Source of the DNA: a virus | Direction: 5' to 3' (one strand) | Length of the DNA: 64,000 nt | Virus record (IMG/VR): IMGVR_UViG_3300021375_000011 | Location: 56,836 to 120,835 of that record | Shown: in pieces, positions 1 through 64,000 of the stretch | Position numbering within the stretch: the stretch's first letter is position 1 | Layout: every line of letters begins with the position of its first letter | Position numbers and translations under genes: made by a program | Notes under the pieces: generated by a model | Told to the model about the DNA's origin: nothing | The model's database searches: none | Seen by the model: the letters and a program-made list of their open reading frames with translations, nothing else

Positions 1-213
1 ACGACGTATGTTTGTGAGTGCCTCGCCATAGAGTGCATAACTTAATGCGTTTATGATTGTGGTCTTACCAGTTCCGTTACGTGAACCATCACCACCTAAG
101 TCGATGTTCTCACCAAGTACCAGCGTGAGGTCTTGTCGGTCAAAGTTAATTGCTTGGGTAGCATTACCCACACTCATAAAGTTTTTAACCGTAAGGTCTT
201 TAATTTGAATCAT
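1..213 (-). CDS. 46: Recombination endonuclease subunit gp46 (SbcC/Rad50-like ATPase), N-terminal fragment
   Basis: Only the first 71 codons are in the window; the gene runs off the left edge. The translated N-terminus (MIQIKDLTVKNFMSVGN) and a P-loop ending in GSRNGTGKTT followed by IINALSYALYG are typical of phage gp46 and other SbcC/Rad50 family ATPases, where this Walker A motif binds ATP. In T4, gp46 works with gp47 in resection of double-strand ends for recombination-dependent replication. The ATG at 213 overlaps the TGA of the upstream unknown ORF (ATGA), so the two are probably translationally coupled. gp47 lies one gene upstream on the same strand, which fits the call. Confidence 0.88.
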   Translation of the reverse strand, partial: MIQIKDLTVKNFMSVGNATQAINFDRQDLTLVLGENIDLGGDGSRNGTGKTTIINALSYALYGEALTNIRR

Positions 214-908
214 ATTGTTTTACTATAATCTTCTAAGGTTTTTGCCAATGTTTGACCTTGTCTTGTCAAGTAATATTGTACATAATCAAAGCAAATAAGT
301 CTACCGTTTAGGTTTAAAAAGTTTATAATTCTGTCATATTGTTTATAATAGTTTGTTTGATCAAACAAACTACCAAAAGGTATCTCAAGGACACGAGGAT
401 TATCAGACAGTGTTTGATTAAGAGTGCTTTGCCCTGGATCTAGATCACCTAACTTTTTCTGTGCAAGTGCATGTAAGATATTATTGCCTCTTTCATCATG
501 CGGTAAAATGCGTATTACTTTTGCTTTTGAGAATGTATCTAGTATTAAATTTACACTTGTATCGCGCCACATATGTGTACCAAAGATCACTTGATCAAGC
601 AAACTGTAATTTAAATTTCTTTTGCCAAGACTTTCAGCAACATGATAGAAAAATGTATCATCAAATTTATAGTGATCAAATTGATCCATAAACTCATAGT
701 CTGTAGTATACATATGAACCTTACCGTTGTCTGCAATGCCATAGTATTCACAACCAGTACGTAGATAGTGTTTATCCACTATCGATATAAGCAAGTCGCC
801 TGAGGATCCTGCTGGGTATACAACAAATATGCATGGATCGTCTTTAGTAAAGTCAACACAGTCTATAAAGTTTCTGCTTTCTAATGCCTCATTTTTTGGC
901 ACAAGCAT
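210..908 (-). CDS. Unknown protein between gp46 and gp47
   Basis: A 232-aa soluble protein of unknown function, inserted between the two recombination nuclease genes. It overlaps gp47 by one base and gp46 by four. Near the N-terminus (about residues 27-40) is a VVYPAGSSGDLLIS stretch that loosely recalls the glycine-rich phosphate-binding loop of small sulfotransferase/kinase-like phage proteins. The middle contains DQVIFGTHMWRDTSVNLIL, where a GTH motif after a hydrophobic strand also fits that kind of fold. This similarity is weak and I do not assign an activity. The overlaps at both ends say that it is expressed with gp46/gp47. Confidence 0.7.
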   Translation of the reverse strand: MLVPKNEALESRNFIDCVDFTKDDPCIFVVYPAGSSGDLLISIVDKHYLRTGCEYYGIADNGKVHMYTTDYEFMDQFDHYKFDDTFFYHVAESLGKRNLNYSLLDQVIFGTHMWRDTSVNLILDTFSKAKVIRILPHDERGNNILHALAQKKLGDLDPGQSTLNQTLSDNPRVLEIPFGSLFDQTNYYKQYDRIINFLNLNGRLICFDYVQYYLTRQGQTLAKTLEDYSKTI

Positions 909-1921
909 TACAGACTCCTATAGATTTCTAATAACAATTTGTTATCGTAGAATTCACTATCAATGTTTATGATTTGTTCTGTAACAATTTGGTCAACACT
1001 TTCAAACTTGATGTCGCCTGGTTGCATTTCTTCTTCCAATGCACTGCGTTTGTTAGGTATAAGTGCCATCTCACGCAGTTTGTACTTGGTTGCAAACTGT
1101 TCTTTGATGTAGTTTGCTTCTTCGTAGGATATTTCTATGTCTAAGTTTACTCTAACATGCATGTTTGGTTTTAGTATTGTGTCAGCATAGTCAATTACCT
1201 GTGAAAGGTCCAACACTTTGTACAATGGTTGATCTGGCCAAGCAATGTACTCTGGCTCTTTGCCCCATTCAAGTATCATGCAACCACGTTGATCATCACC
1301 TGCATCTGAAAAGTTGTGCGGAAATGCATTGCCAATGTAGTTGATGTTGTTTTTCTGTTGACGTAAATGAAAGTGTCCACTAAACACTGTGCCATACTGT
1401 TGGAAGTGTTCTGATTTTATCTCTCCGTGATCAGGCATTTCAACCATAGCATTCATCTTAAAGTGCGGCAGTTCAAAGTGTCCAAACATATACTGAGCAC
1501 TTGCAGTTTTAATCTGCTTGTGATCATCTCCAACCAGCCAAGGAACAAGTATCACATCATCCTGTTCAAACCAGTCGTTGCATATTTTCAAGTTTGGTAT
1601 GTGCTTTGCCCATTCAAAACTGTAGATATCACGTTTGTCTCTATAGTACAAGTCGTGATTGCCAGTTATAAAGTAGGTTATGTCAAAACTACGTGAAAGA
1701 TTTTCTAATGCTCTTAGACTGTGGCTCATGGTTTGCAAACTTAAACTTGCTCTATGATGATGCCAGTCTCCCATGAAGATAGCAGTTTCACAGTTGTGTA
1801 TTTTGCCTTGTTGTACTGCCCATTCTACAAAGTTTTCACAGTCCTGATTGTGCATGATGCTATTGCTTTTCATGCCAAAGTGGATGTCTGTGAACACTAG
1901 AGCTTTCTTAAACAAACCCAT
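908..1921 (-). CDS. 47: Recombination endonuclease subunit gp47 (Mre11/SbcD-like phosphoesterase)
   Basis: 337 aa with the metallophosphoesterase signatures in order: D12-x-H14 (TDIHFG), GDWHHHR from residue 51, GNHD at 87-90, GHFE at 147-150 and GHFH at 182-185. These residues bind two metal ions in Mre11/SbcD nucleases. The length matches T4 gp47 (about 340 aa). Its partner gp46 is encoded two genes downstream on the same strand, so the pair should form the end-resection nuclease used in recombination-dependent DNA replication. The stop overlaps the next ORF by one base. Confidence 0.93.
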   Translation of the reverse strand: MGLFKKALVFTDIHFGMKSNSIMHNQDCENFVEWAVQQGKIHNCETAIFMGDWHHHRASLSLQTMSHSLRALENLSRSFDITYFITGNHDLYYRDKRDIYSFEWAKHIPNLKICNDWFEQDDVILVPWLVGDDHKQIKTASAQYMFGHFELPHFKMNAMVEMPDHGEIKSEHFQQYGTVFSGHFHLRQQKNNINYIGNAFPHNFSDAGDDQRGCMILEWGKEPEYIAWPDQPLYKVLDLSQVIDYADTILKPNMHVRVNLDIEISYEEANYIKEQFATKYKLREMALIPNKRSALEEEMQPGDIKFESVDQIVTEQIINIDSEFYDNKLLLEIYRSL

Positions 1922-1930
1922 ATATGTGTC

Positions 1931-2824
1931 CTATTTTTTAGCGGCTTCTGCTGGTTGTAGTTTTTTTGCATCTGGTGAATTGTTAAACTGTCTTGTCCAA
2001 CTTGGGTTCAACCCGTTTTGCTCTAGTATGTCATCGCGTATGTTTTGATTTTTCTTTTCAATGTTTAAGACTCTGGTAAAACTGTTTGTGATAGTAGCAG
2101 TGTAGTATGCAAATGGATTTTGGCTCTTGCTTTCATCAAACTGTAGTCCAATTTGACTCAGTTGTAGCAATGCTTGTCCACGCATTTCTTCATTGTATGT
2201 GTATCCGCGCCAGTTTGATCTAGTAGCATAACGTTCACACAATTTTATAAACATGTGTGCAAGTTTGTCAGTCATCTTACCATGGTCTTTTGAGAAGTGC
2301 CCGTTCTCCATACCACCAACCCAGTGCGATTTACCTACAATATACGGCACTTTGTTCTCATCAATCATGTAGTGCCAAAAAGGAGGAAAGTTAAGTTTTA
2401 CGTAGTTGAGATCTTGTTCAACATCACTCATCAGTTCTTGCAATCCATCATCTTCGACATCAACGTCATCCATTTCGAGGAGTTCTTCTAGTTTGCTTTT
2501 TTTCTTTTCTTGTGCTTTGGTCAGTTTCTTTGGCACCATTGGAATATGATCCCAACAAATTACTCTGAACACAAGTTCTTGGTTGTTTAGTTTTGTTGGA
2601 TCGAGTATTTCGCCAGTTAGTCTTTTGATTCTATCTGCTTTGTTGCGTCTTGCTTCTGCAACACTACGCTGATTGATCTTGTCAACACTAGGCACAATAA
2701 TATCATACTGTGCAAATTCTCTTTCTAAGTAAGAACAGTAGGTATTCTTGCTTTTCCAAATTTCTTTTAGTATATCTCTGTTGTTTAGATAGTTTACTTT
2801 TCTAGGTGCTTTCACCGGTGGCAT
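1931..2824 (-). CDS. 55: Late-transcription RNA polymerase sigma factor gp55
   Basis: 297 aa. The C-terminal half (about 190-270) carries the conserved sigma-region-2-like block RYATRSNWRGYTYNEEMRGQ, then FDESKSQNPFAYYTATITNSF and the INIEKK-like tail seen in T4-type gp55; the N-terminal half is longer and more acidic than in T4 (185 aa). gp55 replaces host sigma factors to direct RNA polymerase to TATAAATA late promoters, and such elements precede several baseplate genes in this window. The start at 2824 has a strong AAGGAG ribosome site and lies about 30 bases below a consensus-like promoter. Confidence 0.88.
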   Translation of the reverse strand: MPPVKAPRKVNYLNNRDILKEIWKSKNTYCSYLEREFAQYDIIVPSVDKINQRSVAEARRNKADRIKRLTGEILDPTKLNNQELVFRVICWDHIPMVPKKLTKAQEKKKSKLEELLEMDDVDVEDDGLQELMSDVEQDLNYVKLNFPPFWHYMIDENKVPYIVGKSHWVGGMENGHFSKDHGKMTDKLAHMFIKLCERYATRSNWRGYTYNEEMRGQALLQLSQIGLQFDESKSQNPFAYYTATITNSFTRVLNIEKKNQNIRDDILEQNGLNPSWTRQFNNSPDAKKLQPAEAAKK

Positions 2825-2853
2825 ATGATTCTCCTTAGCCTAATAACTTGCTT

Positions 2854-2882
2854 ATTATACAACATTACTTATCAGAAGTCAA
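2854..2882 (-). promoter_or_regulatory. Sigma70-type early promoter for gp55-gp47-gp46
   Basis: Read on the minus strand: TTGACT (2882-2877), a 17-base spacer, then a perfect TATAAT (2859-2854). This is nearly the ideal host housekeeping promoter and lies just upstream of gp55. The region 2825-2933 otherwise holds only divergent promoter elements. Confidence 0.75.
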
Positions 2883-2908
2883 TCATTAACTACGCACTTT
2901 TTGGTAAG

Positions 2909-2916
2909 CATAAATA
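2909..2916 (+). promoter_or_regulatory. T4-late-like promoter element
   Basis: CATAAATA, one base off the T4 late element TATAAATA, 18 bases before the ATG of the first baseplate gene. A start about 6 bases beyond the element would leave a very short leader containing GAGGAG. It is divergent from the gp55 early promoter. Confidence 0.5.
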
Positions 2917-2933
2917 AGACTAGAGGAGTATAC

Positions 2934-4919
2934 ATGGCATATTCACAGGCAAAAGCTGACAGAATGAATCAACTTGCACAGCAGTATCCTAAAGCACCTA
3001 TTGGTACTTTAGCAACGTTGGCTAATATACCTGTAAGTGAATTGGGTAACTATACCAATGATAGTGTAGGCACACGTGCAAGTAATGCAAACTTTGGCAG
3101 AGTAACCAGCGAAGAGTCTCAGAATATTCAATCAACTGATACGGCACGTAACACTCCTGGATCAGGAACTGCATTTCAAGGTGGCGGTACTATTGCTGAA
3201 CAGGCATTTGGCAAGCGACCTCAACCGGATCCGTTTCCAGCGGCTCCACCACCAAGACCAGTACAGGCACAAGATAGTGATGTAGATTTTACAGATGCGT
3301 ATGGTGAAAATTTTAGACAAGCAACACCAATTCCTACACCAGTTGTGCAACCACAAGATGATGATGTTGAATTTGCTGATGCATACGGAGAAAGTTTTCG
3401 AGAAGTTACGCCAATTCCAACAGACACACGTTTTCCGACTAGTAGGACATCAGAGCTTACGCAGAACACAGTTGACCCTGGATTGGCAAATGCCCTACGT
3501 GATCAAGAGCGTAGAGCAATCGAAGCTAGTAATGCATTTGAGGAGCCACCAGCACCGTCACCATATCCTGCACCTCCACCGCCACGTCCAGTAGAAAGTT
3601 TTGATGCACCTGTAGATGATTTCAGTGGTTATCCAATTACACAAGTTGATGACTTTAGTGGACCTACTAGAAATATTACACAGGTTGATGACTTTGCCGA
3701 ATATCGTCCACCAGTTACAGAAGTAGATGACTTTGCAGAATTTCAAAGTCCAAATCAAGTAAACCAATTTGGAGTAGATGATTTTGGTGATCCAGAAGCG
3801 GCACAATTTGATGCCTTTGGTGATCCACTTAGAGCTCCAGCAGATGTAAATGACTTTGAGGAATATGGCGACTTTATCGATGAACCAGGAGCAGACTTTG
3901 ATGCATTTGGCAATCCAGTTACTCCAATAGTTGAAAACGATGGAACAAATTTAGTTGGCGATGATCCAGTTGCTGACATTGGCGACGGCGCAGAAGGTGA
4001 TGGCATTGACGGAGTTGAGCAGGCAGCTATATCACAACAAGAACAAGCCGCTATTAACGCAATGGCATTAAAACAAAAGGCACAACAACAACAAACAATT
4101 AGTCAGATGCGTGAAGCATCAGGTGTTAAAAACGCAGATGGTGATTGGCGTGTTAAGCTCCGATTAGCTCCGCAGGCAACTTACTTGTACAAAGATCCTA
4201 ATCCAGGTATACTTGCTCCATTAGCAGTTACAGATGGAATTATATTTCCTTATACGCCAACAATAGATGTGCAGTACAGGGCAGAATACACAAATTACTC
4301 GCCAACACACAGTAATTACATGCATTACTTTTACAAAGGTTCTAGTGTGCAAACGGTGCAACTACAAGCAGAATTTACTGCACAAGATACTGTCGAAGCA
4401 GAATACCTACTAGCATGTATACACTTTTTAAAAAGTTGTAGTAAAATGTTTTATGGGCAAGATGCACAAAGAGGATCTCCACCACCATTAATATATCTTA
4501 CTGGATTAGGCGAATATCAATTTAACGAAGCACCATGTGCGATAACAGAATTTAACTACAACCTGCCAAACGATGTTAACTACATACGGGCAAGGAGTAG
4601 ACATATAACAAGAGATGATGCACTTCAATTTCAAAAGCCATTGGCAAGTTCGACAACAAATGGAAATTTTAGTGCGTTAAACAGGCTAAAAACAGCAGTA
4701 ACAAATGCTTTAAACGGAAATACTGAACCATTACAAGTCGGTGCTCAACCATTTAAACCAGCACCAGGTAACCTGGGTACAAAAGGTGCAACCTATGTGC
4801 CAACTAAGTTGGCAATGACCATTAACTTATTACCAATTGTTAGCAGACAACAGGTCAGTCAGCAATTTAGTCTCAAAGAATATGCAAATGGTAACTTAAT
4901 TAAAAGAGGAATGTGGTAA
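2934..4919 (+). CDS. Baseplate/tail-tube-associated structural protein (gp48/gp54-like) with long disordered N-terminus
   Basis: 661 aa from the ATG at 2934, chosen because GAGGAG lies 6-11 bases upstream; a longer TTG-started frame has no ribosome site. The first roughly 380 residues are Pro/Asp/Gln-rich and repetitive: two near-copies of an ADAYGESFR-type unit followed by TPIPT, two PPPRPVxx segments, and five VDDF repeats between about 3610 and 3790. The C-terminal part (about 400-661) is folded-looking, with KLRLAPQATYLYKD, TPTIDVQYRAEYTNYSPTHS and YLLACIHFLKSCSKMFYGQD. This resembles tail-tube initiation/cap proteins of marine T4-like phages. Position at the head of the baseplate operon, just before gp53, supports that role. 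The exact T4 equivalent is uncertain. Confidence 0.6.
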   Translation: MAYSQAKADRMNQLAQQYPKAPIGTLATLANIPVSELGNYTNDSVGTRASNANFGRVTSEESQNIQSTDTARNTPGSGTAFQGGGTIAEQAFGKRPQPDPFPAAPPPRPVQAQDSDVDFTDAYGENFRQATPIPTPVVQPQDDDVEFADAYGESFREVTPIPTDTRFPTSRTSELTQNTVDPGLANALRDQERRAIEASNAFEEPPAPSPYPAPPPPRPVESFDAPVDDFSGYPITQVDDFSGPTRNITQVDDFAEYRPPVTEVDDFAEFQSPNQVNQFGVDDFGDPEAAQFDAFGDPLRAPADVNDFEEYGDFIDEPGADFDAFGNPVTPIVENDGTNLVGDDPVADIGDGAEGDGIDGVEQAAISQQEQAAINAMALKQKAQQQQTISQMREASGVKNADGDWRVKLRLAPQATYLYKDPNPGILAPLAVTDGIIFPYTPTIDVQYRAEYTNYSPTHSNYMHYFYKGSSVQTVQLQAEFTAQDTVEAEYLLACIHFLKSCSKMFYGQDAQRGSPPPLIYLTGLGEYQFNEAPCAITEFNYNLPNDVNYIRARSRHITRDDALQFQKPLASSTTNGNFSALNRLKTAVTNALNGNTEPLQVGAQPFKPAPGNLGTKGATYVPTKLAMTINLLPIVSRQQVSQQFSLKEYANGNLIKRGMW

Positions 4920-5227
4920 TGGCTGAAATAGAATATGGTTCAAATAGCATGTACTTTGACACTCCTATAGTACAAAATCAATACCTTGGTGTTATGGTTG
5001 ATCGCCCAATACCAAAATTAATTGATGATCTAAGTTTTACCATTAACGAAACATATAATCTACGTCCTGATGTATTAGCATTTGACTTATATGGCGATGC
5101 CGCACTTTGGTGGGTATTTGCACAACGTAATCCAAATCAATTACAAGACCCGTTGTTTGATTTTGTCACTGGTACAACAATCTACCTACCACAAGAGTCT
5201 ACACTAAAATCAGTATTAGGCGTCTAA
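4919..5227 (+). CDS. 53: Baseplate wedge subunit gp53
   Basis: 102 aa from the ATG at 4919, which overlaps the previous stop (TAATG); a GTG six bases upstream is the alternative. The sequence RPDVLAFDLYGDAALWWVFAQRNPNQLQDP matches the short core of gp53-type wedge proteins, where a Y/D-x-x-WW patch and the NPN turn are conserved; it is given here in separate pieces: LRPDVLAFDLYGD and LWWVFAQRNPN. T4 gp53 is longer (196 aa), so this is the minimal marine-phage form. In T4 it joins wedge sectors of the baseplate. Flanked by other baseplate genes. Confidence 0.8.
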   Translation: MAEIEYGSNSMYFDTPIVQNQYLGVMVDRPIPKLIDDLSFTINETYNLRPDVLAFDLYGDAALWWVFAQRNPNQLQDPLFDFVTGTTIYLPQESTLKSVLGV

Positions 5228-5228
5228 T

Positions 5229-8200
5229 ATGGCAAATCCGGCAGAGATCAACAGCGCCAGACTAAGTCAGCAACTTGAGATCAATCGTCAAAAGCTCGCA
5301 GTTAAAAGTTTGCAACAACAAGCTCGCACAGGAGCAAAGTGGAGCAATATTCAAGATGACTGGGATACCAGTGATGAAAGCGTTAAACTTACACGTAGCA
5401 CATTGCAAAATCTAAACGGACAAAACGAAGGATTTAAGAACAAACCAGGCTATGTTACTACAAAGGTTAAACTCACTAGAAATATTACAGAAACAAATGT
5501 GCTTGTAAACGATCTTCAAGTTGTAAAGGAAACAACAATTAAAAACGAAAACTCGTTTGAGGTAACCAACAACTTGCCAAGAACTAGTGCTGGCACTATT
5601 GTTTCTAACGATGCTATTGCAGTTGAAAACACTGGTCGATTCACAACACCTATCGAAGGTAATAATTTATTCCTTGACGACACTGTAGTGAAACCAGTTG
5701 TAGCAAGTCTAAATAAACCTACTAATGCAAGGTCAGCAAGTCTAAGTGGACTCGAAGATCAACAGTTAGGAGATGCCAAAGGGTCAGGATCAACTAGCAC
5801 AGTTGGCGGCGGAAATACAGTCCGTAAAATTACTGCTACACAAAATCAAAATAGTGTACAAGCAACAGGACAAGATATACAGAGGGCAACTGATGATGAT
5901 TCAACCACTGTAGTGTCAAATAGCGTTGGTACTGCTAGTCAAGTGGTTGAAGGACGAACAGAAGTCGCAGCTGAATTTATGCAAACTATCACACCATCTC
6001 CAAACAAATTAGCAGGATTAGCAAGCCAAACATATGCCATATCGATATACCTAATGAACACTGATGAGTATACACAGCTATTAGGCAGTGATAGTAAAGT
6101 TTTACCAACAGATCAACTGATAGTACAAAGTGGTGGAGCACCAGTGGGCCAACGTAACAAATTTTTTGATCTTGATTTTTACATCGAGAACTTAGAATTA
6201 CTTACAACAATTGGAACACAAGGTACTGGTTCCCCTCACAATGTTGTAAAGCTATCGTTTGAGATACTAGAAACAAATGGCATTACGTTTCTTGAAAGAC
6301 TTAGGCAAGCAGTTTGGGAGCATACCGGCGACAGATCACAAACCATTAATGGACAAAACTATCTTATGGTGATCAGATTTTATGGTTACGATGATCAAGG
6401 TAATTTAGTAAGTAGTGCACCTGGACAAGAACCAAAACCAGAACAAACAAGTGATCCAAATGCGTTGGTTGAAAAGTTTATTCCGTTTCAAATAAACCAA
6501 TTAAGATACAAAATTGCTTCTGAAGCAGTGATGTACACTATTGAGGCAACACCAACAATCATGACAGTTGGCTATAGTACTGCACGAGGCACAATCCCAT
6601 TTAATTTTCAACTTAGTGCAGTTGATGTTCAAACCTTGTTAAATGGCGATACAGAAATACAAACAACTCAAAGACAAATTACAGACACTGACGATGACGA
6701 AGCCATGGAAGTTTCTGAACGTGCTCCGCCTGCAAAAAAAATTGGCTTAAAAGGAGCAACTATAACACAAGGACTGGCTACTGCTCTAAATGAACATCAA
6801 CAGTTGTTAGCAGAAAAAACTCCTGGTATGATTCCAGACAAGTACACAATTGAATTAGAAGACGTTGCTGGACTAAAAGATGCAAAAATGCGTAAGCAAG
6901 GCACTGTTGACAAACGTAGATCCCCACTGCAAGACAATCCAGATCCAAATCAAAAACTTAACCAAAAGAAGCAGAACTTTGATACAGATACTAAAAATTA
7001 CAGTATAAATGCTGGTACACAGATTGTGCAGTTGATTGATCAAGTGATGAAGAATAGTACCTATGTAACTGCTCAACAAACAGTTGCGTTTGATGAAATA
7101 AGCAAAAAGGAAATTAAAAACACTCCAGTTAAAACTGTACAATGGTATAGAATTACACAAACTGCAACTCCTACAGAGTATGATCCTGTGCGTCAAGATT
7201 ATGCATATGACATACACTACAAGATATCAAGGTACCAGATTAACACTCCACGTTCACCATACTTTCCGCCTGCAATGTACAGAGGTGTACACAAGTTGTA
7301 CAACTATTGGTTTACAGGACAAAACACAGAAGTAATAAACTTTGAAGTAGAGGCAAATACCAACTATCTTTCTCCTATTAGCAACAGTGGACTTGCTAAC
7401 AATACAATCAATGCAAGGTTTGCTGAAAAACAGTTTTTTCAAACAAGTGCTGAAGAAAGCACACAAGGTGGACAAGGTGAAAGTACATTGCCAGCGGCAC
7501 AACTTGCTTCTCGATTGTATTCTCCAGCTGATGTAGCAAAAACAAATATAGAAATAATAGGCGATCCAGACTGGATTACACAAAGTGAATTGTTCTATAC
7601 AGAATCAAATCTTAAACCATTTGAGCGTGACGGAAGTTGTAACATGAGAGCCAGTGAAGTACTGTTTGAATTGAGATTCAATCGTCCAACAGACTATGAT
7701 TTGCCAACTGGGTTGACACCAGTGTTTAAAAACAATACAGGGTCAAGTGCTATTACTGGTGAAGTTAATCTTCCTGAAGAAAGTATTGTGTTTATGGCAC
7801 AAAAAATTACCAATAAGTTTCAAAATGGAAAGTTTACACAGGAGATACTAGGCACTCTACGAGACTTTGCTACTGCCATTGACAGTCCAGAAATGAAAAA
7901 AGAAGAGTCCAACAAAGTTGAAAAAGTTGCAACACCAGTTGCTCGACCAAGTGGTGTGCGTAGCACAAAGAAAGAACCAGTGCCAACATACGATGATGCA
8001 GTGCAACGTAGAGCAAGAGGACTAGGTGTTGCGAATAATTCAGCACCGACAGGTGTAAATGAACGTCCTGACTATATTACAGGCAGTGGTAGGCCTAGTG
8101 GTTTAAAGCCAACTGAGAACCAAGGCAGTAAAGTAGCACCTACGCAAAACTACGATGATGCAATTATGCGTAACAAAAGAATTGCCACTATGCAAAATGC

Positions 8201-8438
8201 TAGTACTAACTATGTAGACCCAATAGTAAACAAGGCAAACTGGCAACCAAAAGTACCACCAAAGCCTGCTTCAAATGTTATAAGCGACGATGCAGGAGGC
8301 AACAACGGTTTTCAAGGATCGTTGTTGAAACGCAAGAATCAACTTGCCTTAGAAAGATCAAAACGCAGAGTAGCGGCAGGTGCTAAAGTACAAAGCAGTA
8401 GTGGAGGCGGTGTAAGAACAGACTCCGCATTTAGATAG
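5229..8438 (+). CDS. Large baseplate hub-type structural protein (gp27-like candidate)
   Basis: 1069 aa. The N-terminal 230 residues are Gln/Thr/Ser-rich. A folded block follows at about 260-480, including QTYAISIYLMNTDEYTQL, FDLDFYIENLELLTTIG, VVKLSFEILETNG and KFIPFQINQLRYKIASEA. This alternation of strands resembles hub proteins that dock on gp5 (gp27 and related marine-phage proteins), and the gene sits directly upstream of gp5. The C-terminal 150 residues are Pro/Lys-rich, with two copies of a YDDAxxRR/K motif (YDDAVQRRARG, YDDAIMRNKRI). It is far larger than T4 gp27 (391 aa), so the assignment rests on position and general character. Confidence 0.5.
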   Translation: MANPAEINSARLSQQLEINRQKLAVKSLQQQARTGAKWSNIQDDWDTSDESVKLTRSTLQNLNGQNEGFKNKPGYVTTKVKLTRNITETNVLVNDLQVVKETTIKNENSFEVTNNLPRTSAGTIVSNDAIAVENTGRFTTPIEGNNLFLDDTVVKPVVASLNKPTNARSASLSGLEDQQLGDAKGSGSTSTVGGGNTVRKITATQNQNSVQATGQDIQRATDDDSTTVVSNSVGTASQVVEGRTEVAAEFMQTITPSPNKLAGLASQTYAISIYLMNTDEYTQLLGSDSKVLPTDQLIVQSGGAPVGQRNKFFDLDFYIENLELLTTIGTQGTGSPHNVVKLSFEILETNGITFLERLRQAVWEHTGDRSQTINGQNYLMVIRFYGYDDQGNLVSSAPGQEPKPEQTSDPNALVEKFIPFQINQLRYKIASEAVMYTIEATPTIMTVGYSTARGTIPFNFQLSAVDVQTLLNGDTEIQTTQRQITDTDDDEAMEVSERAPPAKKIGLKGATITQGLATALNEHQQLLAEKTPGMIPDKYTIELEDVAGLKDAKMRKQGTVDKRRSPLQDNPDPNQKLNQKKQNFDTDTKNYSINAGTQIVQLIDQVMKNSTYVTAQQTVAFDEISKKEIKNTPVKTVQWYRITQTATPTEYDPVRQDYAYDIHYKISRYQINTPRSPYFPPAMYRGVHKLYNYWFTGQNTEVINFEVEANTNYLSPISNSGLANNTINARFAEKQFFQTSAEESTQGGQGESTLPAAQLASRLYSPADVAKTNIEIIGDPDWITQSELFYTESNLKPFERDGSCNMRASEVLFELRFNRPTDYDLPTGLTPVFKNNTGSSAITGEVNLPEESIVFMAQKITNKFQNGKFTQEILGTLRDFATAIDSPEMKKEESNKVEKVATPVARPSGVRSTKKEPVPTYDDAVQRRARGLGVANNSAPTGVNERPDYITGSGRPSGLKPTENQGSKVAPTQNYDDAIMRNKRIATMQNASTNYVDPIVNKANWQPKVPPKPASNVISDDAGGNNGFQGSLLKRKNQLALERSKRRVAAGAKVQSSSGGGVRTDSAFR

Positions 8439-8445
8439 GTAGGAT

Positions 8446-10680
8446 ATGGCAGAAAATTATCAACGCAGTGTAGGAACTCCAAGGGCTTATAAAGAAACCA
8501 AAGGTGGTATTCCTGCTCCTTCAGGACCATATATAGGTGAAGTGGTTAACAATGTAGACCCCACAAGAAGTGGGCGTGTACAGGTGTATTTAGAATACCT
8601 TGCAGGACCAGATAAAAACAACAAAGATTTATGGCGAACTGTAAGTTACATCACACCTTACTATGGTTTTACACAACAGAGTGCACCACAACCAACAGGC
8701 CCTGGAAGTTTTGTTGGAAACAATCACAGTTATGGATTTTGGGGAACACCACCAGATTTAGGTACAAAAGTAATTTGCTTTTTTGTAGACGGTGATCCTA
8801 CACAAGGTTACTATCTCGGAATGCCAATTGAACCAGGACTTAATCACATGGTACCTGCAATTGGTGCCAGTGAAAAATATGTCGATGACAGTAATTCACC
8901 ATTGTTTGCAAACAAACAAAAATTGCCAGTGGTTGAAATAAACAACAGTAACAAAGCCATTGCAGAAAATCCAAGATTTTTTGAAGAAACAAAACCAGTG
9001 CATAGTGTCCTTGCTGGACAAATGTTGTCACAAGGTGTCATAGCTGATCCACTGCTTGGACCTATAACATCAAACAGTCAAAGAGAGTCACCGAGTAATT
9101 GTTTTGGTATCAGTACTCCAGGAAGACCAGTATACTCAGGTGGACTAACAGATGCACAGTTACAACAAAAGATAAACAGTTCAACACTACAAGCAAATGA
9201 AGTTAATGTGATTGGCCGTAAAGGTGGGCATAGTATCGTAATGGATGATGGAAGTCAATCCAACGAAGATAATTTAATTCGATTACGTACCAGTGCAGGT
9301 CATCAAATAATGATGAACGATACACCCGACGGGCAAACAATACATATTATGCATGCTAATGGGCAATCATGGGTTGAACTAGGCAAAGAAGGCACCATAG
9401 ATGTATATGCTTCAAACAGTTTAAACATAAGAAGTGCTGGTGAAATCAATATGCATGCTGACAGAAATATTAATATTAACAGCGAAAATGGCAGTATAAA
9501 CATGAATGCTAAAGGTTCAATGAGTTTAGAAAGTTCTAGTTTAAACCTAACAGGAACAAACAGTTTACTCGCCTACAGTAAAAGCATGATAGGCTTAAAA
9601 AGTGATTCGTCATTGATGCTAAAAAGCAACACTGGCAGTTGGGGAGCAGGCTCAGGACTTACACTAGAAGCAGGATGTATAAAACTAAACAGCGGATCAG
9701 CTCCAGATGTCCCTAAAGCACAAGAAATTCCAAAACGTAGGTTACCTGACACTGCATTTAGTCCTCAACAAGGATGGATACCAGAACCAGCCGCAATTGA
9801 AACTATAGTGACACGTGCTCCGACACACGAACCTTATGCTGAGCGTGGCACAGGTGTAAACGCAACCACTAATTTGGCCAGCACAAGTGAAACGGTACCA
9901 TTGGATAAAAAAACACAAGACGCAGTTGATAACACAGAAAAAACAGAAATTAAAAAGATTGAAAAAGGCGACTACGAAGCACAAGAGTCAGCAAAAAGTA
10001 ATGTTGGAAAGATTGCTCCAGAAAAAGTTACCGGTATGTTGGCACAAGCAAGTAAAGAAGTGCCACAAGGATTCAATGAAATATCAAACACAGTTGGTGT
10101 TGGAAAATTTGGCTTCAGTGCTCCAGAGCTTGAAACTGCAGGATTCTTAAAACCAGGTACTAGTGACTTCTTCCTCAAAGATGCTACTTCAGACCTAAAC
10201 ACTGTGTTAAGCAGTTCGAGTGTGTGGAGCGGAAATCAAGGCATAAACGGAGTAAGCGACTTTTTAAACAATGAAGCAATACAAGACCTGACCAAAACAG
10301 ATTTGTTTACCAAAGGACTTAACAGTTTACAAAATGCAGGAATAGTTACAGGTTTAGAAAATGAAGCTGACCTAGCGGGACTAGTGAGCGGTGCGAGTAA
10401 ATTTGGAGTAGACGCAGTCAAGAAATGGACACAAGGCAGTGCAATACTAGGCAAAACTTTTAACGGTGCCAATAGCGGAAATATCACTGCAGGACAAATG
10501 AATGAATTAGTTAAGGGCGGGCAGTATGCAGTCAATCTTACCACACAAAAAATCAGCAGTGAAATACAAGGTTTTACAACTGGTACACTTGGCACAACTG
10601 GCACTGTGATAAGAAAAGAAATAGATACAGCAGTACAGTCAGTTATTGCTAGTCAAAAAGTCACTGGAATAGAAACATAA
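8446..10680 (+). CDS. 5: Baseplate hub/spike protein gp5 (OB-fold plus beta-helix)
   Basis: 744 aa. Residues about 25-145 form a gp5/VgrG-type OB domain (YIGEVVNNVDPTRSGRVQVY, then GTKVICFFVDGDPTQGYYLG). After a linker, residues about 255-420 contain GRKGGHSIVMDDG and IRLRTSAGHQIMMND, followed by NMHADRNININSENGSINMN, the V/I-x-N alternation of the triple-stranded beta-helix needle. No T4-lysozyme-like domain is recognisable between them. The C-terminal third is unique and Gly/Ser/Thr-rich. The protein should form the membrane-piercing spike at the centre of the baseplate. It is followed eight bases later by gp25. Confidence 0.85.
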   Translation: MAENYQRSVGTPRAYKETKGGIPAPSGPYIGEVVNNVDPTRSGRVQVYLEYLAGPDKNNKDLWRTVSYITPYYGFTQQSAPQPTGPGSFVGNNHSYGFWGTPPDLGTKVICFFVDGDPTQGYYLGMPIEPGLNHMVPAIGASEKYVDDSNSPLFANKQKLPVVEINNSNKAIAENPRFFEETKPVHSVLAGQMLSQGVIADPLLGPITSNSQRESPSNCFGISTPGRPVYSGGLTDAQLQQKINSSTLQANEVNVIGRKGGHSIVMDDGSQSNEDNLIRLRTSAGHQIMMNDTPDGQTIHIMHANGQSWVELGKEGTIDVYASNSLNIRSAGEINMHADRNININSENGSINMNAKGSMSLESSSLNLTGTNSLLAYSKSMIGLKSDSSLMLKSNTGSWGAGSGLTLEAGCIKLNSGSAPDVPKAQEIPKRRLPDTAFSPQQGWIPEPAAIETIVTRAPTHEPYAERGTGVNATTNLASTSETVPLDKKTQDAVDNTEKTEIKKIEKGDYEAQESAKSNVGKIAPEKVTGMLAQASKEVPQGFNEISNTVGVGKFGFSAPELETAGFLKPGTSDFFLKDATSDLNTVLSSSSVWSGNQGINGVSDFLNNEAIQDLTKTDLFTKGLNSLQNAGIVTGLENEADLAGLVSGASKFGVDAVKKWTQGSAILGKTFNGANSGNITAGQMNELVKGGQYAVNLTTQKISSEIQGFTTGTLGTTGTVIRKEIDTAVQSVIASQKVTGIET

Positions 10681-10687
10681 ATACGGT

Positions 10688-11068
10688 ATGACAACAGTAA
10701 TCGGATATAGCACAGTAGGTAGATATAAAAATTATACCCTTACTGATTTTGAACTCATTAAGGTAGACTTATTGAATGCACTAAACATCAGACAAGGCGA
10801 AATGCCTGGCAGACCTGATGTTGGAACTAGTATGTGGAGTCTTATATTTGAACCACAAAGTGCCCAAACATCAAAAGCAATTATCAATGAATTACAGCGT
10901 GTAGTTGCTCAAGATCCAAGAATAGAAATATCAGACATTAATGTATTTGCACAGGAAAATGGATTTTTATGTGAACTTGAAGTGCAAACTATTGCCGGAC
11001 AAGATGCAAATAGTTTAACTGTGTTCTTTGACAATCAAACACAACGAGCCGCGTTCTCAGACGTCTAG
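10688..11068 (+). CDS. 25: Baseplate wedge subunit gp25
   Basis: 126 aa, the usual length for the gp25/GPW family that nucleates sheath assembly on the baseplate and is homologous to TssE. It contains DLLNALNIRQGEMPGRPDVG and the diagnostic EPR-type motif as IFEPQS at about residues 55-60, followed by a helix and two strands. It starts eight bases after gp5. Confidence 0.92.
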   Translation: MTTVIGYSTVGRYKNYTLTDFELIKVDLLNALNIRQGEMPGRPDVGTSMWSLIFEPQSAQTSKAIINELQRVVAQDPRIEISDINVFAQENGFLCELEVQTIAGQDANSLTVFFDNQTQRAAFSDV

Positions 11069-11069
11069 T

Positions 11070-11087
11070 ATAAACTACGTAGTTTAT
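11070..11087. promoter_or_regulatory. 18-bp perfect palindrome, candidate operator
   Basis: ATAAACTACGTAGTTTAT is perfectly self-complementary without a loop, which suits a dimeric DNA-binding protein better than a terminator. A 17-base segment of it (AACTACGTAGTTTATTT) recurs at 60758-60774 upstream of another gene set. Confidence 0.45.
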
Positions 11088-11093
11088 TTTAAT

Positions 11094-11101
11094 GATAAAT
11101 A
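11094..11101 (+). promoter_or_regulatory. T4-late-like promoter element before gp6
   Basis: GATAAATA, one base off TATAAATA, 19 bases before the gp6 ATG and immediately after the palindrome at 11070-11087. A TAAGG ribosome site lies between the element and the start. Confidence 0.45.
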
Positions 11102-11119
11102 CTAGGTAAGGAAATACAT

Positions 11120-14100
11120 ATGGCTAAAACTACAAGACAAACTAGTATATTTGGCGTTGAGGATTGGAAGAGAATTTACCAAACTTACCGTGAAGCAGAC
11201 TTTCAAAGTTATGATTTTGAAACACTGCGTAAAAGTTTTATAGATTATATACGTCTATACTACCCAGAAAGTTTTAATGACTATATTGAGTCAAGTGAAT
11301 TTATAGCACTGCTTGATGTTATGGCATTTATGGGACAAGCAGGTAGTTTTAGAAATGATCTAAACACTAGAGAGAACTTCATTGACACTGCTGAAAGACG
11401 TGACAGTGTCAATAGATTAGCAGAACTAGTAAGTTACACACCAAAGCGTAATACTGCGGCATCGGGCTTTTTAAAAGTACAAAGTATAAGCACCACAGAA
11501 GGCGTCATTGACTTTACTGGTGTAAATCTTTCAAACGTAACAGTAAACTGGAATGACACTACAAACGCAAACTGGCTAGAACAGTTTACAGTGATAGTAA
11601 ATGCGGCTTTAGATAATAGTCAACGTTTTGGTCGTCCTGGAAACAGTCAGACAATATTAGGCGTACAGACCGATGAATATGCACTTAACCTGATACAAGG
11701 GTTTTTACCAGTCATACCATTTACCAGTACAGTAAACGGAACATCAATGGGATTTGAGGCAGTATGTGCTACAACACAAGATGAAACATTTGTGTACGAG
11801 CCATCACCAGCTCCAAATGGTGCTTTTAATATTTTATATAGAAATGATAAACAAGGATATGCTAGTGCAAACACTGGCTATTTCTTCTTGTTCAAGCAAG
11901 GAAGTCTACAAGACTTAGATTTTAACTTGGGCGAGCGTATAAGCAACAGAGTTGTAAACGTAAACATAGAAGGTATTAACAATGAGGACACATGGTTGTA
12001 CCAACTTGATTCTCAAGGAAATATTACCAATGAATGGGACTATGTCGAAAACATTTACTCAGGCGCAGTTGAAGAACTAACTCCAGAACAACGTCGGTAC
12101 TTTACAATAAGTTCTCGAACAAATGATCAAATCAATTTAAACTTTGGAGATGGTGTGTTCAGTAGCATACCAGTTGGCAGTTTTAGAACTTATGTCCGTG
12201 CCAGTAACGGATTAAGTTATATTATCAATCAAGATGAGATGCAAAACGTAACCATCTCAATTGGCTATGTAAGTCGTACAGGTAGGAATGAAACACTTAC
12301 TTTTACATGTGCATTAACTCAACCAGTGAGCAATGCCGCCAACAGAGAAAATATTAACGATATAAAACAACGTGCTCCTGCAAGATATTACACACAAAAC
12401 AGAATGGTTAACGGAGAAGACTACAACAATTTTCCATATACACTTTATTCAACTATAATCAAGTCCAAGGCTGTTAATCGTAGCTCAATTGGTACTAGTA
12501 GATATTTGGATCTTGTAGATATCACTGGAAAATATTCAAGCACAAATGTTTTTGCTAGTGATGGATTAATATACGAAAACACCGCAGTACCTAGTTTTAC
12601 TTTCACATTTGTTGACCAAAATGATATTACAGATGTAATTGTAAATCAAGTCGAGCCGGTATTAGCAAGTCGTGGTATGCAAGAGTTTTATTATGAAAAC
12701 TTTACTCGACCAGACCTAGCAGTATTGAATTTAGACTGGAGTCAAAGCACAACCAGCAACAACGAAACCACAGGATTTTTTAGATTTGTCGCTAGCGGAG
12801 CGCCTGCACCGGTAGGACCGCAAGCAAGTGATAACAAAAAGTATATTGCACAAGGTGGATTAGTTAAATTTACACCTCCTGCAGGACAATATTTTACTGC
12901 TACGAATAGGTTAGCAGTTGGATCGCCAACGTTGCCTGGAGATAAAACAGTGTTATGGGCAACTGTAACTGCATTAGAACTTGACGGGACAAATCAAGGA
13001 GTCGGCAATAATGCAGATGGCACCGGACCTGTCACGCTAAACAATTTTATTCCTACTAACGCAGTACCAACTGAAGTTATTCCAAACTTTATTACAGATT
13101 TGCCAACTGCAATTGAAACCACAATGCGTGAAAACATTGAGTTATATAGAAATTTTGGGTTAGGATATGATAATCTAACAAGTACTTGGTATGTGATTAC
13201 TAGCACTAATATCAACAACGCAATAACATTTAGTTTAACATATGCACAGAATACATCAGGCACAGGACTGGATAATTCCTGGCTGGTTGATTTTACAACT
13301 GATGGAGTTACATATACAGTTAGCTCAAGAAGCCTACAACGCTTTTGGGCCAGTGTGTTAGAAACAAGATTCTTCTATGATGGCACACAGAAAGTATATG
13401 ATCCAAAAACCGGAACAGTTATAAATGACTTTATAAATGTGCTTAAAACAAACAACAAACCAGATTCAAGTACAACATTGAACAGTGATGAAGTATTAGA
13501 CATTATTGATCAACCTGTTGAAACTGATGGCTTTGTCGATGACTTTAGAGTGAGAATAAGTTACAAAGATTCAGACAATGATGGAATACCAGACAATCCA
13601 GACTACTTTACAGATCTTGTTGCTCCGACAGTGAATCCTAATAACAAAAGAATCTACTTGCAACAAACAGTTGACTTTGACAATTTAGAAAGATATTTGC
13701 CTCTCGCCTCTGGTGTAGTAATAGGAACGATTGCAACCAAAGATGCAATTGAACTTGTAAAAAGCGAGTATGCTGATAAACAAGTATTTTATGCATACAC
13801 CGATAAAAAGTTTTATCAGCTCACAGTTGATTATGAAGGTTTACGAACAATTACAGAGGTAACGGGTTATGATACCTATGTTGGCAGACAAGGATTATAT
13901 TTTCAATATCGTCATAACGCTCCATTAAGCAGACGTATTGATCCTGGAACAACAAATATTATTGACCTATATCTTGTAACACAATCTTATTATATTGCTT
14001 ATCAAAATTACATACGTGATAGTACAGGCACTGTTACAGAACCAGCAAAGCCTACAATAGATGAGTTAACAACCAGTTATAGTACACTAGATCAGTACAA

Positions 14101-14527
14101 GATGATAAGTGACAATATTATTTTGAATAGTATAACCTTTAAGCCACTATTTGGAACAAAGGCGTCAGTTGAACTACAAGCAACTATCAAGTGTGTGAAA
14201 AACACTGCAAGTACTGCTAGTGTAAGTGAAATTAAAAGTCAAGTTGTAAGTGCAATGAACACCTATTTTACAATAGAAAACTGGGATTTTGGTGATACGT
14301 TTTTCTTTAGTGAGCTTAGTGCATATCTGCATGATAGACTGGGAAGTATTATAAGTTCAGTGGTGTTAGTACCAACTGATCCTCTTAAATCGTTTGGAGA
14401 TTTATATGAAATACGTAGTCAAGCAAATGAAATATTTGTAAATGCTGCCACAGTTAATGATGTCCAAGTAATTGATGCACTAACAGGTAGCCAGTTAAGA
14501 ACTGCACCAAATAGCGGAGTAGTCTAG
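11120..14527 (+). CDS. 6: Baseplate wedge subunit gp6
   Basis: 1135 aa, longer than T4 gp6 (660 aa). The N-terminus shows the typical gp6 block: LRKSFIDYIRLYYPESFND, EFIALLDVMAFMGQAGSFRN and RDSVNRLAELVSYTPKRN. The C-terminus has NIILNSITFKPLFGTKASVE and an IENWDFGDTFFFSELSAYL-type segment, both characteristic of gp6/gpJ-like wedge proteins. In T4, gp6 forms the ring linking wedges. The gene lies between gp25 and a giant gp7-like gene, the order expected for T4-like phages. Confidence 0.88.
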   Translation: MAKTTRQTSIFGVEDWKRIYQTYREADFQSYDFETLRKSFIDYIRLYYPESFNDYIESSEFIALLDVMAFMGQAGSFRNDLNTRENFIDTAERRDSVNRLAELVSYTPKRNTAASGFLKVQSISTTEGVIDFTGVNLSNVTVNWNDTTNANWLEQFTVIVNAALDNSQRFGRPGNSQTILGVQTDEYALNLIQGFLPVIPFTSTVNGTSMGFEAVCATTQDETFVYEPSPAPNGAFNILYRNDKQGYASANTGYFFLFKQGSLQDLDFNLGERISNRVVNVNIEGINNEDTWLYQLDSQGNITNEWDYVENIYSGAVEELTPEQRRYFTISSRTNDQINLNFGDGVFSSIPVGSFRTYVRASNGLSYIINQDEMQNVTISIGYVSRTGRNETLTFTCALTQPVSNAANRENINDIKQRAPARYYTQNRMVNGEDYNNFPYTLYSTIIKSKAVNRSSIGTSRYLDLVDITGKYSSTNVFASDGLIYENTAVPSFTFTFVDQNDITDVIVNQVEPVLASRGMQEFYYENFTRPDLAVLNLDWSQSTTSNNETTGFFRFVASGAPAPVGPQASDNKKYIAQGGLVKFTPPAGQYFTATNRLAVGSPTLPGDKTVLWATVTALELDGTNQGVGNNADGTGPVTLNNFIPTNAVPTEVIPNFITDLPTAIETTMRENIELYRNFGLGYDNLTSTWYVITSTNINNAITFSLTYAQNTSGTGLDNSWLVDFTTDGVTYTVSSRSLQRFWASVLETRFFYDGTQKVYDPKTGTVINDFINVLKTNNKPDSSTTLNSDEVLDIIDQPVETDGFVDDFRVRISYKDSDNDGIPDNPDYFTDLVAPTVNPNNKRIYLQQTVDFDNLERYLPLASGVVIGTIATKDAIELVKSEYADKQVFYAYTDKKFYQLTVDYEGLRTITEVTGYDTYVGRQGLYFQYRHNAPLSRRIDPGTTNIIDLYLVTQSYYIAYQNYIRDSTGTVTEPAKPTIDELTTSYSTLDQYKMISDNIILNSITFKPLFGTKASVELQATIKCVKNTASTASVSEIKSQVVSAMNTYFTIENWDFGDTFFFSELSAYLHDRLGSIISSVVLVPTDPLKSFGDLYEIRSQANEIFVNAATVNDVQVIDALTGSQLRTAPNSGVV

Positions 14528-14528
14528 T

Positions 14529-17500
14529 ATGGCTAAGCGTATACGCTCAGAAGATTTCTTACCAGAAATATTTCAAACACCTGCTAACAAGCAGTTGTTA
14601 CGTAGTACACTGGATCAACTTACACAAAATCCAAAACTTAAACCTACTGAAGGTTACATTGGGCGTAAGATTGGCCCTGGCGTCACTGCATCAGACAGTT
14701 ATGTGCTTGAGCCGACAACAACACGTAGCAATTATCAATTGGAACCGGGAGTTGTACAAACAAACGACAACGGTACTGAAGTTTTAAACACTATTACCTA
14801 TCCGGGTATAATTGACAGTTTACAATTACAAGGTGCAAATACTACACGGCATGACAGATTATTTGACAGTGAATATTATAGTTTTGATCCAATGGTTGAT
14901 TTTGACAAATATGTCAACTTTGGACAGTATTACTGGGTACCAGCTGGTCCTGATAGTGTAAGTGTATTTGCAAATGCAATTCCTATACGTGCGGACTATG
15001 ATGTAAAATATGTAAACACAGGTTATACATTTTCAGGATATGCAGGCACGTTACCTACAATTAATCTTGCTAGGCAAGGTGAGTATAATTTTAACGTAAG
15101 CGATAGTGGGCGTAATTTTTGGATTCAAAGTCAACCTGGTACAAGCGGTGTCCTATCACAACAACCAAACCAAAGCTCAAGAGAAGTATTAGGTGTAACA
15201 AACAACGGCGATGACTTTGGCACAGTGACATTTAACGTTCCAAGTAATACTGCACAAAATTTTTATTTTACACTTGCTGATATCGGAAGCACAGATTTAC
15301 TCGAAGACACATTACAGTTCAATCAAATTAACAATGTGTTTGTTGATGTGTTTTTAGAAGAGCATGGCGGCATTGACGGCATCACTGACTTACAAGATCG
15401 TACACTTATTATTACCACTGATACTGACACTGGTTGGGAAATACTTACTCCGTTTGATGATACATTGTTTGACCAAGACGACCCTGGTATACCTAATCCA
15501 GGCTTTGACAATAGTGTAGCGTTGGCAACTGACCCAGAGCGTTATGTGCAATGGAGAATAAGTTACAACTATGAAAATCCAACACGTCCTTTTATGGAAC
15601 TTACAAAAGTACAAGACATTGCAAATCTAAGCAAAAGCATTATCAACTATGGTACAGACTATGCTGGCGTAACTTTTTACAAAAATGCTGATGGTGTATT
15701 TGAAAGACAACCTCTTATCACTGCAAACTTAGATATACTTTACTATCAAGATGCAAGTGATGAATTAAATTTTGGCATAATAAGATTAGTTGATCAAGCA
15801 AACATTTCAGATTTGAATGTTGACGAAGATATTGTTGGAAAGAAAACGTATACGTCACCAAACGGAGTTATTTTTACTAATGGATTGAAAGTTGAATTCA
15901 CAGGACAAATTGTTCCTGCAAGTTACGAAGGAAATCAATATTATGTAGAAGGTGTTGGAACTGCAATTGAATTACTTCCAGTAACTGATTTTGTAACTCC
16001 TGAAACCTATACTATAAGTGCAAGTGTTCCTTTTGACAGTTTATCCTTTGACGAAGGTGGATATGATGCAACTTCTAATGCTCCTACTGCACAAGATTAT
16101 ATGTTAATAAACAGAGCTAGTCTTGATCAAAATGCATGGAGTCGTGGCAACAGATGGTTTCACATAGATGTATTAAGTGCTACTGCAACATATAACAATG
16201 TTGCCTTGGACATAGATAACAATGCTAGAGCCAAACGACCAATACTTGAATTTAGAAAAAGTTTAAAATTATTCAACTATGGAACCCTAGCAACAGAGCC
16301 AGTTGATATTATTGATTTTACACAAACAAACGCTTTTCAAAATGTCAACGGAAGCATAGGTTACAGTGTTGATGGATACACACTTATACAAGGCTCAAGA
16401 ATTATATTTGCCAATGATAGTGATCCACAAGTTAAAAATAAAATCTATACTGTAAATTTTGTAGACTTTGAAGACAGTAGTGTAAAGACAATTGATCTAC
16501 AGGCTGCTAGTCTAACATCACCAGAAGTACCAACAAACACAAATGTTGTTGTGCTAAGTGGTACTACTGAACAAGGAAAAAGTTATTGGTTCAACGGAAC
16601 AACATGGGTAAGTGGGCAACAAAAAACTGATACAAATCAACCACCACTTTTTGATGTATACGATGCAAACGGTTATAGTCTCAGTGATACATCAGTGTAT
16701 CCTAGTACAACATTTATAGGAACAAAAATATTCAGTTACGCAGTTGGAACTGGCGCCACTGACACCATTATTGAACAACCTTTGAAATATTTTTCAATCA
16801 GTAATGTTGGAGATATTGTATTTGATAATAACTTATATACAGATACATTTACCTACGTAAAAAATGCAACAAGTTCAACACAAAAAATTGACACAGGTAT
16901 TATTCGACAGTACGATACAATATCAACTTTTGATAAGTTACTTGGATGGCAAACACATTTTGATACAAGTGTACAACGCCAAAGTTTTACTTTTGATTAT
17001 GCAGGTATTCCGTTAGTTTTAGATGTGCCAGTTATTACAGATACTGCAAAAATACCTGTAAAAGTTTTTGTTGACGGACAGTTTGTACTTGCAAACACAT
17101 ATACCTATACTACCAATACAGACAACGTCACTGTAATTACTTTCAATGCAAATGTTGTAGGACAACCTGCTACTGAGCCTGCAACAGGTGCAGTGGTTGA
17201 AATTCAAGTTATAAGCAACAGTGCAAGTACAATTGGTTTTTATACTATTCCTAGTAACTTAGAATCAAACGCTTTGAACAAGAACAGTGAAAATTTTACA
17301 CTTGGAACTGTACGTACACACTATGAAAGTATTTGTCAAAACTTAGAAGAGTTTAGTGGTAAGATACACGGATCAAATAATGTACGTGATCTTGGCAATG
17401 TTGTACCATATGGCAATTTAATATTACAACAAAGTGCGCCACTAACAATGACTACTCCGTTTATTAACGGCAGAGAGTTTGAGTACTTCCGTGCATTAGA

Positions 17501-20500
17501 ATTTAACAGTCAAGAATATGCAAAAACTAAAAACAAAATTTTAGATTTTGTTGCAAATAACGATTGGTCAGGTAAAACTACTGCAACCATATTAGACACT
17601 ACCTTACTATCTGTAAACGCCGGAAAGACTGCAAATGCACCATTTTATTGGACTGATGCAATTCCAAGTGGTAACGAATTTGAAACAACAACATATACTT
17701 TTAGTCCTATATCAACATATGTGTTTGACACTCTTTACAGTTATGATTTTACAAGTGCCAATTACAACGGCATATTAGTTTATCTCACTCCAAAAAGCAC
17801 TGGCATACAAACTATATTAGTTGGAGATGGTGACGAATACACAGTAGCCACCGATGGTCCTCGTATTACAATTAACAGTGAAAAGATCACGCTGGAAAAT
17901 GATGATATTATTACCATTCGCGAATATACTGCAACTTATGGAAGTTATATTCCAGCCACTCCGAGTATGCTTGGACTTTACCCAGTGTATCTTCCGCAAT
18001 CGTTTGTGGACAACACTTATGTGACTCCTACAACTGTTATTCAAGGTCATGATGGAAGTTTAACCGTTGCTTGGGAAACTGGCGATTACAGAAACGATGT
18101 ATTACTTGAATTAGAAAAACGTATCTACAACAATATTAAAATTAGTGTTGCTGAAAAGTACGATCCACCGTTAAGATCTAGCGATGTCATACCTGGACAG
18201 TTCAGAACAACGGCGTACACGCTTACAGAAATAAACAACATATTAAACACCAGTTTCCTTGCATGGGTTGGTGCTAACCGTGTGCCATATAAAGATCAAA
18301 CATATAATGCTGATGATCAGTTTACATGGAATTATAGTAACAGTCAAAACAGACTAGATGGAGATCCACTGTTAGGGTTCTGGAGAGGCATATATTTTGA
18401 TCTCTATGACACTGATAGTCCACATACACGTCCATGGGAAATGGTAGGACTTAGTGTTGAGCCAAGTTGGTGGAATACTAGATATGGTCCAGCACCCTAT
18501 ACAAGTGGTAACACTGTATTATGGGACGATATGGCAAAAGGAATTATTGCATACCCAACAGGTAATGTTGTAGTAGAAGATTTTGTTCGTCCACAATTGC
18601 TCGAGTGTTTACCAACAGATTCACAAGGTAATCTTGTAAGTCCAATGCAAAGTATTGTTGGTAGTTACGATTCAGGCAGTTTTGTAAAAAGTTGGATAGC
18701 AGGTGATTATGCTCCAACACAGACTGCGTGGAGAAGAAGTAGTAATTATCCCTTTGCAATACAGAGATTATTAGCACTTACAGAACCAGCAAAATATTTT
18801 AGTTTGTTTGCTGACAGAGACCTATACAAATACAACACAGATTACAATCAATATTTGTACAACGATAGATTTAGAATTGAATCATCAGAACTTGTAATTT
18901 ATGGCAACGGAACCAGTAAGAATAGTTACATAAATTTTGTTGTAGACTACAATAGAGTAACAGGTATAGATAGCACTGTTGTGGTTACAGACAAACTGGC
19001 TAATCTTGATGTTAGATTATGCTATAGAATGGCTAGTTTTAGTGATAAGTCATACCTAAAGATTTTTAGCGAAAAGTCATCGCCAAATAGTTTAAACAGT
19101 AGTTTGCTTTTACCAGATGAGAGTTACAATTTATTTTTATATAAAAATCCTAGTTTTGCTGAAATACAATTTAGTGCAGTAACAGTACAAAGAACAAGTG
19201 CAGGATATTCAGTATCAGGTTACTCAACAACAAAGCCATATTTTGAAATACTACAAAGTGTTCCAACTGGCAAATTTACTAGTATAGACGTAAATGGACA
19301 ACAGAGCAGAATTAATAATTCTTATAGCGACAATGTTGTGCAAGTGCCTTATGGATATACTTTTACAAGCACTAATGCAGTTGTAGATTTCCTTAGCAGT
19401 TACGGAGCATTATTACAAAAGCAAGGATTGCAATTTGATAGCCAAGTTAATGATACAATTGTTAACTGGACACAGATGGCAAGAGAGTTTTTATACTGGG
19501 TAGGGCAAAGCTGGACAGTCGGTAGTTTAATCAATCTCAATCCTGGTGCAGATATACTAAAGTTACAACGTGACTTTGCAGTTGTTGAAAGTTTAAACAA
19601 TGAAAACATAAACGACATTATGCTTGATCAAAACTTTGAGCCTCTGTTTGGTAAGGACTATGCAGTAGAACGCTTGGACAACGAACTTAAACTTATAGGA
19701 CTAAACAATCAAACATTTAGTTTTCTGAATGCAAGATATACGTCCTACGAACACATTATTGTATTTGATAATGTAAGTATTTTTAATGATTTAATTTATA
19801 ATCCAGTCACTGGAGCAAGGCAGAACAGACTGTTGTTAAACGGCAACACTGTTTTTGATTGGAACGGTACACTTGATGCACAAGGATTTATTCTTAACCA
19901 AGATAATATCAAAGAATGGGTAGCAAATCAGTCTTACACAAAAGGACAGATTGTGTTGTACAAAGAAGCATACTGGAGTGCAACAAGATTGTTGTCACCA
20001 AATCCAGAATTTGTGTTTGCTGATTGGATCAAGAGTGACTACGATAAGATACAAACTGGATTATTGCCTAACATTGCAACTAAAGCAGATGCACTACGTG
20101 AAAACTATGATATCAACACTGCAAATTTAGAAAGCGATGCAACGTTACTAGGATTAGGACTAATTGGTTTCCGTCCAAGACAGTATATGCAGAACCTAAA
20201 CTTAGATGACATTTCGCAAGCAGGATTGTATTCACAGTTTCTAGGTACAAAAGGCACATTAGGTGCAGCGGAACAATTTAAATCTGCTAACCTCGGCAAA
20301 GAAGAAGCTGAATATGACATACGAGAGAACTGGGCAATACAACGTGGCATTTATGGAGCTAATGCAAATAGAAGTTACTTTGAGTTAAGATTAGACGAAA
20401 GCAAACTTCTTGGAAATCCAAGCACTGTTGCAGTTATAGACCCAGGTGAGATAACCACTGCAAATCAAGAAATATTATTAGAAAATATTTGGAAACAAAG

Positions 20501-23500
20501 TTATAAAATTACCAATAAGAATATACTGCCAACAGTTGGTACAATCCCTGATGATGTAGCACTTCCTACTGCAGGGTATGTAAACTATGATGATGTAGAT
20601 ATAAAAGTCTTTAACTTTGATGACTTAACCAATATTGCGGCTAATCTTGAAAACATTGCTATCGGAACAAACATATGGGTAGCAAAAGCAAATTCATATG
20701 ATTGGAACATTTATAGAAACAACTTAGTTAATGCACTGGTCACAACTGTAGTTGATAACCTAAACGGTACTTGTACATTTACATTTGATACAAATCATAA
20801 TTTGCTAACAGGCACTAGACTCGTTATAAAGTATTTTGACGTTGCAGTTGACGGTGCTTATATTATAGAAAGTGTTCCAAGTTTAAAGACTATCACAGTA
20901 ACACTTAGTTTGCCTGGAGAAACAACTTCTCTTACAGGAATCGGATTGACACTTGCTCTTGAAAGTGTGAGATTTGCACAAGCAAGTGATGTTGTGAATT
21001 CAACATTTGCAAATGCAATAGTGCCAGGCAACCAAGCATGGGTTGACGATTACGGTGATGGCAACTGGGCAGTACTACAAAAAATAAATCCATTTGGTAC
21101 CGCTACTGAATTAGATGCTGACACTCCGATACTTAATGACCTATATGGTACAACAGTTCAACAAGGAGTTACAGGTGGACTAGCAATTGGTGCACCAGGA
21201 TATGCAAGCGGAAAAGGTGCCGTATACTGTTACAATAAATCAGACACTGATACATACAAAGAAAACACAATTATGACACCTACTGCCGCTGGATTTGTAG
21301 GCACAGGCACAAGTTTAAGTGTTGGAACTATCGAACGTATAGTTGCAGGAGCACCTGCAAGTGATAGTAATAAAGGTTATGCAGTCGGTATAAGAAGAAA
21401 CAGTAGTAACGGCGAATATTCGCAGACACAATTGTTTAACACAGGAACAAATGATGTAGACAACTTTGGACAAGACGTTGCAGTAAGTGCAGATGAGCGT
21501 TGGTTGTACGTAAGTGCTCCAACAGCCACTGTTAGTGGCGATTATGTTTGGGCATATCAACAAGTTGGTGTGCAAAGTCAAACACTTAAATTTACTGGCG
21601 ATGCTACAACAACAGATTTTATTATTACAGGAACAATTGTTGTCAGTGCGGTAAATGCAACTGCACAAACACAAATAGCAGTAACCAGAAACAATGTATC
21701 ACAAACTGCTGGTAGTGATTATACAGTACAAACAAGTGGCACAAATCAAGTTGTAAGATTTGGAACTGCACCAAATGAGAATGATACTATTGTAATAACA
21801 AGACGTCAAGGTGTAACTTACCTACCTTCAGGATCAACTACGGCTTTTAGCACTGCTACCTTATTCACAGTCAATGACATTTACAGTTTTGCAGTTTACT
21901 ATAATGGTGCGTTGTTGCGTCCAATACACGATTATACATTTGCCGGCAATACTGTAACGTTGCTAGTAGCAATTAGCTCTGGCACACTACTAATTGATGC
22001 AAAAACATATTGGGATTTTGTAAAAACTATTAACACCGGTGGTAGTGTTGGTGACTTACCTGGGCAAAGCATATCCACTACAACAGATGGTAGACAAGTT
22101 ATCATTGGAGCACCTGGTGCTGAAGTTACTGTTGGATCTACCACAACAACTGATGCTGGTAAGGTGTACATTTATGACAGAAGTGTAGAGCGTTTCCAAG
22201 TTCAAACTGCATCAACAACCACACAAAGTTTTACAACATCTGACACACCCGAAGGCACACCAGCAGTAACAGTAAACGGAACATACCTAGTACCAACTGC
22301 ACAAAATAACAATGCAGAATTTAGTTTTAGCGGTACTACAATAACAATTGGAACTGCAACAAATCCGTACACACTTAATGTTGGTGACATTGTTGAGATC
22401 GAAACTAACAACTTTAGATTGGTTCAAACTATTAATTCGCCAACAGTAGGTGAAGCATACAATTTTGGTCAAGTGGTAGACATGTGTAGTACAAATTGTA
22501 GTCTATATATTGCAGAACCAAATGATAGTACAATCACAGAACAAGGCGGAAGTGTTGATAGGTGGATTAATCAATCCAGATTGTTTGGAACCATTACTGG
22601 TACTGTAACTAACCCAGTTTTAACTGCCACTGATAGTATAAGAATAAACAATTATTTTGTGACCTTAACTGGAACCACAGTTGCTAGTTTAGTAACTGAT
22701 ATCACCACTGCAGATTTGCCAAACATTAAGGCAACCGAAGTCAGTGGAGCATTACAAATTACACTTGTTGATGTACAAGCAGGTGAAGCATTTATAAAAC
22801 TACAAGTAGCACCAGGAGCAGGAACTGCGTTTGCAGATTTAGGACTCGCTCAAATGGTATTTGCACAAACTATTGTATCTCCGGTAGCACAACAGTTTGG
22901 GCATTTTGGACAAAGCCTTAAAATTGATAGCACTGCAACAACCTTAGTTGTTGGTGCTCCAGATGCTACTGCTAACTTGCCAACCACGTTTGATAGCAAT
23001 ACAACATATTTTGATAGTAAAAGCACACTGCTAATTGATCCTTTAGAGGAATCAGGCGTAGCATATACCTATAACTTTTTAAACGCCGCCAATGCAAGTG
23101 CAACCAATACAGGCAAGTTTGTTTTTGGACAACAGATTTACGATACAAGCATGGTAAGTTTTGATAAGTTTGGTAGTGCAGTTGATTATTATGCCGGAGT
23201 ATTATTAGTCGGAGCACCAAACGATGATTTAAATGATAGTTCCGGTGATTATGGAAGAGTAACACAACTTGTTAATGCAAACAAAGAAAGTGCATGGAAA
23301 ATTGTTTACAATCAGCAACCAATGGTCAACAGTGCTCTGCTTAACAGTGTGTTTACATATGATAAAGTAAGTAACGAAGTAGATACATATTTAGATTTCA
23401 TTGATCCACTACAAGGTAAAATACTAGGAGCGGCGAGTGCTAATATAAACTATCAAGGTGGTATTGATCCTGCAGCCTACAACACTGGCACAGTAAACAA

Positions 23501-26500
23501 TTTTGGTTCGCAGTGGAGAGATGAGTACTTAGGACACTTTTGGTGGGATTTAAGCACAGTTAGATTCATTGATTATCATCAAGACACTATAGAATACAAA
23601 GCAAGACGTTGGGGACAACTGTTTCCAGGTTCGTCAGTTGATGTCTATCAATGGACTAAGAACAGTGTTGCACCAGCAAACTACACAGGACCAGGCACAG
23701 TTTATACAACTGATAGTTACGTTGTAACCAGCGAGCTTGATAGTGCAGGAACATTTGTTTCAAATTATTATTATTGGGTCAAAGGATTATCTGCAGTTCC
23801 AACTGGCAAAACACTTAGTTCAAATGCTATTACACAATACATATCTGATCCGAGATCAAGTGGCGTATCATACAGTGCGGCATTAAGTCAAAACACAATT
23901 GGTTTATACAATGTACGTACACAATTGGTTGGGACAGACACTATACTGCACGTTGAATTTGATAAACTAGAAAACACTGATGCAGTACACAGTGAATATG
24001 ATTTAATCACTGACAATGATCCTAACAGTTTCTTAGGCACAGGACTTTACAGAAAGTTTTTAGATAGTTATTGTGGAGTTGATACACTTGGTAACAATGT
24101 GCCAGATCCTACTTTGAGCCCTGCTGACAAATATGGTGTAAGTTTCCGTCCAAGACAAAGTTTCTTTATAGATAGATTTCTTGCACTTGAAAATTATATG
24201 ACACGTGCAAATAGGATAATGAAACTGTATCCTATATCAGAAGACAAAAGTTTTAAATTACTAAACAGTTCAGATCCAGAACCAACAAGCGTAAGTGGTT
24301 TGTGGGATAAACGTGTGTTAACCTATGCAGAACTTACGTATCAAGATCTAAATCAAGTAGCAGTTGGTTATAACTATTTGGTAGCAAGTGACAGTACCCA
24401 AGAAGGACTATGGACAATATATACTGTAATTGCTGGACCTAGTTTACAGTTAGCAAGAGTACAAAACTATGATACACAACTATATTGGAGTTATGTAGAT
24501 TGGAATGGCTTAAATGCTGATGGAACAACCTACAGTAGTGCAAATGCTAGTGCTTACGAAGTAGAAGTGTATAGTAATCTACTTGCACTCGAAGATGTGC
24601 CAAATCAATCATGGGCTACCGTTGAATCAAACAGTTTTGGAAAGAAAGAAGTCTATCAGTATAGCACAACAACTGGTGAGTGGACAAGAGTTTTCTTAGA
24701 AGATGGAACCATTGCAGTTGACAAAACAATTTGGGATTATTCAGTTGGAAATTTTGGCTTTGATGTTGAAGCATTTGATGCACAAAGATTTGCACAAGCG
24801 CCTGATGTTGAAACAAGACAAATACTTAAAGCATTAAACGAAGAAATTTTTGTAAACGAACTAAAGATATTCAGGAACGAACTTCTAATACTTACATTTG
24901 AATTTATTATGAGTGAACAACCTGCTCCAGACTGGTTGATTAAGACATCACTGATTGATGTCAATCATAAAATACGTGACCTAATAGAATATCCAATTTT
25001 TAGAAGAGACAATCAGGATTTTGTAAGTCAATACATAGAAGAAGTAAAACCATATCATGTACAAGTTAGAGAATTTAACTTACGCTATGAAGGCGAGGAT
25101 ACTTACAACGGTAGTATTACAGACTTTGATCTTCCTGCATATTATGATGCATTGCGAAATCAATTTGTTTCGCCTATACTAGATGATAGCGAATTTCCAA
25201 CATCACTAAGTGCAGTACCAAGTACTTCTAGCGTATGGACTACATTTCCATGGAGCCAATGGTACAACAATTATAAACTTATTGTAAAAGAAGTTAAAGT
25301 TCTAAATGGCGGAAGTGGTTACACTGTACCTCCGCAAGTGGTAGTGACAGGTGATGCAACGACACAAGCAACAATGACTGCAACTGTAAACACTGCTGGT
25401 GTAGTAACCGGAATTACCGTAGACACTCTAGGAAGTGGTTATATAACTACGCCAACATTAACAATATCAGGTGGCAACGGAACAGGCGCAACTGCGGTAG
25501 TGGTGTTAGAACCACAACAGGTACGTGACTTTAAAACAACAGTCAAGTATGACAGAATTACATACACCAGTCAAGTGTTAGATTGGACTGCAAGTACTGT
25601 ATACACTGCTGGTCAATTAATTCGATATCCGGTACCAACACTTGGAGTTGTAAACGTTAGTTTGCCAGAAGTTTATAGTGTAAATTTTAATTTTACAAGT
25701 GGCACAGTATTTGATCCTGACAACTATACTAAAGTTGATCAATCAACACTAGATGGTGCAGACAGAACTATTGGATTATATACTCCAGAGCCAAATGAAC
25801 CAGGACGTGAACTAGCACAAGTGATGACAGGTATAGACTATCCTGGCGTACAAGTTCAAGGTCCAAACTTTAATCAGAATACTGGATATGATGTTGGAAA
25901 CTTTGACATAAATCCATTTGATAACATAGATTTTGGTCCAGAAGGATTACCAACATATGATCCTGCAATACTTGACGTCATTTACGAAAGTGAATTTACA
26001 GACACATACTTAGGTGTCCGTGCAACAGACATTAATGTAGTAGGTGGCGCTTTTATAGATACCTATAGTTCACATGCTCCTGAAGAACTTATACCTGGAA
26101 GCGAATTTGACACACTTGATCTAAAAGTTTACACACGTCCAGGCAGTGATTGGAGCAGTGACGGACACGGCTTTAACATTGCAACAATAAATGTTGTGTT
26201 TAACGGAGCCGGAACAACACTTGATTTTACAAGTGCAATGCTACATCCAGTTGGCATAGAAGTAATTGATATTACAAGTGGACAAAGCATTACAAACACT
26301 GCATACACAATTGACTGGGTAAACAAAGTAGTTACACTCGGTGCAACTATGCCAAGTGCAATTGGAAGTAATATTGCAATTAAGATTTATGGCCTAGGTG
26401 GCGGTTCACAGATTTACAAAGAAAGCATTGTTGGAAGTGATATTACTAGTAATGTTGCAACCATTCCAGTAGTGTTCTCTGAGATTAACCAAATGGTAAT

Positions 26501-28124
26501 TTTTGTTAATGGTACAATAATATCAGACTATGCGTTTGCCGCTAGTGGTAGTTTTGCTACTGCAATTACATTTACAAGCACATATGGTGCTAGTGATTGG
26601 ATTACTTTTGGTGTACTAGGAGCAACAACACCTGTACAATATTCATGGAGCACTCCATTAGTACAGTATATCACATACGATGGTTCAAGTTTACTCGATC
26701 CACTAACAAACAGTTTAGGTGGTACAAACCAGGCAAACATGGTTGTACAACGTGAAGGATTAAGACTTCGTCCGCCAGAAGGTATTGAATACACCGGTGA
26801 TGGTTCAAGTGCAGGTCCTTATTACATAAGCACCACTGGCATCAGTAATCAAGGTTTAGTTGCAGATAATGATCTATTGGTTTATGTTGATAATGTAAGG
26901 AAAAATTTAGCAGTCGATTGGAACCTAAGTGCATGGGATGGATCAAGCGATAGATATGTTGAATTTACAACTGCTAGTATGCCTCCTGCTAATAGTGATA
27001 TTAAGATTTTCACAACAACTGAAGCAGATTATATTTTACTTGGCGATCAGTTAGATTTACGTGTTAGTGCTGCCGCTAACGCAACATTCGCAGTGTACAC
27101 CTACAATGATACTGCTCAACAAAACATACTTACAAAAGTATTTGTTGGACCAACTACTACAGGTATTACAACAGGAGTTGCATACGACGAAGATGCTTAT
27201 GATGCAAGTGAATTTGATGAAACTGTTGGTACAACCATTGATACAAACAACTTTGCACTTGGCAGACTTGTAGACAGTCCTGAAAGACTTATAGTTACAT
27301 TAAACGGAACATTTATTAGTCAATCAGAATATGATTTAACCACAGGCACTGATAACAAAACCACATTGGTATTGGATAGAAATGTTATTAATGCTGCCGA
27401 CGTGTTAGCAGTAACTATGTTTACAAACACAGTGGTTCCAAACAGCTTAAACTTTAGAATCTTTCAAGACATGTTAGGCAATCAAAAGTTGCTAAGAATG
27501 AATACGCAAAATACAACACAACTTGCACAAGATCTTGCAATTGACGATATAGAAATTCATCTACAAGATGCAAGTAAACTTAGCGAGCCTGATTTAGATA
27601 ACAATATTTTTGGACAACTTATGGTTGGTGGTGAACGAATTACATACAGAGTGAGAGACTTAGGCAATAATACTGTTAGCGATCTCAGACGTGGTACTGC
27701 AGGCACAGGAGTCTATGCACATGCAACAGGAACCAGTGTAAGCGACGTGGGCCCAGGAGAGCAACTTCCTGCAACATATCAACAAAAAACAACAACTGAT
27801 AAAACAAATGTTGGTGATGGTACAACTACTAGATTTACAACAAGTATAATAGTACCAACTGGCTTAGACAGTACAGAACTTGCTGAATCAATTACAGTCA
27901 CAGTTGCTGGTACAGTGCTTGTACCAGACACAGATTACACAATCACTGCAACAGATAGTGCGTTTACAGAAGTAACACTTACAACACCACCACTTGCAAA
28001 TGTGGAAGTTTGGTTCAGTCAAGTTACTGCTAAAGTAATGTACGCACAAGGTAGTGGTACTGCAAGTAACGGCATTCCGTTACAAGATCAAACAACACCA
28101 GCAGTAACATTCTTAAAGAGTTAA
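14529..28124 (+). CDS. Giant baseplate wedge/structural protein (gp7 position) with FG-GAP-like propeller region
   Basis: 4531 aa, more than four times T4 gp7 (1032 aa). It starts two bases after gp6. The N-terminus (YSFDPMVDFDKYVNFGQYYW at about 115-140) resembles large wedge proteins of marine T4-like phages. Between about residues 2215 and 2900 there are seven GAP-type motifs (IGAPG, VAGAPAS, VSAPTA, IIGAPGA, IAEPND, VVGAPDA, VGAPNDD), most preceded by an FGQ/FGS strand start. This is the signature of FG-GAP propeller blades. Around 3593-3661 lies a GSGYT-x-PP repeat pair. The C-terminal 900 residues contain several copies of a VxVNG...DYT strand module. It is one uninterrupted frame, so I see no sign of decay. 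gp7 identity rests on gene order. Confidence 0.65.
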   Translation: MAKRIRSEDFLPEIFQTPANKQLLRSTLDQLTQNPKLKPTEGYIGRKIGPGVTASDSYVLEPTTTRSNYQLEPGVVQTNDNGTEVLNTITYPGIIDSLQLQGANTTRHDRLFDSEYYSFDPMVDFDKYVNFGQYYWVPAGPDSVSVFANAIPIRADYDVKYVNTGYTFSGYAGTLPTINLARQGEYNFNVSDSGRNFWIQSQPGTSGVLSQQPNQSSREVLGVTNNGDDFGTVTFNVPSNTAQNFYFTLADIGSTDLLEDTLQFNQINNVFVDVFLEEHGGIDGITDLQDRTLIITTDTDTGWEILTPFDDTLFDQDDPGIPNPGFDNSVALATDPERYVQWRISYNYENPTRPFMELTKVQDIANLSKSIINYGTDYAGVTFYKNADGVFERQPLITANLDILYYQDASDELNFGIIRLVDQANISDLNVDEDIVGKKTYTSPNGVIFTNGLKVEFTGQIVPASYEGNQYYVEGVGTAIELLPVTDFVTPETYTISASVPFDSLSFDEGGYDATSNAPTAQDYMLINRASLDQNAWSRGNRWFHIDVLSATATYNNVALDIDNNARAKRPILEFRKSLKLFNYGTLATEPVDIIDFTQTNAFQNVNGSIGYSVDGYTLIQGSRIIFANDSDPQVKNKIYTVNFVDFEDSSVKTIDLQAASLTSPEVPTNTNVVVLSGTTEQGKSYWFNGTTWVSGQQKTDTNQPPLFDVYDANGYSLSDTSVYPSTTFIGTKIFSYAVGTGATDTIIEQPLKYFSISNVGDIVFDNNLYTDTFTYVKNATSSTQKIDTGIIRQYDTISTFDKLLGWQTHFDTSVQRQSFTFDYAGIPLVLDVPVITDTAKIPVKVFVDGQFVLANTYTYTTNTDNVTVITFNANVVGQPATEPATGAVVEIQVISNSASTIGFYTIPSNLESNALNKNSENFTLGTVRTHYESICQNLEEFSGKIHGSNNVRDLGNVVPYGNLILQQSAPLTMTTPFINGREFEYFRALEFNSQEYAKTKNKILDFVANNDWSGKTTATILDTTLLSVNAGKTANAPFYWTDAIPSGNEFETTTYTFSPISTYVFDTLYSYDFTSANYNGILVYLTPKSTGIQTILVGDGDEYTVATDGPRITINSEKITLENDDIITIREYTATYGSYIPATPSMLGLYPVYLPQSFVDNTYVTPTTVIQGHDGSLTVAWETGDYRNDVLLELEKRIYNNIKISVAEKYDPPLRSSDVIPGQFRTTAYTLTEINNILNTSFLAWVGANRVPYKDQTYNADDQFTWNYSNSQNRLDGDPLLGFWRGIYFDLYDTDSPHTRPWEMVGLSVEPSWWNTRYGPAPYTSGNTVLWDDMAKGIIAYPTGNVVVEDFVRPQLLECLPTDSQGNLVSPMQSIVGSYDSGSFVKSWIAGDYAPTQTAWRRSSNYPFAIQRLLALTEPAKYFSLFADRDLYKYNTDYNQYLYNDRFRIESSELVIYGNGTSKNSYINFVVDYNRVTGIDSTVVVTDKLANLDVRLCYRMASFSDKSYLKIFSEKSSPNSLNSSLLLPDESYNLFLYKNPSFAEIQFSAVTVQRTSAGYSVSGYSTTKPYFEILQSVPTGKFTSIDVNGQQSRINNSYSDNVVQVPYGYTFTSTNAVVDFLSSYGALLQKQGLQFDSQVNDTIVNWTQMAREFLYWVGQSWTVGSLINLNPGADILKLQRDFAVVESLNNENINDIMLDQNFEPLFGKDYAVERLDNELKLIGLNNQTFSFLNARYTSYEHIIVFDNVSIFNDLIYNPVTGARQNRLLLNGNTVFDWNGTLDAQGFILNQDNIKEWVANQSYTKGQIVLYKEAYWSATRLLSPNPEFVFADWIKSDYDKIQTGLLPNIATKADALRENYDINTANLESDATLLGLGLIGFRPRQYMQNLNLDDISQAGLYSQFLGTKGTLGAAEQFKSANLGKEEAEYDIRENWAIQRGIYGANANRSYFELRLDESKLLGNPSTVAVIDPGEITTANQEILLENIWKQSYKITNKNILPTVGTIPDDVALPTAGYVNYDDVDIKVFNFDDLTNIAANLENIAIGTNIWVAKANSYDWNIYRNNLVNALVTTVVDNLNGTCTFTFDTNHNLLTGTRLVIKYFDVAVDGAYIIESVPSLKTITVTLSLPGETTSLTGIGLTLALESVRFAQASDVVNSTFANAIVPGNQAWVDDYGDGNWAVLQKINPFGTATELDADTPILNDLYGTTVQQGVTGGLAIGAPGYASGKGAVYCYNKSDTDTYKENTIMTPTAAGFVGTGTSLSVGTIERIVAGAPASDSNKGYAVGIRRNSSNGEYSQTQLFNTGTNDVDNFGQDVAVSADERWLYVSAPTATVSGDYVWAYQQVGVQSQTLKFTGDATTTDFIITGTIVVSAVNATAQTQIAVTRNNVSQTAGSDYTVQTSGTNQVVRFGTAPNENDTIVITRRQGVTYLPSGSTTAFSTATLFTVNDIYSFAVYYNGALLRPIHDYTFAGNTVTLLVAISSGTLLIDAKTYWDFVKTINTGGSVGDLPGQSISTTTDGRQVIIGAPGAEVTVGSTTTTDAGKVYIYDRSVERFQVQTASTTTQSFTTSDTPEGTPAVTVNGTYLVPTAQNNNAEFSFSGTTITIGTATNPYTLNVGDIVEIETNNFRLVQTINSPTVGEAYNFGQVVDMCSTNCSLYIAEPNDSTITEQGGSVDRWINQSRLFGTITGTVTNPVLTATDSIRINNYFVTLTGTTVASLVTDITTADLPNIKATEVSGALQITLVDVQAGEAFIKLQVAPGAGTAFADLGLAQMVFAQTIVSPVAQQFGHFGQSLKIDSTATTLVVGAPDATANLPTTFDSNTTYFDSKSTLLIDPLEESGVAYTYNFLNAANASATNTGKFVFGQQIYDTSMVSFDKFGSAVDYYAGVLLVGAPNDDLNDSSGDYGRVTQLVNANKESAWKIVYNQQPMVNSALLNSVFTYDKVSNEVDTYLDFIDPLQGKILGAASANINYQGGIDPAAYNTGTVNNFGSQWRDEYLGHFWWDLSTVRFIDYHQDTIEYKARRWGQLFPGSSVDVYQWTKNSVAPANYTGPGTVYTTDSYVVTSELDSAGTFVSNYYYWVKGLSAVPTGKTLSSNAITQYISDPRSSGVSYSAALSQNTIGLYNVRTQLVGTDTILHVEFDKLENTDAVHSEYDLITDNDPNSFLGTGLYRKFLDSYCGVDTLGNNVPDPTLSPADKYGVSFRPRQSFFIDRFLALENYMTRANRIMKLYPISEDKSFKLLNSSDPEPTSVSGLWDKRVLTYAELTYQDLNQVAVGYNYLVASDSTQEGLWTIYTVIAGPSLQLARVQNYDTQLYWSYVDWNGLNADGTTYSSANASAYEVEVYSNLLALEDVPNQSWATVESNSFGKKEVYQYSTTTGEWTRVFLEDGTIAVDKTIWDYSVGNFGFDVEAFDAQRFAQAPDVETRQILKALNEEIFVNELKIFRNELLILTFEFIMSEQPAPDWLIKTSLIDVNHKIRDLIEYPIFRRDNQDFVSQYIEEVKPYHVQVREFNLRYEGEDTYNGSITDFDLPAYYDALRNQFVSPILDDSEFPTSLSAVPSTSSVWTTFPWSQWYNNYKLIVKEVKVLNGGSGYTVPPQVVVTGDATTQATMTATVNTAGVVTGITVDTLGSGYITTPTLTISGGNGTGATAVVVLEPQQVRDFKTTVKYDRITYTSQVLDWTASTVYTAGQLIRYPVPTLGVVNVSLPEVYSVNFNFTSGTVFDPDNYTKVDQSTLDGADRTIGLYTPEPNEPGRELAQVMTGIDYPGVQVQGPNFNQNTGYDVGNFDINPFDNIDFGPEGLPTYDPAILDVIYESEFTDTYLGVRATDINVVGGAFIDTYSSHAPEELIPGSEFDTLDLKVYTRPGSDWSSDGHGFNIATINVVFNGAGTTLDFTSAMLHPVGIEVIDITSGQSITNTAYTIDWVNKVVTLGATMPSAIGSNIAIKIYGLGGGSQIYKESIVGSDITSNVATIPVVFSEINQMVIFVNGTIISDYAFAASGSFATAITFTSTYGASDWITFGVLGATTPVQYSWSTPLVQYITYDGSSLLDPLTNSLGGTNQANMVVQREGLRLRPPEGIEYTGDGSSAGPYYISTTGISNQGLVADNDLLVYVDNVRKNLAVDWNLSAWDGSSDRYVEFTTASMPPANSDIKIFTTTEADYILLGDQLDLRVSAAANATFAVYTYNDTAQQNILTKVFVGPTTTGITTGVAYDEDAYDASEFDETVGTTIDTNNFALGRLVDSPERLIVTLNGTFISQSEYDLTTGTDNKTTLVLDRNVINAADVLAVTMFTNTVVPNSLNFRIFQDMLGNQKLLRMNTQNTTQLAQDLAIDDIEIHLQDASKLSEPDLDNNIFGQLMVGGERITYRVRDLGNNTVSDLRRGTAGTGVYAHATGTSVSDVGPGEQLPATYQQKTTTDKTNVGDGTTTRFTTSIIVPTGLDSTELAESITVTVAGTVLVPDTDYTITATDSAFTEVTLTTPPLANVEVWFSQVTAKVMYAQGSGTASNGIPLQDQTTPAVTFLKS

Positions 28125-28155
28125 ACTGGTAGTTAATGAATAAGGTAAATACAGT

Positions 28156-28812
28156 ATGGAACAAGAAACAAAAAATGAGGCCATAGTGGATCAAGAAGAA
28201 AAACGTCCAAACGAAGCAGGACAACTTGCTATCAGTGGGCATATTAAGATATTTGATCCTAATAGCGGTGAAGTTATTGTTGACAAACGAAATGCTATAC
28301 ACTATGAAAATATAAGTCAAAGTATAGCAAATAGTTTAGCAAATAAAACTATTGGCCAAATTTATAGTATGAGTTTTGGCAACGGCGGTAGCAGTGTTGA
28401 TCCTACAGGAGTGATTACCTACTTGCCACCAAACACAACAGGACAGAATGCTAACTTGTACAATCCAACCTACTCAAAAGTAGTAGACGATAACAGTGCA
28501 AGTAACACTGACACTAGCAGTAATAACCTTACTATAACACATACAACAGGTAAAGTTTATTCAGATATACTTGTTAGTTGTCTGTTAGATTATGGCGAGC
28601 CATCAGGGCAACAAGCATTTGATAATTCAACAGATTTCAACGGTGATTATGTATTTGATGAACTAGGATTAAAAACTTGGAACGGAAGTGCAACTGACCT
28701 TAGATTGATAACACATGTTATCTTTCACCCAGTTCAAAAATCATTGAACAGACAGATACAAATTGATTATACAGTTCGTATACAAACATTAACTAATCTT
28801 AGTGCAACATAA
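28156..28812 (+). CDS. Virion structural protein, gp8 position
   Basis: 218 aa. It has an acidic N-terminal tail, then GHIKIFDPNSGEVIVDKRNA and IYSMSFGNGGSSVDPTG, a combination I associate with conserved structural proteins of marine T4-like phages. It sits where T4 has gp8, directly after the gp7-like gene, but it is shorter than T4 gp8 (334 aa) and I cannot align the two by eye. The start is a clear ATG with GTAAATA just upstream but no strong ribosome site. Confidence 0.55.
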   Translation: MEQETKNEAIVDQEEKRPNEAGQLAISGHIKIFDPNSGEVIVDKRNAIHYENISQSIANSLANKTIGQIYSMSFGNGGSSVDPTGVITYLPPNTTGQNANLYNPTYSKVVDDNSASNTDTSSNNLTITHTTGKVYSDILVSCLLDYGEPSGQQAFDNSTDFNGDYVFDELGLKTWNGSATDLRLITHVIFHPVQKSLNRQIQIDYTVRIQTLTNLSAT

Positions 28813-28815
28813 ATA
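28808..28815 (+). promoter_or_regulatory. T4-late-like promoter element
   Basis: CATAAATA, 25 bases before the next ATG, with an ACGGAG ribosome site in between. The element overlaps the stop codon of the preceding gene. Confidence 0.5.
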
Positions 28816-28840
28816 CACTTAGAAAACGGAGTAAAACAAA

Positions 28841-30193
28841 ATGTCATATACCATTAACTTAACAGATGGTACAATTTTTGCAGTAGTTGCGGATGGTACT
28901 ATCAACACAGATTCGAGTCAGGTACTAGTCGGAAAAAACTACGCTGGTTACGGTGAATTCTTAGACGAGAACTTCATACGTTTACTTGAAAATGCGGCAA
29001 ATACATCAGCACCAGGAGCACCGTTAACAGGTCAACTTTGGTACGATAAAACAAACAATGTGATGAAAGTGTACAACGGAACAACTTTTAAGGTTATTTC
29101 GGCTGCGACTGCATCCACTAGCCAACCAACTTCAAATATAGCTGGTGACTTATGGTTTGATACAACAAACGACCAACTTAAAGTTTATAATGGATCCACT
29201 TTTATTACTATTGGTCCAAGTTTTACAAGTGGCGAAGGAACATCAGGTGCTATTGTAACAACTATTACAGATAACGTTGCAAGTGATCACGTTGTGGTAC
29301 AGATGTATGTAAACAACGTTATAGTTTCGATATTCTCAAAAGATGCTACATTTACTCCGGCAGTAGCTATTTCAGGATTTGCTACTATTGGTCCAGGTTT
29401 GAATATGAGTACAACAGTATCAAACGCAGTGTTTAACGGAACCGCAACAAATGCTGATACACTAGATACACTCAATTCAACAAGTTTTATGAGATCAGAT
29501 GCGGCCACAAGCAATAACACAAGTATCAGTGTGTTATCAGACACAGGATTATTTGTTGGTGCAGATAGTGATGCTAAAATTTCAGTTTCAGGAACTGATG
29601 TCACTATAGCCAACCAAACATCAGACGGTGATACTATATTAACAGTAAACGATGGTGGAGTTACTACAACAGTGATTCAACTTGATGGAGCAACTGCAAC
29701 TGTAGGCGTAAGAGATATAACAAATTTACAAGCAGATGGTGTTGGAAACATTGGTACTGCTAGTGTAGGATTCAATACTGTTCATGCTAAAGCAACATCA
29801 GCACAATACGCTGATATGGCTGAGCGTTTTCATGCAGATGCAGAATACGCTCCAGGAACAATTGTTGAACTAGGCGGTGTAAACGAAGTTACACTTTGCG
29901 TAGAAGAATTAAGTTCTAAAGTATTTGGTGTTGTTTCGACACAACCAGCATACTTGATGAACGGCAATGCAGGGTCAAATGCTACGCATCCACCAATTGC
30001 GATGAGTGGAAGAGTGCCTGTAAACGTAATGGGATTTGTTACAAAAGGTGACAGACTTGTAAGTGCCGGAAACGGAACCGCAAGAGCTGCAAACTTAGAT
30101 GAGATTACAAGTTTCAACGTAATTGGACGTGCTCTAGAAAGCAAAACAGACGAAGGAATTGGCAGTATAGAAGCTATTGTAAAAATAGTTTAA
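28841..30193 (+). CDS. Tail fibre/structural protein with C-terminal chaperone-like domain
   Basis: 450 aa. The N-terminal part has two related GQLWYDKTNNVMKVYNG / GDLWFDTTNDQLKVYNG units at about 60-115, a short repeated strand motif common in phage fibre and appendage proteins. The middle is Thr/Asp/Ala-rich and fibre-like. The last roughly 130 residues (ADMAERFHADAEYAPGTIVE, then SSKVFGVVSTQPAYLMN) match a domain found at the tips of many phage fibres that aids trimerisation and may be cleaved off. The protein is likely exposed on the virion and may be a receptor-binding component. Confidence 0.65.
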   Translation: MSYTINLTDGTIFAVVADGTINTDSSQVLVGKNYAGYGEFLDENFIRLLENAANTSAPGAPLTGQLWYDKTNNVMKVYNGTTFKVISAATASTSQPTSNIAGDLWFDTTNDQLKVYNGSTFITIGPSFTSGEGTSGAIVTTITDNVASDHVVVQMYVNNVIVSIFSKDATFTPAVAISGFATIGPGLNMSTTVSNAVFNGTATNADTLDTLNSTSFMRSDAATSNNTSISVLSDTGLFVGADSDAKISVSGTDVTIANQTSDGDTILTVNDGGVTTTVIQLDGATATVGVRDITNLQADGVGNIGTASVGFNTVHAKATSAQYADMAERFHADAEYAPGTIVELGGVNEVTLCVEELSSKVFGVVSTQPAYLMNGNAGSNATHPPIAMSGRVPVNVMGFVTKGDRLVSAGNGTARAANLDEITSFNVIGRALESKTDEGIGSIEAIVKIV

Positions 30194-30196
30194 TAT

Positions 30197-30204
30197 TATA
30201 AATA
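30197..30204 (+). promoter_or_regulatory. Exact T4 late promoter element TATAAATA
   Basis: A perfect TATAAATA just after the fibre gene and 72 bases before the next ATG. It is the best late element seen in this window, and the phage encodes gp55 to use it. Confidence 0.65.
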
Positions 30205-30217
30205 TGTAGGATATCCA

Positions 30218-30238
30218 GCTAATAGTATAACTATTAGC
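30218..30238 (+). other. Stem-loop in the leader of the next gene
   Basis: GCTAATAGT and ACTATTAGC form a perfect 9-bp stem with a 3-base loop, about 14 bases beyond the late element. There is no U-run after it, so it is not a classical terminator. It would lie at or near the 5' end of the late transcript. Confidence 0.5.
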
Positions 30239-30275
30239 GTATCATTAGATACTAATACAAAGGAAATAAAAAGAG

Positions 30276-31229
30276 ATGACATATACAGTAGGTTCAACCA
30301 TTGTAGACGACGACTACAATATATTTGCAACGGGAAATGCCGCTGGCTCCGGTGATGACAGTGTAAACAATATTAATACTATATTGGGTACAGGAACTGG
30401 TGATAAAGGCTATGGGCAATCAACTACCTTGCCAGCAGTTAGTGCAGGTGGTACTGTAGCAGCCACAAACTGGGCAAACTTAGTAGCCAGAACTGCTACG
30501 CTCGCAGCACACCAAGGCATATCTATAACATCAATTACTCAGCCAAGTGCTGGAGATACAGTTGCGGTTTTTGCTGCTTTATCACAGAACATAACAGATG
30601 TAAATACTAACAGAAATTTTGCAGCCGCAGAAGGATCTGACTCATCTGTATCAACTACTTCAACTGCAGGTTGGAACAACAGTGCAACACTATCAAAAAC
30701 ATTTACGTTTGCAAGTGCAAATCAGTTGAGATACTTTTTTAATGCAGGTGGACAAATTCGTTTGTCATGGAGTAGATCAGGTGGTACAACCAGTGATCAA
30801 AACACATCATGGACAAACTTGTTAACTGCTTCAGGTACATTGGTACTCACTGGTGCAGCCGCAGCTAAAACTATTAACGGTGTTTCATACACAGGCCTAA
30901 CAAAAATTGGTGGCTCAGGTTCACCTACTACACTTAATACAACAGAAGGTGCATACGCATTAGATGGTACACCATCATTGAACTTTAAACAGGTACCAAG
31001 TGCACCATATGGTTCAAACGAAATTGAAGTTTCATATAGCATATCGGGTAATGTAATAACAATTTACACAGACTTATCAGATGACTATGCTCCACCGGAT
31101 CCAGCATCACCTGATAACATTGACGGAACATTAACACAGGTATCAACTGTACGTCCGCCAAGTACAGCACAACTAAGTGATACTTGGGGAACTGTTACAC
31201 AAAACACACCAAGTTGGTCACAGACATAA
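30276..31229 (+). CDS. Putative tail/virion structural protein
   Basis: 317 aa, Thr/Ser/Gly-rich, with a conserved start (MTYTVGSTIVDDDYNIFATG) and INTILGTGTGDKGYGQ that I associate with structural proteins of marine myophages. The central part (FFNAGGQIRLSWSRSGG at about 150-166) is typical of such proteins. It is the last gene before the terminator that closes the structural module, with its own late promoter and a GGAAAT-type ribosome site. A fibre-associated or tail-surface role is inferred from position and composition. Confidence 0.6.
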   Translation: MTYTVGSTIVDDDYNIFATGNAAGSGDDSVNNINTILGTGTGDKGYGQSTTLPAVSAGGTVAATNWANLVARTATLAAHQGISITSITQPSAGDTVAVFAALSQNITDVNTNRNFAAAEGSDSSVSTTSTAGWNNSATLSKTFTFASANQLRYFFNAGGQIRLSWSRSGGTTSDQNTSWTNLLTASGTLVLTGAAAAKTINGVSYTGLTKIGGSGSPTTLNTTEGAYALDGTPSLNFKQVPSAPYGSNEIEVSYSISGNVITIYTDLSDDYAPPDPASPDNIDGTLTQVSTVRPPSTAQLSDTWGTVTQNTPSWSQT

Positions 31230-31247
31230 TTTTATAACAAATACTAC

Positions 31248-31279
31248 AAACCCTAGTTTTTATTAACTAGGGTTTTTTT
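31248..31279 (+). terminator. Intrinsic terminator ending the structural operon
   Basis: AAACCCTAGTT (31248-31258), a 6-base loop, AACTAGGGTTT (31265-31275), then a run of T to 31279. The stem is 11 bp and followed by seven T. It separates the late structural genes from the accessory region. Confidence 0.88.
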
Positions 31280-31295
31280 GTGGCTAAGTATTCGC

Positions 31296-31592
31296 ATGCA
31301 AGATTTAGTCAAAAGAATACGCAAAAGATTTGATCATCAGCAAGCAAGGCTGGTGCTTAAAGAAACATATCAAGCAAAAATGATATTTGCACACAATGGC
31401 GGTATGTGGCGTGCTGGTCCAGAGCTTTTAAGTTTATGTGAAATTTGTGATGATACTGCAATACTACTAGACATATACGATACACCAGTACAAGTAAACA
31501 CCGATGAACTACAAGTAATCGCCTTACAACTCTGGCAAGAACAGATGAATGCATGGCATGCTGAATATGAAGAAATGTCAAAACAAAGATGA
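31296..31592 (+). CDS. Small conserved phage protein of unknown function
   Basis: 98 aa from the ATG at 31296; the longer TTG-started frame would begin inside the terminator T-run. The sequence begins with a basic helix (MQDLVKRIRKRFDHQQARL) and continues with MIFAHNGGMWRAGPELLSL and DIYDTPVQVNTDELQVIALQ, ending in an acidic helix. I do not recognise the family. Its stop overlaps the ATG of the glycosyltransferase-like gene (ATGA), suggesting coupled translation. Confidence 0.65.
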   Translation: MQDLVKRIRKRFDHQQARLVLKETYQAKMIFAHNGGMWRAGPELLSLCEICDDTAILLDIYDTPVQVNTDELQVIALQLWQEQMNAWHAEYEEMSKQR

Positions 31593-32350
31593 CGGTTGGT
31601 GCTTTATTATATGCATTCAACAGTGATATAAAATATACCAAAATTGCTTTAGAATGTGCAAATAGGATTCAAGAATATTTAGATATTCCTGTTAGTATTG
31701 TTACAGACACTGCCTTAAACAATAGTACATTTGACAAAGAAATTATAGTAAGTAAACCAGTAACAAAAAATTACAAATACTGGCAAGACACTGATAAAAC
31801 CACACTGTGGCACAACGCTGGCAGAAGTGGAGCACTTGATGTTACACCTTATGAACGCACCTTACTGGTGGATATAGACTATATGATCAACAGTACTGTG
31901 CTTGAAAATTTACTTAACAGTACACAAAGTTTTTTTGCACACAAAAATGTTATGCCAGCAACCAAAAAAACAACTGTAGAAACATTTGGATTACACAAAA
32001 GCACAATGTGGTGGGCAACTGTAGTTGTATTTGATAAAAGCCAATTCTCAGAAGATGTGTTTGGAATGTGGCAAATGGTTGAACAAAATTATCAGCACTA
32101 TGCAAATGCATTTCAATTTGATGGTCGTAAATTTAGAAATGATTATGCCCTAAGTATTGCACTCTTAGTTGCTAACGGAAATACTGTACCAGAGCATTGC
32201 GATATTCCATGGCCTCTTGTTAATGTTGAGCCTGCAGTTGAAGTCTCTTTAGACGAGGACCGGTGGTCCATTGACGGAAAATTTTATACACGTAACCAGG
32301 ATCTACACATAATGGGCAAAAGTTATTTGGAGAATCTATATGCAATATGA
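31589..32350 (+). CDS. Glycosyltransferase-like protein (GT-A fold, DxD)
   Basis: 253 aa. The layout fits a GT-A enzyme: an N-terminal nucleotide-binding region (GALLYAFNSDIKYTKIALEC, then VSIVTD), the metal-binding DxD as YERTLLVDIDYMI with D95 and D97, and a late His-x-x-G-K (HIMGK at about 242-246) as seen in GT8-type enzymes. The likely reaction is transfer of a sugar from a nucleotide-sugar, acceptor unknown. It overlaps the genes on both sides. A second protein of similar plan follows. Confidence 0.6.
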   Translation: MTVGALLYAFNSDIKYTKIALECANRIQEYLDIPVSIVTDTALNNSTFDKEIIVSKPVTKNYKYWQDTDKTTLWHNAGRSGALDVTPYERTLLVDIDYMINSTVLENLLNSTQSFFAHKNVMPATKKTTVETFGLHKSTMWWATVVVFDKSQFSEDVFGMWQMVEQNYQHYANAFQFDGRKFRNDYALSIALLVANGNTVPEHCDIPWPLVNVEPAVEVSLDEDRWSIDGKFYTRNQDLHIMGKSYLENLYAI

Positions 32351-33107
32351 AGCAGACAACGGCTACATCATACCTGCAACAGAAGAATATATTCAATGTG
32401 CTGAAACACTTGCAAAAAGCATACGCTATTGGCATCCAGATGTAAAAATATGTTTGCTTACTGATATTGAATATACCAATAGTCTATTTGATTTTGTAAA
32501 ACAGTTGCCATGGGGAAACACCGGTGGTTGGTCAAACGATTGGCAAGTGTATCACGCTAGTCCATTTCATGAAACAGTAAAGTTAGAAGCAGACATGATA
32601 CTCAGTGGACCGGTGGACCATTGGTGGACACATTATCGCAAGTTTCCTGTTTGGATCAGTACTGGATGTAGGAATCAATATAATAAAACTGCATACACAA
32701 GACACTATAGAAAAATATTTGATAAAAATAAACTTCCAGATGTCTATAATGCAATTACCTATTGGCGTGTTAGCAGAGAGTCACAAGAATTTTTTAAAAG
32801 TGTTAGACAGTGCTTTGAAAAATGGGATCAAGTAAAAACAGATATACAAGGAGCACAAGACGAAGTTGCAAATACTGATTTAATTTACGCACTGAATGCT
32901 GATGGTTATATTACTCCAGGATACGGCCCACAGATTGTACATTGTAAGCAAGAAGTGTTGCGTACATCGATCGAAGATTGGCATAAAGAACTTATATGGG
33001 AGATAGACAAAGGAGTATTTCGTATAAACGGTTACAATCAACATGGGTTTGTACACTATCATCAAAAACAACTTGCAGTAGAATTTGGCAAATATTATGC
33101 TTGCTGA
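32340..33107 (+). CDS. Glycosyltransferase-like protein
   Basis: 255 aa with a start overlapping the preceding gene by 11 bases. The plan is similar to its neighbour: ATEEYIQCAETLAKSIRYWH, then VKICLLTDIEY and a HETVKLEADMIL motif in which D85 could be the metal-binding position. It then has YNAITYWRVSRESQEFF and a closing VHYHQKQ segment. The two are probably distant paralogs. Substrate unknown; the context with other sugar-type genes supports a glycan role. Confidence 0.55.
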   Translation: MQYEADNGYIIPATEEYIQCAETLAKSIRYWHPDVKICLLTDIEYTNSLFDFVKQLPWGNTGGWSNDWQVYHASPFHETVKLEADMILSGPVDHWWTHYRKFPVWISTGCRNQYNKTAYTRHYRKIFDKNKLPDVYNAITYWRVSRESQEFFKSVRQCFEKWDQVKTDIQGAQDEVANTDLIYALNADGYITPGYGPQIVHCKQEVLRTSIEDWHKELIWEIDKGVFRINGYNQHGFVHYHQKQLAVEFGKYYAC

Positions 33108-33444
33108 AGACTTTATAAAATTAATAAACGCCAGTGCTGAACTTGTAAACAAACCGGTTGACTTCACATACAGATTGTACTATAATAAAGAAACTGGTGA
33201 ACCCATTGCATATAGTATGGAAAAACTAAAAGGTGATTTTGTCACAGTTACAAAAGAGCAGTATACGGTAGGTAGATATGATGTTATTGTTAAAGATGAT
33301 TGTCTTGTAAGTACAGCTAGTATACAATATCTAAGAAAATTAGTGCCCAGTGCTGATGGTATAGCATGTAATAAAACAAATGTTTTAATCTTAGATGAAA
33401 CAAGTTCTACTAAGTGGAAACTTAAGACAAAGGAATTATTATGA
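33097..33444 (+). CDS. Unknown small protein
   Basis: 115 aa from the ATG at 33097, which overlaps the end of the previous gene; a TTG 12 bases upstream is the alternative. It contains FTYRLYYNKETGEPIAYSME and DYVIVKDD-like strands (VGRYDVIVKDDCLV). No family recognised. It overlaps the following secreted-protein gene by four bases (ATGA), so it belongs to the same transcript. Confidence 0.6.
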   Translation: MLAEDFIKLINASAELVNKPVDFTYRLYYNKETGEPIAYSMEKLKGDFVTVTKEQYTVGRYDVIVKDDCLVSTASIQYLRKLVPSADGIACNKTNVLILDETSSTKWKLKTKELL

Positions 33445-33821
33445 AGTACATTATTATTGTGATATTAGGCTTAATATCATTTACTACACATGCTCAAGAA
33501 ATACCAAAACCAATGCCGAAGCCAGAAAGAACACAATTATTATTAAACATGCAGGTTCCATGTAGTCAGCAAGGCATTGAGTATCTTTCAGATATAGTAA
33601 ACGAACACGGCGAACAAGAGTTTGCAAGTGGAGTGTTTGCAATAAAACCAGTATCAAAGCCAGATTTGGTCACGGTTGATTTATTAATGTATGTCAATCC
33701 TAAAACAAGAACGTTTACAATCTTTAGCTATCAAAAAGTCGGTGACTACAATATTGCATGTGTGCTTGCCGGTGGTACAGATTTCACACCATTCTCAGGT
33801 GAGTATAGAAAGAATGATTGA
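33441..33821 (+). CDS. Secreted/periplasmic small protein
   Basis: 126 aa with a clear signal peptide: MKY, then the hydrophobic IIIVILGLISFTT, and a likely cleavage after HAQ at about residue 19. The mature part of about 107 residues has two Cys (in VPCSQQG and NIACVLAGG) that could form a disulfide in the periplasm. Function unknown. Overlapping start and stop with the neighbours on both sides place it in the accessory operon. An exported protein within a lytic-phage operon suggests action on the host envelope, but this is inference. Confidence 0.7.
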   Translation: MKYIIIVILGLISFTTHAQEIPKPMPKPERTQLLLNMQVPCSQQGIEYLSDIVNEHGEQEFASGVFAIKPVSKPDLVTVDLLMYVNPKTRTFTIFSYQKVGDYNIACVLAGGTDFTPFSGEYRKND

Positions 33822-34737
33822 TGTTGCTGATTTAGATTGTATATACTTGAGCTATGACGAGCCCAAAAAAGAAGAATTTTGGGTAAAAATACGCAACATG
33901 GTTCCGTGGGCTAAACGTGTAGATGGAGTACATGGATCAGATGCGGCACACAAAGCGGCTGCTGACGCAAGCGATACAGAACGTTTTATACTAATTGATG
34001 GCGATAACTTGCCACAAGAAAGTTTTTTCAACGAAACGATCGAATACAAAACAGATCAGTACGAACAAGCAGTGTACAGATGGCGTGCCCGCAACGATAT
34101 AAACGGACTTATGTATGGCAACGGAGGTATTAGCTCATGGACAAAAACGTTTGTACAAAACATGCGTACACACGAAGCAAGTGCGGGTGCAGATGAAACT
34201 GACGTAGAATTTTGCTTTGATGATCTATATTGGCCAATGTACAACTGCTATTCAACTACATATCCTGGAGAAAGTGCAAAACATGCTTTCCGTGCAGGCT
34301 TTAGAGAAGGCGTAAAGATGTGCCTTGATAAAGGTACCAAGCCCAGTGCAAGTGCGTTTAAAGAAAGTGTACATAATAGAAACTTAGATCATTTAACCAT
34401 ATGGCACAATATAGGTGCAGATACAGAACACGGACTATGGGCTATTGCAGGATCAAGACTTGGAACATATAAAACAATGTTGCAGAAGGATTGGAACTAT
34501 AAAGACGTACAAGACTTTGCAAAGTTGGATGCTATATGGGAAGATGTAAAACATCTAGCACCTGGTGAATTAGTAAGTATCAAAGCCGATGATCTTGCTA
34601 GACAACTATCTTTACCAATGAATATCCTTACACCAGTACAAAGTAAGTTTTTTAAACATCATTATCGCAGTAATTGGCACAATCAAGATATTATGACACG
34701 CGAAATTGATGTGATACGGAGCCAAGAAGGATGGTAA
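33814..34737 (+). CDS. Glycosyltransferase-like protein, related to the third module of the 55.0-56.8 kb protein
   Basis: 307 aa from the ATG at 33814, overlapping the previous stop; the longer upstream frame lies wholly inside the secreted-protein gene and is unlikely. The N-terminus (DLDCIYLSYDEPKKEEFW) and RVDGVHGSDAAHKAAADAS are followed by LIDGDNLP, a DxD-like motif (D62, D64). Then come RARNDINGLMYGNGGI and KHAFRAGFREGVKM. The same order (ISNGE, VDGVKGRAEAYRASLEAS, NPVNGLEYGHMAMI, WRSAFRECLKL) appears in the 595-aa protein at 55000-56787, so the two share a domain. A nucleotide-sugar-dependent role is plausible but unproven. Confidence 0.55.
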   Translation: MIDVADLDCIYLSYDEPKKEEFWVKIRNMVPWAKRVDGVHGSDAAHKAAADASDTERFILIDGDNLPQESFFNETIEYKTDQYEQAVYRWRARNDINGLMYGNGGISSWTKTFVQNMRTHEASAGADETDVEFCFDDLYWPMYNCYSTTYPGESAKHAFRAGFREGVKMCLDKGTKPSASAFKESVHNRNLDHLTIWHNIGADTEHGLWAIAGSRLGTYKTMLQKDWNYKDVQDFAKLDAIWEDVKHLAPGELVSIKADDLARQLSLPMNILTPVQSKFFKHHYRSNWHNQDIMTREIDVIRSQEGW

Positions 34738-35807
34738 AAGAACTTTTTGCTGATCTCAGCAAAGATTACAAATATACAATGAATGCAATGCCTCGTGGCA
34801 AAGATGAACAAAAATCAGTTTCTTTTGCCTGTAATTTGCCACATAAAGTAGTAAGCATCGATGACAACTTAAATTGCATACTTTGTATTTGCGATGGTTG
34901 GTTGCCTATACCTGTTGGACAAGTGCAAGACTTTACAAGTTTACCTGAGATTTTTTCAAGCCCAAAAGCAAAAATTTTGCAAGCTGATATTGATGCTAAA
35001 ACCTATACATGGTGTGCAGTGCAAAATTGTGGAATTAAGCATCATAATGTTTTAAGATCTGATTATCAAGTGGTTATTAATATTGACAGGAGTTGTAATC
35101 TGCAATGTCCTAGCTGTCGGCGAGATAAATTTATGTTGACGTCTGGATCTCTGTATGATAAAAAAATAGCCGCGGCAAACCAAATACTTAACTGGTTGGA
35201 TCAGCTTGACGAACCGATCGATATTGTAACAAGCGGTGATGGTGACCCTCTTGCAAGTCTTGTTATGCGTCCATTAATAAAAAATTGGAAGTTTAAACCA
35301 AAGCAGAAGATAACAATAAAAACAAACGGCATGTTAATAAAAAAACAATTGCAAAATACTGAAATGTTACGCAGTGCTCGTTTCAGTATTAGTGTTGATG
35401 CTGGCAGCAAAGATGTGTTTGAAAAAATTAGACTCGGCGGAAACTGGAAAATATTATTAGATAATTTTGACTTCTTAGTTAAAAACAAGAAACAAAAATT
35501 TACATTTTTAAATTTTACTCTACAAAAAGATAACTATCGTGATTTAGAAAACTTTGTGAAATTATGCGAACACTACCAATTTTGTGGCGCAGTGTCAAAA
35601 CTTTGTGATTGGGGGACTTGGAATCTGCAAGATGTTTCACAACCAGATGAGTGGACTCAAAAAAACGGTTACTTTTATGAACATGATGTGTTACAATTAG
35701 AACATGCTAATTATAAAGAAGCCGCGTCAATTTGTACCCAGTTTTTAGATCATCCATTGGTATACATTGATACATCAGTGAGAGAAAAGTTGTATGAAGC
35801 AAAATAA
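34731..35807 (+). CDS. Radical SAM protein with N-terminal Cys-rich domain
   Basis: 358 aa. The CxxxCxxC motif that binds the catalytic [4Fe-4S] cluster is at C122, C126 and C129 (SCNLQCPSCRR). The N-terminal 110 residues carry further cysteines (C34, C50, C52, then C95 and C100) and GWLPIPVGQV, resembling a SPASM-like auxiliary-cluster domain placed before the core. A TSGDGDPL motif at about 162-169 stands where GGE normally follows. The core continues with ITIKTNGMLIKKQL and FSISVDAGSKDVFEKIRLGG, typical radical-SAM strands. Substrate unknown. First of seven radical-SAM genes; it overlaps its neighbours by 7 and 14 bases. Confidence 0.85.
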   Translation: MVKELFADLSKDYKYTMNAMPRGKDEQKSVSFACNLPHKVVSIDDNLNCILCICDGWLPIPVGQVQDFTSLPEIFSSPKAKILQADIDAKTYTWCAVQNCGIKHHNVLRSDYQVVINIDRSCNLQCPSCRRDKFMLTSGSLYDKKIAAANQILNWLDQLDEPIDIVTSGDGDPLASLVMRPLIKNWKFKPKQKITIKTNGMLIKKQLQNTEMLRSARFSISVDAGSKDVFEKIRLGGNWKILLDNFDFLVKNKKQKFTFLNFTLQKDNYRDLENFVKLCEHYQFCGAVSKLCDWGTWNLQDVSQPDEWTQKNGYFYEHDVLQLEHANYKEAASICTQFLDHPLVYIDTSVREKLYEAK

Positions 35808-37224
35808 AGGCGATGAGGTAAACAAAGATTTTAAATCTAAGTTTCTCAGTGATGCTGAAATAGCAAAACAAAAGCTGGATACAGTAAGTTCAAGTTTCTG
35901 TTTGGCTAAATGGAAACAACTTAGTTTGCATTTGACAACCGGTATGAACAACAGTTGTTATCATCCTCCACTGCACAGAGCTGATGCTGATGCTATCAAA
36001 CTCGACCCCGGTGCATTACACAACACAGAACACAAGAAGCAACAACGTAAGATGATGCTAGAAGGCACACGCCCGCCAGAGTGTAGTTACTGTTGGGCAA
36101 TGGAGGATAATGGCAAACTAAGTGACAGACACTATCGTTCTGGCGAGCCTTGGGCAATGAAGGACTTCGAAACTATAAAGAATGTTCCGTGGGATCAGAA
36201 TATAGTTCCTAGTTATGTTGAAGTAGACTTTAACAGTGCTTGTAATCTTAGTTGTAGTTATTGTTCGCCGCAGTACAGTAGTAGTTGGATGAAAGAAACC
36301 ACACGAGAAGGTGCATGGCCAACCTCAACACCACACAACGACCCTAGCCACTTTGTAGGAGAACGCAGACCAATACCCGCAAGAGAACACAATCCATATG
36401 TAGAAGCGTTTTGGGAATGGTGGCCCTCACTGTATCCAGAACTTGAACATTTTAGAATGACTGGTGGCGAACCAATGATGGATAAAAACACATATCGTGT
36501 ATTTGATCATGTATTACAAAACCCATCACCAAAACTACATTTGAGTACTACATCTAACTTCAGTGTTGAAGAAAAACTTTGGCAAAAGTATAAGGCCTAT
36601 GTAACAATGCTTTGTGAAAAATCAAGCACTGTAGAACATTTCATGCAGTATGTTAGTCTTGATGGAATGTTTGAACCAGCAGAATACATGCGGCATGGAT
36701 TGGACTTTAATTTGCTTTGGGACAGAGTAAACCAGTTTCTTAATGATATTCCAGAACGTAACAGTATTACGTTTATTATTACAATGAACAATCTCAGTAT
36801 CACCACACTTAAAAATTTATTTGCTGGCATACTAGGACTAAGGCAAATATACAGCAACACTTATCAACGTATATGGTTTGATACACCGGTGTTGCGTACA
36901 CCTACTTGGCAAAGTTTGCAAATACTTCCTGAAAGTTATGTACATGAGTTAGAGCTTTGCAAGATGTGGATGGATGATAATTTGGAAAAACCAGAAAAAC
37001 GTTTCAAAGGATTTAAAGATTACGAAGTAGCCAGACTAGACAGAGACATTGCTTGGATGCGTAACGGACAAAACTTAGATTCTAAGTATATACAACAAAA
37101 CAAAGCAGACTTTTACAGATTCTTTAATGAGCATGATAGGCGCAGAGGTACAAACTTTTTAAAAACCTTTCCTGACATGAAAACATGGTGGAATGAGTGT
37201 AAATATTTGGCCGATAATTTTTAG
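35794..37224 (+). CDS. Twitch-type radical SAM protein 1
   Basis: 476 aa. The cluster-binding motif is C150-x3-C154-x2-C157 (ACNLSCSYCSP), followed by SSSW and the GGE motif in MTGGEPMM. The N-terminal 120 residues hold a Cys/His set (C36, C55 before HPP, C97, C100) that fits the N-terminal twitch domain binding an auxiliary Fe-S cluster. The C-terminal part has FFNEHDRRRGTNFLKTFPDM, shared with the next gene. These enzymes cleave SAM to a 5'-deoxyadenosyl radical; the substrate is not evident. Starts within the previous gene. Confidence 0.87.
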   Translation: MKQNKGDEVNKDFKSKFLSDAEIAKQKLDTVSSSFCLAKWKQLSLHLTTGMNNSCYHPPLHRADADAIKLDPGALHNTEHKKQQRKMMLEGTRPPECSYCWAMEDNGKLSDRHYRSGEPWAMKDFETIKNVPWDQNIVPSYVEVDFNSACNLSCSYCSPQYSSSWMKETTREGAWPTSTPHNDPSHFVGERRPIPAREHNPYVEAFWEWWPSLYPELEHFRMTGGEPMMDKNTYRVFDHVLQNPSPKLHLSTTSNFSVEEKLWQKYKAYVTMLCEKSSTVEHFMQYVSLDGMFEPAEYMRHGLDFNLLWDRVNQFLNDIPERNSITFIITMNNLSITTLKNLFAGILGLRQIYSNTYQRIWFDTPVLRTPTWQSLQILPESYVHELELCKMWMDDNLEKPEKRFKGFKDYEVARLDRDIAWMRNGQNLDSKYIQQNKADFYRFFNEHDRRRGTNFLKTFPDMKTWWNECKYLADNF

Positions 37225-37238
37225 AAATAATTATACAT

Positions 37239-38597
37239 ATGCCAAAACAACCCAACGAAACAGATTTAGATTATAAGCAAAGAGTATTGGACCCGCTTAG
37301 TTCAAGTATGTGCGGAGCCAAATGGTACAATGCAACCATATGGTTAGGCAGTGGCATGACCACTAGTTGTCATCATCCTCTTCCGCATAAAGTTAGTGTC
37401 GAAGATGTTATAGCAAATCCAAAAGCACTACACAATACACCACAGAAAAAAGAAGAACGTAGGCAAATGCAGTTTGGCGAGCGACCAAAGGGTTGCGAAT
37501 ACTGCTGGAAAGTAGAAGATATAGGGCGTAAAAATATTAGCGATAGAGTATACAAAAGCGTAATATACACTGATAATGAATTGCAGTGTGCCCATGCCAC
37601 AGACCATAACGAAGATATAAATTTAAAAACACTTGAGATAGCATTTGATAGAACATGTCAACTGGCTTGTAGTTATTGTAACCCTGCATTCTCCACAACA
37701 TGGGTCAAAGACATCAAGAAGCACGGGACATATACCAATTTAGAATCTGATGGAAGGAATCATTTTACACATCCACATGATAGTTCGCAACTGTATAAGT
37801 TCAACGAAACAAACCCTTACATTGAAGCATTTTTCAAGTGGTGGGAATCAGACTTGCATCATACACTTGATGAGTTACGAATAACTGGCGGTGAACCAAT
37901 GATGAGTGGGCACTTATGGAAACTATTAGACTGGTTTAAAGAGAATAAAGGTGCAAGTAAAACACGTATTGCTATTAATAGTAACCTACAATGTAGTATT
38001 GAAGACATAGAAAAATTACTTGACAGGGCAGATAGTGCTCCGCTTGACATATATACTTCAAACGAAAGTCTTGGAAAACAAAGTGAATACATACGTGATG
38101 GATTAGACTGGGGTGTATGGTCTAGAAACTTACACATGCTTGCCAAGAGCAGAAAGATACGCGGTTTGCACAACATGTGTACTATTAATGCATTATGTTT
38201 GGAATCCCTTCCTGAGTTTCTCACGTATTTGTTGCATGTAAAAGAACAACACGGCAGAGATTTTCCTAGTTTCACACTTAACATATTGCGTTTTCCAAGT
38301 TTTCAAAGTGCATTAGCATTACCAGATGAGTTACGCACATACCACAAGGATAGACTACAACAGTGGTTTGATCAAAATGTCAACAACGATTTATTACACG
38401 AACATGAGATAAATCATACACAAAGATTATTAGACTATTTAGACGTGGTAAAAACGCCACATAGTGAGGCATTTGAGACTCCAAAACTACACAATGATTT
38501 TTGGCAATTTTACAATCAATACGATATACGTCGTAACAAAAACTTTGACAAAACATTTCCAAGCATGAAAGAATGGCACAATGAGTTACGACTATAA
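37239..38597 (+). CDS. Twitch-type radical SAM protein 2
   Basis: 452 aa, a close paralog of the preceding gene. The N-terminal set is C25, C44 before HHP, C86 and C89; the radical-SAM triad is C140, C144, C147 (TCQLACSYCNPA); GGE appears in ITGGEPMM. The ending FYNQYDIRRNKNFDKTFPSM mirrors that of protein 1, so the pair arose by duplication and may act on related substrates. The 14-base gap before it is the largest within this run. It overlaps protein 3 by 17 bases. Confidence 0.87.
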   Translation: MPKQPNETDLDYKQRVLDPLSSSMCGAKWYNATIWLGSGMTTSCHHPLPHKVSVEDVIANPKALHNTPQKKEERRQMQFGERPKGCEYCWKVEDIGRKNISDRVYKSVIYTDNELQCAHATDHNEDINLKTLEIAFDRTCQLACSYCNPAFSTTWVKDIKKHGTYTNLESDGRNHFTHPHDSSQLYKFNETNPYIEAFFKWWESDLHHTLDELRITGGEPMMSGHLWKLLDWFKENKGASKTRIAINSNLQCSIEDIEKLLDRADSAPLDIYTSNESLGKQSEYIRDGLDWGVWSRNLHMLAKSRKIRGLHNMCTINALCLESLPEFLTYLLHVKEQHGRDFPSFTLNILRFPSFQSALALPDELRTYHKDRLQQWFDQNVNNDLLHEHEINHTQRLLDYLDVVKTPHSEAFETPKLHNDFWQFYNQYDIRRNKNFDKTFPSMKEWHNELRL

Positions 38598-39864
38598 CAG
38601 TAGCGATCCAATAAAGATAAAGTTAGATGATCTAGAAACACGTGAGCGTTTCCTACTAAGCGAAAGCAAAACATTTTGTATGTATCCTTGGATACATCTA
38701 CACGCATATCCAACAGGCGAAGCATATCCTTGTTGTCATGCTGAAATGGGTGTAGGACAGGTAGGCAACTGTAAAACAAACACCATGACTGAAATATGGA
38801 ATAGTGCAGAACAAAAGCAACTGCGTAAAGACATGCTAACAGAAACAGAGAACAGTGCATGCGGACGTTGTTACGAACAGGAGAAGTCAGGCTTCTTCTC
38901 AGGTAGACAAAGTGCAAACAAGCATCACGGACATCACATACACAGAACAAAAGACACCGCACCAGACGGTGCATACAACGACTTTCAAATGACCTATTGG
39001 GATATACGTTTTTCAAATCTTTGTAACCTGAGTTGCCGAAGTTGTGGACATATATTTTCAAGCAGTTGGTACAAAGATCAAACTGCACTTGCAGGTCCAG
39101 AATGGGCAAAAAACAATAATGTGTTAAACTATGCAGGGCGTTTTGAAACTGACATGATGGACCAACTAATGGAACATCTAGATCATGTTGAACAGATATA
39201 CTTTGCTGGTGGCGAACCTTGCATGATGGATGAACACTATGTTATACTTGAAGAGCTTGAACGCAGAGGAAGGTTTGATGTAAGACTAATTTACAATACT
39301 AATTTTACACACGTAAAATTAAAAAACAGATTAGTATTTGACTACTGGAAAAAGTTTGACAGTGTTGCAGTTGGTGCTAGTTTAGATGCAATGGGTCCAC
39401 GTGCTGAATACATACGCAAAGGCACCAAATGGAGTGTTGTTGAAGAGAACAGACGACAGATGATGGAGATTTGTCCTAAGGTTGATTTTTATATTTCACC
39501 TACGTTAAGCATAATGAATGCACTGCACATTCCTCACTTTCATAGAGAATGGGCTGGTAAAGGTTTGATACAAGCACAAGATCTTAATATAAACATACTT
39601 CAAGATCCAGACTATTACAGAATAGACATTGCACCACAAGAGTATAAAGATCAGATTATCTTAAAGTATGAAAAACATCTTGAATGGTTACGACCACTTG
39701 ACCAATTAAACAGAGCAACTGTAGGGTTTGAAAGTGCAATACAATATCTTAAAACAGACAATACACATTTACTAGAAAAGTTTTGGCAAAAGACCAATCA
39801 ACTTGACAGCATACGCAACGAAAATATACTTGATGTAATACCAGAACTTGGAGCATTAAAGTGA
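38581..39864 (+). CDS. Twitch-type radical SAM protein 3
   Basis: 427 aa. N-terminal FCMYPWIHLHAYPTGEAYPC with C33, C51, C52, C64, C94 and C97 gives the twitch auxiliary-cluster domain. The catalytic triad is C148, C152, C155 (LCNLSCRSCGH), followed by SSSWYKD and GGE in YFAGGEPCMM. It is closer to the proteins at 41.6 and 44.6 kb (CMxPW / CxxPW start) than to proteins 1 and 2. Overlaps the B12-type enzyme by four bases (GTGA). Confidence 0.87.
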   Translation: MSYDYNSSDPIKIKLDDLETRERFLLSESKTFCMYPWIHLHAYPTGEAYPCCHAEMGVGQVGNCKTNTMTEIWNSAEQKQLRKDMLTETENSACGRCYEQEKSGFFSGRQSANKHHGHHIHRTKDTAPDGAYNDFQMTYWDIRFSNLCNLSCRSCGHIFSSSWYKDQTALAGPEWAKNNNVLNYAGRFETDMMDQLMEHLDHVEQIYFAGGEPCMMDEHYVILEELERRGRFDVRLIYNTNFTHVKLKNRLVFDYWKKFDSVAVGASLDAMGPRAEYIRKGTKWSVVEENRRQMMEICPKVDFYISPTLSIMNALHIPHFHREWAGKGLIQAQDLNINILQDPDYYRIDIAPQEYKDQIILKYEKHLEWLRPLDQLNRATVGFESAIQYLKTDNTHLLEKFWQKTNQLDSIRNENILDVIPELGALK

Positions 39865-41663
39865 AGTTAGACATGCTGGCAGTGTCAGTTCCAGTTTTAG
39901 ATTTACAATATCCACCAAGCAGTCCAGCAGTAATAAAAAGTTGTTTGGTTGAGGCTGGATTCTCATGCCATACTAGAGATTTAAATATTTTGTTATTGGA
40001 CATTTGCGGTAGTAAAAATAAATTTCTCGATGTGCAATATAATTTTGAAAATGTTGGTCCAGATATAGTTCACACAGATGATCTTGTTCATGGTTTTTTT
40101 GACAACAACCATGATCTAATAAGGCAATGGCTTGACCAAAGTGTAAAATACATTGAAGAAATGAACCCTACTTGGCTTGGCATAAGTGTTTTTAGTTATA
40201 AAAGTCACAAGGCTTCATTGTTACTGTGTGCAGAGATAAAACGATTGCAATTGCCTATAAAGATTGTATTAGGAGGAAGAGGAGCAACTAGTTACGCTCT
40301 TGGTCCTGATCATAGTGAATTTAAAAGTAGAATGATCAACTTTTTTGGCAAGTACCCAGGCAAAAATTTTAGTGAATCCCTTTTAGAATACAAACTTATT
40401 GATAAGGTAATTCACGGAGATGGTGAACAAGCAATCATCGATCTAATGACTAAAAACACTGAAGATAACACACGAGGAAATATAGCAGATATTGACATTG
40501 AGAAAATACCATTTGTTGACTATGATGATTATGACATCAATGCTTATGATTATATAAACGACCCAATACTAGCAATCACTGGCAGTAAAGGTTGTGTCAG
40601 AAAATGCACATTCTGTGACATACCTGTATTGTGGCCTAAGTATAAGTTTCGTAGTGGCCAACACATAGCCGACGAAATGATACACTTGCAAGACAAACAC
40701 GGAGTAAGAAAGTTTTATCTTACTGATAGTTTAGTAAATGGTTCAATGAAAGCATTTAAAGACTTTATAAGCACACTTGCTGAGCATAATGAAAACAATC
40801 CAAACCAAAGTATAAGATGGGTAGGACAATATATTACTCGTCCACCTAATCAAGGACTTACTGACCAGTATTATGATTTGCTTAAAAGTAGCGGTGCCGA
40901 AGGACTCACAATTGGTGCAGAAAGCGGAAGTGATAATGTGCGTAAACATATGAAGAAAAACTTTAAAACAGTTGATCTTGATACTGAGACTGCACAATTT
41001 GATAGAGTGGGTATAGTATGTGTGTTATTGTTTTTTAGTTGCTATCCAACAGAGACATGGGATGATTTTTTAGATACAGTTAATATGTTTATACGCTATC
41101 AAAAATATGCAGCCAGTGGTACAGTATATAAAATTACATTAGGTACACCATACACACATCATCCTGATACTCCTTTATGGGTAATGCAAAATGAAATTGG
41201 TTTACATTCTGAAAAGGGCAGTGATATATTATGGAGTTTAGAAAGTAACCCTGAACTGACCTATTACGAACGTGTGCGTAGAAGATTGATATTGCAAGAA
41301 GTAAGTATTGCACTACGTATGCCAATGAGTAGAAGCACTGCAGAATTAAATCAGTTGCGTGATAGCATCAAGTATCATCAAAAAAGTATTGAACGTTATT
41401 TTAAACTCACTGCAAAAATAAAAGTTTATACTGATCATTTTAATTTAACCGGCAAAGGCACAGTGCTTATGCCTCGGTTTATCCAAGAGCAAATTAAAAA
41501 ACAGCTCGATGACAATCCTGAATACATACAACGTATAGAACAAATGCATCAAAATATAAACGATGATATACAATTTGATAATGATGCATATATGGAATTG
41601 AGAGACATGCTTGTAACATGTGCTAATAATCAACAAAGGAACCTGCATGAAAATTCCGCATGA
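39861..41663 (+). CDS. B12-binding-domain radical SAM protein
   Basis: 600 aa. Residues about 10-200 look like a cobalamin-binding Rossmann domain (PPSSPAVIKSCLVEAGF, WLGISVFSYKSHKASLLL, KIVLGGRGATS), but the lower-ligand DxHxxG is not visible. Radical-SAM triad C245, C249, C252 (GCVRKCTFCDIP). Core strands include KFYLTDSLVNG, IRWVGQYITR and EGLTIGAESGSDNVRKHMKK. Such class-B enzymes usually methylate unactivated carbon or phosphorus, or rearrange rings. The GTG start overlaps the previous stop; an ATG 12 bases later is the alternative. Confidence 0.85.
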   Translation: MKLDMLAVSVPVLDLQYPPSSPAVIKSCLVEAGFSCHTRDLNILLLDICGSKNKFLDVQYNFENVGPDIVHTDDLVHGFFDNNHDLIRQWLDQSVKYIEEMNPTWLGISVFSYKSHKASLLLCAEIKRLQLPIKIVLGGRGATSYALGPDHSEFKSRMINFFGKYPGKNFSESLLEYKLIDKVIHGDGEQAIIDLMTKNTEDNTRGNIADIDIEKIPFVDYDDYDINAYDYINDPILAITGSKGCVRKCTFCDIPVLWPKYKFRSGQHIADEMIHLQDKHGVRKFYLTDSLVNGSMKAFKDFISTLAEHNENNPNQSIRWVGQYITRPPNQGLTDQYYDLLKSSGAEGLTIGAESGSDNVRKHMKKNFKTVDLDTETAQFDRVGIVCVLLFFSCYPTETWDDFLDTVNMFIRYQKYAASGTVYKITLGTPYTHHPDTPLWVMQNEIGLHSEKGSDILWSLESNPELTYYERVRRRLILQEVSIALRMPMSRSTAELNQLRDSIKYHQKSIERYFKLTAKIKVYTDHFNLTGKGTVLMPRFIQEQIKKQLDDNPEYIQRIEQMHQNINDDIQFDNDAYMELRDMLVTCANNQQRNLHENSA

Positions 41664-42852
41664 CAAATTTTGTGTATTGCCCTGGGTGAGCATTGAAACC
41701 TCACCAATAGGCACAGTACGACCTTGTTGTCTAGCCGTAGAGGAAATTACAAAAACCAATGGTGAAAAATTTCATCTATTAAACGATACACTAGACAAGG
41801 TACACCATAGCGATTATATGCAAAATCTGCGTAAACAATTTTTAGATGGAGAACAACCTGATACATGTAAACGTTGCTGGAGTGCAGAGGATAGTGGTAT
41901 AACTTCAAAACGCCAACACTCCTTGAACAGACTGAAGCATCTTGTTACACATGACAATTGGACACAGGATGCAAAACCTCTAATCTTTATTGATTTCAAA
42001 CTTGGCAATATATGCAATCTTAAATGCCGTATATGCGGTAGTTGGAGTAGTAGCACGTTTGCTACTGAAGAAGTAAAGTTTACAGGCAAAGGTGGATATC
42101 ATCACCAGATGCTCAAAGATGGCAATTGGCCAAGACGTAATCAAAAGTTTTGGACTGAGATTGATAATCTTATGGATCAAATAAGATATTTAGAATTTAC
42201 CGGCGGTGAACCTTTTATGATAGTAGAGCACTTTGATTTACTACGTAGATTGATTGATAAAGGTATTGCAGGCAATATTGAAATACACTACAACACAAAT
42301 GGAACACACTTTCCTGAAGATGCTGAAGAGATCTGGAAACATTTCAAACTTATTGAGATAGCATTTAGTATTGATGATATCGGACCGAGATTTGAATATC
42401 AACGAGCAAACGCTATATGGACAGAAGTAAACACAAACTTAGATAGCTTTGAAGCAATGAGAGCTAGAAATACAAATATACAACTACAGGTTTGTAGTAC
42501 AATAAGTGTGTATAATGTAATGTATTTACAAGGTCTGGCAAAATGGATAGATAATCGTAGTTTTGATTTTATCTATTGGAATATGTTGCATGAAGCATAT
42601 TTTCATAGTATCAGTACATTGCCTGAACGTGCTAAAAAATTAGCAATTGAGCGACTTACAGAGGCAGATGTTGGCGAGCCACATAGAACTGAATTTAATA
42701 AGGCAATTGATTTTATTAACAACGGCGAAACAATGGATGGTATCATGCTACGAGAGACTATAAAGTCCGTAGATGCAAGACGCGAACAAAACTTACACAC
42801 CGATCATCCAGAACTTGCAGAAGCAATAAACTATAAAGGACCAAACACATGA
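41647..42852 (+). CDS. Twitch-type radical SAM protein 4
   Basis: 401 aa from the ATG at 41647, chosen because AAGGA lies 7-11 bases upstream; a GTG-started form nine codons longer is possible. N-terminal FCVLPWVSIETSPIGTVRPC with C9, C27, C28, C74 and C77. Radical-SAM triad C123, C127, C130 (ICNLKCRICGS), then SSS and GGE in FTGGEPFM. Overlaps the end of the B12-type gene by 17 bases and the nucleosidase gene by four. Confidence 0.87.
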   Translation: MKIPHDKFCVLPWVSIETSPIGTVRPCCLAVEEITKTNGEKFHLLNDTLDKVHHSDYMQNLRKQFLDGEQPDTCKRCWSAEDSGITSKRQHSLNRLKHLVTHDNWTQDAKPLIFIDFKLGNICNLKCRICGSWSSSTFATEEVKFTGKGGYHHQMLKDGNWPRRNQKFWTEIDNLMDQIRYLEFTGGEPFMIVEHFDLLRRLIDKGIAGNIEIHYNTNGTHFPEDAEEIWKHFKLIEIAFSIDDIGPRFEYQRANAIWTEVNTNLDSFEAMRARNTNIQLQVCSTISVYNVMYLQGLAKWIDNRSFDFIYWNMLHEAYFHSISTLPERAKKLAIERLTEADVGEPHRTEFNKAIDFINNGETMDGIMLRETIKSVDARREQNLHTDHPELAEAINYKGPNT

Positions 42853-43418
42853 TACTAGTTGTTATAGCATTAGAAGAAGAATTACCTGGATCATTACCCG
42901 CTGGTTATAAAAAACTAGTCACAGGTGTAGGAAAAGTAAATGCCAGTATTGCTCTTACTGCAGAATTGTGTTATAATGATAGATATAGCAAGATAATAAA
43001 TTATGGTTCAGCAGGCGGTAGTAAAGAAATTAAAGGCGAACTGGTAGGCGTAAGTGCAGTTATTGAACGTGATATGGATTGTACTCCACTTGGCTTGCCA
43101 CTGTATGTTTCACCAGGAGACGAAGAACAGATGATTGTTTGCCAAACAAAGCACGACAGTTTATTTGTTTGTGGCACAGGTGATAGTTTCAGCGTGCCAC
43201 ACATTAACTATCAAATATGCGAAATGGAAGCATATGCACTGGCAAAGGTTGCAACTAAATTTAAAGTGCCATTTGATTGTTACAAGTATATTTCAGATAG
43301 CGATGCAGATGGAGATGCACAGGGCGATGAATGGCGTGAAAATGTACACAAGGGTGCAGAATTGTTTAGAAAAACAATACTGGTTGAACAAGACTTACAG
43401 TTGGAGTGGGTCTGGTAA
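42849..43418 (+). CDS. MTA/SAH nucleosidase-like protein (MTAN family)
   Basis: 189 aa, shorter than E. coli MTAN (232 aa). All catalytic landmarks are recognisable: VVIALEEE with E11 in the place of E12, GVGKVNAS, NYGSAGG, the CEMEAYALA block with E127 as the ribose-binding Glu, and YISDSDADG with D150 as the proton donor. MTAN enzymes hydrolyse methylthioadenosine and S-adenosylhomocysteine, and also 5'-deoxyadenosine, the inhibitory by-product of radical-SAM enzymes. Lying between radical-SAM genes and in the same run as metK, it probably clears these by-products. The missing 40 residues are in the middle (between YVSPGDEE and VCGTGDSF). Confidence 0.82.
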   Translation: MILVVIALEEELPGSLPAGYKKLVTGVGKVNASIALTAELCYNDRYSKIINYGSAGGSKEIKGELVGVSAVIERDMDCTPLGLPLYVSPGDEEQMIVCQTKHDSLFVCGTGDSFSVPHINYQICEMEAYALAKVATKFKVPFDCYKYISDSDADGDAQGDEWRENVHKGAELFRKTILVEQDLQLEWVW

Positions 43419-43439
43419 AAACAAATAGAGTTACTTAAA

Positions 43440-44603
43440 ATGTTTTTTAAAATATCAAAACACATTGAATCAAATTTTCCATGTCATAAACAAATGGCCA
43501 ATGGTGCATACTTTAATTCTGATCTTGGGTGGACAACACATACAATTGCCAATCATATAGTTTATTTTAAAGGCTATGTGCTAGAAAGAAAACCAATAGA
43601 AGACATTATTGAAGAACTAGTAGTAGATCCTACTCCTCGACATAAAGGTAACTTTGTAGCTATTATATGCAATGCAACAAACAGTACGATTACGCATAAT
43701 GTATGCCGTTGTAGTCCTTTGCAATATATAGACAAAGAATGTGTTACTAACTTAGAAAAAAATCTACCTGGTGTCTGGGCCGATCAATATGTACAAATTA
43801 GCAGTGATTTAACAGTGACACGTATAAAAGGGTTTGACCCGTTCGTTGCCTCATATGACACACTAGAGTACACCGATGCACTTAATCAAATACACGAAAT
43901 TTTAAATAATTCCTTTGAAATATTTCTTTCCAAAAACACACGGCCACTTAAAGTATTCCTTACAGGTGGTATCGATTCATTGACTTTATACACTTATATT
44001 AAATCTTTTACTAACAACTTTGAACTGGTAAAATGCAACTATCATAAATTTACAGAATTTTATGTAAAAAATATTTTTGCTATTAGAGATCATTGGGGAT
44101 ATATTAATTCACATAGTTGGGGGGAAGAACCTACTGCATTGCTTACTGGGGGTTGCGGTGATGAATACTTTCTACGAGGCCCAGCAACTTTAAATGCAAT
44201 AGCTAGGTATCATAATTTTAGTGTTCTTGATTTAATGCGTAGTAATCCAGATTGTTACCATTTTGAATACTATCAAAGGCCTAAGAACGCAAAACTTTTT
44301 GGTGAATTAGATATTGACACAAACAATAAACAAGTAACAATAGATTGGGTACTTAACACACTTGCAAATGATCATCAGCACTGGCACATCGACGAAACAC
44401 TATTTTTTAGTCCTATGCAAGATATTACGATTCCAAACATTATACTTAATATGCCACGACAGAATATAATTGATCATGTATTAGACTTGCGTATCAATAA
44501 AGACCTAATAGAAAAAATTAATCCAGATGATTTAAAATATTTGGCAAGTAGTAAAAATGTTGCAAGTTACACTGAAGATTACTTGAAACTTATGTGCGGA
44601 TGA
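43440..44603 (+). CDS. Asparagine-synthetase-like ATP-dependent amide ligase
   Basis: 387 aa. Residues about 170-185 give the PP-loop as KVFLTGGIDSLTLY (SGGxDS variant, TGGIDS at 175-180), and LLTGGCGDEYFLRGP resembles the second asparagine-synthetase motif (SGEGGDE-F). The N-terminal part looks like a reduced glutaminase-type domain (GNFVAIICNA), but the chain starts MFFK with no Cys2, so glutamine hydrolysis is not expected. Candidate reactions are adenylation of a carboxylate and amide, lactam or macrolactam formation, as in beta-lactam synthetase or lasso cyclase; I cannot choose. Sits between two radical-SAM genes; the end overlaps the next ATG (ATGA). Confidence 0.72.
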   Translation: MFFKISKHIESNFPCHKQMANGAYFNSDLGWTTHTIANHIVYFKGYVLERKPIEDIIEELVVDPTPRHKGNFVAIICNATNSTITHNVCRCSPLQYIDKECVTNLEKNLPGVWADQYVQISSDLTVTRIKGFDPFVASYDTLEYTDALNQIHEILNNSFEIFLSKNTRPLKVFLTGGIDSLTLYTYIKSFTNNFELVKCNYHKFTEFYVKNIFAIRDHWGYINSHSWGEEPTALLTGGCGDEYFLRGPATLNAIARYHNFSVLDLMRSNPDCYHFEYYQRPKNAKLFGELDIDTNNKQVTIDWVLNTLANDHQHWHIDETLFFSPMQDITIPNIILNMPRQNIIDHVLDLRINKDLIEKINPDDLKYLASSKNVASYTEDYLKLMCG

Positions 44604-45907
44604 AACAAAGACCAGAAAACTTATGTATGGCCCCATGGACTCATACCTATCTAAGCCCTCAGACAGAACGTAGAATGTGTTGTGCATCACGCGAGCCTGC
44701 ACAGAGCTTTGAACAGTATATTGATACTGACGCAGGCACAGGAACATACAATCCTCAAACACTAGAAGAACACTGGAACAGTGATCATATGCGTAGTGTT
44801 AGACGCAGAATGATGGCAGGTGAAAAACTTAGCGAGTGCGAAGTCTGTACAGACAAACTGCTAAACACAGATGTATATAGAACTTACTTTTGGCACTTGT
44901 TTCAACACAAATATGAAGATATCTGGCAAACCACCGACGAAACTGGATATACAACTATGAAACCTGTAAGTTGGGATTATAGATTTTCAAACTTGTGTAA
45001 CTTTAAATGCAGAACCTGTGGTGATATGTTGAGTAGCAGTTGGGAAACAGAACAACGTAAACACAACATGGTTAACTTAGATAATCCAAAAAACAATTGG
45101 ATGCGTCCAGAAGTGCGTAAAGAAATAAGCAAGTTTCAGGATACACAAATTGAAAAAGAGTTTTCAGATGCAGTTGAACAACATAGAGTTGAAGAAATCT
45201 ATTGGGTAGGCGGCGAACCACTTATGTATGAACAACACTGGCGTTATATGAAACGTATAGTGGAACTTGGTGACGGCCCAAAGTTATATGCAAGATACAA
45301 TACCAATCTAAGTAGAATAAAATACAAAGGTATACACTTAGGCCATGACATACTAAAAAATATACGTGACTGGCAAATATGTGCTAGTTTAGATGGTACA
45401 GGTGCAATCGGCGAATACATACGCACAGGCTTGAAGTATGATGAGTTTGTAGATAACTTCCGCACACTGTTACCAATGGCACGTAACAAACGCATGATGC
45501 GTTTAGATTATACATTGACACTGCCGGGTATGTTTGACATAAACAACATGCAGTTACTAGCAGATGAGCTAGATGTTGAAATACTTGCAAAAGTTATTTT
45601 TACTTTTACTCCAGACATTATAATGTCACCATTGGCGTTACCAAGAGACTTATTAGACCGTACAGTGAATCAAGCAGTAAGTAATTTGCAGTTAGGTAAT
45701 GCATTACATGATGTGCTTTCTCAACTTAAAAAACGTCCAACTATACAAGAAATATATGGACAAGAACAATATGAGCAAGGCATGCGTAAAGGGAAAAAAA
45801 GAATACTTGACTTAGAACGAATTAGAAATGATTCGTATACAATGAGAGATATACTCGGTGATGATAAAGAAATAATGCAATGGTGGGACAGTATAGATGC
45901 TGGATAG
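44600..45907 (+). CDS. Twitch-type radical SAM protein 5
   Basis: 435 aa from the ATG at 44600 (ATGA overlap with the previous stop); a GTG six bases upstream is the alternative. N-terminal LCMAPWTHTYLSPQTERRMC with C9, C27, C28, C80 and C83; radical-SAM triad C133, C137, C140 (LCNFKCRTCGD), then SSSWETE and GGE in WVGGEPLMY. Strands such as LYARYNTNLSRIKYKG and WQICASLDGTGAIGEYIRTG match protein 3. Last radical-SAM gene of the run. Confidence 0.87.
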   Translation: MKQRPENLCMAPWTHTYLSPQTERRMCCASREPAQSFEQYIDTDAGTGTYNPQTLEEHWNSDHMRSVRRRMMAGEKLSECEVCTDKLLNTDVYRTYFWHLFQHKYEDIWQTTDETGYTTMKPVSWDYRFSNLCNFKCRTCGDMLSSSWETEQRKHNMVNLDNPKNNWMRPEVRKEISKFQDTQIEKEFSDAVEQHRVEEIYWVGGEPLMYEQHWRYMKRIVELGDGPKLYARYNTNLSRIKYKGIHLGHDILKNIRDWQICASLDGTGAIGEYIRTGLKYDEFVDNFRTLLPMARNKRMMRLDYTLTLPGMFDINNMQLLADELDVEILAKVIFTFTPDIIMSPLALPRDLLDRTVNQAVSNLQLGNALHDVLSQLKKRPTIQEIYGQEQYEQGMRKGKKRILDLERIRNDSYTMRDILGDDKEIMQWWDSIDAG

Positions 45908-46952
45908 GGTAGAAATATTACTGAGAAACAACATGGGTTTTGTTTTGCCAGTGCATTTTGATGTATATGATAACAGTTTAAGTCGCAAATGGTTAGATGC
46001 TTTTAACAGTATATTAGATAATAATTTACATTTAGAAAAAAACTATTGCTTTTTTGGATTTCCTGATAGTCCTAGAGACTTGCATCATTTAGCATACGAA
46101 ATTAATCAAGTTATTGCAGGAATAAATGCTAGTTCTATAGATTACAACATAGATGATTTTTTCAGTGCTGATAATATGGTTGAAAAAAACTACAGTACAC
46201 GTGCTGGTAAAGATATCATTGAAGTAAATCATGAAAAGTTTAATCAACTACATTTATATTTTGAGGATACACAAGGTGTTAGTGGAGCAATGAGCAAACA
46301 TTACGAAAGTGCTGATGCAGAGACACGTTGGTATATTAGACAACTCAATTTGTTGTGTCACGAAGCAGAATGCCTTGTTCTTAGTTTAGGTAGACAACAA
46401 ACTACTCCAGAATGGGTCCGCCCTAGTAATGTAATGTGTTGGCTACATGCTCCGCGTTTTGTATTAGAAGAAGAGGATTATAAACTGTTTGGCATTGACA
46501 CAATTGCACGTGACCCTGGCGGGGTATACGTAGGTGTAAACAAAGCAGTTGGCAAGCATCATTATGAAGTGTTCAGTGATGAAGGCGGTGATAGCAGAAT
46601 AGATGAACTGACTACAACAACACTTAAACCGCAGACTGAGGCCGCTGGAGACTTTGACATAGAATGGGGTAAAGCAACAAAAGATCAGAAGTTTATGCAA
46701 ACAAAACTAAACAATTTTCGAACATGGTTAGTTGCTAATAACTTTGATCCTGACGATCCTAGTCTAACAATAGGACATCCAAAAATCGGCCAAGTAGACA
46801 TGCAACATACTTTTGGGACAGATGATTTTGTAGTAATGCTAACAAAATTATCAAAGCATCTCGATGTGTTTAGTATTAAAACAAGCAAAAGTTACGCTGA
46901 GTACGACTATACATGGGAAGATAGCAAAAGACTACAGGTACCACTATTATGA
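45897..46952 (+). CDS. Conserved phage protein of unknown function
   Basis: 351 aa, soluble, no transmembrane segment or known catalytic motif seen. Features are CLVLSLGRQQTTPEWVRPSN, MCWLHAPRFVLEEEDYKLFG, DPGGVYVGVNKAVGKHHYEV and the ending HPKIGQVDMQHTFGTDDFVV. This ordered set recalls a conserved hypothetical of marine T4-like phages; no role is known to me. Overlaps the last radical-SAM gene by 11 bases and the next gene by four, so it is co-translated with the island. Confidence 0.65.
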   Translation: MLDRVEILLRNNMGFVLPVHFDVYDNSLSRKWLDAFNSILDNNLHLEKNYCFFGFPDSPRDLHHLAYEINQVIAGINASSIDYNIDDFFSADNMVEKNYSTRAGKDIIEVNHEKFNQLHLYFEDTQGVSGAMSKHYESADAETRWYIRQLNLLCHEAECLVLSLGRQQTTPEWVRPSNVMCWLHAPRFVLEEEDYKLFGIDTIARDPGGVYVGVNKAVGKHHYEVFSDEGGDSRIDELTTTTLKPQTEAAGDFDIEWGKATKDQKFMQTKLNNFRTWLVANNFDPDDPSLTIGHPKIGQVDMQHTFGTDDFVVMLTKLSKHLDVFSIKTSKSYAEYDYTWEDSKRLQVPLL

Positions 46953-47668
46953 TTGAAGCTACTCCGTATCTAACCTGGGAATATTCAGACGATCCAGAAA
47001 TACAGTACCTTGAATGTCCAGCACCTACACCTATGCGTAACCATATGCCAAAATGGTTTAAGGATCTAAAAGCAAAAAGTCAAAAAGTAGTAACTGGTGA
47101 CGAACACAGGGCAGTGTTTGCAGAAAACAAAACAATACGCAACTGTTTAGGTTTTAGAGGAATAGCAAATATAGGTTATACAATTCCATTACCAGAAGAC
47201 TTAGATGGTTATGATACTTATTTCGCTAGAGGTAGAGTATCAGCACCAATGATTGAAGGCACACTATTTGGTAACAAAGGAGATAAACCTTGGGCAAGTG
47301 ATGATAATAGTTTATATGAATATAGGTTTAAGATACTCAACTATCCTTGGCGTGCTAAAATGGATAAAGGATGGCGACTGCTTGTACTTCCGTACCTACT
47401 AGACTGGAACAACGACTGGAACGAGTTTTCGGGTACTGTTGAACCAAACTATGATGTTCAACACGGAACACAGATTGGAAGCAGTTTAAAATGGACAACC
47501 CCCATTGATCCTGAGTATAATTACTATAACTTAGAAACTGTGATTGCTTATAAGCGTTCGGTATCAAAGATAAACAAAGGTACTTTAACTTTTTGTGCAG
47601 TTCCATTATTTGATCCAGAACTACTTGACAAACAAACAGAAGGCGTGTATAATGATAACATGGATTAA
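46949..47668 (+). CDS. Conserved phage protein of unknown function
   Basis: 239 aa. It begins with LECPAPTPMRNHMPKWFKDL, a stretch common to a family of marine-phage hypotheticals, followed by TIRNCLGFRGIANIGYTIPL and a Trp/Tyr-rich C-terminal half (DWNNDWNEFSG). No catalytic motif identified. Its last 17 bases overlap the start of the first microprotein gene in another frame. Confidence 0.65.
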   Translation: MIEATPYLTWEYSDDPEIQYLECPAPTPMRNHMPKWFKDLKAKSQKVVTGDEHRAVFAENKTIRNCLGFRGIANIGYTIPLPEDLDGYDTYFARGRVSAPMIEGTLFGNKGDKPWASDDNSLYEYRFKILNYPWRAKMDKGWRLLVLPYLLDWNNDWNEFSGTVEPNYDVQHGTQIGSSLKWTTPIDPEYNYYNLETVIAYKRSVSKINKGTLTFCAVPLFDPELLDKQTEGVYNDNMD

Positions 47669-47756
47669 TAATCTTATTAATAAGATTAAACTAGAGGTAC
47701 GATATCGTAAGAAACTTAAACAACTACGGAAAAAGGACCCGTATGTTTACAAATGA
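47652..47756 (+). CDS. Basic 34-aa microprotein, copy A
   Basis: A 34-residue frame starting MITWINNLINKIKLEVRY and ending in KKDPYVYK. It is an amphipathic, Lys/Arg-rich helix with an aromatic tail. A second copy at 48924-49025 matches it at about 23 of 33 aligned positions, with nearly all changes conservative, so the protein sequence is under selection. It overlaps the end of the preceding gene and the start of the methyltransferase gene, each in a different frame. Function unknown; binding to nucleic acid, ribosome or membrane is possible from its charge. Confidence 0.7.
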   Translation: MITWINNLINKIKLEVRYRKKLKQLRKKDPYVYK

Positions 47757-48927
47757 TGTACTTAACAAAGTTAGAACTGATATTGAATCATGGACAGTAA
47801 ATTTTGTGGAAGCAAGTAATGAATTTTATGGAGACAAGTTTCCTGTTTGTCCTTATGCCAGACAGGCAAGAATAAAAGGCGAAACAACCTATGCAATATA
47901 TCCTGGAGGGAATTTAAAACAGTTTATACAACACAGTGTTAATTTACTACTAGACAATGATAAACTCAAACAGATGCTTATAGTAATGCCACCGCGTGCA
48001 AAATACATATTTGGTATAAACAGAATGATACACAATATAAACAAAAGAATTATACCACTTAACTATTTTGCAATGAAAGGAAGTGCCAATGGAGCAACTA
48101 GCCATTATCCAGGCATAGGCGGCGAGTATCAGTTAATAGGCTTGAACACACTAGATAAAGTTCTAGAAGGCGTAAAATACCTAAAAAAGAAAGGTTATTA
48201 CAAAAACTGGAGCAAAAAACATTACAATGATATAGTTATAAGAAGGCAAGAAATGTATACCAAATACGGCGACAAAGATATAAAAGCATTCTACGACCGG
48301 ATTAACTTTCCTGGCAAATATCATTGCTCTGACGTTGTTGAATATTACAATGGCAACAGGTATATAAACTTTATTGAGAGATATATCAAAGGAGCCAAAA
48401 CAGTTCTTGATGCTGGGTGTGGCACAGGTTTTATTACAAATAATTTTGCATATAGAAATTCTGACATTCACTTTACCTCAGTAGACTTTGCAAAAAGTAT
48501 TGATTGGGCACAAGAAGTAAGTGCAGAACTAGAATTGCAAAATACCAAATTTATTAAACAAGACCTCAATGATTACAAAAGTAAAAAAAGTTATCGTGTT
48601 GTACTATGTCAAGGAGTCTTGCATCATATACCAAACTATGCACAGGTATTAAAAAACTTACAATCAATGGTTGCTAAAGACGGTTTGTTTATTATCGGGC
48701 TGTATCACCCATGGGGAAAGAAGTTACAAAAACTTCTACCTATAAAATACGATAGTAGAGTATTTGAAGAAGATCAAGAAGCAAATCCTTTTGAAACATC
48801 GTTTACAAAAACACAAACAGTAAGCATGTTTAAAGGATTTCAGTTGATAGATAGTTATCCAAGTGCGTTTTTTAATTGGCGTAATGGCGGATTAATTGTG
48901 TATGTTTTCAGAAAGGTACAAAAATGA
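47743..48927 (+). CDS. SAM-dependent methyltransferase with conserved N-terminal phage domain
   Basis: 394 aa. The C-terminal half is a class I methyltransferase: motif I VLDAGCGTGF at 221-230, the motif II acid in HFTSVDFAKS, motif IV VVLCQGVLHHIPNYAQVLKN and then LFIIGLYHPWGKK. The N-terminal 180 residues are a separate domain with PVCPYARQARIKGE and IMVMPPRAKYI-like strands, which I associate with other marine-phage proteins but cannot name. The ATG is preceded by AAAAAGGA at good spacing. It uses SAM made by the adjacent metK; substrate unknown. Flanked on both sides by the paired microprotein genes. Confidence 0.8.
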   Translation: MFTNDVLNKVRTDIESWTVNFVEASNEFYGDKFPVCPYARQARIKGETTYAIYPGGNLKQFIQHSVNLLLDNDKLKQMLIVMPPRAKYIFGINRMIHNINKRIIPLNYFAMKGSANGATSHYPGIGGEYQLIGLNTLDKVLEGVKYLKKKGYYKNWSKKHYNDIVIRRQEMYTKYGDKDIKAFYDRINFPGKYHCSDVVEYYNGNRYINFIERYIKGAKTVLDAGCGTGFITNNFAYRNSDIHFTSVDFAKSIDWAQEVSAELELQNTKFIKQDLNDYKSKKSYRVVLCQGVLHHIPNYAQVLKNLQSMVAKDGLFIIGLYHPWGKKLQKLLPIKYDSRVFEEDQEANPFETSFTKTQTVSMFKGFQLIDSYPSAFFNWRNGGLIVYVFRKVQK

Positions 48928-49025
48928 AATGGATTAGAAATCTTATCAGTAAGATCAAACTAGAAATACGATACAGAAAAAAACTTAAAGAACTACGGAA
49001 GAGGGATCCTTTTATATACAAATGA
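48924..49025 (+). CDS. Basic 33-aa microprotein, copy B
   Basis: 33 residues starting MKWIRNLISKIKLEIRY and ending KRDPFIYK. ATGA overlaps at both ends: its ATG overlaps the methyltransferase stop (48924-48927) and its TGA overlaps the metK ATG (49022-49025). It is a clear paralog of the 47652-47756 frame, and the GGATCC/AAAGAACTACGGAAG coding stretch also carries purine-rich ribosome-site-like sequence for metK. Function unknown. Confidence 0.72.
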   Translation: MKWIRNLISKIKLEIRYRKKLKELRKRDPFIYK

Positions 49026-50125
49026 GTTATATTTTTACATCAGAGTCAGTGAGCGAAGGCCATCCTGACAAAATAGCAGATCAAATATCAGATGCATTAG
49101 TCGATGCTGGTTTGCAAGCCGGTGACGAAACCACACGTGTTGCAGTAGAAACAATGGTAACAACAAACTATGTTGTACTAGCAGGCGAAGTAAAAAACTT
49201 CAACGTCACTGATGAACAAGTTGAACAAATTATAAGAGACAAAGTTAAAGAAATTGGCTACGAGCAAGAAGGCTTTCATTGGGATAAACTGACAGTTGAT
49301 AATAAAACAATTAACAACCAGTTGCATTCTCAAAGTTCAGACATTGCTCTAGGCACAGATGATTTTGGTGCAGGTGATCAAGGGCTCATGTTTGGTTACG
49401 CATGCAATGAGAATGATGCGTACCTGCCGGCACCAATTTACTATTCACATGAAATATTAAAAAATATAAAATCCAAACGAACCGACGGGTACAAGTACCT
49501 TGGTCCAGATGCTAAGAGTCAAGTTAGTGTAGAGTATGACGGCGGTAAGGTAAAACGTATTGATCAAGTTGTTGTAAGTCAACAACACAAAGATGAAAGT
49601 TTTTATGAACCATCACGTATGGCTACAAGATCAGCATGCGAAGAAGTACTAGGAGATTTAATAGATGACAAGACTATATTCCATCTTAATCCAACTGGCA
49701 ATTTTGTCATTGGTGGTCCTGATGGTGATGCTGGCGTTACAGGACGCAAAATTATCGTTGATACCTATGGCGGCTTTGCTCCTCATGGTGGCGGTGCTTT
49801 CTCAGGAAAAGATCCTACAAAAGTAGATAGATCGGCTGCCTATATGGCACGTTGGTTAGCAAAGAATGTTGTAGCAGACGACATGGCTGACTGGTGTCAA
49901 ATACAGATATCATATGCTATTGGAGTAAAAGAACCTACCAGCATCTACATAGATTCAAATGGACACAATAGAAGTATACAAAAGTTTATTCGTGACAACA
50001 TTGATCTTACACCAAAAGGTATAATTGATAGATTTGATATGTTTAATTTTTATAACTACAGTGCAAATTGCACATACGGACACTTTGGCAACAAAGATGT
50101 ACCTTGGGAACGTATAGGTTGGTAA
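49022..50125 (+). CDS. metK: S-adenosylmethionine synthetase
   Basis: 367 aa, near the usual 380-390. All signatures are present: SESVSEGHPDKIADQISDA at 7-25 with H14 and D16, GAGDQGLMFGYA from 116, and GGGAFSGKDPTKVDRSAAY at 256-274. It makes SAM from methionine and ATP in the cytoplasm. The start overlaps the stop of microprotein B, and the next gene follows the stop directly. In this setting it would raise SAM supply for seven radical-SAM enzymes and at least one methyltransferase. Confidence 0.96.
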   Translation: MSYIFTSESVSEGHPDKIADQISDALVDAGLQAGDETTRVAVETMVTTNYVVLAGEVKNFNVTDEQVEQIIRDKVKEIGYEQEGFHWDKLTVDNKTINNQLHSQSSDIALGTDDFGAGDQGLMFGYACNENDAYLPAPIYYSHEILKNIKSKRTDGYKYLGPDAKSQVSVEYDGGKVKRIDQVVVSQQHKDESFYEPSRMATRSACEEVLGDLIDDKTIFHLNPTGNFVIGGPDGDAGVTGRKIIVDTYGGFAPHGGGAFSGKDPTKVDRSAAYMARWLAKNVVADDMADWCQIQISYAIGVKEPTSIYIDSNGHNRSIQKFIRDNIDLTPKGIIDRFDMFNFYNYSANCTYGHFGNKDVPWERIGW

Positions 50126-51631
50126 ATGAAGATACTAGGAGTAAGTGCTGGCTTTCATGATGCCGCATTAACAGTTATGCATAATCATAATGTATTGTTT
50201 GCAGGGCATGCAGAACGTTACAGCAAGATCAAAAACGATAGTACTATTCCAGTAAGTCTACAACAAAAGGCAAAAGAATACGGACCGTTTGATAAGATAG
50301 TCTACTACGAAAAGCCACATCTGAGACAACTGCGTAAAATTAAAAGTGGAGAGAGTTGGGGAGGTGCTTGGCGTACACGCACTGAACTAGAACAAACTAT
50401 ACCTTACATAATGGAAAACACCAAAGCAGAAATTAGCAGTGTTGGACATCATCTATCGCATGCGGCCGCAGGCTTTCAAACATCACCATTTGATGACGCA
50501 ACAGTTGTGGTAATAGATGCCATTGGTGAAACAGATACCGTCAGCATATATCATGCATACTATAATGGTGCATGCCTAGCAGGTGAACATGCTAAGGCAA
50601 ATTACAAACTGTTATACAAACAATCATATCCTCACAGTATTGGTATGTTCTACAGTGCAGTAACCAAACGTTGCGGACTGAAGCCAATGGATGAAGAGTA
50701 CATCACAATGGGCATGGCTGCTTACGGCGATGCTGACAAGGCATACAATACATTAAAACGTGCAACTGTGCGATTTACAGATATTCCTCTGTTTCAAGAA
50801 AACCTACACATAGGTATTGATGATGTTGGGTTTGCAGCCGACGTTTACGCAGAAGACATAGCCGCCGCAGGACAACAGTTATGCGAAGAAATGGTTATGG
50901 GTGTGATGCGTAGAGCAAAGGCTCTTGGCACTAGTAAAAATCTTGTGTACATGGGCGGAGTTGCACTTAACTGTGTTATTAATCGACGATTGGGTGAACT
51001 GTTTAACAAAATATGGATAATGCCCAACCCAGGAGATGCAGGAAGCAGTTTAGGTGCGGCAGCTTATGCATACGGTAGAGACATAAACTTTACAACACCT
51101 TATCTGGGCTCAAATATAGCAGGTGAATACCCAGTAGACGAACTGTTGAAAGAATTAGAAACAAATAAAATTGTTGGAGTTGCAAATGGACGTGCAGAAT
51201 TTGGTCCAAGAGCACTGGGCAATAGAAGTTTGTTAGCAGATCCTCGTGGCGCAGATATCAAGGACCGTGTGAATGAAATAAAACGTAGACAAAAGTTTAG
51301 ACCTTTTGCTCCTGTGATACTTGAAGAGCATGTACATGACTATTTTGCAATGCCTCTTTATCAACCCACAAGTCGTTACATGCAGGTGGTTGCACGTTGT
51401 ACAAAACCTGATCTGTTTCCGGCTATCATACATGTTGACGGTACATCAAGAGTACAAACAGTTCCAGACAATGACTCTGGTATCAGGCAATTGTTGAGTG
51501 CATGGTATAGAAAGACAGGTTGTCCTATGTTGTTAAATACTAGCCTTAACATAAGAGGCGAGCCGATGGTTGATGACAGGTCTGATGCTAATCGCTTTGA
51601 AAAAGAATACGGCGTAACAGTATGCAGTTAG
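50126..51631 (+). CDS. Carbamoyltransferase (NodU/CmcH/TobZ family)
   Basis: 501 aa. The N-terminal Kae1-like domain starts MKILGVSAGFHDAALTV and contains the metal-binding set GHHLSHAAAGF (H108, H109, H112), DEEYITMGMAAYGD and VYMGGVALNCVIN. The C-terminal YrdC-like domain has EFGPRALGNRSLLADPR and FRPFAPVILEEH. These enzymes move a carbamoyl group from carbamoyl phosphate, via carbamoyl-AMP, to a hydroxyl of a sugar or antibiotic (Nod factor, cephamycin, tobramycin). Directly follows metK and overlaps the Fe-S assembly gene, linking O-carbamoylation with the radical-SAM island. Confidence 0.92.
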   Translation: MKILGVSAGFHDAALTVMHNHNVLFAGHAERYSKIKNDSTIPVSLQQKAKEYGPFDKIVYYEKPHLRQLRKIKSGESWGGAWRTRTELEQTIPYIMENTKAEISSVGHHLSHAAAGFQTSPFDDATVVVIDAIGETDTVSIYHAYYNGACLAGEHAKANYKLLYKQSYPHSIGMFYSAVTKRCGLKPMDEEYITMGMAAYGDADKAYNTLKRATVRFTDIPLFQENLHIGIDDVGFAADVYAEDIAAAGQQLCEEMVMGVMRRAKALGTSKNLVYMGGVALNCVINRRLGELFNKIWIMPNPGDAGSSLGAAAYAYGRDINFTTPYLGSNIAGEYPVDELLKELETNKIVGVANGRAEFGPRALGNRSLLADPRGADIKDRVNEIKRRQKFRPFAPVILEEHVHDYFAMPLYQPTSRYMQVVARCTKPDLFPAIIHVDGTSRVQTVPDNDSGIRQLLSAWYRKTGCPMLLNTSLNIRGEPMVDDRSDANRFEKEYGVTVCS

Positions 51632-51939
51632 AAGAAAATGAACTAAGACAACGTGTGATTGAATCATTACAAAAAGTCTACGATCCAGAAATGCCCAGTG
51701 TAAGTGTATACGACTTAGGCTTGATATACAAACTTGAAATAGATGGCGATAGGTGTATGGTAGAACACACACTTACATCAATGGCATGTCCTTTTGCTGA
51801 TCAAATCTGTAATGACATTGAACAAGCAATGATCAATACTGAAGGTGTGCGTGCTATAGATAGACAGTTGGTATTTGAACCGCAGTTTACAATGGAAATG
51901 GTTCCAGAAGAAACCAAATTAATTATGGGTTGGTACTAA
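51622..51939 (+). CDS. MIP18/SufT-like Fe-S cluster assembly protein (DUF59)
   Basis: 105 aa, a typical single-domain MIP18/PaaD/SufT protein: YDPEMPSVSVYDLGLIYKLE at 20-39 and LTSMACPFAD with the conserved Cys at 56. Family members help insert Fe-S clusters into target proteins. Its position at the end of an operon with seven [4Fe-4S] radical-SAM enzymes suggests that it matures them during infection, although MIP18 proteins also occur alone in marine phages. Overlaps the carbamoyltransferase gene by 10 bases and the next ATG by one (TAATG). Confidence 0.87.
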   Translation: MQLEENELRQRVIESLQKVYDPEMPSVSVYDLGLIYKLEIDGDRCMVEHTLTSMACPFADQICNDIEQAMINTEGVRAIDRQLVFEPQFTMEMVPEETKLIMGWY

Positions 51940-52046
51940 TGGATACAAGACTAATATTTGGCTTACTTGCTTTGCCTGTACTTGCTTATATTGCATACTA
52001 TGTTGGTTTAGAACTTTGGTGCTATGCGTATGGACTACTATATTAA
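51939..52046 (+). CDS. 35-aa single-pass membrane peptide
   Basis: A 35-residue frame (MDTRLIFGLLALPVLAYIAY, then YVGLELWCYAYGLLY) whose ATG uses the last base of the Fe-S gene's stop. It has one strongly hydrophobic span covering about residues 5-24 and an aromatic C-terminus. It ends four bases inside the convergent amidinotransferase gene. Function unknown; it could be a membrane-acting peptide or anchor. Confidence 0.6.
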   Translation: MDTRLIFGLLALPVLAYIAYYVGLELWCYAYGLLY

Positions 52047-53083
52047 AGATAAGTTTCCAAACCACCTTTTCGTCTAATGTCTTGTGTGCAACAACTCACT
52101 CCGCCGTCCCAGAAATAACTGTGTCTTAGTTCTGAAATAATTGGATTTATTCTGTGTTTCTCACAATAATCAAAAACCTGCTTATTGTACGCACTAAAGA
52201 TAACATTCTCTTCATCTAATACCAAACAGTTAACGTCAAACACTGTGTCGCTTACATAGCCGACCCATTCTTTAAGATAGGTATCAACAAATTTGGTAAA
52301 TTCTTCTGTAGGAGTTTGTCCTTGTACATACCAAGCACCGTTGAAGTTTTCTTCTTTAAATTTGCCAACTGCCATTGCATGTGCTATAGTACTATGTTCT
52401 AGTTTGCTTACGTCCCATCCTGGAAAGTCTGATGCTAAATCTAACTGGTCATCCCATTTGCTACTTAACAGGACTCCTGGCTTTAGTATTGCAAACACTG
52501 CATCACCATGTCCGTCTGTTATTGCTTCGTGAAAAGTATATCTACTGTCAAGGCAGTTTTCCTGTATCCATTTGCTTTGCTCAGGTTTAAGATAGTCACT
52601 GTTATCAAAGAATATGTCGGTACCAACACGCACTATACAACTTGCACTGGCCCCATTTAATACACAGTCTGGATCCCAATATTCTCCATGCGGATTAACA
52701 ACTTGATCGCCGTACTCTGCACATATTTCATCTAGTTCGCTAACTTTAAGCACTCGCAAAAGTTTATCTCCTAAACTGATTTGCCAGTCTCTTGGAGTAA
52801 GCGGAGGCACAGGTGCACCAGGATTTTCACCTTCTGCAGGTTTGGTTTGCCATAGTGCAAATTTATCTTTATCAGGCAACGCTGGTCGAAGTACTTTTGC
52901 ACCAAATGTTTCGCAAGTCTTTTGTAAGTTATCTAAATCTTCATTTGTTTCCGCAAGTATTTGTTGTAATTGATTACGCACTTGAGCATCTTCAATGAAA
53001 TCAAAATAATTAGGAGTATATGCTCTTCCTACTATAACTTCTTCAAGAGGTTGCCAACTGGTGTATGCACTTACTTTAGACAT
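52043..53083 (-). CDS. Amidinotransferase (GATM/StrB-like)
   Basis: 346 aa. The ending GGVSCCTQDIRRKGGLETYL aligns by eye with the GATM ending in which the Cys after GG-x-x is the nucleophile, here C331. The catalytic His/Asp pair is in DGHGDAVFAILKPGVLLSS (H192, D194). The N-terminus WQPLEEVIVGRAYTPNY is the family's usual opening. Such enzymes transfer an amidino group from arginine to an amine, giving guanidino compounds (guanidinoacetate; the guanidino groups of streptomycin). Acceptor unknown here; nearby sugar aminotransferase and carbamoyltransferase genes point to an amino sugar or cyclitol. The gene is convergent with the island. Confidence 0.87.
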   Translation of the reverse strand: MSKVSAYTSWQPLEEVIVGRAYTPNYFDFIEDAQVRNQLQQILAETNEDLDNLQKTCETFGAKVLRPALPDKDKFALWQTKPAEGENPGAPVPPLTPRDWQISLGDKLLRVLKVSELDEICAEYGDQVVNPHGEYWDPDCVLNGASASCIVRVGTDIFFDNSDYLKPEQSKWIQENCLDSRYTFHEAITDGHGDAVFAILKPGVLLSSKWDDQLDLASDFPGWDVSKLEHSTIAHAMAVGKFKEENFNGAWYVQGQTPTEEFTKFVDTYLKEWVGYVSDTVFDVNCLVLDEENVIFSAYNKQVFDYCEKHRINPIISELRHSYFWDGGVSCCTQDIRRKGGLETYL

Positions 53084-53958
53084 ATTAATATATTTTCCGT
53101 TTCTTTGTTTAGAAATAATTGTTGATTATGCAAAAGATCTTCTTTACAATCAGTGTACATGACGTGAATTTTTTTTGACTTTGCAATTCTACACATTTCC
53201 GTACAAACTGCCTCCCAACGTTCAGTTGGATCTTGTATAGTATCGTATGAATGATCAACAACATGATCAAATGTGCGATAGCCCATTTCACGTAGTTGTT
53301 GTACACTACCACATGCGCCTGCAATTACAAATGGTTGACTATTCTTTATTGCTTTAAAAACTTTTTCAGTAAGACGTACTGGACCTGTTAAGTTGCTTTC
53401 TATAACAAAATTAAAATAGGCATCACTGTGATGTAAACCCACAGTGTATTTCATATCTGCATGTTCATCAGCAGTTAATAAGTCGCAATGAAAAGGAGCA
53501 AGTTTTAAAAAGAATTCTGTATGATGTTTTAGACTGCCTAAATTGCTGGTATCGATTGGATTTATATCGTCTTCCACAGTGATTTGGTTGTTGTAACCAA
53601 AGTAACCTTGTTCGTGTAAACCCTTACTCCACAACCGTGCCATTGTATACGCACGCCATTCCTTGTGCGTACGAACTAATGCAGTAAACTTCTTACTGCG
53701 TTCTTGTGTGTGATAAACTGTGGGCATACTTCTATTACGATGCCTATAAAACAGTTCATCGCTACACATATAGGCAGTACCTGCAAGATCATGACTTTTA
53801 GTGGATTCAGTGGTAAAATGCACATTATCTTCTGAAAAACCTGCACTTACGGCATCTCTAATGTAGGTTTTTTTAACAGATTCTCTATTGGTCAAAAAAG
53901 TTAAATTTATTTGTTTATCACCTACAATGTTACGTATGTTTTCTATTATATTTGCCAT
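53071..53958 (-). CDS. Glycosyltransferase-like conserved phage protein, copy 1
   Basis: 295 aa. Its last 100 residues carry RLTEKVFKAIKNSQPFVIAG, a GSVQQLREMGYRTF block and VDHSYDTIQDPTERWEA. The upstream gene on the same strand has the same ordered set, so the two are paralogs. The LTEK-x-F-K-x-I-x-x-x-QPF motif recalls the acceptor/donor-binding end of retaining GT-B or GT10-type glycosyltransferases (TEK then a drop to P-x-I), hence the tentative call. N-terminal half: KFTALVRTHKEWRAYTMARL. Overlaps both neighbours by 13 bases. Confidence 0.55.
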   Translation of the reverse strand: MANIIENIRNIVGDKQINLTFLTNRESVKKTYIRDAVSAGFSEDNVHFTTESTKSHDLAGTAYMCSDELFYRHRNRSMPTVYHTQERSKKFTALVRTHKEWRAYTMARLWSKGLHEQGYFGYNNQITVEDDINPIDTSNLGSLKHHTEFFLKLAPFHCDLLTADEHADMKYTVGLHHSDAYFNFVIESNLTGPVRLTEKVFKAIKNSQPFVIAGACGSVQQLREMGYRTFDHVVDHSYDTIQDPTERWEAVCTEMCRIAKSKKIHVMYTDCKEDLLHNQQLFLNKETENILICLK

Positions 53959-55001
53959 GTATTCATCATTTCAGTAAGTTCTTTCCAAAGCAATTTTTCA
54001 AACTGGTCACTATAAAACCAGTTGTAATTGTGCTCTACAGTGCTATTTACTGCGGTTTGCAAGGTGGTCTTTTCTTTTTGGCTCATTGTATTAATAGATT
54101 GTAACAGTTTGCCTATCTCGTATGTACGCACACCGTCTTCAGCTTCGTCATATGATTCGTCCCAAAAATCTCCAAATGTCCGAAAGCCATAACGACGTAG
54201 ATATTCTAAACTGCCCTTGCAACTCTGTATTATAAAAGGTTGTTGCATTACAATTGGCTTAAATGATTTTTCAGTAAGATGGTTCTTACGTCCTCTGAAA
54301 ACTGTTTCAGTAACAACATGAACCAAACTATTGTTTGCTTGTTCCCATAAATCAATTTTATGACTCTGTGCCGCATAACCTGAACCGTTATCAATCATAA
54401 GTGGCAATCGCACTTTAGGACAATCTAGTTCATATTTTACACATAATAATTCTAAACTTTGTCCTTCATATGGACATACATCTGGAAACGATATAAGATT
54501 TTTATCTAGCAAATCACGCCCAACAAACTGTTGAAGCATTTCTATTCTGTGTCTACGTTCACCACCAATTATATTATTAGGACAAAGAAAAGTATTATAA
54601 GGCTTGCGTTCTGAAAATTTTTGTGCTAAACTAGTACGATTATAACCACGATACCAATCAAGTGCAGCCCAAGCATGAAAAAAGTAATAACCATTTTCAA
54701 GTCCATAAGTATCACACACCCATGCAATATCATCACTTTGATATTCACTATGTATAATTTTACACGAGTTTTTTTGAGAGTAAATAGGCTGAAATTGTTC
54801 AATAAAAGATTTGAATCTATATCGATGTACTGGTTCTTGATCCCAAAATATAATTCTATTATTGCACTGATTGTCAACTGCTGGTTTGTTAACTATATTT
54901 TTAAATTCTGTACTACCAAACGGATCAAACCAATGCAATCCGTTTGTGCCTTTTGCAAGAGGCAAAAATACATTTTCATAAATTTCGTCGATACGTATCA
55001 T
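53946..55001 (-). CDS. Glycosyltransferase-like conserved phage protein, copy 2
   Basis: 351 aa. The C-terminal block NHLTEKSFKPIVMQQPFIIQ, SLEYLRRYGFRTFGDFWDES and YDEAEDGVRTYEIG matches copy 1. The N-terminus has RIIFWDQEPVHRYRF, a DQEP motif shared with many marine-phage members of this family. Role is probably sugar transfer, by the same weak reasoning as copy 1. Its ATG (55001-54999) overlaps the ATG of the divergent 595-aa gene within a single CATG, and no Shine-Dalgarno sequence is seen. Confidence 0.55.
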   Translation of the reverse strand: MIRIDEIYENVFLPLAKGTNGLHWFDPFGSTEFKNIVNKPAVDNQCNNRIIFWDQEPVHRYRFKSFIEQFQPIYSQKNSCKIIHSEYQSDDIAWVCDTYGLENGYYFFHAWAALDWYRGYNRTSLAQKFSERKPYNTFLCPNNIIGGERRHRIEMLQQFVGRDLLDKNLISFPDVCPYEGQSLELLCVKYELDCPKVRLPLMIDNGSGYAAQSHKIDLWEQANNSLVHVVTETVFRGRKNHLTEKSFKPIVMQQPFIIQSCKGSLEYLRRYGFRTFGDFWDESYDEAEDGVRTYEIGKLLQSINTMSQKEKTTLQTAVNSTVEHNYNWFYSDQFEKLLWKELTEMMNTWQI

Positions 55002-56787
55002 GTTTGATAAATGTTACTCATACTCAAAAGAAGCTCTTGCACAGTGTAAGACTAGGTACTTATGGGTGCTTGATAAGCACTGCGATTATTCTCACTTTGA
55101 CTTTAGTTGGGAGCCGGCACCCTGGGAAAGCCACTTTAGACATGCGTTTGCTTCACAATGGCAAAAGGATTCTGGCACATATTTAATTCCAAAAGCAGGT
55201 TACACTGAAACAAAGTACAACACAGATAATACTGTTGTAAGACTACCTGATGTAACAAAGTGGGATAGCATGGATAGCGACTTTGACTATTCGTGGCATC
55301 ACGACGTTACTGAACCGCCTTACATATACCAATTTGGAACTCAACATCAAACAACAGGTGGCCCGAGATATACTGTAGCAGGTGCTGAAAGCACAAAGTT
55401 TGTAGGTGATATTACATCACGGGTGCGTGCAGTTGCTGGTGGAGCAGTATTAATTAAGCACTTGAACACACCATATGATGCAAACGTAAACATCATTGAC
55501 AGCACACGTTTCATAAGCAATTATCTTGATACACTTAAAAGAATACTAAAAAAGATCGATTCAGAATACGTATGGGTAATAAGCGACTTATGCGATTACG
55601 CAGACTTTGACTTCAGTTGGCATCCTGCACTGTGGCAAAATCGCATGCTACATGTTTTTCCTAGCAATGAACAAAAGTTTGGAGACACATTTTTTATTCA
55701 TATAGAGAGTTTTTTAGAAACTGTAAAAGACATTAAACTGTTAGAATATTACACGCCTTTAAATTTTGTTGACAAACGTGTGAAACGTAAACCGCCTACT
55801 CAAGTAAAGTTTGACACAGATAGTGTCGTTAATGCAGTATGGTCACATGAATTTACCACACCGGTTGTCCAGTTTTATAGATATCAAATTGAAAAGCCAG
55901 TAACAATAAGTTTATGGCAAGAAAGATTACGCACAGTTGTGCCTCTTAAAAAAGGTAGCGAATCAGTGCTTGTACCAAAAGATGCAAAAAACTATATCAA
56001 ACAACAGGTTTATGATTATGAATGGATTGATAAAAAACATAAGCCTGCTGATGCTACGCCATTGGATATTGTGTATATCAGCAATGGCGAAAGCAATGCT
56101 GAACGTAACTGGGTTTGGCTTAACAGTGTGCATCAAGGAAATAATAGAATTGTTAGAGTAGATGGTGTTAAAGGAAGAGCTGAAGCATATCGTGCAAGTC
56201 TTGAAGCAAGTAATACAGACTGGGCATTTTGTGTGTTTGCTAAACTAGAAGTAAACAAAGATTTTGATTGGACATGGCAACCTGACAGATTACAAGAGCC
56301 TAAGCATTATATTTTCCATGCACACAATCCTGTAAATGGGTTGGAATATGGACATATGGCAATGATTGCTTACAATAAACAACTCGTAGCAAATAACCAA
56401 GCTCAAGGTTTAGACTTCACACTTGATCAAGAACATGAAGTTGTTCCGTTGCTTAGTGGGATTGCTCGTTATGCAGATGATCCTTGGATTGCATGGCGAA
56501 GTGCGTTTCGTGAATGTTTAAAATTAAAACATTCGTTACCAAACATAGACAACAACTATCGTTTAAGCCAGTGGTTACAAGCGGATACAACGTCTGCTGT
56601 GGCTGGATGGAGTGCAATAGGTGCACAAGATGCAGTAAATTATTATGAATCCGTTGATGGAGATTTTGCTAGTTTACGTTTAACATATGAATGGGAATGG
56701 TTAGCTGATCACTTGTTCAAGCACCACAACCTAACACCTGATCAATTATGTACTCAACTTCAAGATCAGTCAGTTCAGGATAGATAG
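55000..56787 (+). CDS. Multi-module protein with three related domains (glycosyltransferase-like?)
   Basis: 595 aa. Modules 1 and 2 (about 18-66 and 188-240) share YLWVLDKHCDYSHFDFSW and YVWVISDLCDYADFDFSWHP, each followed by a W-x-H/HE...P segment (WHHDVTEPPYIYQFGTQ, VWSHEFTTPVVQFYRYQ). Module 3 (about 355-500) has DIVYISNGESNAERNW, AYRASLEASNTDWAF, DFDWTWQP and NPVNGLEYGHMAMI. It is homologous to the 307-aa protein at 33814-34737. This is a marine-phage family with no assigned activity that I know; a sugar role is suggested only by context. The start codon lies in a CATG shared with the divergent gene. The end overlaps the convergent aminotransferase gene by 71 bases. Confidence 0.6.
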   Translation: MFDKCYSYSKEALAQCKTRYLWVLDKHCDYSHFDFSWEPAPWESHFRHAFASQWQKDSGTYLIPKAGYTETKYNTDNTVVRLPDVTKWDSMDSDFDYSWHHDVTEPPYIYQFGTQHQTTGGPRYTVAGAESTKFVGDITSRVRAVAGGAVLIKHLNTPYDANVNIIDSTRFISNYLDTLKRILKKIDSEYVWVISDLCDYADFDFSWHPALWQNRMLHVFPSNEQKFGDTFFIHIESFLETVKDIKLLEYYTPLNFVDKRVKRKPPTQVKFDTDSVVNAVWSHEFTTPVVQFYRYQIEKPVTISLWQERLRTVVPLKKGSESVLVPKDAKNYIKQQVYDYEWIDKKHKPADATPLDIVYISNGESNAERNWVWLNSVHQGNNRIVRVDGVKGRAEAYRASLEASNTDWAFCVFAKLEVNKDFDWTWQPDRLQEPKHYIFHAHNPVNGLEYGHMAMIAYNKQLVANNQAQGLDFTLDQEHEVVPLLSGIARYADDPWIAWRSAFRECLKLKHSLPNIDNNYRLSQWLQADTTSAVAGWSAIGAQDAVNYYESVDGDFASLRLTYEWEWLADHLFKHHNLTPDQLCTQLQDQSVQDR

Positions 56788-57811
56788 GCAAACTAAGCAC
56801 ACGTCTTGACAAACTTGTACTGCTTGCCAACATTGGCTTTACACCTTCAAAAGAACCTATTTCATTTATACCATATTCATAGTGTACTTTGGTATCAACT
56901 CCTGCTTCTTTCAAACAATCTTGCATGATATTTCTGTCTGTGTCTATATCAATAACGAATTTGTGAAAACAATGTTCTTGTGCATTAGAACTGTCAATCA
57001 AACATCTAGTGCTTGACTTTTCGCTGAGTCTTTCCATCCAGTAGAGACCAATTGTTCGTCTGCGTTCTTGCCATTCGTCGATGTATTTTGTTTTAATCAG
57101 CATTGTTGCACAGTCTATTTCACTCATACGGCTGTTTGTGCCGCCAGTGATATGAGCTGATCCATTGGCTCTGTACCACCTTACAAATCTATCAATACTG
57201 GCTACGTCTGTAACAACTGCCCCACCATTTGCATAGTTTGCTAGATTCTTTGTAGGATCAAAACTTATTGCACTGGTACTAATTCTTTTACCATCCCAAC
57301 TAAGCCAATGTTGAGCTGCATCTTCTACAACAATCCAGTCCTGCTCGTCAAGCATATCTTTGAACTTTTGTGTTTGGTAGTTCTTTAAACTGTTGCCATA
57401 CAAGCCAACCAAACATACTGCCATGTTATTATAATGATGTCCTGCAACACTGTCTATATCTAACATGCCATATGAATCTGTGTCAGCAACTACAACTTTC
57501 CATCCTGCATTCGTCCATGCATTAGCAGTTGCACGATAGGTCAAGTTAGGAATGATAACCTGCGGATGACTAATATTCAATTGTTTGTAGTGATACTTGG
57601 CAATTGCTTCTAGTGCAACAGTGCCTGAACCAATTGTGATAGCATGATCAGAATTATTACGTTTTGCCAACCATGATTCAAATTCTTCTGTGTAGTTGCC
57701 ATCCATAAGTTGGCCACTACGCAATACAATATCAATGGTATCGAGAATTTCGCTTCGTAGTTGATTATACTGTTTTTTTAGACCAGTAAACGGAATCTTT
57801 AATCCACTCAT
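56717..57811 (-). CDS. DegT/DnrJ/StrS-family PLP aminotransferase
   Basis: 364 aa from the ATG at 57811; a TTG four codons upstream is less likely. Features are IPFTGLKKQYNQLRSEILD, SGQLMDGNYTEEFE, the PLP-pocket GSGTVALEAIA, VVEDAAQHW with D164 and the catalytic Lys in ISFDPTKNL (K188). C-terminal HKFVIDIDTDRN and YPELTDLEVEYII fit the family. These enzymes transaminate keto-sugars (or keto-cyclitols) to amino sugars. It follows the epimerase gene, with which it overlaps, so both probably serve one nucleotide-sugar pathway. Confidence 0.88.
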   Translation of the reverse strand: MSGLKIPFTGLKKQYNQLRSEILDTIDIVLRSGQLMDGNYTEEFESWLAKRNNSDHAITIGSGTVALEAIAKYHYKQLNISHPQVIIPNLTYRATANAWTNAGWKVVVADTDSYGMLDIDSVAGHHYNNMAVCLVGLYGNSLKNYQTQKFKDMLDEQDWIVVEDAAQHWLSWDGKRISTSAISFDPTKNLANYANGGAVVTDVASIDRFVRWYRANGSAHITGGTNSRMSEIDCATMLIKTKYIDEWQERRRTIGLYWMERLSEKSSTRCLIDSSNAQEHCFHKFVIDIDTDRNIMQDCLKEAGVDTKVHYEYGINEIGSFEGVKPMLASSTSLSRRVLSLPIYPELTDLEVEYIIDQVLGCGA

Positions 57812-58748
57812 AATAGTTTTCAAGTCCTTCTTCTATTTCTATTTTTGGATTAAATTTAAATGCCATCATTGCACTTGTACAATCAAGTGTGCCTCTGCTG
57901 GGCATATTTGTTTTCTTGGCTCTAACTTTTACAGTGCCTTTGCCTACTAACTTTACAATAGCATTTGCTACATCTAATATTTTTTCTTTTTTGCCTCTGC
58001 TGATATTATATGTGCCAGTTACATCTTTAGTAACACTTGCAAGTGCAATGCCAGTGGCAGTATCTTTTACATAGGTAAAATCCAATGTTTGGTCTTTGCC
58101 GTTTACATACAAGGTCTCATCAGCTATTGCACGTTTAAAAAATGTGCCTATTACTCTATTGCTAACATCAAGTGGTCCGTATACCGCAGTTGGTCTTATT
58201 ATTACATAACTCTGCCCAGTGGTACGATTGTATTCTTTTACCAACTCTTCGCCTGCTATTTTCCAAATGCTATACTGTCCACATGGATTAAGTGCGGTTT
58301 CCTCTGATGCTTCGTCAAAGTCGCCATACACCATACTAGAACTTATATAAACAAACTTTGCAGTTTTATGACGTGTGCAACAATCTAATAGGTTTGCAGT
58401 GCCTACGCACATAGTTCTGGCTGCTTCAATTGGATTGTCTTTAACTGCGGCTTCGTTTGGAAAACTAGCTAAGTGTATAACAACATCTGGCTGGAATGTT
58501 TTAAATATTTCATCTATTTCTGGTACACAAATGTCTTCTTTAAAGATTTGTGTGTTAGTATCAATTGCTTTAAGGCGTTGTGCAAACAGATATTCAAGTT
58601 CTTCTTTTGGAAGACTGCCATATGTAGTAAATGCGTCTACTGCTTGTACATCATTTTTTCTGGATTTTTGTAATTCTTTAATTACATTGTGTCCAATAAG
58701 GCCAACACCGCCGGTTACTAGTATCTTTTTCTTTTTAGCTGTTGCCAT
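57765..58748 (-). CDS. NAD-dependent epimerase/dehydratase (extended SDR)
   Basis: 327 aa from the ATG at 58748, which has GAGG nine bases upstream; ATG 58754 and a TTG further up are alternatives. The Rossmann motif GGVGLIG is at 13-19, the catalytic Ser near 138 (VYISSSMVYGD) and YxxxK as Y159-SIW-K163. It resembles GalE-type sugar-nucleotide 4-epimerases or dehydratases; the substrate cannot be read off. With the adjacent aminotransferase it would make an amino sugar. Overlaps thyX by 14 bases. Confidence 0.88.
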   Translation of the reverse strand: MATAKKKKILVTGGVGLIGHNVIKELQKSRKNDVQAVDAFTTYGSLPKEELEYLFAQRLKAIDTNTQIFKEDICVPEIDEIFKTFQPDVVIHLASFPNEAAVKDNPIEAARTMCVGTANLLDCCTRHKTAKFVYISSSMVYGDFDEASEETALNPCGQYSIWKIAGEELVKEYNRTTGQSYVIIRPTAVYGPLDVSNRVIGTFFKRAIADETLYVNGKDQTLDFTYVKDTATGIALASVTKDVTGTYNISRGKKEKILDVANAIVKLVGKGTVKVRAKKTNMPSRGTLDCTSAMMAFKFNPKIEIEEGLENYYEWIKDSVYWSKKTV

Positions 58749-59415
58749 TTGCATATGCCTCAATATTAGGAAATATTTTTGCTATAGCATCAGCACAGGC
58801 ATGTGCGATATCCATGTGTTCTTGTTGAGTACCGTTAGCACCTCTTAGTTCAACATAGTGTATCCAACTACGTATTGTACCATTCATGTACAGTGTGGTC
58901 TTTGTGATACCTTCAGGCAATACTTTACGTGCTTGTTCTTTAGCAATGCCCTTTTTTATAGCCCAGTCGTATTCTTTTTTGGCTAGTACACCGATACGAC
59001 GTTGTGCCCGTTCCCATTCCAATTGGAGTTCTCCATCATCCGTTTTGATACTGTTTTGCCTGTTCTTTGGATCCTGTAGTCTGGCTTCTGAATATTCAAA
59101 CATGTCGCCTTGTTCATCAGGATTGGCGTATCGTTGCGAAAACTCTTGGAAACTAAAACTTCTATGTCGCACTATTTGATGTGCAATATCACGAGTGGTT
59201 TGAATTTCTAAACAAGCACTTGCCATTTCAAAGGGTGACCAATGTTTGTGTTTAACCAAATAGTTAAGCAACTTTTCGTGTGTGGCAGTGTTTATTTGAT
59301 GATTTGGATTGGAAACTTTTGCACAATAGGCAATTAAATCCTGTGTGCTTTTCAGTGGTTCGTCGTAGGTTTGAAACTCACTTGGCTTGCTGTATGATAC
59401 TAATCTTACTTTCAT
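58735..59415 (-). CDS. thyX: Flavin-dependent thymidylate synthase ThyX
   Basis: 226 aa. The ThyX signature RHRxxSxxExSxRY is present as RHRSFSFQEFSQRY at 83-96, and the C-terminal LYMNGTIRSWIHYVELR is also typical. ThyX makes dTMP from dUMP with methylene-tetrahydrofolate and FAD, and is common in marine phages for DNA synthesis on an AT-rich genome. ATGA-type overlap with the upstream small gene. Confidence 0.95.
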   Translation of the reverse strand: MKVRLVSYSKPSEFQTYDEPLKSTQDLIAYCAKVSNPNHQINTATHEKLLNYLVKHKHWSPFEMASACLEIQTTRDIAHQIVRHRSFSFQEFSQRYANPDEQGDMFEYSEARLQDPKNRQNSIKTDDGELQLEWERAQRRIGVLAKKEYDWAIKKGIAKEQARKVLPEGITKTTLYMNGTIRSWIHYVELRGANGTQQEHMDIAHACADAIAKIFPNIEAYANGNS

Positions 59416-59717
59416 AGTTTTTCTAAATACCCTTTTGTTAACGGTTCTATACGATCAGCCACTGCATTTATGTCAACCACAAAGTCTAATTTCACGACTT
59501 CTTTGCCGTGTATGGTACCCATATTTTTGCTTACAACGACTTCAATATCTTCTATATCAAGACCCTGTTTTCTTAAGGTGCCGAGATTAATTGTACGTTG
59601 CTTTCCATCTGCAAGTTTGATTACAACTTTCTTAACAACATCAATAGGAATCATCTCTTGATCAATAGAGTCAATTACTTGTTTCCATTTATCAAGTTTT
59701 GTAAATGGTAGATTCAT
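59412..59717 (-). CDS. Small conserved phage protein
   Basis: 101 aa. Contains VVIKLADGKQRTINLGTLRK and VVVSKNMGTIHGKEVVKLDF. The composition suggests a small alpha/beta protein with no membrane segment. I associate it with conserved hypotheticals of marine T4-like phages but know no function. Directly abuts the next gene upstream and overlaps thyX by four bases. Confidence 0.7.
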   Translation of the reverse strand: MNLPFTKLDKWKQVIDSIDQEMIPIDVVKKVVIKLADGKQRTINLGTLRKQGLDIEDIEVVVSKNMGTIHGKEVVKLDFVVDINAVADRIEPLTKGYLEKL

Positions 59718-60485
59718 TTATGCTTTTGCTTTAGCTGGTCTTCCACGTTTCTTTTTCACAGGTGTTGCTGGTACACCCATCATTGTATTAGCTTCTGCCT
59801 GCATACGTTGTGATTCTGCTAACATACTTTGTGCTTCAGCAGCCATTCTGTCTGCTTGAGCTTTCATATTATTAGCAATTACATCATCAGTAAGTGCACC
59901 TGTTTGTGGTGCAGCCATTGCTTGCTCTTGTGCATATGTAGGTTGTGTCATTGCGGCACTTGCTGGATTTGTAACGCCTGCATTTTCATTTAATTGCTTG
60001 TTTGAAGTTGAATTTAAACTTCCTGGAGCAATATAGTTTGGACCGCCAACTTCTCTACCAAATTCATCACGTGGACGAACTTTACCAGTGTACCCACCTT
60101 CAGCATCAAGTGCTGCCATTTTCTTAATAGCATCCTCGCCTTGCTTCATTTCATTTAGTATCTTGTTTAATTCATCTAAACGTACATTTGATGTAGGTGT
60201 TGCAGTTACTACAACGTCTGAAGTTTTAAGTTTTTTAATCCAACGTTCCTGATGACATCTTTGTAGTATTGGTGTACCATCTGAAAATAGTTTACTGTGC
60301 AGTGCATCACCAAGTGATTCTGCTTGTTGGCACTCTACACTCTCAAGAGCTTTCATAAAATCACTTGAAAGTTGTGATTGCATGTTCATTGGGTACACAA
60401 CTAGACACATATGTCCTTCATCAGGTACTTCTCTAAATAAAATAGCAACCTTGCGATCACTGTGTTTTCCTAGGTGTTTAATCAT
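59718..60485 (-). CDS. Conserved phage protein with C-terminal AT-hook-like tail
   Basis: 255 aa from the ATG at 60485, which has AAGGAGA at ideal spacing; the longer form lacks this. The N-terminal 120 residues are a folded domain (KVAILFREVPDEGHMCLVVY, TPILQRCHQERWIKKLK). A Gln/Ala/Met-rich helical stretch follows (ADRMAAEAQSMLAESQRMQA). The end is KKKRGRPAKAKA, in which RGRP is the AT-hook core that binds the DNA minor groove. A DNA-associated role is inferred from the tail only. Confidence 0.72.
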   Translation of the reverse strand: MIKHLGKHSDRKVAILFREVPDEGHMCLVVYPMNMQSQLSSDFMKALESVECQQAESLGDALHSKLFSDGTPILQRCHQERWIKKLKTSDVVVTATPTSNVRLDELNKILNEMKQGEDAIKKMAALDAEGGYTGKVRPRDEFGREVGGPNYIAPGSLNSTSNKQLNENAGVTNPASAAMTQPTYAQEQAMAAPQTGALTDDVIANNMKAQADRMAAEAQSMLAESQRMQAEANTMMGVPATPVKKKRGRPAKAKA

Positions 60486-60732
60486 CTTTTGTTTCTCCTT
60501 CAGCAGTAGACGTCTCTTCTGCATCTTTTGGGGGTTGGTTGGCTACTAGCCATTTTGTTATCCTATTATATGTACTGCCTACAATTTCAAGTTCTTTCGC
60601 CTCAAATGCACCTTTTGCAGATCCAATTTCGATTATTGTTTTGCAATTTACAATATCTTGAATGCTTAGGGTAACAGCTTCTTCTTCTGCCTTTGGCATC
60701 GGAATTTCTTTGTTTTCTTCTGTCTCTGTCAT
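60478..60732 (-). CDS. Small acidic conserved phage protein
   Basis: 84 aa. Central conserved helix pair TLSIQDIVNCKTIIEIGSAK and GAFEAKELEIVGSTYNRITK between acidic ends. This resembles a short protein found widely in T4-like marine phages, with no known role. Overlaps the start of the AT-hook protein gene. It is the first gene of the ThyX-containing minus-strand run. Confidence 0.75.
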   Translation of the reverse strand: MTETEENKEIPMPKAEEEAVTLSIQDIVNCKTIIEIGSAKGAFEAKELEIVGSTYNRITKWLVANQPPKDAEETSTAEGETKDD

Positions 60733-60757
60733 ACTTTTAATTATCCTAATGTGAGTT

Positions 60758-60774
60758 AACTACGTAGTTTATTT
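60758..60774. repeat. 17-bp repeat/palindrome shared with 11073-11089
   Basis: AACTACGTAGTTTATTT occurs here, 26 bases upstream of the small acidic gene's start, and again between gp25 and gp6. The first 12 bases are palindromic. Candidate regulator-binding site. The stretch 60733-60800 holds no other clear element; on the minus strand a GATAAT lies nearer the gene, without a good -35. Confidence 0.45.
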
Positions 60775-60800
60775 ACTGTTTTAGAGGTGTTTAGGTAAAA

Positions 60801-60998
60801 TTAGTAGTCTGGACGTTCCATAAAACATGCAGTTTCTGGATCGTTGTATTCTAATTCATACTGACAGGTTATATACCATTCACGCGAATTTGCCCAGTCT
60901 GGAGCATCAGTGCCGTCGTATATAGCAACTTCATCTAATGCACTAACGTCTGCGTCTGTTAATAGTCCATATTCTGGTTGATCATGAATCATCTTCAT
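60801..60998 (-). CDS. Unknown small protein
   Basis: 65 aa from the ATG at 60998, which overlaps the end of the VWA gene by 17 bases; the much longer frame upstream lies inside that gene and is unlikely. Acidic, with ADVSALDEVAIYDGTDAPDW and EYNDPETACFMERPDY. No family recognised. Confidence 0.6.
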   Translation of the reverse strand: MKMIHDQPEYGLLTDADVSALDEVAIYDGTDAPDWANSREWYITCQYELEYNDPETACFMERPDY

Positions 60999-62238
60999 AT
61001 ATTGCCCATGTACCAAAGGGCGGATTAGGATTCTTATCGCCATGTATAATAAACACTGTATCACAGTAGTTAGGATCACCCCAACTATCATATGGATAAC
61101 CATCTGTAAACATTACTAGCCTTTTAGGATCAATTGCTTCTGCTTTTAGATAATCAAACACACAATCAAAGTCAGTACCGCCTCCACCTTTGATTTCATA
61201 CTCGTCAATCTCATCTATGTTGTCATCTGTGAACACCTGTACATTGTAAACTTCAGTATCAAAACAACAAATAGTAACACGGAACTGTCCATATTCTTCC
61301 ATAATGCCTTTGACTTCACTCATAAAGTCTCTGCCCTGTTCAGACCCAATTGAACCACTCATGTCCAATGCACAAAAGATATCAACATATTCATCATTGT
61401 CCATACCCGGAAGTATAGCATCCATGTGCCATCCTTTACGGTGCATACGTTTAAATGTATAGTCTGACTTGATAGTGCTTTGCATCTGCATACGTAGCAA
61501 GTCTCTCCAGTTCATCTTAGGCTCAGTAAGTTGTGCAACAATACGTTTAACACCTGCTGGTACATTGCCTGGATCTGATGCCTGTGCGGCACTAAGCATG
61601 GCTTCTTTTATTTCTTCTTTGATCTTTTCACGTTCTTCTTTGCTGAACTTTGCAGGTCCACTCTTGCCATCTTCGCCTTCGCCTTCACCTTCTTTACCAT
61701 CCAAGTGCTGATCAATCAACTGCTTAACAAGTTGATCCATATCAATCTTATCAGCATTTTCATAAAGGTCATCATATACTTCTTCTGAACTCCAACCTTC
61801 ATATTTTACGTCATACAAACACGGAACAGTTTTAATAAACTCACCTACTCTGTGCTTTTGTAGATCAGCATTAACACAATAGTCAGCAGCTATGTTATGC
61901 AACTGTGGATCTCTATCACCACGTCTGCCCATATGATCATATACACAGTGTAGCACTTCATGTCCAAAAAGAAATTCAACTTCTTTAGGACGTAGCATTT
62001 TAATAAACTTTGAATTGTAGTAAAAGTTTCTACCATCAGTTGCGGCAGTTGCACACCATTCATCAGCATTAACAAGTTTTAATCTAGTAGCAAGGTTACC
62101 AAAGAAACTAGCACGTAACAACATACCAACTCTTGCAGTGATCAATATTTCACGTACTTCTCTATCACGTGCAGGATCCATTGGACCTAGTATGTCCTTG
62201 AACTTGTCTGCAATATCCTTGTTTACTGTATCTGCCAT
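60982..62238 (-). CDS. VWA-domain metallopeptidase-like protein
   Basis: 418 aa. The N-terminal half has a zinc-binding HExxH (FGHEVLHCVYDHMGRR, H93 and H97). An acidic Gly/Glu linker follows at 175-205. The C-terminal half is a VWA domain with the MIDAS DMSGSIGS (from D292) and MFTDGYPYDSWGD. This two-part plan is the DUF2201/VWA family found next to MoxR-type ATPases in bacteria and phages; one such ATPase is encoded at the right edge of this window. Together they may act as a chaperone or metal-insertion pair. The gene has its own strong promoter. Confidence 0.85.
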   Translation of the reverse strand: MADTVNKDIADKFKDILGPMDPARDREVREILITARVGMLLRASFFGNLATRLKLVNADEWCATAATDGRNFYYNSKFIKMLRPKEVEFLFGHEVLHCVYDHMGRRGDRDPQLHNIAADYCVNADLQKHRVGEFIKTVPCLYDVKYEGWSSEEVYDDLYENADKIDMDQLVKQLIDQHLDGKEGEGEGEDGKSGPAKFSKEEREKIKEEIKEAMLSAAQASDPGNVPAGVKRIVAQLTEPKMNWRDLLRMQMQSTIKSDYTFKRMHRKGWHMDAILPGMDNDEYVDIFCALDMSGSIGSEQGRDFMSEVKGIMEEYGQFRVTICCFDTEVYNVQVFTDDNIDEIDEYEIKGGGGTDFDCVFDYLKAEAIDPKRLVMFTDGYPYDSWGDPNYCDTVFIIHGDKNPNPPFGTWAIYEDDS

Positions 62239-62268
62239 GTGCCACTCCTAATTTCTAACTGTATAAAC

Positions 62269-62296
62269 ATTATAACACATATATGAACTGTGTCAA
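62269..62296 (-). promoter_or_regulatory. Consensus sigma70 promoter for the VWA gene
   Basis: On the minus strand, perfect TTGACA (62296-62291), 16-base spacer, perfect TATAAT (62274-62269). The start is expected about 25 bases before the VWA gene's ATG. Confidence 0.85.
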
Positions 62297-62344
62297 CCTT
62301 TTTTACAGAAAAGATAGCTGCCACCTAACCTCGCCCACTATCAT

Positions 62345-62393
62345 GTGCAACACAGAACGTTGCACCCCGACTCTCAGTAACCCTCTCCTGAGA
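62345..62393 (-). terminator. Two tandem stem-loops between minus-strand transcription units
   Basis: Stem 1 pairs TCTCAG with CTGAGA (62372-62393), over the stop of the 68-aa gene. Stem 2 pairs GTGCAAC with GTTGCAC around a 7-base loop (62345-62365). No U-run follows, so termination is a guess; the site lies just before the next promoter. The rest of 62239-62373 shows nothing coding. Confidence 0.35.
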
Positions 62394-62580
62394 CACAAGA
62401 AACTAATTTGCCATCAAGAGGCACTATTGTAATAGTAATGTTCCAATTTGCAGGTTCATTAAATTCTAAACTTTCTTCGCCACCACGGTCTGCTAATTCC
62501 TTAGTGCTATATACTCCTACTAATTCTCGATAGGAAGTGTTGGCACTGCATTTTTCAACCACATACATACTCTGTGTCAT
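62374..62580 (-). CDS. Unknown small protein
   Basis: 68 aa (MTQSMYVVEKCSANTSYREL, VGVYSTKELADRGGEESLEF). Likely a small mixed alpha/beta protein; no family recognised. Its ATG overlaps the stop of the Smr gene (ATGA), and its stop is covered by a stem-loop. Confidence 0.6.
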   Translation of the reverse strand: MTQSMYVVEKCSANTSYRELVGVYSTKELADRGGEESLEFNEPANWNITITIVPLDGKLVSCVSGEGY

Positions 62581-62801
62581 CTTAGTCTTACCTTAAAACT
62601 TCCTCTGTTATATGGTTCTGTTTCATAACGTTTTACATGTTGACAAGCATCACACCAACTAGGAAATTCTTTTTGTATTGCACCGTGTCCAGTGATAACA
62701 CGTATTTCTTTTTCTTTGTCTAGCCATTTCTCATATGCAAATGCTATGAATACCTTCCATGCATCATGTATGGTTCGTCCATGTAAATCAATTGTTCTCA
62801 T
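62577..62801 (-). CDS. Small Smr-domain protein
   Basis: 74 aa. The Smr landmarks are DLHGRTIHDAW at 5-15, VITGHGAIQKEF at 34-45 and the closing G-SFKVRLR strand. Smr domains bind or cut nucleic acids, and stand-alone phage versions are common. Overlaps the 113-aa gene upstream by 14 bases. Confidence 0.78.
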   Translation of the reverse strand: MRTIDLHGRTIHDAWKVFIAFAYEKWLDKEKEIRVITGHGAIQKEFPSWCDACQHVKRYETEPYNRGSFKVRLR

Positions 62802-63129
62802 GTGGCCACTTTAGTTTAAAAAAACTTAATTCTTTTTCTGATTTTAAGTATACTCTTAGATTGTTGGTTCCATTTGTCCAACTCCACTGTCTATTAACAA
62901 AAGGAGGTGCGTCTGAATCAGGAACATTAAACTGTTGCCGTTTTTGTAGCATACCTCGTATCCACATAAAGTCACGTACTTCTGCACTATAGCCATAGGT
63001 TTCAATCAGCCAACCCATAACAGTGTGAAACTCCATTGGACCAAATTGATTGCGAGGAAAGTCAATACAATAATCAAAATAATTATTGTGTGCATAACGG
63101 CCATCTAATTGTTTAACAAAATATTTCAT
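62788..63129 (-). CDS. Unknown small protein
   Basis: 113 aa from the ATG at 63129; a TTG-started longer version would overlap the upstream gene. Aromatic-rich, with HNNYFDYCIDFPRNQFGPME, MWIRGMLQKRQQFNVP and SWTNGTNNLRVYLKSEKELS. It looks like a small folded protein that may recognise another macromolecule; no family recognised. Confidence 0.6.
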   Translation of the reverse strand: MKYFVKQLDGRYAHNNYFDYCIDFPRNQFGPMEFHTVMGWLIETYGYSAEVRDFMWIRGMLQKRQQFNVPDSDAPPFVNRQWSWTNGTNNLRVYLKSEKELSFFKLKWPHENN

Positions 63130-63130
63130 G

Positions 63131-63412
63131 CTAGTATTTAAGTCCAAACATCACAGCGTCTGATTCTTCTTTAAAGTAGAATACAACATGCCATTCATTT
63201 ACTGCTACACCACGCCATTCTGGATCTTCCATCATTTGTTTTTGCCACTCATGATCAATCATCCAAGCCCAACGTTCACTGGGACGGCCAAAGTCTCGAT
63301 GAACACGTTTAAGTAGTTCAGTCCATTCTCTAGGATCATACGGTGTATAACGACGAAACACTTGAGTATAATTTCTCAAGTGCTTCTGTAGTATCGTGTC
63401 TATGTCATCCAT
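63131..63412 (-). CDS. Unknown small protein
   Basis: 93 aa if started at the ATG at 63412, or 103 aa from the ATG at 63442. I prefer the shorter form because the longer one begins inside a strong structured element (63425-63488). Trp/Arg-rich, with RRYTPYDPREWTELLKRVHR, WAWMIDHEWQKQMMEDPEWR and a closing VVFYFKEESDAVMFGL strand-helix. No family recognised. Confidence 0.6.
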   Translation of the reverse strand: MDDIDTILQKHLRNYTQVFRRYTPYDPREWTELLKRVHRDFGRPSERWAWMIDHEWQKQMMEDPEWRGVAVNEWHVVFYFKEESDAVMFGLKY

Positions 63413-63424
63413 AGCGCCTGTGAT

Positions 63425-63488
63425 TTGGTTGAGGGCCTGCATAGCCCTATGCTTTTCGATTTACAGTTAGAAAACGGCCCTCAACCAA
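63425..63488 (-). other. Perfect three-way-junction inverted repeat (candidate structured RNA)
   Basis: The outer 13-bp stem pairs TTGGTTGAGGGCC (63425-63437) with GGCCCTCAACCAA (63476-63488). Inside are two more hairpins: GCATAG-CC-CTATGC (63439-63452) and TTTTC / GAAAA around a 12-base loop (63453-63474). Only two bases are left unpaired between the helices. It lies between two minus-strand genes, so it would be in the mRNA just upstream of the 93-aa gene. It is too short and lacks D and T arms for a standard tRNA. Confidence 0.55.
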
Positions 63489-63492
63489 TGCC

Positions 63493-64000
63493 TTACCCTT
63501 GACTTGCAAGGATATATTTTCCATAACGTTGATGAAACTCATCAAAGTTTTTAAGTTTAGTAGGTTGAAACGGAATAGCATATGTTGTCAATGCAATCCT
63601 TGCACCCATAACAACCAATTCAGTTTCAAAGTTATCCATCATAAACCTAAAGAAGTTATCACTCATCTTGTGAAACTCAGCATCTTTAACAGTTGCTAAT
63701 GCTTCTTTAAGTTCATAGCACATACTAATAGTAAGTGAATACATTGCACTAACTTCTTGTACATCTAGTTTGCTTACCTTACCAGCAAGTACATCAGTTG
63801 GATTAGGAAGTTTACCAGCAATCTTTCTGTGTGCTTGAAACTTTACTGCTAAGCCTTCGCCTACAGTACCTGCAATAAGATCAGTTGCAGTAGTATCACT
63901 CATGTCTTCTTCAATAAGCTCACTTACAAAACTCCATGATCTCGGAGTAGCAAAAGCTCTTGAAGCACTCTTAGCATCAAAGTCATACAAGTCCTGCTTG
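63493..64000 (-). CDS. MoxR-like AAA ATPase, C-terminal fragment
   Basis: The frame continues past the right edge of the window; about 169 C-terminal residues are visible. The lid-domain motif DFDAKSASRAFATPRSWSFV (the AFATPR-W signature) is typical of MoxR/GvpN-type AAA+ ATPases. Walker motifs would lie outside the window. Such ATPases act with VWA-domain partners, and the VWA metallopeptidase-like gene is 1.3 kb downstream on the same strand. The remainder (MSDNFFRFMMDNFETELVVM) is helical. Confidence 0.75.
   Translation of the reverse strand, partial: KQDLYDFDAKSASRAFATPRSWSFVSELIEEDMSDTTATDLIAGTVGEGLAVKFQAHRKIAGKLPNPTDVLAGKVSKLDVQEVSAMYSLTISMCYELKEALATVKDAEFHKMSDNFFRFMMDNFETELVVMGARIALTTYAIPFQPTKLKNFDEFHQRYGKYILASQG

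What the first reader, a model, noticed from the sequence alone, without database searches (positions are those of the whole stretch)
21170..23230. FG-GAP-like beta-propeller inside a giant baseplate protein
Seven GAP-type motifs (IGAPG, GAPAS, SAPTA, IGAPGA, AEPND, VGAPDA, VGAPNDD) recur over about 690 residues, mostly 25-35 residues after an FGQ/FGS start. Known: FG-GAP repeats make seven-bladed propellers in integrins and adhesins. Seven motifs fit one full propeller with insertions. An adhesin-type propeller on a phage baseplate could contact the host or the tail fibres.
Basis: partly seen in the sequence, partly recalled or inferred. Interest (0 to 1): 0.62.

Follow-up and report, generated by a model that had tools for sequence, protein, structure and literature searches.

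The report
Integrin-like propeller in phage baseplate protein
A large family of uncultured aquatic giant phages carries a complete seven-bladed propeller, of the fold that animal integrins use for adhesion, plugged into a hairpin turn of a giant baseplate protein; cultured relatives lack it there, which suggests an add-on contact module for host or tail fibre (the contact itself is not shown).

Summary
The propeller is real. Residues ~2187-2928 of the 4,531-aa ORF at 14529-28124 match Pfam FG-GAP_2 above cutoff. AlphaFold2 (54-sequence alignment, pLDDT 88, pTM 0.89) gives seven four-stranded blades, with each of the seven GAP-like motifs at the end of a strand B. Best structural matches are integrin alpha propellers (Z 25.0, 2.7 A over 357 residues).

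The host protein is the RaK2-type giant virion protein (phrog_10938) encoded directly after gp6. The propeller is an insertion into one beta-hairpin turn: relatives without it have a short turn there (WAVYTY-NGST-WTRTRQ). Of 246 distinct homologues sampled, 217 show propeller blades and 29 none. On a tree presence changes about twice: once at the clade holding every cultured relative examined, once as a nested loss (one contig). Blades 1-2 and two insert domains evolve faster than the flanks; nothing is hypervariable.

Likely role: a peripheral contact module (host glycan/protein, or tail fibre) that the baseplate can do without. Fold and insertion are shown by computation; function is inferred.

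The parts
14529..28124 (+). Giant virion structural (baseplate) protein, 4531 aa, that carries the propeller; phrog_10938 family
   Evidence: ORF; phrog_10938, 1007 bits; homologues in RaK2, PA5oct, Atu_ph07 and others
11120..14527 (+). gp6-like baseplate wedge subunit immediately upstream, ending 1 base before the giant ORF
   Evidence: phrog_10646, 926 bits
21087..23306 (+). Complete seven-bladed FG-GAP (integrin alpha type) beta-propeller with inserted domains, residues ~2187-2926
21069..21083 (+). First strand (WAVLQ, residues 2181-2185) of the split parent hairpin, just before the propeller
23295..23312 (+). Second strand (WKIVYN, residues 2923-2928) of the split parent hairpin; also the last strand of blade 7 in the model
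21153..21275 (+). Blade 1 (GAP motif IGAPG)
21312..21437 (+). Blade 2 (GAP motif AGAPAS)
21477..22031 (+). Blade 3 (SAPTA), with two small all-beta domains between strands C and D (insert 21582-21998)
22068..22436 (+). Blade 4 (IGAPGA), with one small all-beta domain between strands C and D (insert 22218-22379)
22476..22874 (+). Blade 5 (AEPND), with one alpha/beta domain between strands C and D (insert 22590-22850); invariant Cys-x3-Cys
22914..23138 (+). Blade 6 (VGAPDA), long B-C loop
23178..23312 (+). Blade 7 (VGAPNDD), the repeat that Pfam scores best

Best explanation
Residues ~2187-2928 form one seven-bladed beta-propeller of the FG-GAP/integrin-alpha type. It has been grafted into the turn of a beta-hairpin of a conserved giant baseplate protein that is encoded at the position of T4 gene 7, after gene 6. 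Because both ends return to the same hairpin, the propeller hangs from the baseplate on a two-strand stem and can be gained or lost without disturbing the parent protein. Its most likely job is a contact module at the baseplate periphery that binds a surface ligand of the (unknown, aquatic) host or holds a tail fibre. Shown by computation: the fold, blade count, motif placement, graft site, spread over the clade, one apparent natural loss, mild acceleration of blades 1-2 and two insert domains. Inferred: peripheral exposure, the contact function and its ligand.
For: AF2 model with seven blades, pLDDT 88.3, pTM 0.89. Integrin alpha propellers are the top structural matches: VIA Z 25.0, rmsd 2.7 A, 357 aligned; Foldseek E 1.1e-9. 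FG-GAP_2 in 53 of 54 relatives. The PHROG profile of the parent protein skips the propeller: 1,150 residues align to 428 columns. Insert-free homologues have a short hairpin turn where the others carry the propeller; in 173 of 226 occupied sequences both hairpin halves are found, split mostly at the same place (model positions ~20-22 / 24-26). AF2 of the insert-free L210 shows that hairpin, strands 539-543 and 548-553. L210 is nested among propeller carriers, sister to L215, support 0.998 and 1.0. Synteny gp5-like/gp6-like/giant and MS detection of homologues (PA5oct gp355; phage CBB gene next to its gp6, PMC5259590). Blades 1-2 and the inserts of blades 3 and 4 are 13-15 points less identical to the window than the flanks in 78 relatives. 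Precedents for propellers on baseplates: phi11 RBP and PhiKZ gp131C (PMC4901313).
Against: No ligand, host or virion position is known. The variation is mild, with no hypervariable face, and top-face loops (D-A 2.08, B-C 1.80 bits) are not clearly more variable than bottom-face ones (A-B 1.58, C-D 2.16), so a fast host-driven arms race is not visible. The propeller has no DxDxDG calcium motif in the window. The apparent loss rests on a single contig. Equivalence to T4 gp7 is by position only; profile comparison finds nothing.
Confidence: 0.6

Rival explanations
1. The propeller is a protein-protein docking platform inside the particle: it holds whiskers or a neighbouring wedge subunit and never touches the host.
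For: Blades 4 and 6 evolve nearly as slowly as the flanks; A-B loops of blades 3-5 are among the most conserved (0.75-1.28 bits); the propeller is retained almost throughout a large clade with few gains or losses. Integrin propellers themselves dock a partner subunit (own knowledge).
Against: A homologue nested in the clade lacks it with an intact ORF (L210), and all cultured relatives examined lack it here, so it is not needed to build the baseplate; blades 1-2 and the inserts of blades 3 and 4 change faster than the flanks.
Confidence: 0.3
2. The propeller is an enzyme (glycan hydrolase or lyase) that clears a path through host surface polymers.
For: Other phage propellers are enzymes (endosialidases, noted in PMC4901313); the small barrel just upstream of the hairpin in L210 resembles the barrel of phage endosialidases (Z 8-10 over ~80 residues).
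Against: No catalytic family is matched above its cutoff by Pfam in the window; the closest solved propellers are non-enzymatic integrins; the barrel match is of a common small fold and also hits ubiquitin-activating enzymes.
Confidence: 0.07
3. The motif recurrence is chance or low-complexity repetition with no propeller.
For: The repeats are weak: only 1-4 stretches pass in Pfam and some blades lack FG.
Against: High-confidence seven-bladed model, curated family hits in 53 of 54 relatives, and structural match Z 25.
Confidence: 0.01

Closest known systems
Integrin alpha-subunit FG-GAP beta-propeller (e.g. alphaM, alphaV, alphaIIb)
   Same: Seven blades, motif at end of strand B in every blade, whole-domain structural match (Z 25.0, 2.7 A over 357 residues)
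   Different: Sequence identity in the structural alignment ~16-20%; no DxDxDG calcium loops in the window; inserts sit between strands C and D of blades 3-5; carried by a phage baseplate protein, not a membrane receptor. A few relatives have an extra insert between blades 2 and 3, the loop that holds the I domain in some integrins (own knowledge); read here as analogy only
PhiKZ gp131 C-terminal seven-bladed propeller at the baseplate periphery (PDB 4GBF, as told in PMC4901313)
   Same: Seven-bladed propeller attached to a jumbo myophage baseplate; receptor binding or enzymatic role only conjectured
   Different: There the C-terminal domain of a different protein; here an internal graft in the giant protein after gp6; homology between the two propellers was not tested
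Staphylococcus phage phi11 receptor-binding protein (PMC4901313)
   Same: Baseplate propeller proposed to bind host wall GlcNAc
   Different: Five-bladed, trimeric, separate RBP of a siphophage
RaK2-group giant virion structural protein (phrog_10938; RaK2 ORF070, PA5oct gp355, GAP32 gp230, Atu_ph07 gp180)
   Same: Same gene position and conserved along residues 1-2180 and 2930-3530
   Different: None of the eight cultured homologues examined has the propeller at this site; they have a short turn or unrelated sequence
Free-standing phage FG-GAP propellers: S-TIM5 gp054, Atu_ph07 gp320
   Same: FG-GAP-type propellers of about 400 aa in phages; S-TIM5 gp054 is annotated as a virion structural protein
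   Different: Separate genes, not grafted into the baseplate giant

Membership tests
Pfam PF14312 FG-GAP_2 | Score above the curated gathering cutoff of 23 bits | tested here: met
   29-37 bits for the window protein, depending on the segment given; 53 of 54 relatives match at E<=1
FG-GAP / integrin alpha-type seven-bladed propeller | Seven four-stranded blades in one domain | tested here: met
   AF2 model with seven sets of four strands, pTM 0.89; whole-length alignment to integrin alpha
FG-GAP / integrin alpha-type seven-bladed propeller | GAP motif at the end of strand B of each blade | tested here: met
   Motifs at model residues 102-104, 155-157, 210-212, 408-410, 543-545, 690-692, 776-778; strands B end at 103, 156, 210, 409, 544, 691, 777
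FG-GAP / integrin alpha-type seven-bladed propeller | FG motif opening each repeat | tested here: inconclusive
   FG in blades 3, 5, 6, 7 and YG in blade 1; blades 2 and 4 degenerate
Integrin alpha proper | DxDxDG calcium-binding loops in the last blades | tested here: not met
   None in the window propeller; among relatives L176 and L269 have one ahead of a GAP motif
phrog_10938 (RaK2-type giant virion structural protein) | Profile match over the conserved parts and gene order after gp6 | tested here: met
   1007 bits, E 3e-302; gp6-like gene upstream in the window and in RaK2, PA5oct, Atu_ph07, PBECO4, GAP32
T4 gp7 baseplate wedge protein | Detectable homology to T4 gp7 | tested here: inconclusive
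   Same gene position, but profile comparison gives probability 1.6% and 0.3% and PDB profile searches find nothing
PhiKZ gp131-type baseplate propeller | Structural or sequence homology to 4GBF | not tested
   Known from PMC4901313 only; no direct comparison made
Receptor-binding protein | Binds host surface | not testable with these tools
   Needs binding or adsorption experiments

The most novel reading that the evidence does not exclude
The hairpin turn of the giant baseplate protein is a socket for exchangeable contact modules: an integrin-type propeller in the large aquatic clade, GGxGYxxPxVxVxGG-type repeats or other domains in relatives (Atu_ph07, Phosso, SCTP-2, L183, L188), and nothing in others. 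If so, these jumbo phages carry a second host-recognition device built into the baseplate wedge itself, apart from tail fibres.
Probability: 0.3. Interest if true: 0.65.

Novelty: new variant of a known kind. Interest (0 to 1): 0.5.

Why it matters
Propellers on phage baseplates were known in a few isolates with unproven roles. Here one is tied to a defined graft site, with relatives lacking it as natural controls, across 217 distinct sequences from uncultured aquatic jumbo phages, none of them a cultured isolate examined here. That makes its role directly testable in principle, and it explains part of the extreme size of these proteins as nested domain insertion (domains inside blades inside a hairpin).

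Tried and rejected
No nucleotide match in the phage collection and no tblastn match of the window propeller in isolates: the sequence is too diverged or absent. No propeller relative in bacterial/archaeal genomes, so no provirus or donor was found by that search. Literature searches for FG-GAP, integrin-like or propeller together with phage baseplate terms found no description of this arrangement; the library is open-access only. T4 gp7 homology: not found by profile, and no T4 baseplate chain in the top Foldseek or VIA rows for the insert-free model. That model has pTM 0.55 and only its small barrel (414-502) was really tested, so this says little. Calcium sites: absent in the window; across relatives DxDxDG is about twofold above shuffles, but only 4 of 60 are followed by a GAP-like motif, two of them in a real blade context. 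A LamG-like look of the SCTP-2 insert was not confirmed by Pfam and is dropped. Searches failed on input format.

Full report
What was checked. The finding concerns residues ~2215-2900 of the 4,531-aa ORF at 14529-28124. The window is the last 64 kb of a 120,835-bp IMG/VR virus record.

Fold. Pfam FG-GAP_2 scores 29-37 bits against a cutoff of 23. Searching IMG/VR in three rounds gave a non-redundant set of 54 sequences including the window, the relatives at 36-89% identity over the whole region; 53 of the 54 match FG-GAP_2. AlphaFold2 on that alignment gives mean pLDDT 88.3 and pTM 0.89. Seven consecutive blades of four strands can be read off, and the seven motifs are each at the end of strand B. 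Blade 3 carries two small all-beta domains, blade 4 one and blade 5 one alpha/beta domain, all between strands C and D. Foldseek finds integrin alpha chains first (E 1.1e-9) and VIA-align gives Z 25.0, rmsd 2.7 A over 357 residues with integrin alphaM.

Host protein. The ORF belongs to phrog_10938 (1007 bits), the giant virion structural protein of the RaK2 group, and follows a gp6-like wedge gene (phrog_10646) as in RaK2, PA5oct, Atu_ph07, PBECO4 and GAP32. The PA5oct homologue is marked as detected by ESI-MS/MS. In phage CBB the product next to its gp6 was detected with 21 peptides (PMC5259590; that it is the homologue is inferred from gene order). Gene order places it where T4 has gene 7, but no sequence relation to T4 gp7 was found, so 'gp7 equivalent' is positional only.

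Graft site. The PHROG profile covers 1,150 window residues with only 428 columns, and aligned homologues of cultured phages show 230-1,560 residues between two conserved anchors where the window has 980. Insert-free homologues (L010 PA5oct, L180, L210, L255, L267, L270) read like WVDnG..GWAVYTY-NGST-WTRTRQQ..VD. In propeller carriers the same sequence is split after WAVLQ/WAVY and resumes at W-x-x-x-R/Y-x-Q-Q: with a small model of the insert-free hairpin, both halves were found in 173 of 226 occupied sequences, breaking mostly at the same model positions. The half matches are short and individually weak (a few bits each); their position and the agreement across sequences carry the argument. 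AlphaFold2 of the insert-free L210 (pLDDT 81, pTM 0.55; the local region is 84-94) shows two strands, 539-543 and 548-553, with a four-residue turn exactly there. The propeller therefore hangs from a hairpin turn with both ends side by side.

Distribution. Of 246 distinct homologous regions sampled, 217 gave at least one blade-model match and 29 none. On a 159-taxon tree of the flanking anchors (434 columns), presence/absence needs two changes: one at a fully supported clade of 23 without propeller, which holds all cultured relatives examined, and one at L210, nested in propeller carriers next to L215 (support 0.998 and 1.0). Root placement, and so gain or loss at the first change, is open. 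L210 is one contig with an intact ORF through the junction; no second contig with its junction was found in IMG/VR. None of RaK2, PA5oct, SCTP-2 or Vibrio 2.275.O has an FG-GAP_2 match anywhere in its record; Atu_ph07 has a free-standing 409-aa one.

Rates. Among 78 relatives, compared with the flanks, identity to the window is lower by 0.15 in blades 1-2, 0.14 in the blade 3 insert, 0.13 in the blade 4 insert, and 0.02-0.09 in the other blades and the blade 5 insert (sequences are related, so the p-values are not independent tests). Loop entropies show no hypervariable top face. This fits an exposed but not hypervariable module.

Mechanism. Shown by computation: complete integrin-type propeller, inserted at a hairpin turn of a conserved baseplate giant, nearly fixed in a large uncultured clade, dispensable in at least one apparent case. 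Inferred: display at the baseplate periphery and a contact function. I prefer the reading 'peripheral contact module, binding host surface or a fibre', at about 0.6 overall, with an internal docking platform as the main rival. The insert-free L210 and the faster blades favour the first; the conserved loops of blades 3-5 and near-fixation favour the second.

Relation to known things. Baseplate propellers are known: the phi11 receptor-binding protein (five blades) and PhiKZ gp131C (seven blades, periphery, role unproven), both described in PMC4901313. Free-standing FG-GAP propellers occur in S-TIM5 and Atu_ph07. What is new here is the internal graft into the giant post-gp6 protein, the site, the nested insertions and the spread. 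No paper describing it was found. I rate it a new variant of a known kind.

Noticed in passing
34731-51631: A run of at least seven radical-SAM/SPASM genes, then a methyltransferase, an S-adenosylmethionine synthetase and a carbamoyltransferase, a few kb downstream of the baseplate genes; looks like a modification/biosynthesis cluster. Radical-SAM genes also follow the giant gene in Atu_ph07 and Phosso.
   Followed up: partly
22476-22874 (model residues 534 and 538): Two cysteines (CSTNC) in the A-B loop of blade 5 are invariant in all 54 aligned sequences; possible disulfide or metal site.
   Followed up: no
L346:4519-5700 (Atu_ph07 gp320), L345:5803-6987 (Phosso), L344:5470-6693 (S-TIM5 gp054): Free-standing ~400-aa FG-GAP-type propeller genes in phages that lack the grafted one or belong to other groups; gp320 is annotated 'hemagglutinin' and Phosso has three such places.
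   Followed up: partly
L210 model residues 414-502 (about window residues 2060-2150 of the giant ORF): The small barrel just upstream of the graft hairpin resembles the barrel of phage endosialidases phi92/K1F (Z 8-10 over ~80 residues), but equally ubiquitin E1.
   Followed up: no
residues 1796-1817 of the giant ORF (19914-19979): Weak CBM_5_12 (chitin-binding-like) match, shared by six of nine homologues at E<=0.1 but below the Pfam cutoff in the window.
   Followed up: no
L029 and four other relatives, after model residue 185: Five relatives carry up to 74 extra residues between blades 2 and 3, the connection where some integrins hold their I domain (integrin comparison from own knowledge).
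   Followed up: no
L009, L013, L182, L183, L188, L217, L313: Propeller-free homologues with long sequence in the same interval show recurring GxGYxxxPxVxVxGGxGxGA-like repeats by eye, without Pfam match where tested.
   Followed up: partly

What the first reader, a model, noticed from the sequence alone, without database searches (positions are those of the whole stretch)
50126..58748. Aminoglycoside-like sugar-decoration toolkit in a phage
Seen: NodU/TobZ-type carbamoyltransferase, GATM/StrB-type amidinotransferase, DegT/StrS-type aminotransferase, extended-SDR epimerase and glycosyltransferase-like proteins within 9 kb, next to the radical-SAM run. Known: this enzyme set (amination, amidination, carbamoylation, rSAM epimerisation/rearrangement) is typical of aminoglycoside and decorated-glycan biosynthesis. 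Inference: the phage makes or modifies an amino sugar, perhaps for virion or host-surface glycans.
Basis: partly seen in the sequence, partly recalled or inferred. Interest (0 to 1): 0.75.

Follow-up and report, generated by a model that had tools for sequence, protein, structure and literature searches.

The report
Phage sugar-decorating gene module
A giant aquatic phage and its relatives carry, right after their tail genes, a conserved set of enzymes that look able to make an amino sugar with guanidino and carbamoyl groups and attach it to something; it is not an antibiotic pathway, and what it decorates (virion or host surface) is still unknown.

Summary
The radical-SAM run next door has its own supply genes (MetK, MTA/SAH nucleosidase, SufT/PaaD-like). 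The record is a fragment of a jumbo myophage. The linkage is not chance: gene order is kept in dozens of viral contigs, 31-38 kb past the baseplate wedge gene, and the amidinotransferase is about as conserved as the wedge (64-86% against 62-87%). Catalytic residues are nearly invariant and dN/dS is mostly 0.03-0.3. The aminoglycoside reading is not supported: no DOI/DHQ-synthase homologue in 14 records, a carbamoyltransferase farther from TobZ than from other O-carbamoyltransferases, an amidinotransferase no nearer StrB than AGAT. A carbamoylated-cytosine route is unlikely (no hydroxymethylase found). Best reading: a core phage module that builds and transfers a modified amino sugar, most likely onto virion tail proteins, with host-surface glycan change a close rival. 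The oddest fact lies around it: 8-21 twitch-type radical-SAM matches per related record. Real and functional, a new variant of phage glycan-decoration islands; product and target unproven.

The parts
50126..51631 (+). O-carbamoyltransferase (PF02543 + PF16861), TobZ/NodU family, own phage clade
   Evidence: H108, H112, D131, D304, E358, R362, R367 identical in 72 of 72 relatives; dN/dS 0.07-0.08
51622..51939 (+). SufT/PaaD-like Fe-S assembly protein (PF01883); near clade only
52043..53083 (-). amidinotransferase, AGAT/StrB superfamily
   Evidence: R98, H192, D194, C331 identical in 40 of 40 relatives
53071..53958 (-). glycosyltransferase-like protein a (homologue of protein b)
   Evidence: shared invariant T-E-K-x-F motif in alignment A3
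53946..55001 (-). glycosyltransferase b, GT-B fold
   Evidence: AlphaFold pLDDT 89.8; Foldseek TarM/SdgB probability 1.0, E 4e-4
55000..56787 (+). 595-aa multi-domain GT-A-like protein (X595); C-terminal domain homologous to 33691-34737
   Evidence: hhalign 99.6%, 1.6e-24; present in 50 of 51 informative loci
56717..57823 (-). DegT-type PLP sugar aminotransferase (PF01041)
   Evidence: Lys192 identical in 37 of 37 relatives
57765..58763 (-). extended SDR, epimerase-type (SSS[MN]VYG in place of the dehydratase TDE-VYG motif)
33691..34737 (+). GT-A-like protein with an invariant DxD motif, homologous to the end of X595
   Evidence: recurs next to X595 in distant relatives
34731..47668 (+). radical-SAM run: 7 radical-SAM genes (5 of them N-terminal-twitch NF033640, one with a weak B12-binding match), MTA/SAH-nucleosidase-like 42849-43418, and unassigned 43440-44603, 45897-46952, 46949-47668
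47743..48927 (+). SAM-dependent methyltransferase
   Evidence: sigma-70-like 12/12 promoter at 47625-47653
49022..50125 (+). methionine adenosyltransferase (MetK), near clade only
   Evidence: TIGR01034 429 bits, cut-off 309
31248..31275 (+). intrinsic-terminator-like hairpin between the last tail gene and the radical-SAM cluster

Best explanation
This is a core (not accessory) module of a clade of aquatic jumbo myophages that takes host nucleotide sugars, remodels them and transfers them. Proposed steps: the SDR epimerises/oxidises an NDP-sugar; DegT aminates a keto sugar; the amidinotransferase moves an amidino group from arginine to that amine (guanidino sugar); GT-B (a, b) and GT-A-like (X595, 33691) enzymes build the glycan; the carbamoyltransferase O-carbamoylates it; neighbouring radical-SAM and methyltransferase enzymes tailor it further, fed by MetK, an MTA/SAH nucleosidase and SufT in this sub-clade. 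I think the most likely acceptor is a virion protein (tail fibre or giant baseplate protein), glycosylated in the cytoplasm. Shown: gene identities, conserved linkage, conserved catalytic residues, purifying selection, position beside tail genes. Inferred: substrates, order of steps, acceptor.
For: Gene identities and folds. Linkage: X595 in 50 of 51, a radical-SAM gene in 48 of 50 informative loci; in the closer group (carbamoyltransferase at least 55% identical) amidinotransferase 25/34, DegT 27/34, GT-b 30/34, SDR 24/34; DegT present in 11 of 11 core records at this place. Amidinotransferase identity tracks the wedge gene: 86/87, 82/83, 81/86, 73/73, 72/73, 64/65-66, 76/65, 74/62. Module lies 31-38 kb downstream of the wedge gene in the 10 records where both lie in one stretch. 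Catalytic residues nearly invariant, dN/dS mostly 0.03-0.3. For virion rather than membrane glycan: no hydrophobic membrane segment in any module protein and no initiating sugar-phosphate transferase PF02397 in 14 records, control positive. TAAATA behaves as a late promoter (26 seen against 87 expected; directly before tail genes in relatives 9/9, 5/5, 8/8, 7/8) and stands just before the amidinotransferase in about 21 of 35 relatives and before X595 in the distant group.
Against: No product, acceptor or expression data. In this window itself no TAAATA stands directly before the amidinotransferase or carbamoyltransferase; a terminator separates tail genes from the cluster and a perfect sigma-70-like promoter precedes the MT-MetK-carbamoyltransferase genes, which suggests early expression there. 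TAAATA before the amidinotransferase lies in codons of a partly conserved peptide. The SDR looks like an epimerase, so the source of the keto sugar for DegT is not identified. Published analogues are usually read as O-antigen modifiers (PMC7029224, PMC7824862). Flippase and WecA families were not searched.
Confidence: 0.42

Rival explanations
1. The module changes the host's surface glycan (O-antigen or capsule) early in infection or pseudolysogeny, to block other phages; the phage uses host lipid-carrier and export machinery.
For: Sugar enzymes plus GT; sigma-70-like promoter before the MT-MetK-carbamoyltransferase genes and terminator after the tail genes; literature on cyanophages and pelagimyophages interprets analogous islands this way (PMC7824862; PMC7029224); a cyanophage homologue of the amidinotransferase sits next to KdsA/KdsB.
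Against: Module is core and as conserved as the baseplate wedge, unlike the sporadic, polymorphic O-antigen islands; no membrane-embedded or initiating enzyme in the module; late-type motifs in relatives.
Confidence: 0.3
2. Modification of peptides or proteins other than by glycosylation: the radical-SAM/twitch proteins and amidino/carbamoyl transferases act on side chains (RiPP-like) of virion proteins.
For: SPASM/twitch radical-SAM enzymes often modify peptides; 8-21 matches per record; radical-SAM runs recur beside tail genes in an unrelated phage (PMC12390700).
Against: DegT, SDR and several GT-type proteins are sugar enzymes; no precursor peptide was identified.
Confidence: 0.12
3. DNA base hypermodification: carbamoyltransferase and GTs act on hydroxymethyl-pyrimidines.
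For: A phage carbamoyltransferase acts on 5hmdC (PMC8670742); ThyX lies next to the module.
Against: No PF00303 thymidylate synthase/hydroxymethylase in 14 records while the control rings in 9; in that paper carbamoyltransferases beside GTs came from unmodified contigs. The Tet/JBP search was uninformative.
Confidence: 0.06
4. A diffusible aminoglycoside-like secondary metabolite made during infection.
For: Enzyme classes shared with aminoglycoside clusters; a metabolite reading has been proposed for a cyanophage carbamoyltransferase cluster (PMC7824862).
Against: No DOI/DHQ-synthase homologue; no TobZ or StrB affinity.
Confidence: 0.06

Closest known systems
Host-recognition-cluster islands of pelagimyophages (PMC7029224)
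   Same: glycosyltransferases and radical-SAM cassettes beside the tail genes of T4-type phages
   Different: those are hypervariable; here the module is a conserved core with amidinotransferase and carbamoyltransferase
Sugar/carbamoyltransferase islands of cyanophages (P-SSM2, S-SSM6a/S-SSM7; PMC7824862)
   Same: carbamoyltransferase plus NDP-sugar enzymes inserted after a tail fibre gene
   Different: carbamoyltransferase from another clade, halogenase and sugar kinases instead of radical-SAM, DegT and amidinotransferase
Radical-SAM-rich phages: TARA_ERS488813_N000010 (12 genes plus PaaD; PMC5332604) and Aeromonas phage 332-Vera (8 genes; PMC12390700)
   Same: many radical-SAM genes in one phage, with PaaD/SufT or beside tail fibres
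   Different: no amino-sugar toolkit is reported in the passages read; 332-Vera is a phiKZ-like phage
Aminoglycoside clusters (tobramycin TobZ, streptomycin StrB/StrS)
   Same: enzyme classes
   Different: no aminocyclitol synthase; carbamoyltransferase and amidinotransferase do not group with TobZ or StrB
5hmdC carbamoyltransferase phages (PMC8670742)
   Same: PF02543/PF16861 enzyme in a phage
   Different: no hydroxymethylase (PF00303) found

Membership tests
O-carbamoyltransferase (TobZ/NodU, PF02543 + PF16861) | both domains and the metal-binding His/Asp set | tested here: met
   H108, H112, D131, D304 in 72/72
TobZ-like aminoglycoside carbamoyltransferases | closest to TobZ among characterised enzymes | tested here: not met
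   bit scores 7xb6 162, decarbamoylnovobiocin enzyme 161, GdmN 132-136, TobZ 109-112
Amidinotransferase (AGAT/StrB) | catalytic Cys and His-x-Asp in a homologous sequence | tested here: met
   (40/40); the third triad Asp has no clear equivalent (S148)
StrB (inosamine-phosphate amidinotransferase) | closer to StrB than to AGAT, SxtG or HsvA | tested here: inconclusive
   single sequence StrB 53 > AGAT 48; profile AGAT 91 > HsvA/SxtG 74 > StrB 70
Aminoglycoside biosynthesis cluster | 2-deoxy-scyllo-inosose synthase (DHQ-synthase family) | tested here: not met
   PF01761 absent in 14 records, control 11/14; several records may be fragments; inositol-1-phosphate synthase not tested
Sugar aminotransferase (DegT/DnrJ/EryC1/StrS) | family domain and PLP lysine | tested here: met
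   K192 37/37; best solved relatives 7b0d (scyllo-inositol transaminase), 2oga, QdtB
dTDP-glucose 4,6-dehydratase | Asp-Glu in the active-site TDE-VYG motif | tested here: not met
   SSSMVYG in 29 and SSSNVYG in 6 of 51 SDR sequences; TIGR01181 149 bits, cut-off 365
Lipid-linked O-antigen/capsule system | initiating sugar-phosphate transferase | tested here: not met
   PF02397 absent in 14 records; flippases and WecA not tested
Carbamoyl-hydroxymethylcytosine DNA modification | dCMP hydroxymethylase (PF00303) | tested here: not met
   Tet/JBP route not decided
N-terminal-twitch radical SAM (NF033640) | score above the curated cut-off of 170 bits | tested here: met
   406, 339, 292, 300 and 285 bits for five window proteins

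The most novel reading that the evidence does not exclude
The radical-SAM battery and the amino-sugar toolkit form one phage-encoded pathway, complete with SAM, Fe-S and by-product handling, that makes a sugar not known from cells (guanidino and carbamoyl bearing, perhaps with keto groups made by twitch radical-SAM dehydrogenation as in butirosin BtrN) and attaches it to the virion tail.
Probability: 0.2. Interest if true: 0.82.

Novelty: new variant of a known kind. Interest (0 to 1): 0.6.

Why it matters
Phage glycan islands are usually treated as variable accessory genes. Here an amination/amidination/carbamoylation/glycosyl-transfer set is as conserved as the baseplate and tied to the largest concentration of twitch-type radical-SAM proteins I found described for phages. 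If it decorates virions, it would be a phage-encoded, chemically elaborate virion glycan; if it decorates the host, a core superinfection or host-remodelling device. Either way it points to a large untested reservoir of sugar and radical-SAM chemistry in aquatic viruses.

Tried and rejected
Aminoglycoside pathway: rejected. DNA hydroxymethylation route: no PF00303. Tet/JBP search: no control rang, uninformative. Known defence system: only weak viperin hits on two radical-SAM proteins. Bacterial origin of the amidinotransferase: the genome scan returned two contigs, both phage-like by gene content inside MAGs; the pattern method has limited reach. Idea that the gene next to the Streptomyces Mg1 carbamoyltransferase is an X595 counterpart: no homology. 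Profile searches of GT-b, the 33691 protein and 45897-46952 against PDB sequences gave nothing. sigma-70 scan overall no better than shuffles; only the two 12/12 sites exceed expectation (0.15). Aeromonas phage 332-Vera is not in the collections. Two ORF/region requests failed on coordinates.
Full report
Setting. The window is bases 56836-120835 of a 120,835-base virus record. Its T4-type baseplate wedge gene (11120-14527) is 33-35% identical to those of the Rak2-like jumbo phages and of Atu_ph07, Phosso and SCTP-2, and the nearest long relatives are 316-345 kb contigs. So this is a fragment of an uncultivated jumbo myophage. Its host is unknown.

Observation. All enzymes named in the finding are present at the stated coordinates. 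The amidinotransferase is a remote member of its family: no Pfam or NCBIfam match, but StrB 2.7e-13 and AGAT 8.9e-12, and R98, H192, D194 and C331 are identical in 40 of 40 relatives. The glycosyltransferase-like genes are supported by fold: 53946-55001 is GT-B, and 55000-56787 is a multi-domain GT-A-like protein (weak) whose last domain is homologous to 33691-34737, which carries an invariant DxD. The SDR has an epimerase-type, not a dehydratase-type, active-site motif.

Linkage. I fetched 108 viral loci with the amidinotransferase and carbamoyltransferase as baits and typed their neighbours against the window. The order radical-SAM run, carbamoyltransferase, (amidinotransferase, GT-a, GT-b), X595, (DegT, SDR, ThyX) recurs. 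Over 64 distinct carbamoyltransferases, X595 is present in 50 of 51 loci with enough flank and a radical-SAM gene in 48 of 50; amidinotransferase, DegT, SDR and GT-b belong to the closer group and thin out in the more distant one (carbamoyltransferase about 55% or less). The invariant core is therefore carbamoyltransferase + X595 + radical-SAM; the amino-sugar enzymes are a clade-level addition (or were lost in the others).

Conservation. Across ten long relatives the amidinotransferase is about as conserved as the wedge protein (86/87, 82/83, 81/86, 73/73, 72/73, 64/65-66, 76/65, 74/62% identity) and lies 31-38 kb downstream of it. dN/dS between the window and two close relatives is 0.03-0.18 for most genes, higher (0.2-0.4) where DegT, SDR or X595 have been replaced by distant versions; some dS values are saturated, so these are rough. 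Further amidinotransferase paralogues (about 30-40% identical) occur elsewhere in most records.

Radical-SAM surroundings. Five window proteins pass the cut-off of the N-terminal-twitch radical-SAM family; related records hold 8-21 matches each, while the 14 named control genomes have none over the cut-off. MetK (over its cut-off), an MTA/SAH-nucleosidase-like protein and a SufT/PaaD-like protein sit among them, a plausible supply and clean-up set; MetK and SufT are limited to the closest relatives.

What it is not. No DHQ/DOI synthase, no initiating sugar-phosphate transferase, no thymidylate synthase/hydroxymethylase, and a nucleotidyltransferase only weakly in 2 of 14 records. Several records may be fragments, so each absence is moderate evidence; together, over 14 records, they argue against an aminoglycoside pathway, a self-contained lipid-linked polysaccharide and carbamoylated cytosine.

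Tree. The carbamoyltransferases of these jumbo phages form a clade (100/100) with two other phage genes and one Streptomyces plasmid gene, away from rhizobial-type and cyanophage Nol-like enzymes (several outgroup branches are long, and joins among them are unsafe).

Timing clue. TAAATA is strongly avoided in the window (26 against 87 expected) and stands directly before tail genes in the window and in nine relatives, so it very likely marks late promoters. It precedes the amidinotransferase in about 21 of 35 relatives and X595 in a distant group. In the window itself, however, a terminator-like hairpin follows the last tail gene, and a perfect sigma-70-like promoter precedes the methyltransferase-MetK-carbamoyltransferase genes. 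Timing therefore does not decide between virion and host surface.

Literature. Radical-SAM and glycosyltransferase cassettes beside tail genes are described for pelagimyophages (PMC7029224), 12 radical-SAM genes plus PaaD for a marine T4-like virus (PMC5332604), eight in an Aeromonas giant phage (PMC12390700), and carbamoyltransferase/sugar islands for cyanophages (PMC7824862). I found no paper describing this combination in the library searched.

Conclusion. The gene set is real, conserved and under selection. The most likely role is building and transferring a modified amino sugar, with virion tail proteins slightly preferred over the host surface as acceptor. The aminoglycoside label should be dropped.

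Noticed in passing
G000-G013 (records of the related loci); window 34731-45907: 8-21 matches to the N-terminal-twitch radical-SAM family (NF033640) per record, spread over the genomes, with no over-cut-off match in 14 control genomes.
   Followed up: partly
window 42849-43418, 49022-50125, 51622-51939: MTA/SAH-nucleosidase-like, MetK and SufT/PaaD-like genes: a radical-SAM supply kit, MetK and SufT limited to the closest relatives.
   Followed up: partly
whole window, e.g. 11096, 28146, 28810, 30199: TAAATA is avoided three-fold and sits before tail genes here and in nine relatives: a T4-type late promoter signal.
   Followed up: yes
window 14529-28124: A 4531-aa ORF behind the wedge gene with only weak FG-GAP and CBM matches, kept in all nine relatives checked.
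   Followed up: partly
window 56717-57823 and relatives: The DegT slot holds two distant lineages at the same place (26-30% against 50-85% identity), as if replaced in situ.
   Followed up: partly
L116:11943-13358: A Streptomyces sp. Mg1 plasmid carries the only bacterial carbamoyltransferase found that groups with the phage clade (45.6% identity).
   Followed up: partly
L114, L115: Two MAG contigs labelled Bacteroidetes and Rhodospirillaceae look like phage by gene content (PhoH-like, ThyX, 2OG-oxygenases); probably mis-binned.
   Followed up: partly
window 43440-44603: A protein with an LTGGIDS motif like asparagine-synthetase PP-loops but no Pfam, NCBIfam or PDB match.
   Followed up: partly
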